A stretch of 64,000 nucleotides of DNA, taken from Crossaster papposus (Eukaryota; Echinodermata; Asteroidea; Velatida; Solasteridae). How positions within the stretch are numbered: position 1 is the first letter of the stretch; every line of letters begins with the position of its first letter. Shown here piece after piece: positions 1-64,000 of this stretch. The notes beneath the pieces are model-generated. The model was not told where the DNA came from. It saw only the letters and a program-made list of their open reading frames with translations, and searched no databases. The DNA lies in contig JBAIAA010000535.1 in NCBI GenBank assembly GCA_037893245.1, forward strand, positions 1-64,000. Reading direction: 5' to 3'. The translations under genes were made by a program, and so were the position numbers.

Positions 1-1
1 C

Positions 2-570
2 TCGGAAGTGATGGTGGAGGTTCAATGGCAAAACACTGAGAACTTCATAGAGCCTTCTGGACGGACCAACGTCATCATCGCAGCATACACTACAGCGCAA
101 GCAAGACTTAAACTTTACAAGTGTTAGAGACATTAGACCGAAGGGTGCTGTACTACGACACAGACAGCGTGTGATATACGTGACCCGCGAGGGGGAATCG
201 GAATCCCAAATCGGAGATTTTTTAGGTGAACTCACCAATTAAATTGATTTAGACAATCATATCACATCATTTGTTTTCAGCGGCCCAAACAATTAAGCAT
301 ACAAGTTGGCAAAAAATCGGATTCCAGCGGAAACAGTACTTTCTGTAAAGTTCGAGGCATCACGCTGAATTACCGAAATAAATCGATCGTAAATGTTGAC
401 ACAATTTTTCAAAATCCACAAGGTCGGTCCTTCTAAAGTACAAGTCGTTGATCCCTACAAAATAACCAGAAACAAGAAAACGATGACTATTACCAGGTGG
501 TGTATACGAAAAGAGTGCAAGTTGATCACTTTGACATGCTTCTTTGCGGCTATTAATATCGCGTAGTCTG
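2..570 (+). pseudogene. Family-B DNA polymerase C-terminal remnant (decayed)
   Basis: Translation of the plus strand, changing frame several times, gives a coherent polymerase C-terminus. The first frame (from base 2) is open to a stop near 126. After a shift, about 128-170 encodes LYYDTDSV, the YxDTDS metal-binding motif C of family-B polymerases. A further shift continues to about 233 (VIYVTREGE), then stops interrupt a stretch reading FVFSGPNN and CKVRGITLNYRN up to about 420. The SGP and K-x-R-G-x-T blocks suit the C-terminal region of protein-primed polymerases of Maverick/Polinton or related viruses; that assignment is from family knowledge. At least two frameshifts and several stops make it non-functional. 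The window edge truncates it on the left. It could belong to the same old insertion as the capsid-like fragments at 7-15 kb, but the 10-bp array lies between them. Confidence 0.6.
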
Positions 571-960
571 TGTATCAATTACACTACCGTATAGGCTTTT
601 ATTTCTTACATAATTATTTCTTCCCGTAGTTTCTTCTCGTAGATAATCGCCATATGTTCTTAGTTTGTATTTAGTTTTGTTTCTTGTATAGATCCTATTT
701 GTATATAGTGGGTCGTGAGATGAAATAGGTTACTAAGTATATACATGTATATATATATAAGTATATATATATACCCTATATTATAAATAACAGTAACGAA
801 CAAAATACAAAAACTTGATTTGATGCTGTGAAATCATTTTGACCCAGAAATTTAAGATGGCCGCCATACGATAGAGCAAAAACATAACTTTTGAACGGTA
901 AATGAAGATGTGGAGTTTGCCATTTATACAGTACATAAGAAAGGAACAATTATAGCTATT
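571..960. other. AT-rich non-coding stretch
   Basis: No coding signal. It contains a TATATA-rich tract (about 735-785). At 838-905 there is a segment around AAGATGGCCGCCAT that resembles, in opposite orientation, the dispersed repeat at 6600-6680. Confidence 0.5.
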
Positions 961-1123
961 CAGGGGCGGATACGGGGGGGGGGCGTGGGGGGCGCACGCC
1001 CCCCCCTTTTGCTTGAGAAAAAAAAAAAAAAAAAAAAAAAAACGAAAAAAAAATTGCGTTCACCATTTTGTTGCTTGGTAAATTTTCACGGCCCCCGTTT
1101 GGAAAATCCTGGATCCGCCGCTG
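961..1123. mobile_element. Short non-autonomous element, CAGGGGCGGAT ends, 5-bp TSD
   Basis: The element starts CAGGGGCGGATACGG and ends CCTGGATCCGCCGCTG, an imperfect inverted pair. The interior holds G, C and A homopolymer runs. The 5 bases CTATT flank both ends (956-960 and 1124-1128) as a probable target-site duplication. The ends look like hAT-type MITEs. A second element with similar ends and a 5-bp duplication lies at 25379. Confidence 0.65.
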
Positions 1124-1560
1124 CTATTTTACTTATAAGTCCATGCCTAATAAACATACTAGGGTTAGTAATGGCAATTTGTGATTATGGGGCGGTGTGG
1201 TAATTTCATAATTAAGTTCGGTCAAAAACTGTTAATGACAAACCCGTTTATTTCGGTACTGCTTTACTCTTTAATATTAAAGCAAACTACCTCTATAAAA
1301 TCTGTTGCAGCCAAATGAATGACAAGAGAACTAATTATCCTTTAAAATAAGCTCCTTGTTATAGCTGCAACTTAAATACATGTAGTTATCAAATGAAACC
1401 ACAACAAGCATGTCAATACAAAATCATTTGTTCGTTTGGTTTGTTTTTTTAGAGAAGATAAATGACACCACAGTGCAACGCAATTAGGATTAGTCACCAA
1501 TTATGCTTTTGTCTTATGCTACACATTGTTTCAAAATCGTAACAGGTTAATCAATATGAC
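1124..1560. other. Non-coding stretch
   Basis: I see no gene, repeat array or clear mobile-element end here. Confidence 0.4.
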
Positions 1561-1574
1561 ATTGAGAGATGTGA

Positions 1575-1853
1575 TCAGTCTGAATCAGAGCATTCTGGCT
1601 CACTAGATTCTGAATCATTAGATTCAGATGAATCCTCCCTCCTCCGTACATCATCACCTCTCTCCTCCTTATCATCCCAATCGTGCTCATCTTCTTCGCT
1701 CTCCTCAGCTGGCCCTGATGCAGGTAGATGCGTCGGGAGAGTAGGTCGCGTGTGGCGGACAGGGCGACAGCGATCACCCACCAGCTCCCAACCATGTCCG
1801 ATTGGTGAGGAGTGGTGCTTCAGGAAGGGGTGGCGCACTACCCACTGGGCATT
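1575..1853 (-). pseudogene. C-terminal fragment of an unidentified protein with acidic tail
   Basis: On the minus strand a frame opens after a stop near 1856 and runs about 90 codons to a stop at 1575. It reads a compact basic/aromatic part (GHGWELVGDRCRPVRHTRP) followed by an acidic Ser/Glu/Asp tail that ends at a stop. There is no ATG start; the apparent start is GTG. Composition looks like a real protein C-terminus, possibly of a transposase, rather than a random frame, but I do not recognise the family. The overlapping minus-strand frame at 1547-1795 is taken as a shadow. Confidence 0.3.
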
Positions 1854-1928
1854 TTACCCGATATTACCTGGGTTGTAATGAGTAATAACGCTAGTTATTA
1901 CTGAGTAACAACGGGGAATTTATTATTT

Positions 1929-4925
1929 ACCCACCGTTACCCACCGTTACCCACCGTTACCCACCGTTACCCACCGTTACCCACCGTTACCCACCGTTAC
2001 CCACCGTTACCCACCGTTACCCACCGTTACCCACCGTTACCCACCGTTACCCACCGTTACCCACCGTTACCCACCGTTACCCACCGTTACCCACCGTTAC
2101 CCACCGTTACCCACCGTTACCCACCGTTACCCACCGTTACCCACCGTTACCCACCGTTACCCACCGTTACCCACCGTTACCCACCGTTACCCACCGTTAC
2201 CCACCGTTACCCACCGTTACCCACCGTTACCCACCGTTACCCACCGTTACCCACCGTTACCCACCGTTACCCACCGTTACCCACCGTTACCCACCGTTAC
2301 CCACCGTTACCCACCGTTACCCACCGTTACCCACCGTTACCCACCGTTACCCACCGTTACCCACCGTTACCCACCGTTACCCACCGTTACCCACCGTTAC
2401 CCACCGTTACCCACCGTTACCCACCGTTACCCACCGTTACCCACCGTTACCCACCGTTACCCACCGTTACCCACCGTTACCCACCGTTACCCACCGTTAC
2501 CCACCGTTACCCACCGTTACCCACCGTTACCCACCGTTACCCACCGTTACCCACCGTTACCCACCGTTACCCACCGTTACCCACCGTTACCCACCGTTAC
2601 CCACCGTTACCCACCGTTACCCACCGTTACCCACCGTTACCCACCGTTACCCACCGTTACCCACCGTTACCCACCGTTACCCACCGTTACCCACCGTTAC
2701 CCACCGTTACCCACCGTTACCCACCGTTACCCACCGTTACCCACCGTTACCCACCGTTACCCACCGTTACCCACCGTTACCCACCGTTACCCACCGTTAC
2801 CCACCGTTACCCACCGTTACCCACCGTTACCCACCGTTACCCACCGTTACCCACCGTTACCCACCGTTACCCACCGTTACCCACCGTTACCCACCGTTAC
2901 CCACCGTTACCCACCGTTACCCACCGTTACCCACCGTTACCCACCGTTACCCACCGTTACCCACCGTTACCCACCGTTACCCACCGTTACCCACCGTTAC
3001 CCACCGTTACCCACCGTTACCCACCGTTACCCACCGTTACCCACCGTTACCCACCGTTACCCACCGTTACCCACCGTTACCCACCGTTACCCACCGTTAC
3101 CCACCGTTACCCACCGTTACCCACCGTTACCCACCGTTACCCACCGTTACCCACCGTTACCCACCGTTACCCACCGTTACCCACCGTTACCCACCGTTAC
3201 CCACCGTTACCCACCGTTACCCACCGTTACCCACCGTTACCCACCGTTACCCACCGTTACCCACCGTTACCCACCGTTACCCACCGTTACCCACCGTTAC
3301 CCACCGTTACCCACCGTTACCCACCGTTACCCACCGTTACCCACCGTTACCCACCGTTACCCACCGTTACCCACCGTTACCCACCGTTACCCACCGTTAC
3401 CCACCGTTACCCACCGTTACCCACCGTTACCCACCGTTACCCACCGTTACCCACCGTTACCCACCGTTACCCACCGTTACCCACCGTTACCCACCGTTAC
3501 CCACCGTTACCCACCGTTACCCACCGTTACCCACCGTTACCCACCGTTACCCACCGTTACCCACCGTTACCCACCGTTACCCACCGTTACCCACCGTTAC
3601 CCACCGTTACCCACCGTTACCCACCGTTACCCACCGTTACCCACCGTTACCCACCGTTACCCACCGTTACCCACCGTTACCCACCGTTACCCACCGTTAC
3701 CCACCGTTACCCACCGTTACCCACCGTTACCCACCGTTACCCACCGTTACCCACCGTTACCCACCGTTACCCACCGTTACCCACCGTTACCCACCGTTAC
3801 CCACCGTTACCCACCGTTACCCACCGTTACCCACCGTTACCCACCGTTACCCACCGTTACCCACCGTTACCCACCGTTACCCACCGTTACCCACCGTTAC
3901 CCACCGTTACCCACCGTTACCCACCGTTACCCACCGTTACCCACCGTTACCCACCGTTACCCACCGTTACCCACCGTTACCCACCGTTACCCACCGTTAC
4001 CCACCGTTACCCACCGTTACCCACCGTTACCCACCGTTACCCACCGTTACCCACCGTTACCCACCGTTACCCACCGTTACCCACCGTTACCCACCGTTAC
4101 CCACCGTTACCCACCGTTACCCACCGTTACCCACCGTTACCCACCGTTACCCACCGTTACCCACCGTTACCCACCGTTACCCACCGTTACCCACCGTTAC
4201 CCACCGTTACCCACCGTTACCCACCGTTACCCACCGTTACCCACCGTTACCCACCGTTACCCACCGTTACCCACCGTTACCCACCGTTACCCACCGTTAC
4301 CCACCGTTACCCACCGTTACCCACCGTTACCCACCGTTACCCACCGTTACCCACCGTTACCCACCGTTACCCACCGTTACCCACCGTTACCCACCGTTAC
4401 CCACCGTTACCCACCGTTACCCACCGTTACCCACCGTTACCCACCGTTACCCACCGTTACCCACCGTTACCCACCGTTACCCACCGTTACCCACCGTTAC
4501 CCACCGTTACCCACCGTTACCCACCGTTACCCACCGTTACCCACCGTTACCCACCGTTACCCACCGTTACCCACCGTTACCCACCGTTACCCACCGTTAC
4601 CCACCGTTACCCACCGTTACCCACCGTTACCCACCGTTACCCACCGTTACCCACCGTTACCCACCGTTACCCACCGTTACCCACCGTTACCCACCGTTAC
4701 CCACCGTTACCCACCGTTACCCACCGTTACCCACCGTTACCCACCGTTACCCACCGTTACCCACCGTTACCCACCGTTACCCACCGTTACCCACCGTTAC
4801 CCACCGTTACCCACCGTTACCCACCGTTACCCACCGTTACCCACCGTTACCCACCGTTACCCACCGTTACCCACCGTTACCCACCGTTACCCACCGTTAC
4901 CCACCGTTACCCACCGTTACCCACC
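1929..4925. repeat. Tandem array of perfect 10-bp repeat (CCACCGTTAC)n, main block
   Basis: The decamer CCACCGTTAC (complement GTAACGGTGG) repeats about 300 times with no visible substitution. One strand is C-rich and the other G-rich, with GGTGGGTAACGG-type runs. Ten bases is close to one helical turn, so any bound factor would see the same face in each unit. Such uniformity suggests recent expansion or very efficient homogenisation. Confidence 0.97.
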
Positions 4926-5055
4926 GTACCCAGCCGTTCCCACCGTTACCCCACCGTTACCCACCGTTACCCACCCTGTTACCCACCTACTTTTTTCCTT
5001 TTTTTTTTTTTTTTTCGGGTTTTTTATCTACCGTTACCCACCCACCCCCGTACCC
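4921..5055. repeat. Irregular break within the 10-bp array
   Basis: Between two perfect blocks the unit becomes irregular (missing and added bases), and a poly-T run of 17 with flanking T-rich sequence appears (4990-5025). Errors clustered only here are typical of a join between noisy long reads, although a real insertion is possible. Confidence 0.7.
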
Positions 5056-5532
5056 ACCGTTACCCACCGTTACCCACCGTACCCACCTTACCCACCGTTA
5101 CCCACCGTTACCCACCGTTACCCACCGTTACCCACCGTTACCCACCGTTACCCACCGTTACCCACCGTTACCCACCGTTACCCACCGTTACCCACCGTTA
5201 CCCACCGTTACCCACCGTTACCCACCGTTACCCACCGTTACCCACCGTTACCCACCGTTACCCACCGTTACCCACCGTTACCCACCGTTACCCACCGTTA
5301 CCCACCGTTACCCACCGTTACCCACCGTTACCCACCGTTACCCACCGTTACCCACCGTTACCCACCGTTACCCACCGTTACCCACCGTTACCCACCGTTA
5401 CCCACCGTTACCCACCGTTACCCACCGTTACCCACCGTTACCCACCGTTACCCACCGTTACCCACCGTTACCCACCGTTACCCACCGTTACCCACCGTTA
5501 CCCACCGTTACCCACCGTTACCCACCGTTACC
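5056..5532. repeat. Tandem array of the 10-bp repeat, second block
   Basis: The same decamer resumes in the same orientation, perfect from about 5090, for roughly 45 further copies. It ends at the boundary with the 76-bp repeats. Confidence 0.95.
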
Positions 5533-5850
5533 AGGGAGAATATTACGAACATTTCTGGCATTGCATTATTATTAATAATCCCGATATTACCTTATTTACC
5601 CCATATAACCAGGGAGAAATAATATTACCGATATTTCTGGCATTGCATTGTTATTACCACCCGACATTACCCTATTTTCCCAATATTACCATGGATAATG
5701 TAACCGTTATTTCTGGCATTGCATTGTTATTACCATCCGATATTACCCCGTTTACCCAATATTACCAGGGAGAATGTTACCGATATTTCTGGCATTGCAT
5801 CGTTATTACTACCCGATTTTACCCCATTTACCCAATATTGGTTAATTATA
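5532..5850. repeat. Tandem repeat, about 76-bp unit, four diverged copies
   Basis: Each copy contains TATTTCTGGCATTGCATTGT, then TTATTACCACCCGATATTACC, then CCCAATATTACCAGGGAGAA, with about 76 bp between copies and clear divergence. A related fragment lies at 6221-6262, and similar words (TTTACCCGATATTACC) precede the 10-bp array at 1852. The 10-bp array therefore sits inside an older TTACC-rich repeat and may have grown from it. Confidence 0.85.
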
Positions 5851-6479
5851 TTGATTAATACTAATATTACGATACTACCGGAACAATACAATGTATACAC
5901 ATATAAACATCAATGACTCCTGAGTTTGCCACTCCTACAATCTTAGCGTGTAGTACACGCTATATATGTGCCCAATATCACCGCCGTCTGTAATCACAGT
6001 TTGCAATTATTTTTTTGTTAATTCATTTGTGTGTTGGTTTTTGGGAAAATTCGTTTCTTTAAAACTTGGAGTAAATAAATATTACACAATTATCTCTACG
6101 AAAACACCCTAAACGTATCGCTATTACGCAAAACATAACGTTCATGTAGAAAAAGTGACAAAATTGTTTCACCAAGGTTTATCACGCCCACTTGGGGTCA
6201 ACATGTAAATTGAGGTCACCCGATATTTACCCAATATTACCAGGTAGAATGTAACTGATATTTCTGATACACAACTATACTGAAACCACAACATCACCTG
6301 GAAACAATAACAGAAAGAAGTATCGTGTTTGTGATACAAAACTATAGTGATAGATTACGTAGTGCGGTGATTGGAGTATTCAGCGAAGACACAAACTGAA
6401 AAGAAAGTGTGCATTGTTAAAATAAATCAGACCTTCATTGTGCTAAATACGTTTGTACCCACATAAAAATCCAGCCGAT
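5851..6479. other. Non-coding stretch with a repeat fragment
   Basis: No gene is visible. A single fragment of the 76-bp repeat lies at 6221-6262. Confidence 0.4.
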
Positions 6480-6960
6480 ATGGCCCCTTATACCATTAGG
6501 AGCTCACTCCTAGAACCATTATTCATCATACCCGGCTGACCAGGACCTTCATAAATGGCATCAGTGCAACGATTTAACCGAAACAAAATGTGTTCGTTCA
6601 TGTTTCTAGGTGTTCCCTTTCAAACACTGTTTTTCCTCTATCAGATGGCGGCCATCTTGGATTTCTGGGTCAAATTTATGTCATATTGTCAAACCGATGT
6701 CGTAATCGGAATCCTCGGGATCCACTTACCCGAAAAAGTGTTTTCAGACATGATTCTAGGTGCTCTGGTTCAAAAGTTAATTTTCCAAGATGGCGCCGGC
6801 GGCCATTTTGGATTTGCCCCTCTAGCGAAAAATGCTGGGATTTTGGGGAGGGACCGGGGGGCTTATTTCCTTATAAATGGGCCATAGAAGTCAAATCCAC
6901 CGTCAAACCATTCTAGCCAGAGAATGGTCACGAAACTTATGTTTTGGACCCAACCATATC
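6480..6960. repeat. Dispersed repeat with GATGGCGGCCAT-type segments
   Basis: Two internal segments are similar to each other: TTCTAGGTGTTCCCTTTCAAA followed by GATGGCGGCCATCTTGGAT (6605-6663), and TTCTAGGTGCTCTGGTTCAAA followed by GATGGCGCCGGCGGCCATTTT (6753-6810). A related segment in opposite orientation is at 838-905. Two overlapping frames of about 110 codons cross it but look like repeat sequence, not protein. Confidence 0.5.
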
Positions 6961-7050
6961 AGTTTTATCACGATTGACAATTTGATTTGACGTCGGATCA
7001 TCCGTATTGCCCGTAAAACTCTCCCAAATTATCGACGCTTTTTTCTCGAG

Positions 7051-7175
7051 GTTATAAAAACCCAAGTCTAAAACAAAGTTGTTTAACTTAATGCGACGGC
7101 CACCTCTGACTGACTTTATCTATAGGTTGCGATAGTTCAGAGGTCTGCTCGTCTGAACGTGTGAGACCTAAAATA
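7051..7175. repeat. Direct-repeat copy 1, possible promoter module
   Basis: This segment (TTATAAAAACCCA, then TTTAACTTAATGCGACGG, then GGTTGCGATAGTTCAGAGGT) is repeated in the same orientation at 7740-7865. Both copies lie beside capsid-like ORF fragments and contain TATA-like words, so they may be repeated intergenic promoter modules of the virus-like cassette. Position is seen; function is inferred. Confidence 0.5.
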
Positions 7176-7213
7176 TTTGTACGTTTAAAATTATATCTTA
7201 CCTCTATTATCGA

Positions 7214-7721
7214 TTAACTCGCCAAGATCGTTTTTACCGAAAACGTGAGGCTGCTTATTTTACCGACTATTAGCTCTTTCGGAGAATTATCGTATTTGAC
7301 GTAAATTGAATATTGGGGATTGTTTGAACGAGCAGCATCGCCTGATAAAGGTATACTCTCCAAAAGATTAGTTTGTTTTCCGTTAAAATAATTATAATGC
7401 GTAGACAGTTCTTCGTAATGCAAAAAAAATGATGCTAAATTTTCAAAAATAATAGCCATTTAAATCAGAACGGTCACCATAGAGCCAACCTAGAAGAAAA
7501 CCTAAAGGTTTAGACAGATTTATCGACAGTTTAAAATATGCAAAAGACTCAGAGGTCACTACATTTAAATAAAATAGTTTATTGTTTATCGGAGTAATGG
7601 TCATAGGTTTAATATCATCTTTAAAACGATCTTCAAAAGAATATAGATTCCATCGACCGGGTGTGATATTAAGTCTGTTATTAAATGAAGCATCACGAGG
7701 ATTATATATATTATACCACAT
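7214..7721 (-). pseudogene. Virus-like cassette protein, frameshifted
   Basis: Two minus-strand frames overlap by 17 bases. The first starts at ATG 7719-7721 (MWYNIYNPRD...) and runs 92 codons; the second continues in another frame for about 80 codons to 7214. Together they read as one protein of about 170 residues broken by a single frameshift near 7450. The sequence is hydrophobic/beta-rich with no catalytic motif I recognise. It resembles, in general type, a structural-protein ORF found near capsid-like genes in repeated multi-gene cassettes of marine invertebrate genomes; that is recollection, not a search result. Directly upstream is the repeat at 7740-7865. Confidence 0.4.
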
Positions 7722-7739
7722 CGTCTCTATTTGTTGACG

Positions 7740-7865
7740 TTGTAAAAACCCACTTCTAAAATGACGCAGCTTAACTTAATGCGACGGTCGCCCTCGACGT
7801 TATTTTTAGGTTGAGGTAGCTCAAAGGTTTGCTCATTTTCGGTCATGACGAAAGTGTGTGACTGC
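7740..7865. repeat. Direct-repeat copy 2, possible promoter module
   Basis: Second copy of the 7051-7175 segment (AACTTAATGCGACGGTCGCC, then TTGAGGTAGCTCAAAGGTTTG). It lies immediately upstream of the minus-strand ORF start at 7721. Confidence 0.5.
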
Positions 7866-7984
7866 ATTTTTGTTTAAAGTAAAAAATATAAAAATATTAA
7901 ACGTTACTTTAAAAATGAACGCGACTTATAGAAACAAACTGAATCCGCATAGACGCAGCGACAGACGCCTTAAAATCCTCGGGG

Positions 7985-7992
7985 TATAAAAG
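7985..7992 (+). promoter_or_regulatory. TATA box (TATAAAAG)
   Basis: A consensus TATAAAAG lies about 40-60 bases upstream of the plus-strand capsid-like ORF fragment. It is followed at once by a small inverted repeat (CAACCGC/GCGGTTG, about 7994-8009). Position fits a core promoter of the degraded cassette. Confidence 0.45.
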
Positions 7993-8009
7993 GCAACCGC
8001 CAGCGGTTG

Positions 8010-8386
8010 TCGTAACTCACAATCCTAGCACGATCGACGCGAACGATAAATTGATAGTCAAGTTTCCACCGCTGAGCTCTGACGACGTGATCGTCCCCGG
8101 TTCGGCGAAACTAGCTTTTAATATTAATCTAATTTCGAGCAACGACGACAATCGAAGTCTGTTAAAAAATCTAGGACGAAATCTCGTAAAACAAATAAGA
8201 ATATGTATCGGTGGTCGGGAGATCGTAAACTTAACCGACGCCGACGTTTATAACACTTTTAAAGATCTTTGGTTACCAAAAGGTACGCCGAAAACGAGAT
8301 TGTCAACATATCGAGCCTGCGCGTGGGTACCGGCAACGCGGTTGAAGGTGAAAATCAAAAATCTTTTGAGCCAGGGTTTGAGCTAA
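8010..8386 (+). pseudogene. Capsid-like protein of virus-like cassette, N-terminal fragment
   Basis: A frame open from about 8010 encodes DKLIVKFPPLSSDDVIVPG, then NLGRNLVKQIRICIGG and DADVYNTFKDLW. No ATG is available; the apparent start at 8051 is TTG, so the true N-terminus has been lost. Near 8270 coding appears to jump by one base into another frame (TKRYAENEIV), while the original frame runs on to a stop at 8386. It looks like the first half of a structural (possible major capsid) gene of a Maverick-like or unclassified virus-like element. The rest of the gene seems to be on the opposite strand just downstream. Family assignment is from memory and uncertain. Confidence 0.4.
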
Positions 8387-8664
8387 ATGTTTGTTGGAAA
8401 CGATCTCATATTCTAGCGCTATTAAGTTGTAGATGTGGTAACTCGCTTCGACATCGGTAGAATTGCTAACGACTTTGGTATAATCGTTAAAAGTTCATAC
8501 GACAGTTGGTCGTTTAGAGCAGAAGGATATAACGGTTGATGATCCGTGTGAATTTTAAAGTCTAGAGGTATACAAAACCTGTTTCCAAAGGCAGTTGCTA
8601 TCATTTTGTCTTTTCCACTATTTTCATCCGTAGTGGAACCAACTCCCGTTTCATCTCGTTTCAT
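8345..8664 (-). pseudogene. Inverted fragment of the same capsid-like gene
   Basis: Read on the minus strand from about 8600 towards 8345, with one frameshift near 8510, this encodes GNRFCIPLDFKIHTDHQPLY, then ALNDQLSYELLT, then SYHIYNLIALEYEIVSN. It looks like the later part of the capsid-like protein whose beginning lies on the plus strand at 8010-8330. One half has therefore been inverted relative to the other, and the gene is dead. Confidence 0.35.
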
Positions 8665-8965
8665 CCCGGATAAACACGGTTACACTACGGTTACGCTACA
8701 GTTTATCCCGGATACACTATAGGGATCATCACGGTCGCACTACGGTTTCACTACGGTTCTTCGCCGCCCCCCCCCCTCCCTTCCCGGATGGCCCCGGATC
8801 ACCCCGGATGCTAGATGTTGATCCAGGGTGACGCTCGACTTCCCGGACGTACTACGGATGTCCCCGGATGGTCCCGGATGGCCCTGGATAGTCCCGGATT
8901 GGCTACGGTTTATCACGGTTTGACTACGGTTCCACTCCCGGATGACCCCGGATATACCGTAGTGG
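8625..8965. repeat. Degenerate (CCCGGATG / CACTACGGTT)-rich repeat
   Basis: Many copies of CCCGGATG, CACGGTT and CTACGGTT words occur in short imperfect repeats, with the segment AGTGGAACCAACTCCC near the left end and GTAGTGGGACTGGGG near the right as a rough inverted pair. A C-run (8767-8775) is included. It is probably a MITE interior or minisatellite. A 118-codon minus-strand frame across it is treated as chance. Confidence 0.5.
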
Positions 8966-9329
8966 GACTGGGGCTTTAGGAGGTTTTCACCATAGAGCAA
9001 AGTGATTTCACTCATAACAAATTTAAACACCATAGAGAAACACCTCCACCCGCAGTCACAAAAAAGAGCGGGGGCAGCTATGATTTGCTGTGTCAATCCG
9101 TCTGTTTATGGTGTAAATGGAGGACACATACCTGGCGACACGAAGGTGATTTGGGGTTAGGGTTAGAATCGAGGACGACCTCGATTGAGATTCGTGTACA
9201 AAACCAATGAGAGCCGTCGAAAAAAGTTAGAGTACAAACAAAGGAAATTTTCGAAAGGAACAAAGGAAACTCCTCGATTTACACCATAAACAAACGTACA
9301 TGTACATGTAAAGTACATGTATGTACATA
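8966..9329. other. Non-coding stretch
   Basis: No gene seen. It includes a short GGGGTTAGGGTTAG word (9155) and a run of overlapping ACATGTA words (9295-9329) directly beside the next element. Confidence 0.4.
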
Positions 9330-10132
9330 TCGTCACCGTTTTCACGAAGAGGCGAATTTCATGAAAAATCGTCTATTTATCGAAATTATTTTTTTTGATG
9401 AAAACGATTAAATATTGCAATTTCTACAACCTGGTGAAGTTATACATCCACAAAATCATTAAAATCACAATTAACCTAATTAACTAATGGGCGAATTGGT
9501 CCTCCAGTGCCCTTTTGCGTTTTCACGAAGAGGCAAATTCGAAATAGCGTTGACTTCAACGTGTTTATGAAGGGCACTTTGGTGCGCGTAGTCACTTTAG
9601 CGTTTTCACGAAGAGGCGAATTGGGCGAATTGGTCGCGAAGTGGCTTTTAGCGTTTTCACGAAGAGGCAAATTCGAAATAGCGTTGACTTCAACGTGTTT
9701 ATGAAGGGCACTTTGGTGCGCTTAGTCACTTTAGCGTTTTCACGAAGAGGCGAATTGGGCGAATTGGTCGCGAAGTGGCTTTTAGCGTTTTCACGAAGAG
9801 ACAAATTGGGGGCGCAATGGGGAAATGTATACATTCTGACTCTCACAGCCACGGGCGAATTTGCTAATGTATCGTTTTTTTCGTTTTCACGAAGAGGCAA
9901 TTCTATTAATTGATTAATTCTGCAAAACTAATCACCTATTTTTCTTAACGTTTGCTATATTTAAGAAGATTAAAATCTCTTCTTTCCCATGATACCTTAA
10001 TCTTGTATATTCTATGGATATTTATGTTTCAAACTGCCAAACGAAAAAAGGACAAACTTTACAAGCGATTATCTCGAAAGTTTGTTCAGACCGTGAAAGG
10101 CTCAATTTGCCTCTTCGTGAAAACGGTGACGA
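9330..10132. mobile_element. 803-bp non-autonomous element, copy 1 (TCGTCACCG...CGGTGACGA)
   Basis: Terminal inverted repeats begin TCGTCACCGTTTTCACGAAG and end in its complement; TA flanks both ends. The interior carries a tandem duplication of about 134 bp (9507-9640 and 9641-9780) and at least seven copies of GTTTTCACGAAGAG, the same motif as in the TIR. Copy 2 at 54430-55232 has the same length and orientation with only a handful of substitutions visible (for example near 9495, 9874 and 9971). ORFs of 60-100 codons on both strands are repeat sequence, not genes. No transposase is encoded. Confidence 0.85.
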
Positions 10133-10787
10133 TATGTACTGTATGGTGCGAAATACGGTACCTCTGGAGACGTGAACACAATGGGGAAAATGGGAGTGAA
10201 AAGGTCTCCAAAGGGTAATTTATATTTAGGTCTCCGTTAGGAATTTCACGAATTAGATTTTTGGATTGTGCTTAAATTACTTAAAAGCTAGGGTTAGGAT
10301 GTAGGCTAGGGTTAGTGTTTGGGTTAGGGTATAATATAGGGTATATTGGGTCGAAATTTCAACCTAGGAAAATAATTGTGGTTAAAAATGGGAGCATTTT
10401 GAAAAAAGTGCTCGACTTTCTAACCATTTTGTACACGAGAACAAAGCCATGTCTCCACAGTGATACAAAAATGCGAATACATGTACATGTAGTATGTACA
10501 TCCACATGCCGGGTCACGTCAATCGCGGTGTGTAACGTTTTGCGTAAACACAATAACCCGGCCCTCGCACGAATTTGCCTAACCGTCCATCATTATCACG
10601 TGATATGATAGTGCATATATTACAATAGTCTGACCACGCCCCCAATAGGCCAACTTGTCCAAGACCTTCGAGTGAGTCCAGTACGCTCGCGGGTGCGATT
10701 CGTCTGGAGATAGCGCCCTCTATAACATCGGTGGTTTGTGTCAGTGATCGCGGAACACAACACGAAGGTCTTGAAACCAAGACTATA
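10133..10787. other. Non-coding stretch with degenerate TTAGGG words
   Basis: No gene. At 10288-10328 there are several GGGTTAG-type words interspersed with other bases; they are too irregular to be a telomere tract. Confidence 0.4.
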
Positions 10788-11480
10788 GGCCGGTGTGAAA
10801 GGTAATTCTGTCCCCCCTGGTAAATGTGTCCCCCCGGACAGACTTACCAGGCCGTGACCCGGTAAATCTGTCCAGGGGGACACATTTACCTAGGTATTTC
10901 TGTCCCCCTCCAGGTAATTCTGTCTCCCTGTCCAACGTTAAACGTGTCCCCCTGGTAAATTTGTCCCGTGCAACGTCACAAGTCTAGCACCCACTAGACG
11001 CAACAACCAGTGTATTACAGGTTCACCCCTCCATGGTGCATTATTTGTGGCAGACTGTAGGATGTGTAGTGTCCTACAAATTACAGGTGGTCAAAAGTGC
11101 TGCCTTATTTCGTGCTGGGTATCTAGAATCTGTACGCGTGCAAGAAGTCTAAAACTACTGATTACTGCTATTTTCCCTTTCGCGCAGAAACGTAGATCGG
11201 TTGATTTAATGAATAAAGTTATTTGTATTTGTATTTTTGTTTTGATAAATCGATGAAGGGAAGAGAATTCCAAATAATAAATACCATGTGGGCTTTTCAT
11301 TGAAATAACATCAAAATAACCGCTTATGTGTGGAACATTGGGGGACACAATTACCTAGAGAGGGGACAGAATAAACTGGAGGGGGACAGAATTAACGTCT
11401 CCAGGGGGACACTTTTACCTAGGTAATTCTGTCCCCCCGGACAATTTTACCGGGGGACAGAATTACCTTCCACACCGGCC
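10788..11480. mobile_element. Element with GGCCGGTGTGAAAGG inverted ends and GTCCCCC repeats
   Basis: The left end (GGCCGGTGTGAAAGGTAATT, then CTGTCCCCC) and right end (its complement, one mismatch) form TIRs of about 29 bp. Both subterminal regions carry repeats of the type GGTAA(A/T)TCTGTCCCCC. The centre (about 10985-11330) is unrelated unique sequence. No coding capacity is visible. Confidence 0.7.
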
Positions 11481-11539
11481 GGCCTTGCAGCTGTTGTAAA
11501 ATGCGCCCTCTATTGGCCCTGATCACAAGCCCTTTTTGC

Positions 11540-11812
11540 CGAGCCGGGCGGACGGCACGACGCGACGCCACGACGGCACGACGCGACGCCACGACGGGGC
11601 GACGGGGAGGCACTACAATACAACACGACGCGACGGCACGACGGCACGACGCGACGCCACGACGGCACGACGCGACGCCTTTGACACTGCATAAAAGTAA
11701 TGAGGAACGAGGCGACGGCACGACGCGACGGCACGACGCGACGGGACTCCCCTGCCGTGCCGTCGTGCCGTCGGGGCGACGGCACGACGCGACGTCTTTG
11801 GAATTCCATAAT
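11540..11812. repeat. GC-rich short tandem repeat (CGACGGCACGACG)
   Basis: Irregular repeats of CGACGGCACGACG and CGACGCGACGCCACGACG, with a short inverted segment (11745-11780). All three + and - frames stay open because the words lack stop codons, producing apparent Arg-rich proteins that I reject. Confidence 0.8.
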
Positions 11813-11827
11813 AAAGTACTCGAACAG

Positions 11828-12062
11828 CTAGTTGTAATTTGTTGAGTAAGTACTTGTATTTGGTTGAGCTGCTAGTTGTAAAGTATTTGAACAGCTAGTT
11901 GTAATTTGTTGGGTAAGTACTTGTAATTTGTTGAGTAAGTACTTATAATGTGTTGTGTAAGTACTTGAACAGTGTATGTTGAGTAAGTACTTGTAATTTG
12001 TTGAGCAAGTACTTGAACAGTGTTGGGTAAGTACTTGTAATTTGTTGGGTAAGTAAGTGGAC
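11828..12062. repeat. Tandem repeat of GTACTTGTAATTTGTTGAGTAA type
   Basis: About eight to ten imperfect units of roughly 22 bp built from AAGTACTTG, TAATTTGTTG and AGTA, with some copies missing a segment. Confidence 0.8.
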
Positions 12063-12149
12063 AAAGAAAATATTACGCAATAAGTTCTTTGAAAAAAAAT
12101 ATATGGCTTGGAGCTTAGGTTATTCGCAACGTGTTAGGCCTCGTTGACT

Positions 12150-12493
12150 ATGAAACGAAACATACTGTCGTCAAAGCGAGAACAAAAACTCCAACAGATT
12201 GAACCACAGTCTATCCTTATGCAAGATCTTTCGAAAGCGGCCGACGATTTAGGCGAAATTTTCGAAACTTTTGAACAAGAACAAGAACAGGAAACCAGTC
12301 TTACGGTACTAATCATCAGGGAGATCTTGGGTTTAAACAAAGCCCTTCAAACGGTAAGAGGCAGATTATAACTGAATTTAGCGCGTCTTAGGCAACTCGA
12401 CGATGAAATACTCTCAACCGAAGCGGCACTCGCCGAATCAGTGAGCGATGGTTCTACGGCAGAAATGAGAGAGAGATTAGAAGACTTAAGCTA
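12150..12493 (+). pseudogene. Coiled-coil-type protein of virus-like cassette, first part
   Basis: Starts at ATG 12150 and is open to a stop at 12369. In another frame it then continues Leu/Glu-rich (QLDDEILSTEAALAESV, then MRERLEDLS) up to 12491, where a MITE (12494-13362) interrupts it. Heptad-like Leu spacing with many Glu/Lys suggests a coiled coil. The sequence resumes after the MITE at 13365. I recognise it only as part of a multi-gene cassette repeated in marine invertebrates; function unknown. At least one frameshift plus the insertion inactivate it. Confidence 0.4.
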
Positions 12494-13362
12494 TGGTCAC
12501 AAATCAGAGCAGCGACCGACCGATCAGTAGCCTGCTCGGCCGCTGCTGGAATTTAGGCATCGCCCAGCGATTTTTGGAGAAGTCGGGCAGGCTGTAGAGC
12601 CCCAGCGATGCCTGGGCGGTGACCTGTCGATTTCCCGTCGGTCGCCGGTCGATTTTAGGTCAAAACTGGGCGAAATCGGAGCTTTTTCGCGCGGTGTCCC
12701 GGCAGTGACCGACCGGTGACCCTCCGATTGCCGGGCGGTCTCCCACCAGCCACCGGCTGATTTTAAAGAAATTGCCCGGCGGCCGGCCGGTAATCGACGG
12801 GGCATCGGCGGGTGTCTCGTAGGCGTACTGGCGGCGGCCCACCAGGCTCTGCCGAAAATTTCTCACGGGCAACCTGGGATGTGACTTCCCCAGACTGGTC
12901 ATCATCAAAACCGCTTTTGCTTTGTCATTGCCATTGTCATTGTAATTGTCAGCCATTATCGGCTAGACGTCGCGGTGAATGGAGCTGGCGCTGCTGGACG
13001 CCGACCGATTTTGAACTCGCCTCCCAGTGACCGATTGATCTCCCAGCGGCGACCGGGCGGCGACCGCTCGGCAGCCTCTGACCTAGCGGCTTCGAATTTT
13101 GACTTAAATCGCTCAGCGGCGAACGCTCGATTAGGTCGGTGCCCGGGCAGCGACCGCCCAGGCACCGAGCGTATTTTGGGCGGCGAGTGAAAAGTGAGCA
13201 GGCGCCGCCCAAATTTTAACTCCGCGCTAAAACTTCAGCGGCGACCGAGCGATGCCCTAAAAACGAGCGGTGCCTGGGCGGCCGCCGCTCGGTGGCCGGG
13301 CAGAATTGGTTAAAAACTCGCCGCTCAGCCGCCGAGCGGGTTACTTTTGGGTAATGTGACCA
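12494..13362. mobile_element. GC-rich TA-flanked MITE (TGGTCACA ends) inside an ORF
   Basis: Begins TGGTCACA and ends TGTGACCA; TA flanks both ends (12492-12493 and 13363-13364), typical of Tc1/mariner-type insertion. The 869-bp interior is rich in GCGGCGACCGAGCG/CCGGGCGG words that alternate on both strands. The surrounding open reading is interrupted exactly at the TA, so it inserted into the coiled-coil ORF. Frames of 70-98 codons inside it are rejected. Confidence 0.75.
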
Positions 13363-13364
13363 TA

Positions 13365-13885
13365 GCTTTAGCAATCGAAAGAGCGGGTAGATTAGAAGAC
13401 GCGTCTACCGACGAAAACAAACTCAGAAGCCAGATGAACAGAATCAAAGAAATGATTACGAGGATTTTAGATAGCGACACGACCGTGGGAGGAAACATTA
13501 GAACATTGTTATAGAGAACAAGGCGTAACCATCGCGAGCATTTTGTCGGCGTTTGGATTGGCTATCGGTTTGATAGTAAATAGCGAAACGTCTGTCGGTG
13601 CACCACCCACACCTGCACTCGCGCCTGCGTCTACTACACTACCACCATCTAACGCGAATAACGTAAAAGAATGGATACAGTCACAACTAAAACATTTGTC
13701 AAACGTGCTTGCTAAACTAGGCTCAAAATTACTCGACGCCTTGACCGGAGTTTTAGGCGGTATCGAGTTGGATATTTAACGTATTGAGTAAAACCGTCGG
13801 ATGGTTGGGAGAACACTTGTGGATCTTTATACTAGTGGGAGTTGGAACTTTATGTTTTGTTTATTTACAAAAGCGCCTCGGTTAA
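13365..13885 (+). pseudogene. Virus-like cassette protein, second part, with C-terminal membrane segments
   Basis: After the MITE, coding resumes (ALAIERAGRLEDASTDENK, RSQMNRIKEMITRIL) to a stop near 13512. A second frame from about 13513 encodes a hydrophobic segment (TIASILSAFGLAIGLIV), a Pro/Ala/Thr linker and an amphipathic helix (VKEWIQSQLKHLSNVLAKLG), with a stop at 13779. A third frame, 13781-13885, encodes VGWLGEHLWIFILVGVGTLC, another membrane segment, ending at TAA. Two frameshifts therefore break what was probably one or two adjacent membrane-associated proteins. The 3' end lies 12 bases before the hairpin terminator at 13898. Confidence 0.45.
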
Positions 13886-13891
13886 AAGTGA

Positions 13892-13937
13892 AAAAAACCT
13901 TCTAACTAAATATTTAGTTAGAAGGCTTTTTTTTTTA
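13892..13937. terminator. Bidirectional hairpin terminator between convergent ORFs
   Basis: A perfect 28-base palindrome (13898-13925; arms CCTTCTAACTAAAT / ATTTAGTTAGAAGG) is flanked by an A-run on the left and a T-run of 12 on the right. This gives a stem followed by U-tract on either transcribed strand. It lies between a plus-strand ORF ending at 13885 and a minus-strand ORF ending at 13935, exactly where a shared terminator or RNA 3'-end hairpin would be placed. Confidence 0.7.
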
Positions 13938-14012
13938 CCGCGCAGACTCGTACATCAGGTATACTATACCCGCTATGGCTAAAGTACCGACAATCAACGA
14001 AGTTTTTTTCAT
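13935..14012 (-). CDS. 25-residue single-span membrane ORF (possible pseudogene)
   Basis: ATG at 14010-14012 (minus) opens MKKTSLIVGTLAIAGIVYLM and five more residues before TAA at 13935. A short basic N-terminus and a hydrophobic helix are typical of small viral or phage-like membrane peptides. In another frame the sequence just upstream is also open, so it may be the C-terminal end of a longer frameshifted gene. It converges on the hairpin terminator. Confidence 0.35.
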   Translation of the reverse strand: MKKTSLIVGTLAIAGIVYLMYESAR

Positions 14013-14039
14013 ACTCGTGAGGATCTCTAGTTAAAACGT

Positions 14040-14257
14040 TTTCATCCGTGGGAAAAGAAGGGAGAGGTTGCTCGACCCCAGAGGGAGAGGTTGCTCGGTG
14101 GTGGTGGTGTTACCGAAGCCAGCGCCCGCGGGCGTTGGGACGTTGGAGTTTCGACCACACCCGCGAGCGTTGGTGGTGTTTGTTGGTTGGAAGAGGGTGG
14201 AAGTTTGGAGGTCTCAACAGTTGGAGGCGCATGTACGTTTGAGATAATCTTTGAGTT
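14040..14257. other. Short non-coding stretch, GGTGGTGTT-rich
   Basis: Contains repeated GAGAGGTTGCTCG (14060-14097) and GGTGGTGTT words. No supported gene. Confidence 0.35.
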
Positions 14258-14551
14258 TCATGATTTTGTTTTTACATGAACGCGCGTCCGTACTTTTTTC
14301 AAAGTCGGTTGTATTTTGTGTGTAACCCCAAAGCTGTTCGGTTTTAGGGCTTTATATGTCAACACAGTACTTTCCCATAGTGTCTGAATAAATTCGATCT
14401 CAGATGGTGTTGTTGAATGGGGCAAGGCAACAATAGCATGATTAAGTGCTTGGGTATGTCTGGTAAACCTAGACTTGAAAGGTCCCTTTATGTACACAGA
14501 GTAATGAGATACTCGTAGGGCAGCACTTTCCTTTGCAAAAAGCTGCTTCAC
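14258..14551 (-). CDS. Hypothetical 97-residue protein
   Basis: Minus-strand frame from ATG 14549-14551 (MKQLFAKESAALRVSHYSVY) to a stop at 14258, with balanced composition and a basic C-terminus. It lies between two other minus-strand fragments and reads in the same direction as they do, as expected for a member of the cassette. I recognise no domain. It could be a chance frame. Confidence 0.3.
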   Translation of the reverse strand: MKQLFAKESAALRVSHYSVYIKGPFKSRFTRHTQALNHAIVALPHSTTPSEIEFIQTLWESTVLTYKALKPNSFGVTHKIQPTLKKVRTRVHVKTKS

Positions 14552-14689
14552 TGGTTCAACTAGGGTTCAAGCGGCACTTACCAAGCTATTCGGCATGTTT
14601 CAAACTAGGAATATATGTACATGTAATATGAGATTTTGTTAACAAATGATCAAAAATCAATTGTTTGTTTTTTTCCGGCGAAGCGACTT

Positions 14690-15035
14690 CGAAAAAAGTG
14701 CGGTGGCACTTCGCAGGGTTAATCCAAACGGTAAGTTTGCGGTCGCAATCTGTATATTGTTGTTATATCCTTCGTGAGTTCCGATTCGCACTTGCATGTT
14801 CGAAGGCACGGATTATAATCCTTTCGCCAACACAAAGTTTAACTAACTCCTGGCATATTGCAGAGAATTTTGAAATTGGGTTATATATTCTTCCAGATCG
14901 GTCAGAGACGATATCAAGTCTTCCACGATATTAACAAACTGCGCTTGAGCGTCGAAACCCGTGCCAAGTGTCACGATACTAGTTTTTGTTTGCGCCTGGG
15001 CCCCCAGCAGAGCGTAAACATACGCCCTGAGGGAT
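14690..15035 (-). pseudogene. Decayed minus-strand ORF fragment
   Basis: Minus-strand translation from about 15031 to 14857 is open for nearly 60 codons and protein-like (SLRAYVYALLGAQAQTKTSI, then FVNIVEDLISSLTDLEEYIT) before a stop. The same frame continues to about 14690 with one further stop (MQVRIGTHEGYNNNIQIATA). It is likely another broken protein of the virus-like cassette. The plus-strand frames here (14665-15055) are shadows. Confidence 0.3.
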
Positions 15036-15072
15036 TCGGTTTTTTTCTTCTATAGCGACATCCGTCAAAAAG

Positions 15073-15763
15073 TACGGAGCTCTGGAAGTGCCATCCGACT
15101 TGTTTACATCCTGAGATATTTTATCTCAGGATGACGACATAATAAAGGCAAAATGACGACATCCTTTGATATTTGTTCGCGTAATGGCGACATCCTGAGA
15201 TAATATATCGCGGGATGACGACATGTTGAAAGTAGGATGACGACATCCTGAGATAATATATCCCGGGATGACGACATGCTGAAAGTAGGATGACGACATC
15301 CTGAGATAAGATATCGCGGGATGACGACATGTTGAAAGTAGGATGACGACATCCTGAGATATATTATCTCAGGATGTCGTCATCCTATTTTCAACATGTC
15401 GTCATCACGCGATGTATTATCTCAGGATGTCGTCATCCTACTTTCAACATGCCATCATCACGCGATATATTATCTCAGGATGTCGTCATCCTATTTTCAA
15501 CATGTCGTCATCCCGCGATATATTATCTCAGCATCTCGTCATCCTTCTTTTAGCATGTTGTCATCCCGCGATATGTTATCTATCTCGGGATGTCGTCATC
15601 CTACTTTCAGCATGTCGTCATCACGCGATATATTATCTCAGGATGTCGCCATTACGCGAACAAATATCAAAGGATGTCGTCATTTTGTCTCCATTATGTC
15701 GTCATCCTGAGATAAAATATGTCAGAATGTAAACAAGTCGGATGGCACTTCCAGAGCTCCGTA
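15073..15763. mobile_element. Palindromic TA-flanked element with ATGACGACAT repeats
   Basis: Ends are TACGGAGCTCTGGAAGTGCC and its complement, giving long inverted arms with the centre near 15365. Each arm is made of several units of about 62 bp containing GGATGACGACAT, ATCCTGAGATA and TATCTCAGGATG, so the whole element is a palindrome of palindromes. TA at both ends fits Tc1/mariner-type insertion. The 5' TACGGAGC resembles the end of the 29772 element. ORFs of 60-106 codons on both strands are repeat translation. Confidence 0.8.
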
Positions 15764-16127
15764 GTGGTGCTCAAGAACCAGTCGTAATTATGGTTTGTCG
15801 CGATAGTGCCCTCTCGTGACTGCTGATTAAGCAACGTCTTGCCCCAAAACTACTTTGAGCTGGCCCGGCCGGCCCGCCCCCAACTTGCGTGCACACCGTA
15901 CGTACATTACGACACTTGATGAAAACTAACCGGGAAACTGACCGACAACTCAGCTAGCTGTTTTCACCTGTCCAAAGCTATCCGCGATTTCCATCCTCGA
16001 ACTCATCCGCGAACTCATCCTCGAACTCCTGAAATATAAAACACATGCATCAAAAGGAGGTCCAAAAATACGTCGTCTGCGCGCGCGATCGCAAGCTGCC
16101 CAATCAGTCTTACGATTTTTAAAATTT
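15764..16127. other. Non-coding stretch before satellite A
   Basis: No gene. Short repeats CGCGAACTCATCC/CTCGAACTC occur at 15988-16030, and GCGCGCGCGATCGC at 16078-16093. Confidence 0.4.
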
Positions 16128-19100
16128 TAAGACGTCTTTAAACAAGATTCTCCCTCTACTCCCAAAATCTTCAAAGTAGATTTTTTTATTGCAGAATCTG
16201 AAAGATCATGCTACAGGGCACACTTAATTTTGGATAAGGCTGAATCGGGCAACTAATAATGTCCATCCTCGACAACTCAAAATTACACTTTTCTCCATAG
16301 ACATTGTGCACAGAGTTTAAAGACGTCTTTAAAAAAAAGTATCCCTCCCAAAATCTTCAAAGTAGATTTTTTTATTGCAGAATCTGAAAGATCATGCTAC
16401 AGGGCACACTTAATTTTGGATAAGGCTGAATCGGGCCACTAATAATGTCCATCCTCGACAACTCAAAATTACACTTTTCTCCATAGACTTTGTGCACAGA
16501 GTTTAAAGACGTCTTTAAAAAAAAGTATCCCTCCCAAAATCTTCAAAGTAGATTTTTTTATTGCAGAATCTGAAAGATCATGCTACAGGGCACATTTAAT
16601 TTTGGATAAGGCTGAATCAGGCCACTAATAATGTCCATCCTCGACAACTCAAAATTACACTTTTCTCCCTAGACTTTGTGCACAGAGTTTAAAGACGTCT
16701 TTAAAAAAAAGTATCCCTCCCAAAATCTTCAAAGTAGATTTTTTTATTGCAGAATCTGAAAGATCATGCTACAGGGCACACTTAATTTTGGATAAGGCTG
16801 AATCGGGCAACTAATAATGTCCATCCTCGACAACTCAAAATTACACTTTTCTCCATAGACTTTGTGCACAGAGTTTAAAGACGTCTTTAAAAAAAAGTAT
16901 CCCTCCCAAAATCTTCAAAGTAGATTTTTTTATTGCAGAATCTGAAAGATCATGCTACAGGGCACACTTAATTTTGGATAAGGCTGAATCGGGCAACTAA
17001 TAATGTCCATCCTCGACAACTCAAAATTACACTTTTCTCCATAGACTTTGTGCACAGAGTTTAAAGACGTCTTTAAAAAAAAGTATCCCTCCCAAAATCT
17101 TCAAAGTAGATTTTTTTATTGCAGAATCTGAAAGATCATGCTACAGGGCACACTTAATTTTGGATAAGGCTGAATCGGGCATCAACTAATAATGTCCATC
17201 CTCGACAACTCAAAATTACACTTTTCTCCATAGACTTTGTGCACAGAGACGTCTTTAAAAAAAAGTATCCCTCCCAAAATCTTCAAAGTAGATTTTTTTA
17301 TTGCAGAATCTGAAAGATCATGCTACAGGCCAGGGCACACTTAATTTTGGATAAGGCTGAATCAGGCAACTAATAATGTCCATCCTCGACAACTCAAAAT
17401 TACACTTTTCTCCATAGACTTTGTGCACAGAGTTTAAAGACGTCTTTAAAAAAAAGTATCCCTCCCAAAATCTTCAAAGTAGATTTTTTTATTGCAGAAT
17501 CTGAAAGATCATGCTACAGGGCACACTTAATTTTGGATAAGGCTGAATCGGGCCACTAATAATGTCCATCCTCGACAACTCAAAATTACACTTTTCTCCA
17601 TAGACTTTGTGCACAGAGTTTAAAGACGTCTTTAAAAAAAAGTATCCCTCCCAAAATCTTCAAAGTAGATTTTTTTATTGCAGAATCTGAAAGATCATGC
17701 TACAGGGCACACTTAATTTTGGATAAGGCTGAATCGGGCAACTAATAATGTCCATCCTCGACAACTCAAAATTACACTTTTCTCCATAGACTTTGTGCAC
17801 AGAGTTTAAAGACGTCTTTAAAAAAAAGTATCCCTCCCAAAATCTTCAAAGTAGATTTTTTTATTGCAGAATCTGAAAGATCATGCTACAGGGCACACTT
17901 AATTTTGGATAAGGCTGAATCGGGCAACTAATAATGTCCATCCTCGACAACTCAAAATTACACTTTTCTCCATAGACTTTGTGCACAGAGTTAAAGACGT
18001 CTTTAAATAAAAAGTATCCCTCCCAAAATCTTCAAAGTAGATTTTTTTATTGCAGAATCTGAAAGATCATGCTACAGGGCACACTTAATTTTGGATAAGG
18101 CTGAATCGGGCATCAACTAATAATGTCCATCCTCGACAACTCAAAATTACACTTTTCTCCATAGACTTTGTGCACAGAGACGTCTTTAAAAAAAAGTATC
18201 CCTCCCAAAATCTTCAAAGTAGATTTTTTTATTGCAGAATCTGAAAGATCATGCTACAGGCCAGGGCACACTTAATTTTGGATAAGGCTGAATCAGGCAA
18301 CTAATAATGTCCATCCTCGACAACTCAAAATTACACTTTTCTCCATAGACTTTGTGCACAGAGTTTAAAGACGTCTTTAAAAAAAAGTATCCCTCCCAAA
18401 ATCTTCAAAGTAGATTTTTTTATTGCAGAATCTGAAAGATCATGCTACAGGGCACACTTAATTTTGGATAAGGCTGAATCGGGCAACTAATAATGTCCAT
18501 CCTCGACAACTCAAAATTACACTTTTCTCCATAGACTTTGTGCACAGAGTTTAAAGACGTCTTTAAAAAAAAGTATCCCTCCCAAAATCTTCAAAGTAGA
18601 TTTTTTTATTGCAGAATCTGAAAGATCATGCTACAGGGCACACTTAATTTTGGATAAGGCTGAATCGGGCAACTAATAATGTCCATCCTCGACAACTCAA
18701 AATTACACTTTTCTCCATAGACTTTGTGCACAGAGTTTAAAGACGTCTTTAAAAAAAAGTATCCCTCCCAAAATCTTCAAAGTAGATTTTTTTATTGCAG
18801 AATCTGAAAGATCATGCTACAGGGCACACTTAATTTTGGATAAGGCTGAATCGGGCAACTAATAATGTCCATCCTCGACAACTCAAAATTACACTTTTCT
18901 CCATAGACTTTGTGCACAGAGTTTAAAGACGTCTTTAAAAAAAAGTATCCCTCCCAAAATCTTCAAAGTAGATTTTTTTATTGCAGAATCTGAAAGATCA
19001 TGCTACAGGGCACACTTAATTTTGGATAAGGCTGAATCGGGCCACTAATAATGTCCATCCTCGACAACTCAAAATTACACTTTTCTCCATAGACTTTGTG

Positions 19101-21678
19101 CACAGAGTTTAAAGACGTCTTTAAAAAAAAGTATCCCTCCCAAAATCTTCAAAGTAGATTTTTTTATTGCAGAATCTGAAAGATCATGCTACAGGGCACA
19201 CTTAATTTTGGATAAGGCTGAATCGGGCAACTAATAATGTCCATCCTCGACAACTCAAAATTACACTTTTCTCCATAGACTTTGTGCACAGAGTTTAAAG
19301 ACGTCTTTAAAAAAAAGTATCCCTCCCAAAATCTTCAAAGTAGATTTTTTTATTGCAGAATCTGAAAGATCATGCTACAGGGCACACTTAATTTTGGATA
19401 AGGCTGAATCGGGCAACTAATAATGTCCATCCTCGACAACTCAAAATTACACTTTTCTCCATAGACTTTGTGCACAGAGTTTAAAGACGTCTTTAAAAAA
19501 AAGTATCCCTCCCAAAATCTTCAAAGTAGATTTTTTTATTGCAGAATCTGAAAGATCATGCTACAGGGCACACTTAATTTTGGATAAGGCTGAATCGGGC
19601 AACTAATAATGTCCATCCTCGACAACTCAAAATTACACTTTTCTCCATAGACTTTGTGCACAGAGTTTAAAGACGTCTTTAAAAAAAAGTATCCCTCCCA
19701 AAATCTTCAAAGTAGATTTTTTTATTGCAGAATCTGAAAGATCATGCTACAGGGCACACTTAATTTTGGATAAGGCTGAATCGGGCCACTAATAATGTCC
19801 ATCCTCGACAACTCAACATTACACTTTTCTCCATAGACTTTGTGCACAGAGTTTAAAGACGTCTTTAAAAAAAAGTATCCCTCCCAAAATCTTCAAAGTA
19901 GATTTTTTTATTGCAGAATCTGAAAGATCATGCTACAGGGCACACTTAATTTTGGATAAGGCTGAATCGGGCAACTAATAATGTCCATCCTCGACAACTC
20001 AAAATTACACTTTTCTCCATAGACTTTGTGCACAGAGTTTAAAGACGTCTTTAAAAAAAAGTATCCCTCCCAAAATCTTCAAAGTAGATTTTTTTATTGC
20101 AGAATCTGAAAGATCATGCTACAGGGCACACTTAATTTTGGATAAGGCTGAATCGGGCAACTAATAATGTCCATCCTCGACAACTCAAAATTACACTTTT
20201 CTCCATAGACTTTGTGCACAGAGTTTAAAGACGTCTTTAAAAAAAAGTATCCCTCCCAAAATCTTCAAAGTAGATTTTTTTATTGCAGAATCTGAAAGAT
20301 CATGCTACAGGGCACACTTAATTTTGGATAAGGCTGAATCGGGCCACTAATAATGTCCATCCTCGACAACTCAAAATTACACTTTTCTCCATAGACTTTG
20401 TGCACAGAGTTTAAAGACGTCTTTAAAAAAAAGTATCCCTCCCAAAATCTTCAAAGTAGATTTTTTTATTGCAGAATCTGAAAGATCATGCTACAGGGCA
20501 CACTTAATTTTGGATAAGGCTGAATCGGGCAACTAATGTCCATCCTCGACAACTCAAAATTACACTTTTCTCCATAGACTTTGTGCACAGAGTTTAAAGA
20601 CGTCTTTAAAAAAAAGTATCCCTCCCAAAATCTTCAAAGTAGATTTTTTTATTGCAGAATCTGAAAGATCATGCTACAGGGCACACTTAATTTTGGATAA
20701 GGCTGAATCGGGCAACTAATAATGTCCATCCTCGACAACTCAAAATTACACTTTTCTCCATAGACTTTGTGCACAGAGTTTAAAGACGTCTTTAAAAAAA
20801 AGTATCCCTCCCAAAATCTTCAAAGTAGATTTTTTTATTGCAGAATCTGAAAGATCATGCTACAGGGCACACTTAATTTTGGATAAGGCTGAATCGGGCA
20901 ACTAATAATGTCCATCCTCGACAACTCAAAATTAAACTTTTCTCCATAGACTTTGTGCACAGAGTTTAAAGACGTCTTTAAAAAAAAGTATCCCTCCCAA
21001 AATCTTCAAAGTAGATTTTTTTATTGCAGAATCTGAAAGATCATGCTACAGGGCACACTTAATTTTGGATAAGGCTGAATCGGGCAACTAATAATGTCCA
21101 TCCTCGACAACTCAAAATTACACTTTTCTCCATAGACTTTGTGCACAGAGTTTAAAGACGTCTTTAAAAAAAAGTATCCCTCCCAAAATCTTCAAAGTAG
21201 ATTTTTTTATTGCAGAATCTGAAAGATCATGCTACAGGGCACACTTAATTTTGGATAAGGCTGAATCGGGCAACTAATAATGTCCATCCTCGACAACTCA
21301 AAATTACACTTTTCTCCATAGACTTTGTGCACAGAGTTTAAAGACGTCTTTAAAAAAAGTATCCCTCCCAAAATCTTCAAAGTATATTTTTTTATTGCAG
21401 AATCTGAAAGATCATGCTACAGGGCACACTTAATTTTGGATAAGGCTGAATCGGGCAACTAATAATGTCCATCCTCGACAACTCAAAATTACACTTTTCT
21501 CCATAGACATTGTGCACAGAGTTTAAAGACGTCTTTAAAAAAAAGTATCCCTCCCAAAATCTTCAAAGTAGATTTTGTTATTGCAGAATCTGAAAGATCA
21601 TGCTACAGGGCACACTTAATTTTGGATAAGGCTGAATCGGGCAACTAATAATGTCCATCCTCGACAACTCAAAATTAC
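16128..21678 (-). repeat. Satellite array A, 186-bp unit, about 30 copies
   Basis: Successive starts of GAGTTTAAAGACG (for example 16313, 16499, 16685) give a period of 186 bp. Units are nearly identical, and each contains the perfect 18-base palindrome TTTAAAGACGTCTTTAAA or an A-extended form. Variant units (GGGCATCAACTAAT plus loss of TTTAAA, then ACAGGCCAGGGC) occur at about 17175-17330 and again at about 18110-18260, one five-unit block later, which indicates higher-order duplication. Edge units (16128-16313 and 21345-21678) are more diverged. Orientation is opposite to array B. Confidence 0.97.
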
Positions 21679-21811
21679 TCTTTCGTTTTAGATACAAAAT
21701 CTCCCTCATAAGAACCGGCATTTTGTAGTTGATAATCTGAAATACATCGTACCACTTTCGCTCGTACCAATCGCGCTCATGCTGTACACTGGGAAGCTCA
21801 TGTTTGTATAT

Positions 21812-23056
21812 TTAAAGATGGACTACAACGAAAACTCACACATTAAATTTATTATCGGACCTTGTTTATGTTGTGTTCAGGTAACACTTTATTGTTGGTC
21901 ATGTTTTTCTCTAAATAATTTTGTTGCAATTTGACCGAAAAAATTAGACCTCGATTCTTCGATTTTGAAATTTCCCGCCCTGTACTGGTTCCCGGCAAAG
22001 ATCCACTGAAAACCACAATGAAATCCACGATATAGTACCAGCGGACTTGTAAACCAGCGAAAAGTGATGACGTACTACCCATGAGCAACCGAGAGTAAAC
22101 AAAAGACGCCATGTTATTATTCCGTGTGTATTATGTATGCGTTTTCATGCAGAGGCATGAAGTTTTTACGAATCTTTTTTTTATAGTGTATCACTATCAG
22201 CTACAATAATGCCAACTTCATGTGTTGTTGGTGGATGCACGAGAAATTGTTCGAAGAATCCAGAGATTAATTTTGTGCAATTTCCGCGGGATCCTGCGTT
22301 ATCAAAGGAATGGGTGAAGTTCGTAAATATTACACGAAAGGATTTCACCTTCTCCGAGTTCTCGGCAAGAAGTAGGCTTTTGATTTGTTCAGCACATTTT
22401 TCAGAGGACTGTGTTGAACCTTCAAGTGCTTTGAAAAAATCACTGGGATTGACAACAAAGTTTCGTTTGAAGCCTGGATCGATCCCCACATTGAAAGCGC
22501 CAAACATCGAGAGAATTCGTACTACATGTAGTACTACATGTACCACCAGGCCTACTGCTTCTACGTCGGCCGAGTCATCGGCAACCGCCGGGTCGATCTG
22601 CCGTGGCCGCAGAGTCATCAGCTGAGTCGCAAGGGCTCTTGAAGTTGAAACGTAACGTTGGGGGCTTCACTCTATACTGTGGTCTTCCCAATACTCGCTG
22701 CTATCGGACATTTTTCGCTGTTTTTCGGTCGAAAATAGTTGTACCAAAATATAGCCTAGCTTGTCCGCTGTTATTCCGCATTGCATTGTACGGTAAAAAT
22801 GCACGCACACGATCGACCCGAGTAAATCGTCATGGGTAGTACGTCACACACAAAGTATGAATTATTCATGAGTTAAGGGCTTTTGCTGAAACTGAGTTTT
22901 TCTGGGTCGTAGAACGCCGATCAATTTTGGGTTTTTTTTGCATGAAGGAACAAGTTTTATTGAATACTAATGATATATTAGTAATCATTATACATTTTTC
23001 TCGAACAAAAACAGCAACACAGCCTTTATCATTATTCCGTTGTAGTCCATCTTTAA
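21812..23056. mobile_element. Possible THAP-bearing element bounded by 19-bp inverted repeats
   Basis: TTAAAGATGGACTACAACG at 21812-21830 is repeated in perfect inverted form at 23038-23056. The 1.2 kb between includes the THAP ORF. THAP domains are the DNA-binding domain of P-element-type transposases, so this may be a truncated transposon or a domesticated derivative. No target-site duplication is obvious, and no catalytic domain is seen downstream of the THAP domain. Confidence 0.4.
22209..22625 (+). CDS. THAP-domain protein (or first exon of one)
   Basis: ATG at 22209 opens 138 codons. Residues 1-95 form a THAP zinc finger: C5 and C10, then C60 and H63 (C2CH), with conserved F25-P26, W35 and a terminal SIPTL (residues 91-95) like the AVPTIF box. 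THAP domains bind DNA in animal transcription factors and in P-element-like transposases. After the domain comes a Thr/Ser/Arg tail to the stop; a splice donor may instead lead to further exons, which I cannot place. Intactness of the finger suggests it is recent or selected. The 145-codon minus-strand frame over the same bases is a shadow. Confidence 0.7.
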   Translation: MPTSCVVGGCTRNCSKNPEINFVQFPRDPALSKEWVKFVNITRKDFTFSEFSARSRLLICSAHFSEDCVEPSSALKKSLGLTTKFRLKPGSIPTLKAPNIERIRTTCSTTCTTRPTASTSAESSATAGSICRGRRVIS

Positions 23057-23492
23057 GACTGGACTATTCTGTGTGTGCAATCAGTGCACCTTAAATTTTG
23101 GCACTTTGAACAAAAAACGTTAGTCACTGTACAATGACTAATTTTTGTAATGTCAAAAGTAATGTCTTACTAGGTGTGCTACCAATATTAAACTAGGCAG
23201 TTGACACGGTATCACATCCCATGTTTTTATTCACATTCCTCGTAGGCCCCCTACATGTAAATTGCAGTGGGGTAATATACTGGAGAAAAATTGGATTTGT
23301 GATAACTCTTTATTCCTGACCCCTTATTTTCTTGTAATAGCTATTCATGCTTAATAGCACAACAAGTTAACATTAAACATTAAACATTAAGGGTGTAAAG
23401 GGAAATGTATATTTTGGGTGTGTTGCTTGCATTTGACTTGATCAAAGGCATCCTGGTTTGGCACCTCCAATTTTACTTGTTGTATTACTTTG
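23057..23492. other. Non-coding stretch
   Basis: No gene seen. A short direct repeat ACATTAAACATTAA lies at 23369-23390. Confidence 0.4.
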
Positions 23493-23720
23493 TACACTCT
23501 AAAAACTGTGTTTAGCGAGGAAACACTTTTCTTGCTATCAGTTTGTAAACATGTTTTGAAGCTAAATGCACGCATCCGATAATCCTAAACATCAACGTCC
23601 AATGGCTAAACACAATCCGTCCTCATACTAAACATGATTAGCATTAAACATGTTTACAAACTGATAGCAAGAAAGTGTTTATAAAAGTGTTTACTCGCTA
23701 AACACAGTTTTTGCAGTGTA
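23493..23720. mobile_element. TA-flanked MITE, TACACT...AGTGTA ends
   Basis: The left arm (TACACTCTAAAAACTGTGTT, then AGCGAGGAAACACTTTTCTT, then GCTATCAGTTTGTAAACATG) is matched by an inverted right arm ending TTTTTGCAGTGTA. Arms are about 75 bp with small differences; TA at both ends is included. The interior has GCTAAACAC/ATTAAACATG words. Confidence 0.8.
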
Positions 23721-25036
23721 TAGTGTTGGTTGTGTGTGGTTCAATTCCACTAATGCTTCAATTCACAATGTAAGAAACACAACTGCTAATCACATAATTA
23801 CAATTCCAGGCATTGCCTTTCCCATAAAATGATTTGATAATAATCTTTAAATCATGTTAACCATCGTAGTGAACTTTGTTGCTTGCTTAACATTTTATTT
23901 AAAACTTTGTAGCAACAGTTTAATAAACCGGGCCCACCCCCCGTTAGACTGCACAGAAAAGGTGAGTTCACTGAAGAAATATAATGTAGTGTTTCACATT
24001 TATTTTATTTTTAGCACCAAAATTGAATGTCATTTTACATTCAATTTAATTTTATACACATTAAATCAACAAAATCAGTAATATCAAATTAACCACTTAA
24101 CTATTGACATTAGTATTACCAAATAAAAATACTTTATTGTTCATTGCATGCAATATAGAAAAGGTAAATAAATTATATGGGTACAGTACAGAAGAAGAAG
24201 GGAGATGGACCAGTACAGTGTCCCTCTTCATTATTACAGAATGTACACCAATTTATTAATATATATTTCCCCTCAATTCATTTCAGTAAAATATATTACA
24301 GAATGCAGATATATTTTTATGAGGCTGCTGGCTTGCTGCATTGTGTTCTCTCATAGTTTTTTTACCCGATTTTTCAATCGGTCGGTCAATCGAAGATGCT
24401 TTCTAAATGTCCTAACCCATTATTGTCTCTATACTCCACGATTGCCGGTGTTTACATTAAAATTTATCGGAAATTTGTTTGAAATATATAGAACAACAAA
24501 TAAAGTTTTTCTATATTATACAGAATAAGAAACATAAGACTGAAAATCTAGGTAAACGCAAATAAAATTAAGTATAGATGGTAGAAATTGTCATTTTACC
24601 AGTACAAAGGTGGACGTTCATAATTATCATGTAGGCCCAATTGGCCAACTTGCAGTTTAATGGTTGCTGCAAATGTCCACAGGGTTTGAGGGCGATAATT
24701 CTAGAGCCCATTAAACTCTGCGTGCCTCAGGATTTTTTTCGGAGCAAGTGTCCCTTTTTGGTGCACCGCCCCTCCCCCCCCCCCCCCTCCGCTTAAAAAA
24801 AACCCGTTCCGCTGCCGCTGTTATTATGTGCATACATTGTTAAGCGCCCTCTCTAGTAAAATGCTGTCCAGCATCGTACTGTATTACATGTAGTACTACC
24901 GAACGTGCACATATCTCTACCTAGTAGTGATACCAACACAGTTTTCAGTTCGAGTCCTAAACGATATCGAAGACAATTTTACTATCTTTACTAAATAGTT
25001 ATTCAAGTGGAATTGTAGCAGGCTATTTACTTCACC
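23721..25036. other. Non-coding stretch upstream of the SGNH gene
   Basis: AT-rich, no gene recognised. A degenerate MITE-like segment with a C-tract (24700-24810) is present. The 5' flank of exon 1 may hold its promoter, but no clear core element is visible. Confidence 0.4.
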
Positions 25037-25159
25037 ATGATGGCGTATTATGGTTCAGGCTTCCGCGCTAAGGCAGTCCAGTGGTCGAGAGGGATATGTG
25101 GGAAGCAAAACAAGTGTCGTATGCCCACACCAGTAGATGATTTCGAGAGGAAAAAGAAG
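25037..25159 (+). CDS. SGNH-hydrolase/zinc-finger gene, exon 1
   Basis: First exon of an eleven-exon model (25037-25159, 25751-25852, 29016-29150, 31241-31396, 32423-32726, 33507-33648, 35105-35207, 36077-36235, 36626-36775, 47701-47729, 47822-47939; 1521 nt, 506 codons plus stop). It starts at ATG 25037 in a good context (CACCATG), with a second ATG immediately after. It encodes MMAYYGSGFRAKAVQW and a Lys/Arg-rich end, then AAG|GTAGAC as donor. The donor is moderate, and exons 1-2 are the least certain parts of the model; the exons from 3 to 9 stand alone on their own evidence. Confidence 0.5.
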
Positions 25160-25378
25160 GTAGACGTTGACATAGTTACAACATGAAAACTTCCCTTTTC
25201 TTTGGAAGCATAGTTGATTATTTTGCTTAAATGCATAACATTACAAATTATTGCTTGCTATAGTATAAGGTTTCTATAAAGTTAATGTTGGGATATATTA
25301 AAGGATATTAACACAAGAGTTAAACAACCGACTGTTTTTGGGAACATAACAACCCGAATATTAAAGGGATCGTATACG

Positions 25379-25655
25379 CAGGCCCATACGCAGGGGGTGC
25401 GACGGGTGCATAGGCACCCCCCCAAAATACCAAAAGGTCCACATTTTCCGGGGTAAATAATGGTATTTTGATGTAGTACTAACTGTACTGGTGCACGAGA
25501 AAAAATTGTTCCATTTTTGGTCCCATCAGTACAAATTCGCCCCCCAAATTACCAAAAGGGGTAAATAATGGTATTTTGATGTAGAAAAATGTTGGTTCAA
25601 ATTTTGGTCCCATCAGTACAAATTCCCCCCATAACAAATTATGCGTACGGGCCTG
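25379..25655. mobile_element. MITE with CAGGCCCATACGCA ends and 5-bp TSD (intron 1)
   Basis: Starts CAGGCCCATACGCA, ends TGCGTACGGGCCTG (near-inverted), flanked by ATACG on each side (25374-25378, 25656-25660). The interior contains a duplicated segment (CCAAAA...GGGGTAAATAATGGTATTTT and TTTGGTCCCATCAGTACAAATT). Like the element at 961, it has a CAGG end and a 5-bp target duplication. Confidence 0.75.
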
Positions 25656-25750
25656 ATACGTTTGGTAATGGGAACCCACTGTTGGTTTTAATCCTATATA
25701 GTTATAGATATACACCATAAAACTAACCTGTAAAAATTTCATTTCAAAAG

Positions 25751-25852
25751 GTGGAAGCGATTTTGAGATATTGCCGAAAATCTGGAGCGGTTATTGTCCA
25801 CGCAGGAAGAATAATCTGCATTGGAATACACAGTCTGAGAAACGTCACTGCA
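25751..25852 (+). CDS. SGNH-hydrolase gene, exon 2
   Basis: An acceptor (CTAAC branch-like word, then TTTCAAAAG) precedes a 102-nt frame, VEAILRYCRKSGAVIVHAGR to RNVTA, which ends at GCA|GTAACG. Both boundaries are phase 0, matching exon 1 and exon 3. Without the splice the frame would stop at 25899. No domain is assigned; additional exons may exist in the 3.2-kb intron that follows. Confidence 0.45.
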
Positions 25853-26983
25853 GTAACGCTTCTCTGTCAGATTCAAATTTGTGGGGATAAAAAGTGATAT
25901 ATTTTCCTATAACCGCAATACTTTGAAGTGAAAAGTTTCTAAAAATGCATTTTACTATCAAAAGCTGTTTTACTTCTTACCAAATACGTTTTTATTGCCA
26001 TTTATTTTTGGCGTATTTACCAAACGTATACGATTCCAGTGGGCATAGCCGGAATCAATACATATAAGAAGGATACTTGAAATGTATACATTGTATACAA
26101 GACCGGATATAAGCCCTAGTTGTCCTAGCATTCTGTATAAACCGCACATTCTTGTACGGGGCTGGGAGCTAGCTCTCATTATATAAAGTGATTTTCAGAC
26201 CAGTTTTTTAAGTGTGCATGAATATGTTGTCTCACGCGTTTACCCACACCATTATACTTGTCAAGCACAACACGAAATAGATTGACAGCAAACCCATTGC
26301 GTAAATCCCGGGGGTAGGGGTATACCAGAGTTGTATTAGAGTCCCTGCAATTCATTCTTTTCCAAGCAGTCCTTTGTCAGTGTTCAACCAGTTACTTATG
26401 ACTGGCCTTATGAAAGGACTTGTGACTGGACTTCATTTGAATTAAATTAACTTCTGAAACTTAACTCGTTAACTTCTGAAACACAATCTTTATAATGATA
26501 AAATATGCTTAGTTAATTAATAATTAAATTATTAAGACGTTTTCGGGGAGTGCGCGCACACAGTGCTTGGGTGTCAGTTCTGGTGTAGAGGTCAGTGGTG
26601 CCGCCATGTTGACAACATTTATTTCGTAGACAAACGTGATACGTATACACGGCGTAACACAACATTGCCCTGGGTACGTTGTATAGACAGTGGTAGTTTG
26701 CAGGGGGGGGGGGGGGGGTGGGGGGGGGGGGGGGGGGGGCGGAAGGGGTGTTGCGCAATCAGTTGCAATCGCAGTTTGGGTATCCATTTAAAAAAAAGTA
26801 ATGACCATTAAACATAAATAAATAATCCATGTATACTGTTAACATTTTCTCTTTAACAGTACTGAAAACATAATAGTTTATATTGAAAGAGTATTTTCAA
26901 TTGTTGAGGTGCTTAGTTTTAAATAAAATGCGTACAAATATTACCGACAATTTTCCGTTGGTTTATTGCAGCAGCTAACGTGT
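25853..26983. other. Intron 2, left part
   Basis: No coding signal. It includes an extreme G-tract region (26702-26740, runs of 10 or more G with single T or C interruptions), a probable G-quadruplex former on the plus strand. Confidence 0.5.
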
Positions 26984-27418
26984 TAGCCTTTTGTCAAGGC
27001 CTTCGTGGCTGCGATCCCAAGCGACCGGAACGGAGACCACGCACGCGAGTGGCGAAGCCACGAGGGCCTTTTCCAACTTGTTTGCGGTTTCTTATGTGTT
27101 TCTTTATAATCTCGATTTTTGCTACCCAAAACGGTAGCAAAAGTCCAAACCAATCAGAAGCGACGGGGGTCAGCGGGTCAGCATACATTAACAAATTATG
27201 CAAATCAACAAGTATACAAATTGGTTAATCGTTCAGCACTTTACTTGTTTGCATACAAGTAATGAATAATGCACGTATCATACTCTATGAATAATTCATC
27301 AAAACAAACCGCAAACAAGTTGGAAAAGGCCCTCGTGGCTTCGCCACTCGACTGGCGCGCGTGGTCTCCCTTTCCAGTCGCTTGGGATCCCAGCCACGAA
27401 GGCCTTGACAAAAGGCTA
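26984..27418. mobile_element. TIR-MULE-type MITE with 9-bp TSD (intron 2)
   Basis: Inverted arms of about 105 bp begin TAGCCTTTTGTCAAGGCCTT and end AAGGCCTTGACAAAAGGCTA. The 9 bases CTAACGTGT flank the element exactly on both sides (26975-26983 and 27419-27427). Nine-base duplications with long TIRs are the hallmark of Mutator-like (MULE) elements. The unique centre is about 225 bp. There is no ORF. The MULE-like transposase at 40 kb could be the type of enzyme that moves it, but the TIRs of that module are not identified. Confidence 0.85.
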
Positions 27419-27427
27419 CTAACGTGT

Positions 27428-29015
27428 ATGAATGGGTCCAGGTGGGAATTTCGTTACAAAACGTCTCCCCTAAAATGGCTACAAATATCGACATAATGTG
27501 AAAAAACTTATCGTTCATCCTCTGATTTTTTTCAACTAACGTAATAATTAGGAATAGATCTTTCATTCCTGAAAGTTAAATAAAAATCCCTCGGTACATC
27601 CTCTGGATATTTGACCTTTTTTTTGAATTTGTTTTTGAAAATGGTTTCTGCCAATTCTCAATCGCGAAAGTTTACGCCATGCCTGTACTGTACGAATCTG
27701 GCTTTGCGGACGTTATATGAATCACTGAATTCGGGGAGCGCGAGCACGGAGCAAATTTGTACGTGTTTCAATGGTGCGCTTCGAGGCAGCGATCTATACG
27801 TGTTTACTGTATGAGATGTTCGACTCGTGAGCGTGGAAGAATGAATGAGATACATTTCAACGTTGGTGGCGCACTTTTTTGGGACCCCTTCCGCCCCCCC
27901 CCCCCCCTGGTAGTTCGTGAACTCTTTTTCACAGCTCGCCTTCGCAATTTCGTTTTCATGAACTGACAGTGTGACTTCGTGGAACCGAAAAACGCCACAA
28001 TGTACTAATTTCGGCCAAATTCGCCAATAAAAATAAGCAAATTAAAATGATTCCAGAAACAAAAAATTCGCCATGTTATACTTCATGACATAAAATGATA
28101 AATTCGGAAAAAAATTTGTTTTTCTAATTTCTTGAATTTTTGGTATACACAATGTGATGCAGTTCGTGGTGTCGGTGATGAATAATGTTCAATAATTGAG
28201 TGTAATTTATACAAGATCAAAGGGAGTTTCTGACTTCTGTGGCTGTTTTCTCTCACTTACTCGAATTGGTTGTACAATGGGTAAATCAATGGGCAATTAA
28301 ATAAAGGCTACTGTGGTTGTAAAAGTACTATCCCAATTGCAACTGGTTTTAATATCTACTATATGCAGCAACAATTTGATCTTGGATTAGTAGAGAACTT
28401 TGAAATAAAAGTTGATTGAGCCAAATAAAAAATAGTCAATAAAGATACAAATAGATGATGCTGTAGACAGCTGCAAAAAGGGTGGCTCACTTAAATGCAT
28501 TTAACTATGGAACGATGAGTAAAGTCAGAAATATAAAAATCTGTATAAAGCCCAAAGCATTGTCTATCTACTTTTTTCTCTACATTATGTGTATTTTTGC
28601 GTACTATTTATTTTCAAAAAAATATTCCTCAAAAGGGAACTTCATTGACTCGTCCTGCATACCGTGAGTTTGCATCATTGCAAGTTACGGCGCCGTTGTA
28701 TAGATTCTTCAACTTGTTTTTAGCAAATGACAAAAGGATCAGCGTCTCTTTTAACAGCAACCAAAAGTCAAAAATGTACTTTGTAATTTTTAAAGTAAAC
28801 TTTATTGAATACGCTTTGATCAGTCAATTAAAATGTTCCCTGTCAGAATAAGTCAAGATAACTTTATATTATACTGCACCTTTTCGCACTCCTAAAAATA
28901 ATGGAATAATGAGAATCAAATTGTATGATCAACGTCCGTCTTTTATATTAATGTTTGGAAATACACGCGCTTTCAATAATAATACTCATAACTCGGTTGC
29001 TTTTACAAACTACAG
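27428..29015. other. Intron 2, right part
   Basis: No convincing exon. A 67-codon plus frame at 27611-27814 has four cysteines but no splice support. A C-tract is at 27894-27907. Confidence 0.4.
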
Positions 29016-29150
29016 ATTGCATTGGTCTACGGCGATTCGCAATGGAGGTCAATGGTGGAGGGATACGTTCCAGTGAACGACGCTGATGGTAGCAGTTTTC
29101 TGTTGGGTGTGAATTGTACACCCGGTGCCACTGTTCGTGATATATATAAG
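29016..29150 (+). CDS. SGNH-hydrolase gene, exon 3 (catalytic Ser and Gly blocks)
   Basis: Acceptor TTTTACAAACTACAG, donor AAG|GTAAAT, phase 0 at both ends. It encodes IALVYGDSQWRSMVEGY and, near the end, TPGATVRDIYK. The GDS motif is SGNH block I (nucleophile Ser) and PGATVRDI is block II (oxyanion Gly). SGNH/GDSL enzymes hydrolyse esters and glycans; similar domains also occur in invertebrate orphan proteins and some LINE ORF1 proteins. Here the domain is split over exons 3-5. Confidence 0.75.
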
Positions 29151-29771
29151 GTAAATAAAATTGTTAAATAAAATAATATTTATTGGTTGATGGTGCTGCT
29201 CAAATCATCAACGATTGGTTGTAAACGTTGGTGCAAATTTATTGTATTCGGGAAAATGTCCTTGAAATCATTACTTTATAGGCTTAGTGATTTTTATTTG
29301 GGGGTACCATCCGCCACATTACGGACAAAATCGCAGGCATGAATTAAGGCCGGTTCATACTTAACGCGAAAGCGAATGCGATACGAATTTGACGTCACAA
29401 AACATTTGCTGCGAACATTCGCCCAAGTTGAAATGTGTTCAACTTTTGCGATTTCGCATCGCGAAAACTCCCCCTGACGTCACAAAATCGCGTTCGCGTT
29501 TGCTTCTGCGCCGAGTATGAACCGGCCTTAACGCGACGGCGCGAATCACAGCTTGCGCTGGCACAAAACGATGTATTTTACGCCTTGATTCAAGGCCTAC
29601 TCTGCCCGCAATGTGGTGGATGGTACCCTGAACATGTCACAGTATTCTTTTTGACTCAAGGAGCCCTAGTGTGAATTTGGTTTCTCAAAATACCCGTTGA
29701 GACTAGAAAGTAATATCTTATTATGATTTTATGAAATTTCCGAACACAAATTTGACAAATTATTGAGAAAG
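29151..29771. other. Intron 3, left part
   Basis: No exon recognised. A short inverted pair (TTAAGGCCGGTTCATACTTAA at 29344 and GAGTATGAACCGGCCTTAA at 29513) marks a small MITE of about 190 bp (29344-29531) with interior GCGAACGCGATTCGC-type words. Confidence 0.55.
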
Positions 29772-30201
29772 TACGGAGCCCCTAAAGGGACATATGACGA
29801 ATAAATATCACTGTGACGAAATAATTTGAGTTTTTTATTTCGTGCGCTCGAAATCATTTCGTGCACTCGAAATAACTTATTTCGTGAGCTTGAAATGATT
29901 TCGTGCCCACGAAATGATTTCGTGCGCTCGAAAAAAATCTTTTCGTGAGCTCGAAATCATTTCGTGCGCTCGAAATCATTTCGTGCGCTCAAAATACTTT
30001 ATTTCGTGCGCTCGAAATCATTTCGAGCTCATGAAAAGATTTTTTTCGAGCGCACGAAATCATTTCGTGGGCACGAAATCATTTCGAGTGCACGAAATGA
30101 TTTCGTGGGCACGAAATGATTTCGAGCGCACGAAATAAAAAACTCAAATTATTTCGTCACGGTGATTTTTATTCGTCATATGTTCCTTTAGGGGCTCCGT
30201 A
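29772..30201. mobile_element. TA-flanked palindromic MITE with ATTTCGTGCGCTCGAAAT repeats (intron 3)
   Basis: Ends TACGGAGCCCCTAAAGGGAC and its complement (GTTCCTTTAGGGGCTCCGTA, one mismatch), arms of about 90 bp including GACGAATAAA and AATTTGAGTTTTTTATTTCG. The interior is a run of ATTTCGTGCGCTCGAAATC half-palindromes in both orientations. Flanking AGAAAGT occurs on both sides (29765-29771 and 30202-30208, offset by one base), so the duplication could be TA or seven to eight bases. Confidence 0.85.
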
Positions 30202-31240
30202 AGAAAGTGAGAGAAAATGGCAACTCTTTAGACTCGTGTACATTTACAACGCGAACGGGCTCATTTCGCTTCTTGCCGCCTGGCCTGTTACTGCGCATGC
30301 GTGCATGAATGTGAATTTATTATGAAACTGGTCTATAAGTGCTTACACATTATGGCGATGTAAAAGGGGGTCCTCCAGTGACCCAATAATTAGTTTTTCT
30401 TCTAAAATAACTTTGCGCAATTTCACAAAATTAACAATAAAGTATTTTAAATGTTTCAGATTTAAGTTTATTTTTCGTGATTTATTACACGGTAATTTTA
30501 GTGGGGGGATTGTGCTTTTTAACAATCGACTGTTGTTTCATTATCAAAATCGGACGCTAATAGTAATAGATGCAATGCAAGTCATTTGTTTCATATTTGT
30601 TTCTTAGTTCTTGTAACAATAGTTGTACATGTATTTTAATGCGTTAAATAAGGAACCAGGCCACGTACAAGCATTTTGCTTGTTGCCTTGTTTCCGCCAT
30701 TCATCACCCTTTGTGCATTAATAACTGTGTAAAACATTATTTATTGTGATGTATGGAAATAAAGCAATACCAATACAATACCAATACGTACAGGAAGAAA
30801 ACTGTTGTCGAATAACCAAAAGCTGATACTGGCAAATTAGTTCCAGGATGGTTCGATTCACCCTTTCCCGTCATTCAAGCCATGCCCAAATCTAGCTTTG
30901 AGCAAGGGAAGGGGAGAGACGCCCTATACATTTACGAAATTTAGTATTGTGATACACGGTAAAGTATATCATACCATGAGTCCATGGCTAAACAGGGTTG
31001 CAAGCCCCCTAGACCCACCATGCACAGCTAGCCTTTGCATTCATACTATTAGTGGATTTGTTCTGTAACGTTTTCCTAACTTTCAAAATTGGATGTCCTC
31101 TAATAAAATAATGGGTAATCTTAAACAAATAATGCAATAGTAGGTCCCACTTGTCATTTTTTTTCTCAAATTAATCTGTTTTAATTTAGTACCTTTACTT
31201 GTGGGATAAAATGTATCGTATATCATTTTATATTTTGTAG
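30202..31240. other. Intron 3, right part
   Basis: AT-rich with no exon or element recognised. AATAAAGC and repeated CAATACCAATAC occur at 30760-30790. Confidence 0.4.
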
Positions 31241-31396
31241 GAGATTAAACTGAACAAAGGCCCAAAGAATCCAGCAGCTATCCTTTTGGCAGTTGGTACC
31301 AACAACCTGCCAAACCTACGAAGCAGCTTTGAATCAACGCAGAGAGAGTTTTCTCAACTAGTTGATTACACCCGCGAGCGATACAGGGATAGTCAA
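31241..31396 (+). CDS. SGNH-hydrolase gene, exon 4 (Asn block)
   Basis: Acceptor TATTTTGTAG, donor CAA|GTATGA, phase 0 throughout. It encodes EIKLNKGPKNPAAILLAVGT, then NNLPNLRSSFESTQREFSQL and a basic end. AVGTNN corresponds to SGNH block III (GxND-type, here GTNN), which supplies the oxyanion Asn. It directly continues the fold from exon 3. Confidence 0.75.
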
Positions 31397-32422
31397 GTAT
31401 GAACACTACTAATTCCATTTTGGCACATAATATTTAAGTAATTTTGGATCAGAAATATTTGATTTATCATACAGCTATTAATTAAATTACTACACTGTAC
31501 CAAATAACCGTAAAATAACGGGATATTTTCAAGACACACTACCGTAATTTTACTTCCAAAACGCGTTAAAATACAAATACGGCGATATTTTTTTTCAGGT
31601 TGAAAACCCCGTTTTTATGGTTATCTGTACAGTGCTATAGTGCTCACTTGCTGTACAAAATGAAGCAGGCCGAACGCATCAAATCGATACACCCAAAACC
31701 GAAACGCACATTATACAAGTACCCTTCAATGAATTTTGATTGTATAGGACACGTACACCGTCTATACCATGTCGTATGAAACCGTCTAAAACGCAAGAAC
31801 ACTAATGCATCCTTCCACGTAGCGCCACCATTGATCATGATTCGCTCGTGCCCACCACCCACACTAGACGCTTGGGAAAAGACGCTGGGTCTTATTTGAC
31901 TCGTATAGACACGATAAGAAGAAAGTTAACCCGTGACGTGCGAGGTCAACATTTCCGCATCAGCACAACGTTCAATCGTGTCAACTCAGCTGATTGTGTC
32001 CCCTGAATTTATTAAAAAAACTATGGGGCTCTTGGATCCCTGGCGGCCGGAGCAACGTATATCTTGTGTACACAGACCCCCGCGTCGCCAACAAGAAAAT
32101 CGGTCGAATTCTTCCTAATTTTATTAAAAAGTTGAAAACAATCCCCGTTCCGCATTCACTTAGTTACAAAGCAAGATGGAGGACAACGAAATTAACTAGA
32201 ACAGCTGATCGTATAGGCGCGGACCAATCACAGGGCTTTTGTCAATGTTCAACACTCCCACTGGGGCCGTTTTCGCAAAAGTGATTACGCGATGCAATTC
32301 GAACGGTCAGGTCAAAACTTCTTCCGGATAAATCTGCGAAGCTCGATTTGCGTTTCTCAGCGCCCAATGTGGGCGGTGGGCACGAGTGAATGATCATGTT
32401 GACTTTTTTTCATAAATTATAG
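31397..32422. other. Intron 4
   Basis: Contains a small TA-flanked MITE (next entry). The rest shows no exon; frames of 61-96 codons at 31933-32284 overlap each other and lack splice support. Confidence 0.4.
31491..31637. mobile_element. Small TA-flanked MITE, TACACTGTAC ends (intron 4)
   Basis: Left end TACACTGTACCAAATAACCG, right end CGTTTTTATGGTTATCTGTA then CAGTGCTA, an imperfect inverted pair with one extra base on the right. It has the same TACACTG-type end as the 23493 element. Confidence 0.6.
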
Positions 32423-32726
32423 ATCGCCGTATTATCTATCCTTCCAAGACTTGACAAGTTTGGGCAGTCAGTAGGTAGGTACAATAACATGCTGCACATA
32501 ATGTGCAAACAGAAAGGTGTACGCTATGTTGACGTGAACGAAGGATTTGAGGAGAGGCACGACTGGCTATGGTGCGGAGATGGTGTTCATCTCAGCGATG
32601 ATTACGGAGCACCATTGCTTGTGGAGCTTGTGCATCAAGCAATAAACAAGACAATGACTCCTGCGCCGCTCCCACCAACAAAGACAAAGGCACCCAAAGT
32701 AGTTGCTACACCGCCAAAGAAATCTG
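32423..32726 (+). CDS. SGNH-hydrolase gene, exon 5 (catalytic Asp/His block)
   Basis: Acceptor TTTTTCATAAATTATAG, donor TCTG|GTAATT; phase 0 in, phase 1 out. It encodes IAVLSILPRLDKFG, then CKQKGVRYVDVNEGF and WCGDGVHLSDDYGAPLLVEL, then a Pro/Lys/Thr linker. DGVHLSDDYG is SGNH block V (DxxH, catalytic Asp and His). With exons 3 and 4 all four signature residues are present, so the domain could be catalytically active. Confidence 0.8.
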
Positions 32727-33506
32727 GTAATTGTTACATTTATTTCCATTCAAATGTTGAGTCTAAATGAGCTGAATAAGAGTGTATTTTACAACAAGTC
32801 TCGTTCAGTGCTGTAAAAGAAGTTCGTGGGGCAAACTTTCATTTTGCGTGTTGCAGAATGACTACCAAAAATTCACGATTTTAGTCAAAAACACTTGATT
32901 TTGTTCACAAACAATCAAACCAATATTCTATCTCATTGGCACACAACCCAAACAAAAGACTTTGTATCGTGTAATTTTTCATCTGTTGTAAAAATGATTG
33001 CAGTGTGGAATTTAACATAATAATATTGTTAACTTTTCAGCAATGTCTACTTTGTGGAATTTCCTTGACTGTGCTATATATTACGAACACCATAATAATA
33101 TCCACTGCCTATAGCCGTTGGCCTATAGCATGCTTATGACGGCTAGCAACTAGCCAGGGGACGGGTAACCTTGCGACTACAAGTTGAATACCTTACTATA
33201 ATCGATACTAGAAACTTCATCATAATTTGTGATGTGAACTGGGAAAACCCTTCAATTTGTGAAATTGTTTGTTGTCATCAATTCCCGGATCAGATGCATT
33301 GCATCCCCGGAATGATGTGAATTTGTGAAGCTATAGCCGCATAAGGGTTTTAGATGCGATGCATACAATTAATTCTAAAGGTACACTATTTTTACCATGT
33401 GAAGGGTTTTTGCAGGTCACATCATATTATACTTATAAATCACAACTTTGTAGCACGCTTGTGATTATAATGTATTATGAAGCCTATTATTCGTTCTCTT
33501 AAATAG
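32727..33506. other. Intron 5
   Basis: No exon or clear element. A short TGGCCTATAGCATGC / GCCTATAGCCGTTGGCC repeat occurs near 33110-33135. Confidence 0.4.
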
Positions 33507-33648
33507 CGACAGTTACGAGTTCGTGTCAGTCAGAGGCAAACGAGTCACATGAGGCCAAGTATCGTTGTCCCAAAAGAAGCCGCGTCTGCTGGACACCTCT
33601 GCTGAAGGCCATGCAAGATTTTGAGAGGATTTGCGGCGGTTACTCGCA
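33507..33648 (+). CDS. SGNH-hydrolase gene, exon 6 (Cys-rich linker)
   Basis: Acceptor TCGTTCTCTTAAATAG, donor TCGCA|GTACGT; phase 1 in, phase 2 out, agreeing with neighbours. It encodes TVTSSCQSEANESHEAKYRC, then PKRSRVCWTPLLKAMQDFER and ICGGYSQ. There are several Cys and basic residues but no named domain. Confidence 0.65.
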
Positions 33649-33954
33649 GTACGTTTCCACTGATAATACAGAAAGAAAATTGTCAGTTTTAGAGGGGGTT
33701 GAGGGAAGGAAAATGTTATCTGGATTTAGTGTGTTAACTTAAATATATCGACCATTGAAATATTGCTGAATACGTGCACTTTGGATTTCAAATAGATCGT
33801 TTTTTACATAAATATTTTTTTAAACGTTTTTTTTACACCCCCAGTAATTACCTAGTTAGGCCTATCAGTTTTTCAATGGGATATGTGGGGATGCTGCGCG
33901 CGTAGCACTTAAGAGCATATAGGCTATAGAAAGTGGGAACATTTAAATTTAAAC

Positions 33955-34832
33955 GGATAACAAACAGAGCTCCCAGTGCGGATGCAACCTTTTTATGGCT
34001 TGTTGTAATATCCCGTATAGTTAGAACAAACGCGTTAAATTCAGGGCTCATCTCGTCATATTGGAGCGTGACCATGCAGTTGGAACAACACTTTTCTAAA
34101 AATCGGCGCTGCGTATCCGACGATGCCGTGAAAACAACGCATACGCACATGCCCTTGGTGGAGTGTGATGACGCACTGAATTGTTAGACAACGGCCAGGT
34201 TGTTTCAGCTGAACGCTTCGGAGATGCTCCGTAAAACGGTCAACTATAGTCGGCGCTTGGTATCTACGGCCACCTAAAATGCACTATTAATCTTGTCTAC
34301 TGTGTACTCGCAGTGGCATGCTCTACATTGGAGTTACCAAGCGCCGACTTGCCGACCGTTTTCCGGAGTATCTCCCAAGAGTTAGGCTGAAACAACCTTG
34401 GGACAATTTCACGGAGCTGCTAAGCACAAAATTTGCTATAACACAAAATAGTTTTGCTCATTAAAAACAGATTACCAGCAACAATTCTACGTGTTTTTTA
34501 TGCTAAGCCCCAAAACAGCTGATTATCAATCAAAAACAATAAAGATCACGTGAAAATTTGGTCTGTAACTTTGCTTTCGCCAAGGACAAATGTTCATGCC
34601 AAGCAAATGTTTGTGCTTAGCAGCTCCGTGAAATTGGTCCCTGTGCTGTCGCCCAACACTTCAGCGTGCCATCGATGCATCACACTCCACCATGGACGTA
34701 CATCTGCGTTATTTTTAATGGCTTCGTCGGATACGCAGCGTTTGTGCTTTCTGCGGGACATCACAACAAGCCTCAATTCCCTCTAAAGAAGTTGCATCCG
34801 CATCACCAAAAGCTCAGTTTTGTTATCTATTG
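33955..34832. mobile_element. Foldback element, about 320-bp imperfect inverted arms (intron 6)
   Basis: The outer ends (GGATAACAAACAGAGCTC, then GTGCGGATGCAAC) pair with the complement at 34785-34832. Inner segments also pair (AGGTTGTTTCAGCTGAA with TTAGGCTGAAACAACCT; GTCGGCGCTTGGTA with TACCAAGCGCCGAC). A separate 242-bp MITE (34400-34641) has inserted in the right arm. Frames of 78-100 codons on both strands reflect the symmetry and are not genes. Confidence 0.75.
34400..34641. mobile_element. MITE with GGGACAATTTCACGGAGCTG ends, nested
   Basis: Left end GGGACAATTTCACGGAGCTG continuing CTAAGCACAAA; right end is its complement (one mismatch). TIRs are about 30 bp. The interior contains TATGCTAAGC and TTGCCAAGCAAA words. 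A more diverged relative is at 36363-36573. Confidence 0.8.
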
Positions 34833-35104
34833 AGCACTGAGTATAATGTTATTTTCACTTTATATATAATAATTATGTATATACTCCGCTAGATCGACCG
34901 TTAGGTGAAAATCCCATAGAGTTGTGCACAAATTAATTAATTTTATATACCCTATAAACTAACCCTAACTCAGCCAAACTTCGGAAATATGCTATTTAGA
35001 CGCAAACGTATGAAATAAAGTTAAAAAAAATACTATTTACGGTTTTACGAAATCAAATTATAGTAAGTTATGAATTATTGTTTTCAATGCGGTTTCTTTG
35101 CAAG
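34833..35104. other. Intron 6, right part
   Basis: AT-rich, nothing recognised. Confidence 0.4.
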
Positions 35105-35207
35105 ATGCTGCAGCAACAAGGCAGTCATGACTGGCCCGGATGCTAGCTGCAAGGGGAGTGTTACCTATGCCCTTCCAAATGCTAAGGCATCAATGTACAA
35201 GCACGAG
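35105..35207 (+). CDS. SGNH-hydrolase gene, exon 7
   Basis: Acceptor GCGGTTTCTTTGCAAG, donor GAG|GTATGT (strong), phase 2 in and 0 out. It encodes CCSNKAVMTGPDASCKGSVT and YALPNAKASMYKHE. Cysteines here and in exon 6 may form a small metal-binding or disulphide module. Confidence 0.7.
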
Positions 35208-36076
35208 GTATGTTAATACACCGTGAAAGTTGACTTCCGGGACTATCGAATAGGAGCTTCAATGTGTAAAGCCAGTAGTTTTTTGAAAATTTTCGTTTTG
35301 ACACTGTTCTTTTTAATAAGGTAGATAGGGCCTACAAACTTTTAGAATAATATTATTTTTCCTTTCAATTTACAAAATGTGAACGTTCTATCAAATTACG
35401 AAAACATATAGTTTCGTCATTACGTACCCTACCAGATTTTACTCAGCAAGATATGGAACCGAGGGACTCCCCCTTAGTTCCCCTATACCTATACACTCTC
35501 TAAAAAAAATTTCACCCTTAACTTTTACCACTTGCTACATATAATTTTGTCCCTCTAAAAGCATGAGAAGTTGCAGTCTTTTCGTCGTCGCCATTATACC
35601 GCATAATACGTGCGCTAGGTCTAGCCTACACGTGCGCCAGCTTGACTGTATTAATTGCGTCGCCTTGTAGTTGCTATTAGGTGGGCGGGGTTTACAGTCA
35701 AATTCAGAAGAAAAAAACCCACACACACCATGAATCAAAAACCATCATTTAGACCAGACTCTTCTTGTGGCGAGTCTGGTTGGCGCAGCGGTTCTTTGTT
35801 AACAATATAGTTTCGGTTTGTAGTCCCTGCATGATTTGGTGTGTTTTCCCATGAATGTTCTTCGGTTTTTTTCTCCCACTGAAACTACAATTTGTTCACG
35901 TTGTCTGCATGTTTTTACTGTAATCAGTAAATTACACTGAATGGGCACCGCTACACAGTCAAACAATATAAATATGTTCAATTAACTGCATGAATCTTGC
36001 AGCAACACAATACTTTAAAATTGATTGGTGAAATATTTCGTTAATATGAATTTTGTATATAATTAAATTACTATAG
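35208..36076. other. Intron 7
   Basis: No exon recognised. A small hairpin (CCAGACTC...GAGTCTGG, 35754-35779) is visible. Confidence 0.4.
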
Positions 36077-36235
36077 ACGACAACGAAAGACAAACCGAAG
36101 ACAACTTTGACATCACCTAAGAACACCCTCGTAGATGCTTGGGACACGGAAGTTGAGTGTTTCCTGTGTGGTCAGGTGATGATAGACGAGGATGAATTTC
36201 TGGATCACTTTGTTGCTAACCATAGTGTGAAGACG
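36077..36235 (+). CDS. SGNH-hydrolase gene, exon 8 (C2H2 zinc finger)
   Basis: Acceptor AAATTACTATAG, donor ACG|GTATGT, phase 0 at both ends. It encodes TTTKDKPKTTLTSPKN, then VECFLCGQVMIDEDEFLDHF and VANHSVKT. The finger is C-x2-C-x12-H-x4-H, a single classical C2H2-type finger, suggesting nucleic acid or protein binding. A hydrolase-like domain joined to one zinc finger is unusual for a metabolic esterase and suggests a nuclear or regulatory protein. Confidence 0.8.
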
Positions 36236-36362
36236 GTATGTATAATGTGTCTTTCATTTGGGGTTATGTATAAAAGGTGTTACGATTTTCAAACCTTTTT
36301 TCGGAATTTATGAATCACTAACGTTGACGTTCAACGTTAAAATGCGGTAAGTATGGGTTCTA

Positions 36363-36573
36363 GGGCCAATTTCATAAAAACAAATGTGCTAAGCACAAAG
36401 AGTCTACCAGCCAAAACTTCACGAGCTTTTTATGCTAAGCAAAACTGGTTGAATACCAGTCACAAACAATAATCATCACCTGGAAATTTGCTTTGTCACC
36501 TATTTTGTTTGCCAAGGAAGCCTTTTCATGTTAAGCAAATTGTTGTGCTTACATGTTTTATGAAATTGACCCC
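36363..36573. mobile_element. MITE with GGCCAATTTCATAAA ends (intron 8)
   Basis: Left GGGCCAATTTCATAAAAAC, right GTTTTATGAAATTGACCCC; inner GTGCTAAGCACAAAG and ATGCTAAGCAAA resemble the element at 34400. It lies wholly inside the 390-bp intron 8 and makes up over half of it. Confidence 0.7.
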
Positions 36574-36625
36574 TGGTCAGTTTCAAAAGTTTTTGCTTTG
36601 ATTTCTTTTCTGATTATCTGCGTAG

Positions 36626-36775
36626 GAGTTGCTTAGTGAGAAGGAAGAGGTGGGCGGCGGACGAAAGAAGGTAACTGGCAACAAAAAGGTGGACCGCATC
36701 GCCCGAGTTCTGGCAGACGTACTGGAAGAATTCCCCGGGCAAGACAGAAATATCCACATTTCAATCAATACTGTG
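36626..36775 (+). CDS. SGNH-hydrolase gene, exon 9 (also in frame with transposase ORF1)
   Basis: Acceptor TTTCTGATTATCTGCGTAG, donor GTG|GTAAGT (consensus), phase 0. It encodes ELLSEKEEVGGGRKKVTG, then KKVDRIARVLADVLEEFPGQ and DRNIHISINTV. If the donor is not used, the same frame continues without a stop into ORF1 for a further 1469 codons. So this exon could end either the spliced hydrolase gene (joined to exons 10-11) or form the start of a fusion protein with the PHD/transposase module. Confidence 0.75.
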
Positions 36776-36838
36776 GTAAGTTTGCGGAAACAAATTCAGT
36801 TTTTCCGAAAACGAAATTCTGCAAAATTTGTTAAAACG

Positions 36839-39800
36839 ATGTGGAGATATAATTATTTAGGCATAAGGGAAAAAGTACGGGACATAATCCGATCTGGTTT
36901 AGTTGGTTCCCCAAACCCTCTCATCACCGACGCAGACCCCGACATCACTGACGCAGAACCCGACGTCAGTGACGCAGACCCAGACATCACTGACGCAGAC
37001 CCCGACATCACTGACGCAGAACCCGACGTCAGTGACGCAGACCCAGACATCACTGACGCAGACCCCGACATCACTGACGCAGAACCCGACGTCAGTGACG
37101 CAGACCCCGACATTACCGATGCAGACCCCGACATCACCGATGCAGACCCCGACATCACCGACGCAGATCCCGACGTCAGTGACGCAGACCCCGACATCAC
37201 CGACGCAGACCCTGACGTCAGTGACACAGACCCCGACATCACCGATGCAGACCCCGACATCACCGACGCAGATCCCGACGTCAGTGACGCAGATCCCGAC
37301 ATCACTGACGCAGACCCCAACATCACTGACACAGACCCCGACATCACCGACGCAGAACCCGACATCTCCGATGCAGACCCCGACATCACCGACGCAGCCC
37401 CCGACGTCAGTGACGCAGACCCCGACATCACCGACGCAGACCCTGACGTCAGTGACACAGACCCCGACATCACCGACGCAGATCCCGACGTCAGTGACGC
37501 AGATCCCGACATCACTGACACAGACCCCGACATCACTGACGCAAACCCCGACATCACCGACGCAGACCCCGACATCTCCGATGCAGACCCCGACATCTCC
37601 GATGCAGACCCCGCCATCACCGACGCAGACCCCGACGTCAGTGACGCAGACCCCGACATCACCGACGCAGACCCTGACGTCAGTGACACAGACCCCGACA
37701 TCACCGATGCAGACCCCGACATCACCGACGCAGATCCCGACGTCAGTGACGCAGACCCCGACATCACCGACGCAGACCCTGACGTCAGTGACACAGACCC
37801 CGACATCACCGATGCAGACCCCGACATCACCGACGCAGATCCCGACGTCAGTGACGCAGATCCCGACATCACTGACGCAGACCCCAACATCACTGACACA
37901 GACCCCGACATCACCGACAAAGACCCCGACATCTCCGATGCAGACCCCGACATCACCGACGCAGACCCCGACGTCAGTGACGCAGACCCCGACATCACCG
38001 ACGCAGATCCCGACGTCAGTGACGCAGATCCCGACATCACTGACGCAGACCCCAACATCACTGACACAGACCCCGACATCACCGACAAAGACCCCGACAT
38101 CTCCGATGCAGACCCCGACATCACCGACGCAGACCCCGACGTCAGTGACGCAGACCCTGACATCATCGACGGTGTTAAGTTTTCTGATATTAAAGTAAAG
38201 ACCCAAAATAGTCCAAATTGTTCACCCGTCTCTCCCAATATCACTTCTTCTGATGGTCATTCCAAGAGCTATCCACCTTCCCAAAATGAACCATCTTCCA
38301 TCACATTATATTGCATTTGCAGGCAACCCTATCATGATTCTAGGAGTATGATTGCCTGCGATGACTGCAACGAGTGGTATCATTACCCATGTATTGATCT
38401 CGAACCTCAATCAAGACGCAAGTCATATCTAGACAAAGTTCAATTTTTATGTGGTCGGAACGGTTGTAATGACGGAGAAAGGGTTTTTTCGATCAGTTTG
38501 TTTAATCAAAATTCATCAAACAAGGAGCATACATCGACATTTTCCAGTCCACCAAAACATCAATTAGATCCCAAATCTAAGGTAACTGGTTGGATGCAAT
38601 CAAACCTAAATACTCCTGATCAACATGTCAATGACAATAATTCATCAACCGTCGATCCAACTTTCAATATTTCCCCCATACTCCCAACCAGATCACCCGA
38701 AAACACATCCTCAATCAAACCGCCAGATAATGATAGGTTCACAGTAGAAAATGAACCCTGCCCTTCCGAAGCAGTTGATTTGTCAATAGGAGCACGCAAA
38801 GTTGATTTTGAAAATTCAATCAGTACACATGAAAATGAATCAATGCCTGAGACTGGGACTTGTACATCGACATTTTTCAGTCCACCAAAACATCAATTAG
38901 ATCCCAAATCTAAGGTAACTGGTTGGATGCAATCAAACCTAAATACTCCTGATCAACATGTCAATGACAATAATTCATCAACCGTCGATTCAAATTTTAA
39001 TCTTTCCCCCATACTCCCAACCAGATCACCCGAAAACACATCCTCAATCAAACCGTCAGATAATGATAGGTTGAAAGTAGAAAATGAACCCTGCCCTTCC
39101 GAAGCAGTTGATTTGTCAATAGGAGCACGCAAAGTTGATTTTGAAAATTCAATCAGTACACATGAAAATGAATCAATGCCTGAGACTGGGACTGGGAGTT
39201 TAACATACGAAATTGACAAAGTAATTCCTGAGGATGTGAGAAAAAATATGTGTGTTGAAAATGAAGAATATTCCGATCAGTGTTGTAAATTTTGGACTGT
39301 CGATTTACCACCACATAAAAGATCGTCGTTCCACGTTGATAGGTCAGAGTGGAAAAAGTTAAAATCACAGCAATCAAAGAACACATTTCTGATATCTTGG
39401 ATACATGCATTCACTAAAGGACTGAAGAAATTACACCCTTACTGTTCATTTCAATTTATACGTCATTACGTTTCTAATTCGTTCAGACAACGCACCAAAT
39501 GTGCTTTTCGCGCAAATGGCTATTGTAGTTTTAGTGATTGTAGCGTAAAATTTCAATTAATCATGCAAAGTGAAATCAATTTAAAAGTGAATGTAATATT
39601 TACAGGGAAGGTAAAGCATCAAAAAAATGAAAGACGAGCCAGATTTGTCAGAAATACCAAACGAGAGGCACTGAAAAAGGTTTTAAAATACAAAAAATCT
39701 AGACGCGAGCATCTGGACAATCTGAAAACTCTGGATGACGAAGTTTTTATGTCAGGTTGTCGTGACGAAGCACCGAATAAGGGGGTACTTTATCAAATAA

Positions 39801-41182
39801 GTAGTGAGGGAAATCAACTTTCAAATTCTAGGGAAAGTGAGATACAGGCTCTTATTGGGATGATGACAAAACAACACGATTCAAGTAAACGTATTCCAGG
39901 AATTCTAAGACACGTATCTTTAGGTCCCCCGTATGTGATTCTATATTCCCAAGACAGTGTAAAAATATATCATAATATTTCGTCAAGGGACATCATTTAT
40001 TTAGATGCAACTGGGTCAATCATACGCAATAATTCAACTTTTTCTGGATCAAAAAAGTACCAATTATATGATCTTGTAATCAGGCATCCACTAATAGGTT
40101 CTCCCCCCTTTGTGCTTGCCTCCCTGCTGACAACTGAACACAATTCAGTTCTAATCGGATTCTTTATCCAATGTTTCCTGCACTCCGAGCAGATGATTTA
40201 TGGGCATAACGGGGTTAAACCACCTTTAATGTTGATGATAGATGGCAGCCCGGCGCTGTTGCTTGCCTCTCTAAAGGCTTTTACAAACGAGTCAGTGTCC
40301 GATTATTTCCATAGATGCTATAGGATCGTAACCGGGGAAGCTAAAGAGAGTGATTTCCAAAAAACTATAGTTCACTGTTGTGCCAGCCACTTCATGAAAA
40401 ATGCAGCCAAAATGTGCAGAAAATACTACCGATCAAACTTTCGTGATTCCATGTACTGGTTAGGGTTACTCCTAAAGTCTAGTAATCTAAAAGAAATTGA
40501 CGACATTGTGGAATCGATTACAGTTGTAACTAACTCTGAATTGTCCACAGATTATGTAAAAAAACACTACCACAAACTGAAAGGTAAAGTTGAAATGATC
40601 GAAGATGATGAAATCGAACTGAATTTGTTTGAAGACGATGATGAAGATGAAACCGAAGTTGATTGTAAGCAAAGCACGCCACACAATGACATTAAAGATA
40701 ATGATTTGAATATGTCCCAGGACGAATACGTAAGAAGAGCACCCAAGTCGCCATTTAAGCAGCATTTTCAACGGGTGGTCGATGATACAATATTAAAAAT
40801 AAAACAAATAGAAATGAAAATAAAAGATCCGTCCAAAATAAACAAAAATGCATATTTTGGTAAACAATTTATGTCACATTTACTTGAGTATTCCCTTCCC
40901 AGTATCGCAAATTGGTCGGCGTTACTACTACATGACACTGGCAGACATGGCATTTCAATATCTTATCAGAAACAATCCCACCTATACAACAAGCTAAAGA
41001 CGTCCAAATTACAAAATATAACTACAAATAATAGAACTCAAGGTATCATCGAAAAATCAATGCAAGAGGTAAAAAGATCAAAACTAATTTATAACAGATG
41101 TAGGAAGCTAGTTGATTTTGTTGAAATGTATGAAAGGGACATGCTCCCACTGCAACGAGAATTTTGTGAGGCTTTCTGCTAA
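36839..41182 (+). CDS. ORF1: Asp-rich repeat + PHD finger + MULE-like DDE transposase
   Basis: The first ATG in the frame is 36839 (1447 codons to TAA at 41180-41182); the frame is open further upstream through exon 9. Residues below are numbered from 36629. About 99-514: 59 acidic heptads of DITDADP type. 562-613: a PHD finger, C562, C564, C577, C580, H585, C588, C608, C613 (last pair spaced C-x4-C). 635-745 and 746-856: a tandem 111-residue duplication. About 890-990: basic, Cys-containing region, possibly DNA-binding. 1120-1260: RNase-H-like core with D1126 (YLDATGS), D1205 (MLMIDGSPALL) and C1251-x2-H1254 (CCASHFMKN), matching the D, D, CxxH pattern of Mutator-like transposases. About 1324-1350: acidic. 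The third acidic residue is not certain. PHD fingers read histone tails. No internal stop suggests a young or selected copy. Confidence 0.8.
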   Translation: MWRYNYLGIREKVRDIIRSGLVGSPNPLITDADPDITDAEPDVSDADPDITDADPDITDAEPDVSDADPDITDADPDITDAEPDVSDADPDITDADPDITDADPDITDADPDVSDADPDITDADPDVSDTDPDITDADPDITDADPDVSDADPDITDADPNITDTDPDITDAEPDISDADPDITDAAPDVSDADPDITDADPDVSDTDPDITDADPDVSDADPDITDTDPDITDANPDITDADPDISDADPDISDADPAITDADPDVSDADPDITDADPDVSDTDPDITDADPDITDADPDVSDADPDITDADPDVSDTDPDITDADPDITDADPDVSDADPDITDADPNITDTDPDITDKDPDISDADPDITDADPDVSDADPDITDADPDVSDADPDITDADPNITDTDPDITDKDPDISDADPDITDADPDVSDADPDIIDGVKFSDIKVKTQNSPNCSPVSPNITSSDGHSKSYPPSQNEPSSITLYCICRQPYHDSRSMIACDDCNEWYHYPCIDLEPQSRRKSYLDKVQFLCGRNGCNDGERVFSISLFNQNSSNKEHTSTFSSPPKHQLDPKSKVTGWMQSNLNTPDQHVNDNNSSTVDPTFNISPILPTRSPENTSSIKPPDNDRFTVENEPCPSEAVDLSIGARKVDFENSISTHENESMPETGTCTSTFFSPPKHQLDPKSKVTGWMQSNLNTPDQHVNDNNSSTVDSNFNLSPILPTRSPENTSSIKPSDNDRLKVENEPCPSEAVDLSIGARKVDFENSISTHENESMPETGTGSLTYEIDKVIPEDVRKNMCVENEEYSDQCCKFWTVDLPPHKRSSFHVDRSEWKKLKSQQSKNTFLISWIHAFTKGLKKLHPYCSFQFIRHYVSNSFRQRTKCAFRANGYCSFSDCSVKFQLIMQSEINLKVNVIFTGKVKHQKNERRARFVRNTKREALKKVLKYKKSRREHLDNLKTLDDEVFMSGCRDEAPNKGVLYQISSEGNQLSNSRESEIQALIGMMTKQHDSSKRIPGILRHVSLGPPYVILYSQDSVKIYHNISSRDIIYLDATGSIIRNNSTFSGSKKYQLYDLVIRHPLIGSPPFVLASLLTTEHNSVLIGFFIQCFLHSEQMIYGHNGVKPPLMLMIDGSPALLLASLKAFTNESVSDYFHRCYRIVTGEAKESDFQKTIVHCCASHFMKNAAKMCRKYYRSNFRDSMYWLGLLLKSSNLKEIDDIVESITVVTNSELSTDYVKKHYHKLKGKVEMIEDDEIELNLFEDDDEDETEVDCKQSTPHNDIKDNDLNMSQDEYVRRAPKSPFKQHFQRVVDDTILKIKQIEMKIKDPSKINKNAYFGKQFMSHLLEYSLPSIANWSALLLHDTGRHGISISYQKQSHLYNKLKTSKLQNITTNNRTQGIIEKSMQEVKRSKLIYNRCRKLVDFVEMYERDMLPLQREFCEAFC
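36922..38172 (+). repeat. 21-bp coding minisatellite (Asp-rich heptads)
   Basis: Units of 21 bp such as GACATCACCGACGCAGACCC(C) encode D-I-T-D-A-D-P and variants (DVSDADP, DITDAEP, DITDTDP, DISDADP). About 59 copies form mixed higher-order blocks. As the unit is a multiple of three and lacks stops, two antisense frames (435 and 463 codons) and another sense frame (431 codons, PTQTPTS type) are open over it; these are artefacts. Confidence 0.95.
38531..39196 (+). repeat. Tandem duplication of 333 bp within ORF1
   Basis: Copies 38531-38863 and 38864-39196 are about 97% alike and in frame, encoding two 111-residue blocks (PPKHQLDPKSKVTGWMQS to ENESMPETGT). Each holds a SEAVDLS segment similar to a PxDLS-type corepressor motif. 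Few differences mean a recent event. Confidence 0.9.
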
Positions 41183-41229
41183 AAAAAAAATATAAAAAAA
41201 ACTTCCTAAAACTGTAAAGTTGTCTTCAG
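41183..41229 (+). promoter_or_regulatory. Probable 3' splice site before ORF2
   Basis: Between ORF1 stop and ORF2 lies an A-rich spacer, then CCTAAAAC (branch-like) and TTGTCTTCAG at 41229. ORF2 has no in-frame ATG before its catalytic Cys (first Met is about residue 106), so entry by splicing is the likely way it gets an N-terminus. It needs a donor of phase 1; AAAG|GTAAAG at 40583/40584 is one candidate by sequence and phase. Confidence 0.5.
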
Positions 41230-42851
41230 AAAAATGGAAAAAAAGGTTAAGAACCAGCACCCCCACCAAAAAAGGTGTTTACCTAACACCGCCAGCAATC
41301 AAGTTAACATTTAAGGACAAACCGAAACGAAATCGATCTAGAAATACACAAGACATCAAACACACTGACAAAGACTCCTGTGCTTCACCTTCCCCTAAAA
41401 AGAGGTGTGAAAACCCAAAAGTAGATCGAAAAACAAAAACACCCATTCCCAAAAATCCCAAAGCAACAAAACACCTCCCACGAGGCATTCAAAACAACGC
41501 GGTATCTTGCTGGTGGATTTCAACTATACAAGCAATGAAGCCTTTCATTACATCTTCCAAATTAACCGAAACCAAATTCCAAGGAAGTGGCGTTTCTCTT
41601 TGGCGACAACTTCTACAAATTTTCCAAAGTTTAACATCAAATCAACAAAATGCAGTCTCCTTCGCTGCCGTTAAGAAAATAATAGAACAGTGTGCACTTG
41701 AAATGGGCATTAACTGCAAACAACAACAAGATGCAGCAGAATTTTATTCACAGATTATGGTGCCGTTTTTAGAAAGTTCGTGTTTGACAAATGAAATAGA
41801 AATTGCTAAAAGCGTTATGTGCCTTGATTGTGACGAAAGTGTGGTTGTTGAAAGTTCAACAATGGGTACCTTGTCTATTGCCGTTCAGGGAAGCAGTATA
41901 GAACAGTGCTTGCAGGTTTACTTTGAGGATGAAATGGTAAACGGGGGTGCGGAATGTCTTTATTGTAAGAAAAGTCGGCCAAAGAAACTGATCACTTCTC
42001 GTATTCTCAACTCCCCGTCATTATTAGTATTGCAATTATTACGATTTAGAGCTAACGAAGGACAAGGAGAAAAACTAACAACAGAGGTCACTCCCAACAT
42101 CATGATAAACTTGACAAGGTATTGCACCAACAACACTCCCTCACTATACCAACTACGGTCTGTAATTTCACACGAGGGTGGCTCGGTAAACAGTGGGCAT
42201 TACATAACTTTTGTGTACAACACAGACGACAAAACATTTACAATATTCAACGACCAAAACGTGCAAAAATCCAATATACACAATTTTGTTCAACAAACAT
42301 CACAATCTGGCTACTTATTTTTCTACGATAAAATTGAGAATACAGAAAGCATGTGTCATTCAGAACCGTTTGTTAAGCAGGCAGTCCTTAATGTAACTGC
42401 GGAAGATGAAGAATTTGTGCGTCTTCTTTGGGCATCTTTCAATGAGAAGAATTTAGACTATGTTGCTGTGCGAGATGACCCAAGTCAAAATTTTCTTTCA
42501 TTTCACCATTTGGCAACAATCTGCAACAACCCAAAATCTGCACTTTTAAAGCGACTGAAAAATATATATTCAATGTATCAGCCTGGGTGGCTAAGTGAAG
42601 TTACAGTTAATTTTTACATCGGTCAATTATGTGAAATTGCGAATCGAAAATGTCCGAGTAAATTTGCAGTAGCTCATTGCAGCGACACATTAAAAATTGT
42701 AAACAATCAGCAAACACCAGAAACATTCAAGATAATTTCCAAGAAATGTTTTGTCAACAAAAAAATATGTGGTTGCATATTTTTCCCCTTAATAGAAAAC
42801 ATGCACTCTGTACGTGATGGACAATGTCAGCAACCATATAACATGCTATGA
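41220..42851 (+). CDS. ORF2: USP-type ubiquitin peptidase fused to start of Ulp1/SENP peptidase
   Basis: Open for 543 codons; the apparent start at 41220 is TTG, so the real start probably lies in a spliced upstream exon. After a basic N-terminal tail, residues 88-372 show all boxes of peptidase family C19: Cys box GIQNNAVSCWWISTIQAM (C97), QQDAAEF, two CxxC pairs (CLDC, CLYC) for zinc, LLVLQLLRF, His box SHEGGSVNSGHYITF (H327), FNDQNV (D345) and GYLFFYDK. The usual Tyr after the Cys is Trp. Residues 440-535 then start a C48 (Ulp1) domain: GWLSEVTVNFYIGQLC and IFFPLIENMH with H529 as catalytic His. Reading is lost at about 42812 by a frameshift; ORF3 continues the domain. Such enzymes remove ubiquitin and SUMO-like modifiers. 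Confidence 0.85.
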   Translation: MSSEKWKKRLRTSTPTKKGVYLTPPAIKLTFKDKPKRNRSRNTQDIKHTDKDSCASPSPKKRCENPKVDRKTKTPIPKNPKATKHLPRGIQNNAVSCWWISTIQAMKPFITSSKLTETKFQGSGVSLWRQLLQIFQSLTSNQQNAVSFAAVKKIIEQCALEMGINCKQQQDAAEFYSQIMVPFLESSCLTNEIEIAKSVMCLDCDESVVVESSTMGTLSIAVQGSSIEQCLQVYFEDEMVNGGAECLYCKKSRPKKLITSRILNSPSLLVLQLLRFRANEGQGEKLTTEVTPNIMINLTRYCTNNTPSLYQLRSVISHEGGSVNSGHYITFVYNTDDKTFTIFNDQNVQKSNIHNFVQQTSQSGYLFFYDKIENTESMCHSEPFVKQAVLNVTAEDEEFVRLLWASFNEKNLDYVAVRDDPSQNFLSFHHLATICNNPKSALLKRLKNIYSMYQPGWLSEVTVNFYIGQLCEIANRKCPSKFAVAHCSDTLKIVNNQQTPETFKIISKKCFVNKKICGCIFFPLIENMHSVRDGQCQQPYNML

Positions 42852-43200
42852 CTCATTAAGTTGCAGCAGGGACAATCGACAAAAACTGATCATACATGGG
42901 AATGCCTTTTTCCGGTTTTTTCGCAATGGTAAAATGAATAGATACTGGAGTGAAATGCCTGGAGTCTTCCGTGACAACCAATCAGTTCCAATTAAACAAG
43001 CAAAGTGCCCTCAGCAGAAAGACGCATCCAGCTGTGGAGTATTCGCATGTCTCTATGCAGAAATGATATGCCTCAACGATCATACAATTAAAGACAATTC
43101 GGAGGCTTATAGAATATACCTCACGCTTCAAATACTAAAAAGATCTCGTATAATAGATCCTAATTTGCGAAATCTGTTTGAAGCTTACAATACTGAATAA
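42814..43200 (+). CDS. ORF3: Ulp1/SENP-type peptidase C-terminal half (+1 frame relative to ORF2)
   Basis: Continues ORF2 in the +1 frame (apparent GTG start at 42814, ATG 42817). MDNVSNHITCYDSLSC supplies the strand and catalytic Asp (codon 42850-42852). CPQQKDASSCGVFACLYAEM supplies the oxyanion Gln (43015) and nucleophile Cys (43033), with the Q-x5-C-G spacing of family C48. The protein ends at TAA 43198-43200, which overlaps an AATAAA polyadenylation signal (43197-43202). As ORF2 ends with the catalytic His and ORF3 begins just after it, a one-base gain (or two-base loss) between 42806 and 42817 broke one gene; programmed frameshifting or sequencing error are alternatives. Confidence 0.8.
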   Translation: MMDNVSNHITCYDSLSCSRDNRQKLIIHGNAFFRFFRNGKMNRYWSEMPGVFRDNQSVPIKQAKCPQQKDASSCGVFACLYAEMICLNDHTIKDNSEAYRIYLTLQILKRSRIIDPNLRNLFEAYNTE

Positions 43201-43346
43201 AAATACAACAGTATTATGTGCATTGCCGTCAATTTTTGTCAACATCCCCAAGCAAAAGAAGTACGACTTCGCCATCTGAACGGCTAGATATTACAGTTTT
43301 TCTCAATCGCGTTAACTGCAACAAAACTGACGATAAAGGGTTCATT

Positions 43347-44138
43347 AACAGGTCAAAAGAAATAAGTCCCCCCCTGGGAAATGTGCATTTTTCTGGAAAA
43401 CAGTTAGGCTCCTTTCCCTGTTACAAAAATTTAAAATGTAGTCTGAAATGTTACACATTATTGTGCAATAAAGTTTCACCCAACAGTTAACCTTCGCCTT
43501 GAAATGCTGCCATTTATTAAATGTGATGACCAATAAAAAAATGACACTTTCTTGCATAGGGATTGGACAAATGGAGAAAATCATGTTTTACAAAACAAAA
43601 TTATCTTCTTTCCTCACTTCAATTAATTTTCCTAAAGTGTACAAATGTACACATGCATTTAATGTTTTTGTTTTTGTTTTAAATTTTCTAAATTTACGAA
43701 GTACAGTAAATTAGAGTCACCCAAGCAAAACAATTTGTTTAAAGCATAAAGGTTTGTAGAAATGGAAAGTTTTTTTTGTTGGTCCTTTCGTTTCAGTAAT
43801 GAAATTAAAAACAAAAACAAAAACATTAAATGCATGTTTACATTTGTACACTTGAAAATTAATTGAAGTGAGTAAAGAATATTAAAACATTCTGTAAAAA
43901 CATGATTTTCTCGATTTGTCCAATCCCTATGCAAGAAAGTGTCATTTCTTTATTGGTCATCACATTCAATAAATGGCAGCATTTCAAGGCGAAGGTTAAC
44001 TGTATGGTGAAACTTTATTGCACAATAAATGTGTAACATTTCAGACTACATTTTACATTTTTGTAACAGGTTAAGGAGCCTAACTGTCTTCCAGAAAATG
44101 CCCATTTCCCAGGGGGGACTTATTTCTTTTGACCTGTT
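43347..44138. repeat. Long inverted repeat just 3' of the protease ORF
   Basis: The left arm 43347-43688 (starting AACAGGTCAAAAGAAATAAG) and right arm 43799-44138 (ending CTTATTTCTTTTGACCTGTT) are about 90% complementary with small indels; spacer about 110 bp. A transcript through it would fold into an arm of roughly 340 bp. It may be the terminus of the transposon module folded back, a MITE pair, or a snap-back duplication. Frames of 71-91 codons on both strands are not genes. Confidence 0.85.
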
Positions 44139-45526
44139 TAGTTGCATTGTCTTCAAATCATTAATGTTGCTTTTCAGAAAAGTTTCTTATCCTTTCTAGA
44201 GTTGCTCGTGCGACAAAACACCTAGAGAATACCAGTAGTGATAAAAAAATTTAAAAAATGGCCTCTAATCCCTTACATCTGACCCGCAAAACATAAAATG
44301 ATTTCTATCCATAAATACCACCGTCCAAAATAATACGCAAAATGCGCTGTAAACACTGATCTCTATATTAGACTGAATAGGTCATCTAGTCCAGTCAATT
44401 TACGTTAAGACCTAGAACAGAATAAAAAACGTTCAAGCGTCAAAGAACTTAAAATAAATAAACAAACAACATCTGAACAATCTAATGTTTTCTATGTTTT
44501 CAAGACATAACTTTATTCACGGTCCTAGTCACTTTTGACAGAGTTGATGACTTTCACCCGACAGTGCGCAAGTCATAGATGAAATACGTTTATTATTTTT
44601 CAAAAATTGACATTTTCAGTGAAAGATTTTAACCCGGCCCGATTTTTTTTCATTAAGGCTTTTGGCGTAAACGTTATTTTGTGTACGTTAAGAACGTTAA
44701 TTTATCTGGGAAAAAACACACGAGGTTTCTTGATTTCGGATATATTCCAAAATTGGACTCAAAGTTACGTGCATGGACACCTAAGTTTAACTTCAAATGG
44801 GTCACTTCATGGACATCATAAATGTCTTCCCCTGTTTTAATTTGACCTATTTCTGCAAAAACATTCTAAAACAAATGGTTTATTAGACATGGGGTGATTT
44901 ATTTTAAAAGACTAATATTTTTGACAGCCAAAACTATCCGAAATCCTGACCGTTTTCAAGAAAATAACTATTATTGTGTGGCAAGGTAGCAGTACATGTA
45001 TTAGGTAAATTGGTAGAAAAGGTCGTCTGCTTGTGACAAGTCTAGTTTCGCGCTGTCGCATGCGTGATGTGAACGAATTTGTTAACGGTTAACATACAGA
45101 CGCAAAAGATGAACGACACTTTTCCACTCATTGGGGGACATTAGATTTTTAGTATGTAAAAGGGTGACACTTCCCCTTCGTGACAGTGTTAACATGAATT
45201 ATATTGAATTTACTTTCAGGTTCCTATTTTGATGTAAATTGACCGCACTAATCCCCGTGCAGTGCTATCCATATCTGAATGTTTTTGTTGACCAGTACTT
45301 CCGGGGTCCTTCCAAAATTATCATGCCCTGTTTTAATCTGAATGTTTAACTTACCATGTTATTACCTTTTTTTAAGTAATAGTACATGTATGACAATTCT
45401 TTGCCGAAATTTGAATTGTTTTTGAAAGACACCGCACATTCAAGGTGTGCATTTTTGAACAAACATCCAGATCTACAATTTCCTGAGTCTCAATCCGAAT
45501 TAAAAATAAATTGCGTTCTGTATTAA
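44139..45526. other. Intron 9, non-coding
   Basis: No gene or element recognised. Confidence 0.4.
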
Positions 45527-45891
45527 AGGTAGTATACACCATTGGTAATTGCTTGAATTATCATGAATGTGTAGATTTGGGGGGTTTGTATTCTGACTTT
45601 TCAGAAGTTTTACAATCATGGATGCCGAGAAAAGCACGAAAAACAGCGTTTGTTTTCAACCGGGGTCGAGCAGTTATTCTTATGTTATCTTTGTTTTTTC
45701 GCGCTCGCCGTCCGTCGATTGCGAATTTTTCTTTATAATTTTTTTTTGGGGAATAATTACAGGATATCGAGCGCAATCCTTTTGCTGGATGCCTAGAATC
45801 ATTATTTACTTTCAATTGAGTAAGGTATTTCTTAATAATTCGGTAGTAAATATTTTCGATATCTGCAAATGGTGTAGGCCCTATACTACCT
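45527..45891. mobile_element. TTAA-flanked MITE, AGGTAGTATA ends
   Basis: Ends AGGTAGTATACACCATTGGT and CCCTATACTACCT, with TTAA directly outside each (45523-45526 and 45892-45895). TTAA duplications are typical of Kolobok and piggyBac superfamilies. The right end is followed by a 41-bp tandem copy of itself (to about 45950). No transposase; the plus frame at 45618 and minus frame at 45561 are chance. Confidence 0.7.
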
Positions 45892-45951
45892 TTAATACAA
45901 ACTATTATTATGGTGTAGGCCCTATACTACCTATAATACAAACTATTATTT

Positions 45952-46290
45952 TGACCGAGGCATTGGCCTGACACCTCCACCCCCCCCCTTCCCATGTTTG
46001 AAAAGGGGCTTATGTCTCGTCCACAGTTCTCGTTTCAGTTTTAGGTCCCGCTGATTTCTAATTTTAGTAAAATCAACCTGTCTTATCAATAATTTCTCTC
46101 CCTATTTTTTTTCTTGAGAAGAAAACAGATGGGGGGGGGGGGGGGGGGGGGGGGGGGGTGCCCCCCTCCCCCCGCTTCTGGCATCAGGCAACCGGCAATT
46201 GCGCTTAGCCTCAGGAGGCTCAGTCCATCACAGCCATCGCATCACACACGGGGCGTCCAGCCTGCAGCTTCGACATGGACACCCCATCCT
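45952..46290. other. Non-coding, with poly-G/poly-C tracts
   Basis: A G-run of about 28 bases (46132-46158) is followed by C-runs (46160-46175), a potential hairpin or quadruplex. A C-run is also at 45980-45990. Confidence 0.5.
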
Positions 46291-46297
46291 ATCGTCA

Positions 46298-46885
46298 GCG
46301 TTTTCACGAAGAGACGAATTTGGCCATGGGGAGTTGCACATTGGTTTTGAGAAAATCAGGTTTTAAGTTGGTCACTTTTTGAAAAAGAGATTTCGCCTAT
46401 TTGCAAAGCACATATTAACTTATATTTGGTACGTACAGAGAGCTAAGATCTAACACTATAACAATATACCTATTACATAACACTAACAAACTTAATTGAC
46501 GAGCAATTAATGTAGATATGAATTTGTCTGTTCGTGAAAATTCCAAATCTACGGTGGTGGCTTGTTTGCCCATAGCGCACGAATTCGTCTCTTCGTGAAA
46601 ACTTAAAAACTGGTTTTGCCCAAATTTGTCTCTTCGTGGATGTATATACAATGTATATACATTGTACGCGCGTTGTTTTTGCACTCGGAGCAACGTTATT
46701 TCTATCTACACAGGGACAAAATACAATTTGGCTGTTCGTGAAAATTCACAAATTATATTTCGTCTGTTCGTGAAAATTCCAAATCTACGGTGGTCGCTTT
46801 TTTGCCCATAGCGCACGAATTTGTCTCTTCGTGAAAACTTAAAAACTTGTTTTGACGATATCTGTCTCTTCGTGAAGCTTCTGCC
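46298..46885. repeat. GTTTTCACGAAG-motif repeat region with 236-bp tandem units
   Basis: The motif (as GTTTTCACGAAGAG or CTCTTCGTGAAAAC, also GTTCGTGAAAA) occurs about nine times. A block TGTTCGTGAAAATTCCAAAT through CCCATAGCGCACGAATT to TCTCTTCGTGAAAACTTAAA is duplicated with a 236-bp period (46527 and 46763). The segment about 46640-46745 has a diverged copy at 49232-49345. Related to the TCGTCACCG-ended elements. Confidence 0.75.
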
Positions 46886-47700
46886 GATGGCACAGCTTCA
46901 GAAGCCGCATTTTTGTGTGTAAAGAAGTAACTTAGTACCTGGAGAGTTATGAAAAAAGACTGACACGTGTAAATAACATGAAATTGGTGTATGAAAATCA
47001 ATGCCACGACGCGACCAGCGCGGCGAAGGCGAATACAACCGATTTTGTACTACATGTATTACTAATGCCTGGTCGGAGTTGTGTCGTCGTGTGTCGCATT
47101 ATTTTTTCCACACGGGAGTTGCCACGGTCTGCAGCGAAAAGGAATTATTTGGAAAGTAAGAAAAAACAAGGAATGTAGCTATACATGTAGTATTATATTA
47201 ACAAATATATTTGTCGTATTTTAGGCAAGGCTTTTTTTTATTTTAATTATTTTGAAATCGGTTCCCGATTTTGCAAGGTGCCAAAGAACACACGGCATCA
47301 TCAACAACACCAATGCATCAGCACAGTGGTTCGCAATACTTACCATAACCACAGAAGAATCCACCCAAAACTGTTAACCACCAAAGATGGAAATGCCATT
47401 TTATTGCAAAGTATGGGGGAAGGGTCAGGCAGGGGATGTTTATACTCCTACTATGGTGCCTTATGTTATATAGTTCTAGCACTATCGTGATATTTATTTG
47501 CCATTGGTGATTTGTATTGATATTTTTAGGCAACAACGTAGTAGCTATCTGATTCCCTGAAAATGACAATACTCTGGACCTTAAGTTACTCTTGGAACCT
47601 GGCTAATATCAACCAGTGCGGTTCCAAGATCGATATCAAAATATTATTGTCAATGTGTCGGCCTGGGTATGTCTGGGAATCAGCTCGTCAACTGCCGTAG
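46886..47700. other. Intron 9, right end
   Basis: No supported exon. A 70-codon frame at 47278-47490 follows an acceptor-like TTTTGCAAG, but no matching donor phase was found. Confidence 0.35.
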
Positions 47701-47729
47701 GCACTAACGATAGCCACTGCGTTTTACAG
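47701..47729 (+). CDS. SGNH-hydrolase gene, exon 10 (29-nt microexon, GC donor)
   Basis: Between acceptor CAACTGCCGTAG and the donor ACAG|GCAAGT, a textbook GC-AG donor context. It encodes ALTIATAFY plus two bases; phase 0 in (matches exon 9) and 2 out (matches exon 11). The acceptor's pyrimidine tract is weak, and the exon is inferred from phase fit rather than protein similarity. Confidence 0.4.
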
Positions 47730-47821
47730 GCAAGTTAAATGGCAATCAGAAATTCTCTTCTGATTAGAATATCTTTCTTGATGTACAAATTACAGTTTTT
47801 GTTTTTATTTATTTTTTACAG

Positions 47822-47939
47822 CATATCTTCTGGATCAATGGATGAAAATTTCAATCTGGAATTGGAGCAGCTCTTCAGTGCAGTACTTGACTGTACCGAC
47901 AGCACCAATTTTATTTACCGGATGATGACACAGGAATAG
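47822..47939 (+). CDS. SGNH-hydrolase gene, terminal exon 11
   Basis: A strong acceptor (TTTTTGTTTTTATTTATTTT then TTACAG) precedes a frame SISSGSMDENFNLELEQLFS, then AVLDCTDSTNFIYRMMTQE, ending TAG at 47937-47939. An AATAAA follows at 47970. An acidic, short C-terminal tail. It could also be the last exon of the retained or alternatively spliced forms. Confidence 0.6.
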
Positions 47940-47969
47940 ACCCCATCTGAACAATTATATGTAGCTGTA

Positions 47970-47975
47970 AATAAA
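47970..47975 (+). promoter_or_regulatory. Polyadenylation signal AATAAA
   Basis: Canonical hexamer 31 bases after the predicted stop codon of exon 11; a second AATAAA is near 48083. Confidence 0.5.
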
Positions 47976-50900
47976 CTGAATGTTCATTATTTTGTGCGAG
48001 TCACACAATGGTGTTTTGTATAAGCTGTGGTATTGGTCAGTTTACTCCAACTGCAACATTATGATAGAATTGTTTACTTGAGAATAAAAGCATGTATTTT
48101 GGCACAAATTCAGAGTGTGTTATAAGAAAAATATTTGGCTCTCCGCTCTCGGGCCATCGTAGTTTTGACTTTAGGAAAAATATCTAAGTAGAATAACATG
48201 CAATGGTAGCCATTTATAATTTGTTTTAAATGCCTGTTATATTTTTTTCAAGGGGCAAATGTAGGATGGCCCTATACATTTATATTCTAAAGACATACTA
48301 TTTTGATTGTGTGACAAATTCCATGCTTTTATCATTTTTACCATGTTTGTTTCAACAATCTGCCTGACTTAACAGCAAGACTCCAATTTATGTATGCCAG
48401 TAGGCAGTATAGTATAGTCCTGAATTGGCATGATGTATATTATTGCTACTGCCGACCACCTGTAGGGAGTACAATTGCCAATAAAGTATCCCATATATAG
48501 CATAATATCAACCGAAAATAGTTTTTTGGAAAATTGTTGGTAAACTGAAATATTAATCTACCCTCTTTTACAGGCTTCATATGAAAATCATGACTAACTA
48601 TAGGTTCAAAGAAGTGCCAATTAGACCAGACTATATTGAATGCAAAAATAAGTTACATGAAATTTTTTGGAAAAGCCAACTGTCATTTTTACATTTAGGA
48701 CAGATACTTCCATTTAGAACTCGTGTTGGGCGCAATTCAGTCTTTCTGCGCGGCGCGAACTGCTGATCTGCACGAACTGCTAATCTGCGCGAACCGTCCA
48801 TTGCGTGCGCTGCTGTGATCATGGGGAGGTACAGGTAGGCCCGAATCGGATCGCGCTGCATTCGTTGTCGGTTGATCGTGCCTCAATTGGCCGATCGTGC
48901 CACCACCAGTCGATTGCCTTCTATTTAGCACTTCCATTTAGTTCCAATGCATGAGTACTTTGGGGGTTGTTCTGCAAAAGAGAATTAAAAACTGAGAAAT
49001 AGGCTGACGGTACTTGTGCAAATGCATTTTTGATAGCGCAGATTTAGAGACTGCGCCCAAAATTCTGATTTTGGACCCCCAAAAGTAGGTTATGTTCCAT
49101 TCCCTGCAACCGACAACATTGATTTTCGGATTCAGGACATCAAACTGAGTAGAATCACACAATTTGTTTTTTGTTCCCAAACTGGTACCACTGATTTTTT
49201 TTCGGAGCATATTTTTGGGTCACGTAACACGGCCTAAATGTATATACAATCATTGTACGCGCGTTGTTTTTGCACTCAGAGCAACGTTATTTTTTATCTA
49301 CGCTGGGAAAAAAATACAATTTGGCTGTTCGTGAAAACTGAAAATTCGATTTGGGTGAAATTTCCCCCTGTATGATTTTCGTAATCTTAATGATTCAGAC
49401 TGATTTTGACAATAATAACATCGCCAGAATGTTCGTTGCTATCCACTTAATCGATTTCGGCAAAAAAACGAATTTTGAAAAAATAATGATTTTGGCCAAA
49501 TTCGTCTCTTCGTGAAAACGCTTACGCTGTGAATCAAGCGGATGAGTGCCGTCTCTAGAGTTTGGCGGCGGGTCTGGGGGACAAACTATAGAAACACCTG
49601 AGCCAACCTCTCTAAAATCGTAAGCTGTCGGACTGTGGCCGATTTATTTATGGCGGTTCTCTAGGAGATGGACAGGTGTCGAGTTTGATTGGCACATTAT
49701 GAGTACCTAGGCATCGGGTCTGTTTCCGCGTCTGTACCTTTACTTTTATATTTTGCAGTTAATAAGGATGACAGAGAAAAATGTGGGCAAACGAATTTGT
49801 AGAATTTGGCTTGTTGCTTCATCTCTGTCAAGCTTTACCCAGCAAGATATGGTTTCAGAAGGAAAACAAGGTTGAACTTAAAATAGGAAGACTTGCAGTG
49901 CCCTTCCAAAACTTGCGGCTAGAAACTGTTTGTGTATAAAGCCCAATGGATTAGTTCCTAAATAAAAACAAACAGCCTGTGGGGCATTTTTAATCAATCA
50001 CCATTGGGCCAAATAAAAAAAAAAGAGAGTTGTTGATCACCTTAGTCGTGATCAGTTCAAATCACAAAATGGTATACCAGATTGCTATGCAACGGTCAAG
50101 TACGCATCAAACAGATGATGCAATTACATTTTTAGCATAACGTCTGCGTTCAAAATGTTTACAGTTCATTTAAGTGATCACAACCTGTTTGGCCTTTCTC
50201 TGTAGAAAACTAGCGAAAAACATTTTAAAAGATAGGTCAAATTAGTTCTAAATTAATACATTAGTTTCATGAGAAATTGTGACTCATCGTGGACTCTTTA
50301 GACTCCCGAGGCATATTTTAATCGAAGCTCCGAAATGCCACCAATTGCGCTGACGATGTTATAACTTGGTTGCCACTGTATTAAGTGGAGCCGGATGGGA
50401 ATTTCCCCTTTTTTTTCCTCAAAAGGTTTTTTGTTTGTGGGTTTTCGCCCATCCCGTAAATCAGAATTGGCCTTAAACAATACTGTTTTAAAAGTTAAAG
50501 TACAGGGTATCTGTGCTTTTTTATATATATATATAATTTTTTCGAAAGAATTTGGAAGGAAGATAGTACTCAAATTATTAATTCAATTTGATTTTTTTGA
50601 GGGAGGATGCAACACCCCTAAAAGCACACTATCTATAATGTACAGACTTAATACCTCATGATAAGGTTTTGTTTTCCTGTAAGTATCCTTGTATACGTCT
50701 GTAAATAATATGCTTGTATTTTTGTGTAAAATGTTGTTAATAATAAATATTTAAAACAAATAGTCAATTCTTATAGCGCTAAATCCCTCAAAAATTGACG
50801 CTCAAGGCGCTTTACATTAAAACATGTTCATTTAAAACCCGTATTTATATATTTTTTCCTGGCGATTTTAAACATACATTTAATCAATTTAATACCCGGC

Positions 50901-51077
50901 TCATTCAATTTCATTTGAAAATAAATGCTTCGTTGCACCAGCATTACACATTCAAAAGAAGTAGGCCTAGGCCTAATTCCATTTCAGCAGTTAAGCATAG
51001 TGTTATGCCGATTCTTCCATTTAATAATTTGCATATGACTGCTCTTTACCTGTTGAGAAATTGACGAGTCTGAGCAA
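47976..51077. other. 3' flank and intergenic DNA
   Basis: No convincing gene. Possible acceptor TCTTTTACAG at 48574 followed by a 61-codon frame (48581-48766), without other support. A copy of the 46640-46745 repeat lies at 49232-49345, GTTTTCACGAAGAG-like motifs at 49327-49520, and a SINE-like tail word (TATAGCGCTAAAT, CTCAAGGCGCTTTACATT) at 50771-50820. Confidence 0.45.
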
Positions 51078-51430
51078 CAGTGCCGTGGCCTCGTGATACG
51101 GTCTGGAGCATTACATTTGTAATCTGTAGGTAAAGCTACAGGTTGTGGGTTCGAGTCCGGCCTGGGACTATGGTTCGTGTGCCCTTGGGCAAGGCACTTT
51201 GTCACTCATTGCTTCTCTCTACCCAGGAGTAAATGGGTACGAGTGAGGGCAGAGATGGTTGTTGTTGTTGATTTAGCTGCTTTGCGCCGAAATGGCAGCA
51301 TCGAGCTGTATACTCCCAGAGAGCTGAGATGGTATTTGGAATGTTTCATGGGCCCAATGACCGGGGAAATCTCAGCGCTAAGAAACACTTGTATTAAGCG
51401 CTATATAAATGTTATTTATTATTTAATAAT
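51078..51430 (+). mobile_element. tRNA-derived SINE
   Basis: The 5' part resembles a tRNA: A-box-like CGTGGCCTCGTGATACGG (about 51083) and a perfect B box GGTTCGAGTCC (51148-51158), the internal RNA polymerase III promoter. The body contains CCCTTGGGCAAGGCACTTTG and TCTACCCAGGAGTAAATGGG, a core shared by many marine-animal SINEs (family knowledge). The 3' end is AAGCGCTATATAAATG followed by a TTATTATTAATAAT tail. It is not a functional tRNA gene, since acceptor and anticodon stems do not fold properly. Confidence 0.8.
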
Positions 51431-51467
51431 ATTATTATTAATGGATCATTGCCGCACATGCGCAATA

Positions 51468-51825
51468 TCGTCACCGTCACCACCAAGTAACACTAATGTC
51501 ACGTGATACGCGCGACCCCTTTCTGGCGTTTTCACGAAGTAACGCAAAGCCCATAGCTAATACACACGGATAGCGTCACTTCGTGAAAACTCACAAATCA
51601 GATACGCCGTTTACGGGTTTTCACGAAGTGACGCTATCCGTGTGTATTAGCTATGGGCTTTGTGTTACTACTTCGTGAAAACGCCAGAAATGGCCCCGCG
51701 TATTGAGTTTTCACGAAGTGACGCTATCCGTGTGTACTAGCTATGGGCTTTGCGTTACTTAGTGAAAACGCCAGAAAGGGGTCGCGCGTATCACTATCAT
51801 TAGTACTTCGTGGTGACGGTGACGA
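51468..51825. mobile_element. Palindromic element with TCGTCACCG ends and GTTTTCACGAAGTGACG motifs
   Basis: Left TCGTCACCGTCACCACCAAG, right the complement; arms of about 125 bp including GATACGCGCGACCCCTTTCT and AACGCAAAGCCCATAGCTAA. A third copy of the CCATAGCTAATACACACGGA arm sits in the middle. It shares terminal TCGTCACCG and the GTTTTCACGAAG core with the 803-bp elements, so belongs to the same group. Confidence 0.75.
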
Positions 51826-52813
51826 CTTGTACACGTGCGACTAATGCTACTTTATTTAATTACCTAGTGCTTTTATAACGTCCTGGTTATACAAAGAAGT
51901 GTAAAATGATTTGTAATGTAATGAACATGTAAATGAAATGTAAATGTGCACGACGATGGAGAAAGGAATCCTGCCTAGACGTTGTGTAATATAGTTCTAT
52001 TCATATTGTAGCGGCTGTGTATTTTGTTGTTGTAATAAATGTTACATGCGTCTGCAGACACAAAAGAATACTAATTTTTGAGCATTTCAGTGTGTTCAGC
52101 TTGTATGGTATTTTATTACCGTCAGTCATTGCCTGCAATTCTCCAGGTACTAGGAGTGCCGGTGTCGCTGGTTCCCGCTGACTTCCGAGATCCCTGGTGC
52201 CTCTCACATGCCAATGCCCTGGGGACTTTTGTATCCCTGAGAATTATTAAGGTCTGTTTTCCTTCCTCCATGGTCTGAACGATAATAACACACTGGCCAA
52301 ATAAGATCATTCAAATTCAAGAGGTCGCAAAGATCACTCACTTTTTTAAAACCAAGCAGCAAGAGACCGGTGAACCCTTTATTTTCATCAATTAACATGT
52401 TTCAAAATGTTCACACTCAAATTAGTTTTTATGGTACATGTATGTGCTTTTTGATTTCGTATGTGCCCATTACCGTTTTCACAAAGAATTGAATTTTAAC
52501 TTTCACGTTCTAAACAAACAATATAGAAAAACGCGTGTAAACGTTGGTCCCTTTTTCACAATTTAAAACGTACATAATAGAATGTGCAAGATTCAGTTAT
52601 CAGGAGAAAGAACAGATTCTAATCAGCATAAAATGTAGCAAATTTTGAAAAAAACACGTAGGCCTAATTAGTTTTGCACAAGAAGCGCCTTTTCGTGACA
52701 AAAGAAAAAAATAATTAGCAAATTTGACCTGTGGCTTAAATTTTAAATGTGAATATTTTTCACGCTACGCATGCGCCCCAAATTCACCTCTATGTGAAAA
52801 CGCTAAAAGCAAG
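51826..52813. other. Non-coding stretch
   Basis: No supported gene. A 66-codon frame after an acceptor-like GAGCATTTCAG (52078-52278) has no partner exon. Single GTTTTCAC-type motifs at 52474 and 52790. Confidence 0.4.
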
Positions 52814-55800
52814 TACCGTAATTTCCTACGGTAAAGCCGCACGGCGGATAAGGCGCAGGTCCCTAAAATCACCCAAAAAAAATTCAAACGTCAACAGATA
52901 AAGCGCACTGCCGAATAAGGCGCATGCTTGAACGCACCCAAAAGAACACCAGGCGCCACCCGGTGTAGGTACATCGCCACAAAGGGGTCATTTTGTTGCC
53001 TTAGAAGGATCCCACTATTCCAAGCAAGAATTTGCTGAGTACTTGAGTTTATCTGGCACGCAAACAATGTATGAAAACTTCAAACCAGTAGTCACAATAT
53101 CGCACGAGGTTTGCCGATACATATCATGTATCACTGCAGTATAAACTGCATGCACATGTACATATCACATGCATGTGATCGCGTGCATGGTATCCCTAAT
53201 TGTGACACCCCCTAGTCTTTTTTCCAGTCGTTGTGAATGCTCCGCGCTGTGTAGTTCGGATGGTGAATTGCATGAAGCCGGAACGTAGACGAAAAAAACG
53301 TTTAGAAAAAGGCCACATAGTACGGGCCAGCTTTTTATCGCTGTTGTACGCGTCATGCAGCGCACGCTGTAGTCTTGTTTGCAAGACGATCTTAATCGCG
53401 GTATATGCAGCGCGTGTAGGCCGCCGATGCGGTAATTCGCGCGTGGTCTACGGCGTACGTTAGAGGGCGCCCCGCATCGCGAAAAACGTCTTGCAAACAA
53501 GACTACGCACGCTGCCGAGTGCTAAATCACATACATTAGCCTCTGTCATGACCTTTCTAAAAGGTCAACGCGAGGAAAATTGTCAAAATGGCGGCGCTTA
53601 CCAACAGCAACACGTGTGTCGTCGATGTCAGAACTTTATGGCTTACGACGGAGCTCTAAAGGCTGTGGTTATTTCGAAAGGATAAATCGTAGGCATAAGG
53701 CTAAATGTCATCCAAAACCGTAAAATTACGAAAGAGAAAGAAACAGCGACTGAAAAAATGGTCAGTTTGTGAAAGCGTGCTGCGCTATATACGTACGTGC
53801 GTAGCTAGCAGATGTCAGACAAGTCGACCGTTGAGACAACTCGCCCGTTGAGACAACTCGCCCGTTGAGACAACTCGACCTTTGGGAGAGCTATAGCTGT
53901 ACTTCGACGTTTACATTGTTTATAAACAGTTAATGTTGGGCCGACTTTCCTCATGCAATGTTGCCATACTTCTTTGTTGACAAACTGCAAATTCATTGTA
54001 CCTTTACCATGTTAATGTTATTAATGCTTGCTATTTATCCTCTGTTAACAATTTAGGTGTAAGCTTAGTCCGAAAAAAACACCAAAACGGTGGCGTCCAG
54101 AAATTGTGCACACAATCGACCGAGTGCTCCCTAATTGGTCGTGGCGCAATTGAATAATTCTTGAAAAATTCAAGTTTAATATTTACGAAGTTCTTTTAAT
54201 GTCAGGCTTCAGTCAATAAAAGGGTAAAATATTACTAGATTTCACAGGCGTCTGTACATTTAATGTGACAGTATTTAAAACTGGTTTTTAAATTAACATT
54301 GCAGGATTAGGAATGTTGAGGTTTAACGTCCAGTAATTATGTGAACCAAGTGCTTGTGTGTAAAGCCCCAAATTTATATTTGATGTCAAAAAATAATTAA
54401 AAATACAAAAATAATATTGCTTGTACATGTCGTCACCGTTTTCACGAAGAGGCGAATTTCATGAAAAATCGTCTATTTATCGAAATTATTTTTTTTGATG
54501 AAAACGATTAAATATTGCAATTTCTACAACCTGGTGAAGTTATACATCCACAAAATCATTAAAATCACAATTAACCTAATTAACTAATGGGCGAATTGGT
54601 CCTCAAGTGCCCTTTTGCGTTTTCACGAAGAGGCAAATTCGAAATAGCGTTGACTTCAACGTGTTTATGAAGGGCACTTTGGTGCGCGTAGTCACTTTAG
54701 CGTTTTCACGAAGAGGCGAATTGGGCGAATTGGTCGCGAAGTGGCTTTTAGCGTTTTCACGAAGAGGCAAATTCGAAATAGCGTTGACTTCAACGTGTTT
54801 ATGAAGGGCACTTTGGTGCGCTTAGTCACTTTAGCGTTTTCACGAAGAGGCGAATTGGGCGAATTGGTCGCGAAGTGGCTTTTAGCGTTTTCACGAAGAG
54901 ACAAATTGGGGGCGCAATGGGGAAATGTATACATTCTGACTCTCACAGCCACGGGCGAATTTGCTAATGTATCTTTTTTTTCGTTTTCACGAAGAGGCAA
55001 TTCTATTAATTGATTAATTCTGCAAAACTAATCACCTATTTTTCTTAACGTTTGCTATATTTAAGAAGATTGAAATCTCTTCTTTCCCATGATACCTTAA
55101 TCTTGTATATTCTATGGATATTTATGTTTCAAACTGCCAAACGAAAAAAGGACAAACTTTACAAGCGATTATCTCGAAAGTTTGTTCAGACCGTGAAAGG
55201 CTCAATTTGCCTCTTCGTGAAAACGGTGACGATGTATCAAGTTGTATGAATTGGCCCCAGAATTTGTTTACTGTTTGGCATTCAAATATGGCTTCAGTTC
55301 AGTGCCACTGAATTTTTTGTTTTGTTTAAATGTTAATTGGGCCTAACCGGTTTTCTAAGGAGCATAAATACACGGCGGGTCTTTTCAAGTGCAGGAAAGA
55401 AAATCTAGTTTTATGATTGGCCATTTTTTATTAAGTATTTCCCCGCAATTCACTAACTATCTGTTGTCTTTCCTCCATGGTATAGCTACTTACGTTAGTT
55501 TTACGCGCGAGCTCGGAAGCCATATTGACAAATTTCCTCAAAACGCCCTCTTCGGTTGATTTTCGTCATTTCATGACAGAGGCTAATGTACGGTCGTAGG
55601 GGGATCAACACATCGCGGCATTGTTAATGGAAACACGGTCACAATGTCCGGAGAGTTGGGCTAATTGGTTGACCGCATTATTGAGTAAGATTGCGGCGTT
55701 CAAAGAATTCTTCACACAAAGACCGTCACTTTGAAATCAAGCGACATCATATAAGGCGCACCGAAAGATAAGGCGCGGCGATGTTTTTGTGGTCTAGAAA

Positions 55801-55839
55801 GTCAGATAAGCCGCGGCTTTACCGCAGGAAATTACGGTA
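52814..55839. mobile_element. 3-kb TA-flanked element, TACCGTAATTTCC ends
   Basis: Ends TACCGTAATTTCCTACGGTA then AAGCCGC, and GCGGCTTTACCGCAGGAAAT then TACGGTA, an inverted pair of about 27 bp, followed inward on both sides by GGATAAGGCGCA/AAGGCGCACC words. A second inner inverted pair is TACATTAGCCTCTGTCATGA (53532) and TCATGACAGAGGCTAATGTA (55571). TA at both ends. No transposase is readable; short coding-like pieces (54061-54150) may be remnants. The 803-bp element (54430-55232) is nested inside, and both flanks carry a GTGAAAACGCTAA segment. Confidence 0.65.
54430..55232. mobile_element. 803-bp non-autonomous element, copy 2
   Basis: Same length, orientation and structure as 9330-10132, more than 99% identical by eye, with the same internal 134-bp duplication. 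Flanked by TG on both sides (TA in copy 1). It is inserted within the TA-flanked 3-kb element, so it is the younger insertion. Confidence 0.85.
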
Positions 55840-55959
55840 GGCCTATGCGCACCAAAGCGCCAACTTCGACTCTTTGTGAAAACGCTAACGTCAGTACACG
55901 CACCAAAGCGCCCCCCCCCCCCCCAACCCTTGTTTTTGTTTTACGTGAGGGGGATTTGG

Positions 55960-58900
55960 TTTAAAGACGTCTTTACACTCCGTGCACAATATTAAAGCAT
56001 AAATGGGGAAATTATGTCATTTTGGTGAGGCTGAAAATAATTATTATAGTTGACTGATTTAGGCTTTAATATCCAAAATTAAGTGTGCCCTGTAGCATGA
56101 TCTTTCAGGATCTGCAATAAAAAATATTACTTTTACAATTTTGGGAGGGATAATTTTTTTAAAGACGTCTTCAAACTTTGTGCACAAAGTCTATGGAGAA
56201 AAGTGTAATTTTGAGTTGTCGAGGATGGACATTATTATTGGACCGATTCACCCTTATCCAAAATTAAGTGTGCCCTGTAGCATGATCTTTCAGATTCTGC
56301 AATAAAAAAATCTACTTTGAAGATTTTGGGAGGGATACTTTTTTTTAAAGACGTCTTTAAACTCTGTGCACAATGTCTATGGAGAAAAGTGTAATTTTGA
56401 GTTGTCGAGGATGGACATTATTAGTTGCCCGATTCAGCCTTATCCAAAATTAAGTGTGCCCTGTAGCATGATCTTTCAGATTCTGCAATAAAAAAATCTA
56501 CTTTGAAGATTTTGGGAGGGATACTTTTTTTTAAAGACGTCTTTAAACTCTGTGCACAATGTCTATGGAGAAAAGTGTAATTTTGAGTTGTCGAGGATGG
56601 ACATTATTAGTTGCCCGATTCAGCCTTATCCAAAATTAAGTGTGCCCTGTAGCATGATCTTTCAGATTCTGCAATAAAAAAATCTACTTTGAAGATTTTG
56701 GGAGGGATACTTTTTTTTAAAGACGTCTTTAAACTCTGTGCACAAAGTCTATGGAGAAAAGTGTAATTTTGAGTTGTCGAGGATGGACATTATTAGTTGC
56801 CATGCCCGATTCAGCCTTATCCAAAATTAAGTGTGCCCTGTAGCATGATCTTTCAGATTCTGCAATAAAAAAATCTACTTTGAAGATTTTGGGAGGGATA
56901 CTTTTTTTTAAAGACGTCTCTGTGCACAAAGTCTATGGAGAAAAGTGTAATTTTGAGTTGTCGAGGATGGACATTATTAGTTGATGCCCGATTCAGCCTT
57001 ATCCAAAATTAAGTGTGCCCTGTAGCATGATCTTTCAGATTCTGCAATAAAAAAATCTACTTTGAAGATTTTGGGAGGGATACTTTTTTTTAAAGACGTC
57101 TTTAAACTCTGTGCACAAAGTCTATGGAGAAAAGTGTAATTTGGAGTTGTCGAGGATGGACATTATTAGTTGCCCGATTCAGCCTTATCCAAAATTAAGT
57201 GTGCCCTGTAGCATGATCTTTCAGATTCTGCAATAAAAAAATCTACTTTGAAGATTTTGGGAGGGATACTTTTTTTTTAAAGACGTCTTTAAACTCTGTG
57301 CACAAAGTCTATGGAGAAAAGTGTAATTTTGAGTTGTCGAGGATGGACATTATTAGTTGCCCGATTCAGCCTTATCCAAAATTAAGTGTGCCCTGTAGCA
57401 TGATCTTTCAGATTCTGCAATAAAAAAATCTACTTTGAAGATTTTGGGAGGGATACTTTTTTTAAAGACGTCTTTAAACTCTGTGCACAAAGTCTATGGA
57501 GAAAAGTGTAATTTTGAGTTGTCGAGGATGGACATTATTAGTTGCCCGATTCAGCCTTATCCAAAATTAAGTGTGCCCTGTAGCATGATCTTTCAGATTC
57601 TGCAATAAAAAAATCTACTTTGAAGATTTTGGGAGGGATACTTTTTTTTAAAGACGTCTTTAAACTCTGTGCACAATGTCTATGGAGAAAAGTGTAATTT
57701 TGAGTTGTCGAGGATGGACATTATTAGTTGCCCGATTCAGCCTTATCCAAAATTAAGTGTGCCCTGTAGCATGATCTTTCAGATTCTGCAATAAAAAAAT
57801 CTACTTTGAAGATTTTGGGAGGGATACTTTTTTTTAAAGACGTCTGTGCACAATGTCTATGGAGAAAAGTGTAATTTTGAGTTGTCGAGGATGGACATTA
57901 TTAGTTGCCCGATTCAGCCTTATCCAAAATTAAGTGTGCCCTGTAGCATGATCTTTCAGATTCTGCAATAAAAAAATCTACTTTGAAAATTTTGGGAGGG
58001 ATACTTTTTTTTAAAGACGTCTTTAAACTCTGTGCACAAAGTCTATGGAGAAAAGTGTAATTTTGAGTTGTCGAGGATGGACATTATTAGTTGCCATGCC
58101 CGATTCAGCCTTATCCAAAATTAAGTGTGCCCTGTAGCATGATCTTTCAGATTCTGCAATAAAAAAATCTACTTTGAAGATTTTGGGAGGGATACTTTTT
58201 TTTAAAGACGTCTCTGTGCACAAAGTCTATGGAGAAAAGTGTAATTTTGAGTTGTCGAGGATGGACATTATTAGTTGATGCCCGATTCAGCCTTATCCAA
58301 AATTAAGTGTGCCCTGTAGCATGATCTTTCAGATTCTGCAATAAAAAAATCTACTTTGAAGATTTTGGGAGGGATACTTTTTTTTAAAGACGTCTTTAAA
58401 CTCTGTGCACAAAGTCTATGGAGAAAAGTGTAATTTTGAGTTGTCGAGGATGGACATTATTAGTTGCCCGATTCAGCCTTATCCAAAATTAAGTGTGCCC
58501 TGTAGCATGATCTTTCAGATTCTGCAATAAAAAAATCTACTTTGAAGATTTTGGGAGGGATACTTTTTTTTAAAGACGTCTTTAAACTCTGTGCACAAAG
58601 GCTATGGAGAAAAGTGTAATTTTGAGTTGTCGAGGATGGACATTATTAGTTGCCCGATTCAGCCTTATCCAAAATTAAGTGTGCCCTGTAGCATGATCTT
58701 TCAGATTCTGCAATAAAAAAATCTACTTTGAAGATTTTGGGAGGGATACTTTTTTTTAAAGACGTCTTTAAACTCTGTGCACAATGTCTATGGAGAAAAG
58801 TGTAATTTTGAGTTGTCGAGGATGGACATTATTAGTTGCCCGATTCAGCCTTATCCAAAATTAAGTGTGCCCTGTAGCATGATCTTTCAGATTCTGCAAT

Positions 58901-61900
58901 AAAAAAATCTACTTTGAAGATTTTGGGAGGGATACTTTTTTTTAAAGACGTCTGTGCACAATGTCTATGGAGAAAAGTGTAATTTTGAGTTGTCGAGGAT
59001 GGACATTATTAGTTGCCCGATTCAGCCTTATCCAAAATTAAGTGTGCCCTGTAGCATGATCTTTCAGATTCTGCAATAAAAAAATCTACTTTGAAGATTT
59101 TGGGAGGGATACTTTTTTTTAAAGACGTCTCTGTGCACAAAGTCTATGGAGAAAAGTGTAATTTTGAGTTGTCGAGGATGGACATTATTAGTTGATGCCC
59201 GATTCAGCCTTATCCAAAATTAAGTGTGCCCTGTAGCATGATCTTTCAGATTCTGCAATAAAAAAATCTACTTTGAAGATTTTGGGAGGGATACTTTTTT
59301 TTAAAGACGTCTTTAAACTTTGTGCACAAAGTCTATGGAGAAAAGTGTAATTTTGAGTTGTCGAGGATGGACATTATTAGTGGCCCGATTCAGCCTTATC
59401 CAAAATTAGGTGTGCCCTGTAGCATGATCTTTCAGATTCTGCAATAAAAAAATCTACTTTGAAGATTTTGGGAGGGATACTTTTTTTTAAAGACGTCTTT
59501 AAACTCTGTGCACAATGTCTATGGAGAAAAGTGTAATTTTGAGTTGTCGAGGATGGACATTATTAGTTGCCCGATTCAGCCTTATCCAAAATTAAGTGTG
59601 CCCTGTAGCATGATCTTTCAGATTCTGCAATAAAAAAATCTACTTTGAAGATTTTGGGAGGGATACTTTTTTTTAAAGACGTCTTTAAACTCTGTGCACA
59701 AAGTCTATGGAGAAAAGTGTAATTTTGAGTTGTCGAGGATGGACATTATTAGTTGCCCGATTCAGCCTTATCCAAAATTAAGTGTGCCCTGTAGCATGAT
59801 CTTTCAGATTCTGCAATAAAAAAATCTACTTTGAAGATTTTGGGAGGGATACTTTTTTTTAAAGACGTCTCTGTGCACAAAGTCTATGGAGAAAAGTGTA
59901 ATTTTGAGTTGTCGAGGATGGACATTATTAGTTGATGCCCGATTCAGCCTTATCCAAAATTAAGTGTGCCCTGTAGCATGATCTTTCAGATTCTGCAATA
60001 AAAAAATCTACTTTGAAGATTTTGGGAGGGATACTTTTTTTTAAAGACGTCTTTAAACTCTGTGCACAAAGTCTATGGAGAAAAGTGTAATTTTGAGTTG
60101 TCGAGGATGGACATTATTAGTTGCCCGATTCAGCCTTATCCAAAATTAAGTGTGCCCTGTAGCATGATCTTTCAGATTCTGCAATAAAAAAATCTACTTT
60201 GAAGATTTTGGGAGAGATACTTTTTTTTAAAGACGTCTTTAAACTCTGTGCACAAAGTCTATGGAGAAAAGTGTAATTTTGAGTTGTCGAGGATGGACAT
60301 TATTAGTTGCCCGATTCAGCCTTATCCAAAATTAAGTGTGCCCTGTAGCATGATCTTTCAGATTCTGCAATAAAAAAATCTACTTTGAAGATTTTGGGAG
60401 GGATACTTTTTTTTAAAGACGTCTTTAAACTCTGTGCACAAAGTCTATGGAGAAAAGTGTAATTTTGAGTTGTCGAGGATGGACATTATTAGTTGCCCGA
60501 TTCAGCCTTATCCAAAATTAAGTGTGCCCTGTAGCATGATCTTTCAGATTCTGCAATAAAAAAATCTACTTTGAAGATTTTGGGAGGGATACTTTTTTTT
60601 AAAGACGTCTTTAAACTCTGTGCACAAAGTCTATGGAGAAAAGTGTAATTTTGAGTTGTCGAGGATGGACATTATTAGTTGCCCGATTCAGCCTTATCCA
60701 AAATTAAGTGTGCCCTGTAGCATGATCTTTCAGATTCTGCAATAAAAAAATCTACTTTGAAGATTTTGGGAGGGATACTTTTTTTTAAAGACGTCTCTGT
60801 GCACAAAGTCTATGGAGAAAAGTGTAATTTTGAGTTGTCGAGGATGGACATTATTAGTTGATGCCCGATTCAGCCTTATCCAAAATTAAGTGTGCCCTGT
60901 AGCATGATCTTTCAGATTCTGCAATAAAAAAATCTACTTTGAAGATTTTGGGAGGGATACTTTTTTTTAAAGACGTCTTTAAACTCTGTGCACAAAGTCT
61001 ATGGAGAAAAGTGTAATTTTGAGTTGTCGAGGATGGACATTATTAGTTGCCCGATTCAGCCTTATCCAAAATTAAGTGTGCCCTGTAGCATGATCTTTCA
61101 GATTCTGCAATAAAAAAATCTACTTTGAAGATTTTGGGAGGGATACTTTTTTTTAAAGACGTCTTTAAACTCTGTGCACAAAGTCTATGGAGAAAAGTGT
61201 AATTTTGAGTTGTCGAGGATGGACATTATTAGTTGCCCGATTCAGCCTTATCCAAAATTAAGTGTGCCCTGTAGCATGATCTTTCAGATTCTGCAATAAA
61301 AAAATCTACTTTGAAGATTTTGGGAGGGATACTTTTTTTTAAAGACGTCTTTAAACTCTGTGCACAAAGTCTATGGAGAAAAGTGTAATTTTGAGTTGTC
61401 GAGGATGGACATTATTAGTTGCCCGATTCAGCCTTATCCAAAATTAAGTGTGCCCTGTAGCATGATCTTTCAGATTCTGCAATAAAAAAATCTACTTTGA
61501 AGATTTTGGGAGGGATACTTTTTTTTAAAGACGTCTCTGTGCACAAAGTCTATGGAGAAAAGTGTAATTTTGAGTTGTCGAGGATGGACATTATTAGTTG
61601 ATGCCCGATTCAGCCTTATCCAAAATTAAGTGTGCCCTGTAGCATGATCTTTCAGATTCTGCAATAAAAAAATCTACTTTGAAGATTTTGGGAGGGATAC
61701 TTTTTTTTAAAGACGGCTTTAAACTCTGTGCACAAAGTCTATGGAGAAAGGTGTAATTTTGAGTTGTCGAGGATGGACATTATTAGTTGCCCGATTCAGC
61801 CTTATCCAAAATTAAGTGTGCCCTGTAGCATGATCTTTCAGATTCTGCAATAAAAAAATCTACTTTGAAGATTTTGGGAGGGATACTAATTTTTAAAGAC

Positions 61901-64000
61901 GTCTTTAAACTCTGTGCACAAAGTCTATGGAGAAAAGTGTAATTTTGAGTTGTCGAGGATGGACATTATTAGTTGCCCGATTCAGCCTTATCCAAAATTA
62001 AGTGTGCCCTGTAGCATGATCTTTCAGATTCTGCAATAAAAAAATCTACTTTGAAGATTTTGGGAGGGATACTTTTTTTTAAAGACGTCTTTAAACTCTG
62101 TGCACAAAGTCTATGGAGAAAAGTGTAATTTTGAGTTGTCGAGGATGGACATTATTAGTTGCCCGATTCAGCCTTATCCAAAATTAAGTGTGCCCTGTAG
62201 CATGATCTTTCAGATTCTGCAATAAAAAAATCTACTTTGAAGATTTTGGGAGGGGTACTTTTTTTTAAAGACGTCTTTAAACTCTGTGCACAATGTCTAT
62301 GGAGAAAAGTGTAATTTTGAGTTGTCGAGGATGGACATTATTAGTTGCCCGATTCAGCCTTATCCAAAATTAAGTGTGCCCTGTAGCATGATCTTTCAGA
62401 TTCTGCAATAAAAAAATCTACTTTGAAGATTTTGGGAGGGATACTTTTTTTTAAAGACGTCTGTGCACAATGTCTATGGAGAAAAGTGTAATTTTGAGTT
62501 GTCGAGGATGGACATTATTAGTTGCCCGATTCAGCCTTATTTAAAGACGTCTTTAAACTCTGTGCACAAAGTCTATGGAGAAAAGTGTAATTTTGAGTTG
62601 TCGAGGATGGACATTATTAGTGGCCCGATTCAGCCTTATCCAAAATTAAGTGTGCCCTGTAGCATGATCTTTCAGATTCTGCAATAAAAAAATCTACTTT
62701 GAAGATTTTGGGAGGGATCTTTCAGATTCTGATCTTTCAGATTCTGCAATAAAAAAATCTACTTTGAAGATTTTGGGAGGGATACTTTTTTTTAAAGACG
62801 TCTGTGCACAATGTCTATGGAGAAAAGTGTAATTTTGAGTTGTCGAGGATGGACATTATTAGTTGCCCGATTCAGCCTTATTTAAAGACGTCTTTAAACT
62901 CTGTGCACAAAGTCTATGGAGAAAAGTGTAATTTTGAGTTGTCGAGGATGGACATTATTAGTGGCCCGATTCAGCCTTATCCAAAATTAAGTGTGCCCTG
63001 TAGCATGATCTTTCAGATTCTGCAATAAAAAAATCTACTTTGAAGATTTTGGGAGGGGTACTTTTTTTTAAAGACGTCTTTAAACTCTGTGCACAATGTC
63101 TATGGAGAAAAGTGTAATTTTGAGTTGTCGAGGATGGACATTATTAGTTGCCCGATTCAGCCTTATCCAAAATTAAGTGTGCCCTGTAGCATGATCTTTC
63201 AGATTCTGCAATAAAAAAATCTACTTTGAAGATTTTGGGAGGGATACTTTTTTTTAAAGACGTCTGTGCACAATGTCTATGGAGAAAAGTGTAATTTTGA
63301 GTTGTCGAGGATGGACATTATTAGTTGCCCGATTCAGCCTTATCCAAAATTAAGTGTGCCCTGTAGCATGATCTTTCAGATTCTGCAATAAAAAAAATCT
63401 ACTTTGAAGATTTTGGGAGGGATACCTTTTTTTAAAGACGTCTTTAAACTCTGTGCACAAAGTCTATGGAGAAAAGTGTAATTTTGAGTTGTCGAGGATG
63501 GACATTATTAGTTGCCATGCCCGATTCAGCCTTATCCAAAATTAAGTGTGCCCTGTAGCATGATCTTTCAGATTCTGCAATAAAAAAATCTACTTTGAAG
63601 ATTTTGGGAGGGATACTTTTTTTTAAAGACGTCTCTGTGCACAAAGTCTATGGAGAAAAGTGTAATTTTGAGTTGTCGAGGTTGGACATTATTAGTTGAT
63701 GCCCGATTCAGCCTTATCCAAAATTAAGTGTGCCCTGTAGCATGATCTTTCAGATTCTGCAATAAAAAAATCTACTTTGAAGATTTTGGGAGGGATACTT
63801 TTTTTTAAAGACGTCTTTAAACTCTGTGCACAAAGTCTATGGAGAAAAGTGTAATTTTGAGTTGTCGAGGATGGACATTATTAGTTGCCCGATTCAGCCT
63901 TATCCAAAATTAAGTGTGCCCTGTAGCATGATCTTTCAGATTCTGCAATAAAAAAATCTACTTTGAAGATTTTGGGAGGGATACTTTTTTTTAAAGACGT
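55960..64000 (+). repeat. Satellite array B, inverted relative to array A, runs off the window
   Basis: About 44 copies of the same unit as array A, in reverse-complement orientation. Most are 183-187 bp, with shortened forms lacking TTTAAACT (AAGACGTCTCTGTGCAC or AAGACGTCTGTGCAC). The first two or three units (55960-56340) are diverged, as in the edges of array A. Variants with GTTGATGCCCG or GTTGCCATGCCCG recur at intervals (for example 56790, 58092, 63514), so multi-unit blocks were amplified. A duplicated rearranged block is at 62460-62800 and 62801-63060. Identical 66- and 74-codon frames in it are artefacts. Confidence 0.97.

Follow-up and report, generated by a model that had tools for sequence, protein, structure and literature searches.

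A giant DNA transposon in Crossaster papposus whose transposase is fused to predicted deubiquitinase and SUMO protease domains

Three adjacent open reading frames (ORFs) in the genome of the sea star Crossaster papposus raise the question of whether a transposase and two proteases encoded side by side belong to one mobile element and, if so, what the proteases might do for it. These ORFs are located on the same strand of a 64,000-nucleotide stretch of DNA, hereafter called the window, which comprises positions 1 to 64,000 of the forward strand of contig JBAIAA010000535.1 (C535) in GenBank assembly GCA_037893245.1. A first-pass annotation of this DNA described the ORFs as a transposon-like module in which a DDE transposase with a PHD finger is joined to a deubiquitinase (USP) and a Ulp1/SENP protease.

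Three reading frames that form one gene

We searched the genome (1.02 Gb in 1841 contigs) with the transposase core and scored 67 of 126 candidates. The core has at least 72 matches, many of which are fragments and several of which are pieces of one copy. The closest among the matches scored, C7, is on another contig and is 99% identical to the window in the transposase core. This copy carries a stop-free frame of 2024 amino acids in which an Asp/Pro repeat, PHD, transposase, USP, and Ulp1 follow one another in that order, and the Pfam profiles for PHD, UCH, and C48 each match the frame above cut-off. Because C7 reads PHD–DDE–USP–Ulp1 in a single frame, the three ORFs of the window are pieces of one gene. 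The domains named in the first-pass annotation are therefore real, whereas its three ORFs are a single fused gene whose frame is broken twice in the window copy. The same module is present in C838 with at least two breaks.

Single PHD-transposase-USP-Ulp1 frames were also found in family B (C96 and C364, 1807 amino acids each) and in family D (C360, 2088 amino acids), both of which are distinct from the family of the window (family A). For the Pfam check, C7 and C360 were scanned over their full length, C96 as two pieces, and C364 in its C-terminal piece. In C96, the PHD finger falls just below the Pfam cut-off (23.5 versus 24). The Ulp1 domain of C360, which is 28% identical to that of C7, is matched by C48 only in a separate scan of the C-terminal piece; for the whole 2088-amino-acid frame the match is unlisted. 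As had been proposed, transposase, USP, and Ulp1 travel together, forming one protein in C7, C96, C364, and C360. None of these four uninterrupted copies has the transposase without the proteases, an arrangement that had been named in advance as evidence against a true association, and the only counter-cases are broken or distant copies. The proteases were read in a minority of the transposase matches. Among the broken copies, similarity places PHD, transposase, and USP in C489, whose frame is interrupted within USP, and C762 has the same kind of frame, likewise broken in USP, in a fetched stretch that stops before Ulp1.

Family E (29-30% identity) is represented by three broken copies. PHD and USP precede the transposase in C92 (PHD and UCH by Pfam), where Ulp1 was not seen in the stretch read. 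The order in C772 is USP, transposase, and Ulp1 (C48 by Pfam), and C463 has the transposase and Ulp1 (C48 by Pfam), with no USP seen in the stretch read. The composite order for this family is PHD-USP-transposase-Ulp1, and no single copy has all four domains. Because PHD and USP are located before the DDE core and Ulp1 after it, the domain set seems to be retained while the domain order varies. Another match, C767 (22% identity; L032/L036), has a PHD finger and a transposase with a different C-terminal part. Long acidic repeats are also present in C767, and its C-terminal part contains cysteines.

Element ends, satellite termini, and gene parts

The limits originally given for the element, 36839..43200, proved far too narrow, since its ends are at 15966 and 67826 (Table 1). 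Alignment of the window with C7 reveals one common unit with the same sequence inverted at either end. At the window locus this unit is 51.9 kb (~52 kb) long, and the window stops at 64000 before the unit does. The C7 element is 42.6 kb long, is built in the same way, and has a duplication of its own. The inverted ends start with ACCTGTCC. A second copy of CTGTTTTC, an exact match to the left one, directly follows C535 position 67826 beyond the window, and C7 is flanked on both sides by TTTACGCT, which likewise forms an exact 8-bp duplication.

Genome-wide, the 112-bp end is matched at 40 places; several of these could be paired manually in inverted orientation, at distances of 1.5 to 52 kb. 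Eight end pairs were read, and exact 8-bp duplications were found at three of them (C535, C7, and C596). The flanks of C1257 and C656 agree at 7 of 8 bases when compared by eye, and these two look like one site that is present twice. A target duplication is absent at C164, C362, and C904. In C596 (419323-420848; L037/L038), the same ends are only 1.5 kb apart and have an exact 8-bp duplication, and this end pair is a probable non-autonomous derivative. A duplication of 9 bp had been predicted, but this reading fails in C535, and the length is 8 bp in C535, C7, and C596. With its inverted ends, target-site duplication, and dispersed near-identical copies that carry a transposase, the sequence at the window locus qualifies as a giant terminal-inverted-repeat DNA transposon, which agrees with the earlier proposal that the module is part of a mobile element.

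Table 1. Features of the transposon at the window locus (window coordinates unless stated)
Feature	Position	Strand	Basis or remark
Transposon	C535:15966-67826; in-window part 15966..64000	+	Homologous unit in C7
Left copy of 8-bp target-site duplication, CTGTTTTC	15958..15965	.	Flank reading
Outermost left terminal inverted repeat, ACCTGTCCAAAGC...	15966..16076	+	40 genome matches
186-bp satellite array in left terminal repeat, 30 units	16159..21683	+	Repeat analysis
Possible THAP-domain exon	22208..22600 (ends approximate)	+	Pfam THAP 4.2e-14
Possible GDSL/SGNH-hydrolase-like exon	31241..31396	+	Pfam 0.18, not significant
Possible GDSL/SGNH-hydrolase-like exon	32423..32726 (end inferred from splice-donor-like site)	+	Pfam 2.1e-4, below cut-off
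Possible C2H2-like zinc finger exon	36077..36235	+	ag/gt bounds, in phase with next exon
Last exon, PHD-DDE-USP-Ulp1	36626..43200	+	Frame lesions near 41180 and within 42807-42850
In-frame 21-bp tandem repeat encoding Asp/Pro-rich stretch	36922..38171	+	
PHD finger	38312..38452	+	Pfam
Beta-rich region, WRKY-like candidate	39506..39640 (position inferred)	+	Placed from strands 107-151 of predicted model
DDE transposase catalytic region (D, D, CxxH, E)	39881..41179	+	Model, fold search, alignment
USP (peptidase C19) domain, Cys-His-Asp triad intact	41484..42326	+	Pfam UCH 6.7e-29
Ulp1/SENP-like (peptidase C48) domain, in two frames	42745..43200 (start approximate)	+	Pfam
Foldback of ~800 bp just 3′ of transposase gene	43347..44138	.	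Also in C7, C838, and C617
186-bp satellite array in right terminal repeat, inverted	55964..64000, on to 66210	-	54 units in total

On each side, units of 186 bp follow one another head-to-tail inward of the outer end, and their orientation is inverted between the two sides. Left and right arrays have 30 and 54 units in the window element and 36 and 50 units in C7, and they account for most of the terminal repeats. On the right side of C617 there are 51 units, and its left end (746439) was read for the outermost bases alone. Neither side of C838 has a 186-bp array within the fetched 50 kb around the copy. Arrays on both sides are present in two of the four family A copies (C535 and C7), and such satellite termini may seed genomic satellites.

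Other repeats were observed in and near the element. An 812-bp direct duplicate (99.5% identical) has one member outside the transposon at 9322-10133 and the other inside at 54422-55233. A 10-bp satellite, TTACCCACCG, occupies window positions 1927-5532 with ~360 copies. The fragment at 7943-8383 (+ strand) may encode part of a Polinton/Maverick-type capsid protein, for which the sole Pfam match is Capsid_N (E 0.087, not significant).

Upstream of the last exon, the THAP and GDSL/SGNH-like exon candidates are on the same strand as the transposase gene and within the element. The THAP candidate has a diverged match in C838 and none in the sequence retrieved for C7 and C617. Both GDSL/SGNH-like candidates are matched in all three of the other family A copies compared, and the match to the second candidate in C617 is in two pieces. 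For the candidate zinc finger exon, the sole Pfam match is zf-Di19 (0.023, below cut-off). Within the last exon, the beta-rich region may be a part that resembles WRKY DNA-binding domains, as suggested by weak Foldseek matches to the predicted model (E 0.046 and above, from a match table that gives no range). The USP domain is matched by Foldseek to USP2 (8.7e-22).

Related proteins, catalytic residues, and constraint

Database searches returned 7 and 32 related proteins, with 3 common to both. The weakest of the 32 (P0037), a fungal USP protein, was dropped. Precomputed domains place UCH and C48 together with a transposase in 11 database proteins, including an 1842-amino-acid protein from the bivalve Pinctada imbricata in which transposase, USP, and Ulp1 are fused. 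We then aligned 36 members, of which one is the window core and 35 come from the databases, many of them as fragments. Pfam matched UCH in 20 of these, C48 in 12, PHD in 11, and BAG in 7. In the Rotaria protein P0033, the USP match precedes the transposase match. Six proteins (P0009, P0012, P0014, P0017, P0008, and P0004) have what looks like an additional, degenerate USP in the 300-odd amino acids that separate USP from Ulp1 (hhalign probability 95.9, E 5.2e-9, in one comparison). The corresponding linker in the family of the window is 135 amino acids long. In a tree of 38 cores, several of which are long-branched, the window groups with C7, P0002, family B, C489, and D.

The catalytic residues of the transposase are widely conserved. 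Both Asp residues are present in 38 of 38 rows, the Cys and His of the CxxH motif each in 36, and the Glu in 34 (the other four rows have a gap), and both family E rows have Asp in place of the CxxH Cys. Each residue of the USP triad (Cys, His, and Asp) is found in 19 of 20 rows. For Ulp1, the His, Gln, and Cys residues are present in 11 of 11 rows and the Asp in 9 of 11, with 8 of 19 proteins left out of this count because the motif search missed their box. Given the UCH profile and the Cys/His/Asp triad, the USP domain is a predicted deubiquitinase, and the C48 profile and the His/Asp/Gln/Cys residues likewise make the Ulp1 domain a predicted SUMO protease.

Between the window and C7, dS is 0.011 for the transposase, 0.011 for USP, and 0.027 for Ulp1, and dN is 0.004, 0.003, and 0.007, respectively. 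The underlying changes (4, 2, and 2 synonymous; 6, 2, and 2 other) are too few for a firm ratio, and the PHD finger has no changes. In the comparison of family A with family B, dN is 0.18 for PHD, 0.27 for the transposase, 0.39 for USP, and 0.34 for Ulp1, and synonymous sites are saturated except in USP (dS 2.4, ratio 0.17). With dN of 0.18-0.39 over this longer span against synonymous sites at or near saturation, all four domains appear constrained.

Classification and possible roles of the fused proteases

The nearest solved fold to the transposase core is ISCth4. A Pfam scan at E up to 5 gives no MULE match for the window core, and none is listed for the 36 members (E up to 0.01). A CxxH motif in the DDE core marks MULEs, and this motif is present here. 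In anatomy, the closest relative is Rehavkus, compared by description. The passages available from PMC6446971 describe a MULE-like transposase with a PHD finger, and those from PMC10218199 describe Tribolium Rehavkus-1_TC, a 9.5-kb element with the 164-bp satellite TCsat23 in its inverted termini. A PHD finger in the transposase and satellite arrays in the inverted termini are common to both systems, whereas the Rehavkus target duplication is 9 bp rather than 8 bp, the window element is ~5 times larger, and the same passages include neither USP nor Ulp1 (PMC6446971, PMC10218199). Because the duplications differ in length and Rehavkus was compared by description alone, we call the element MULE/Rehavkus-like and do not file it as Rehavkus.

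Transposases with Ulp1 or OTU domains are already in print, with a role that is only suggested in the available part of PMC2836005. That source cites MULEs in hydra, lancelet, and plants in which a Mutator-type transposon carries a Ulp1 protease domain, as the MULE-like element here also does. However, its available part leaves USP unmentioned for these elements, and the window element has no Pfam MULE match. The same source includes, according to a figure legend, an alignment of Ulp1 and PHD domains from Ginger1 and Mutator transposases. Ginger1 transposases carry a C-terminal OTU (deubiquitinase class) or Ulp1 domain, and one family has Ulp1 and PHD, but their DDE core is of the Gypsy integrase type, OTU and Ulp1 never occur together in the table, and USP is absent from the part available (PMC2836005). 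A Trichomonas vaginalis protein cited there joins a USP-class domain (Peptidase C19) to a transposase, but one of another family (transposase_11), and PHD and Ulp1 are unmentioned. In the open-access literature, which leaves out most subscription papers and Repbase reports and in which an absence is thus weak evidence, we found no description of a transposase with both USP and Ulp1, or with these and PHD. The combination of USP and Ulp1 is the new part of the element, and the PHD finger and satellite termini are common to Rehavkus/MULE-like transposons.

The occurrence in one protein of a transposase, a histone-mark reader, and domains of the ubiquitin- and SUMO-stripping types suggests an element that is itself equipped to undo host silencing. 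Transposons are silenced via SUMO- and ubiquitin-dependent pathways. Judging from what is known of these protein families, the DDE core would excise and insert the element, the WRKY-like zinc domain and possibly the THAP domain would recognize the terminal repeats, and the PHD finger would anchor the protein on histone H3 tails. The PHD finger may also steer integration, as the first-pass annotation proposed. Proteins at the ends or at the target site would then lose their ubiquitin and SUMO to the transposase-borne USP and Ulp1 domains, of which the latter could also act on its own protein. We assign a probability of roughly 0.6 to the reading that this is a MULE/Rehavkus-like giant transposon whose USP and Ulp1 domains most likely reverse SUMO- and ubiquitin-dependent silencing locally and shield the transposase from turnover. 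We also lean slightly toward a broader view, namely that the element belongs to a widespread and ancient lineage of giant animal transposons in which a lasting fusion gives the transposase a deubiquitinase and a SUMO protease that erase the two modifications behind its silencing and turnover, with the set being selected, its order reshuffled, and its termini possibly seeding satellites.

An accidental arrangement, in which a transposon fragment lies beside host protease genes or nested insertions have formed a chimera, might be expected in a window that is rich in repeats and whose copy has broken frames. It is nevertheless refuted because uninterrupted fused copies exist (C7, C96, C364, and C360), and fused proteins are also found in the databases; we give it almost no weight. 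Domestication of a transposon as a host gene, with subsequent duplicates, would be in keeping with long conserved frames under constraint. This explanation is very improbable given the inverted ends, the target duplications, the 99% identical copy on another contig, and the 1.5-kb end pair in C596, which is likewise flanked by a duplication.

Other alternatives concern the task of the proteases. They might serve the transposition reaction and DNA repair, such that removal of ubiquitin or SUMO from repair factors at breaks favors productive end joining. Fusion to the transposase would put the enzymes at the breaks, and a repair role has been proposed for the Ulp1 and OTU domains of Ginger transposases (available part of PMC2836005). 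We consider this role unlikely, as the PHD finger is better suited to a role in chromatin, although the results above are equally compatible with repair and with anti-silencing. Even more doubtful is the proposal that Ulp1, and perhaps USP, processes a large polyprotein or stabilizes the transposase without acting on host chromatin. The fused product is very long, the Ulp1 fold includes viral maturation proteases, and P0014 has one weak Pfam match to an adenovirus endoprotease (0.014), but the active sites have the residues characteristic of the USP and Ulp1 families.

With a transposase that has USP, Ulp1, and a histone reader, the proposal that host ubiquitin and SUMO marks are edited by transposons becomes directly testable. 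Such proteins would also supply natural chromatin-targeted erasers. In addition, the element links the terminal repeats of a transposon to satellite arrays with as many as 54 units.
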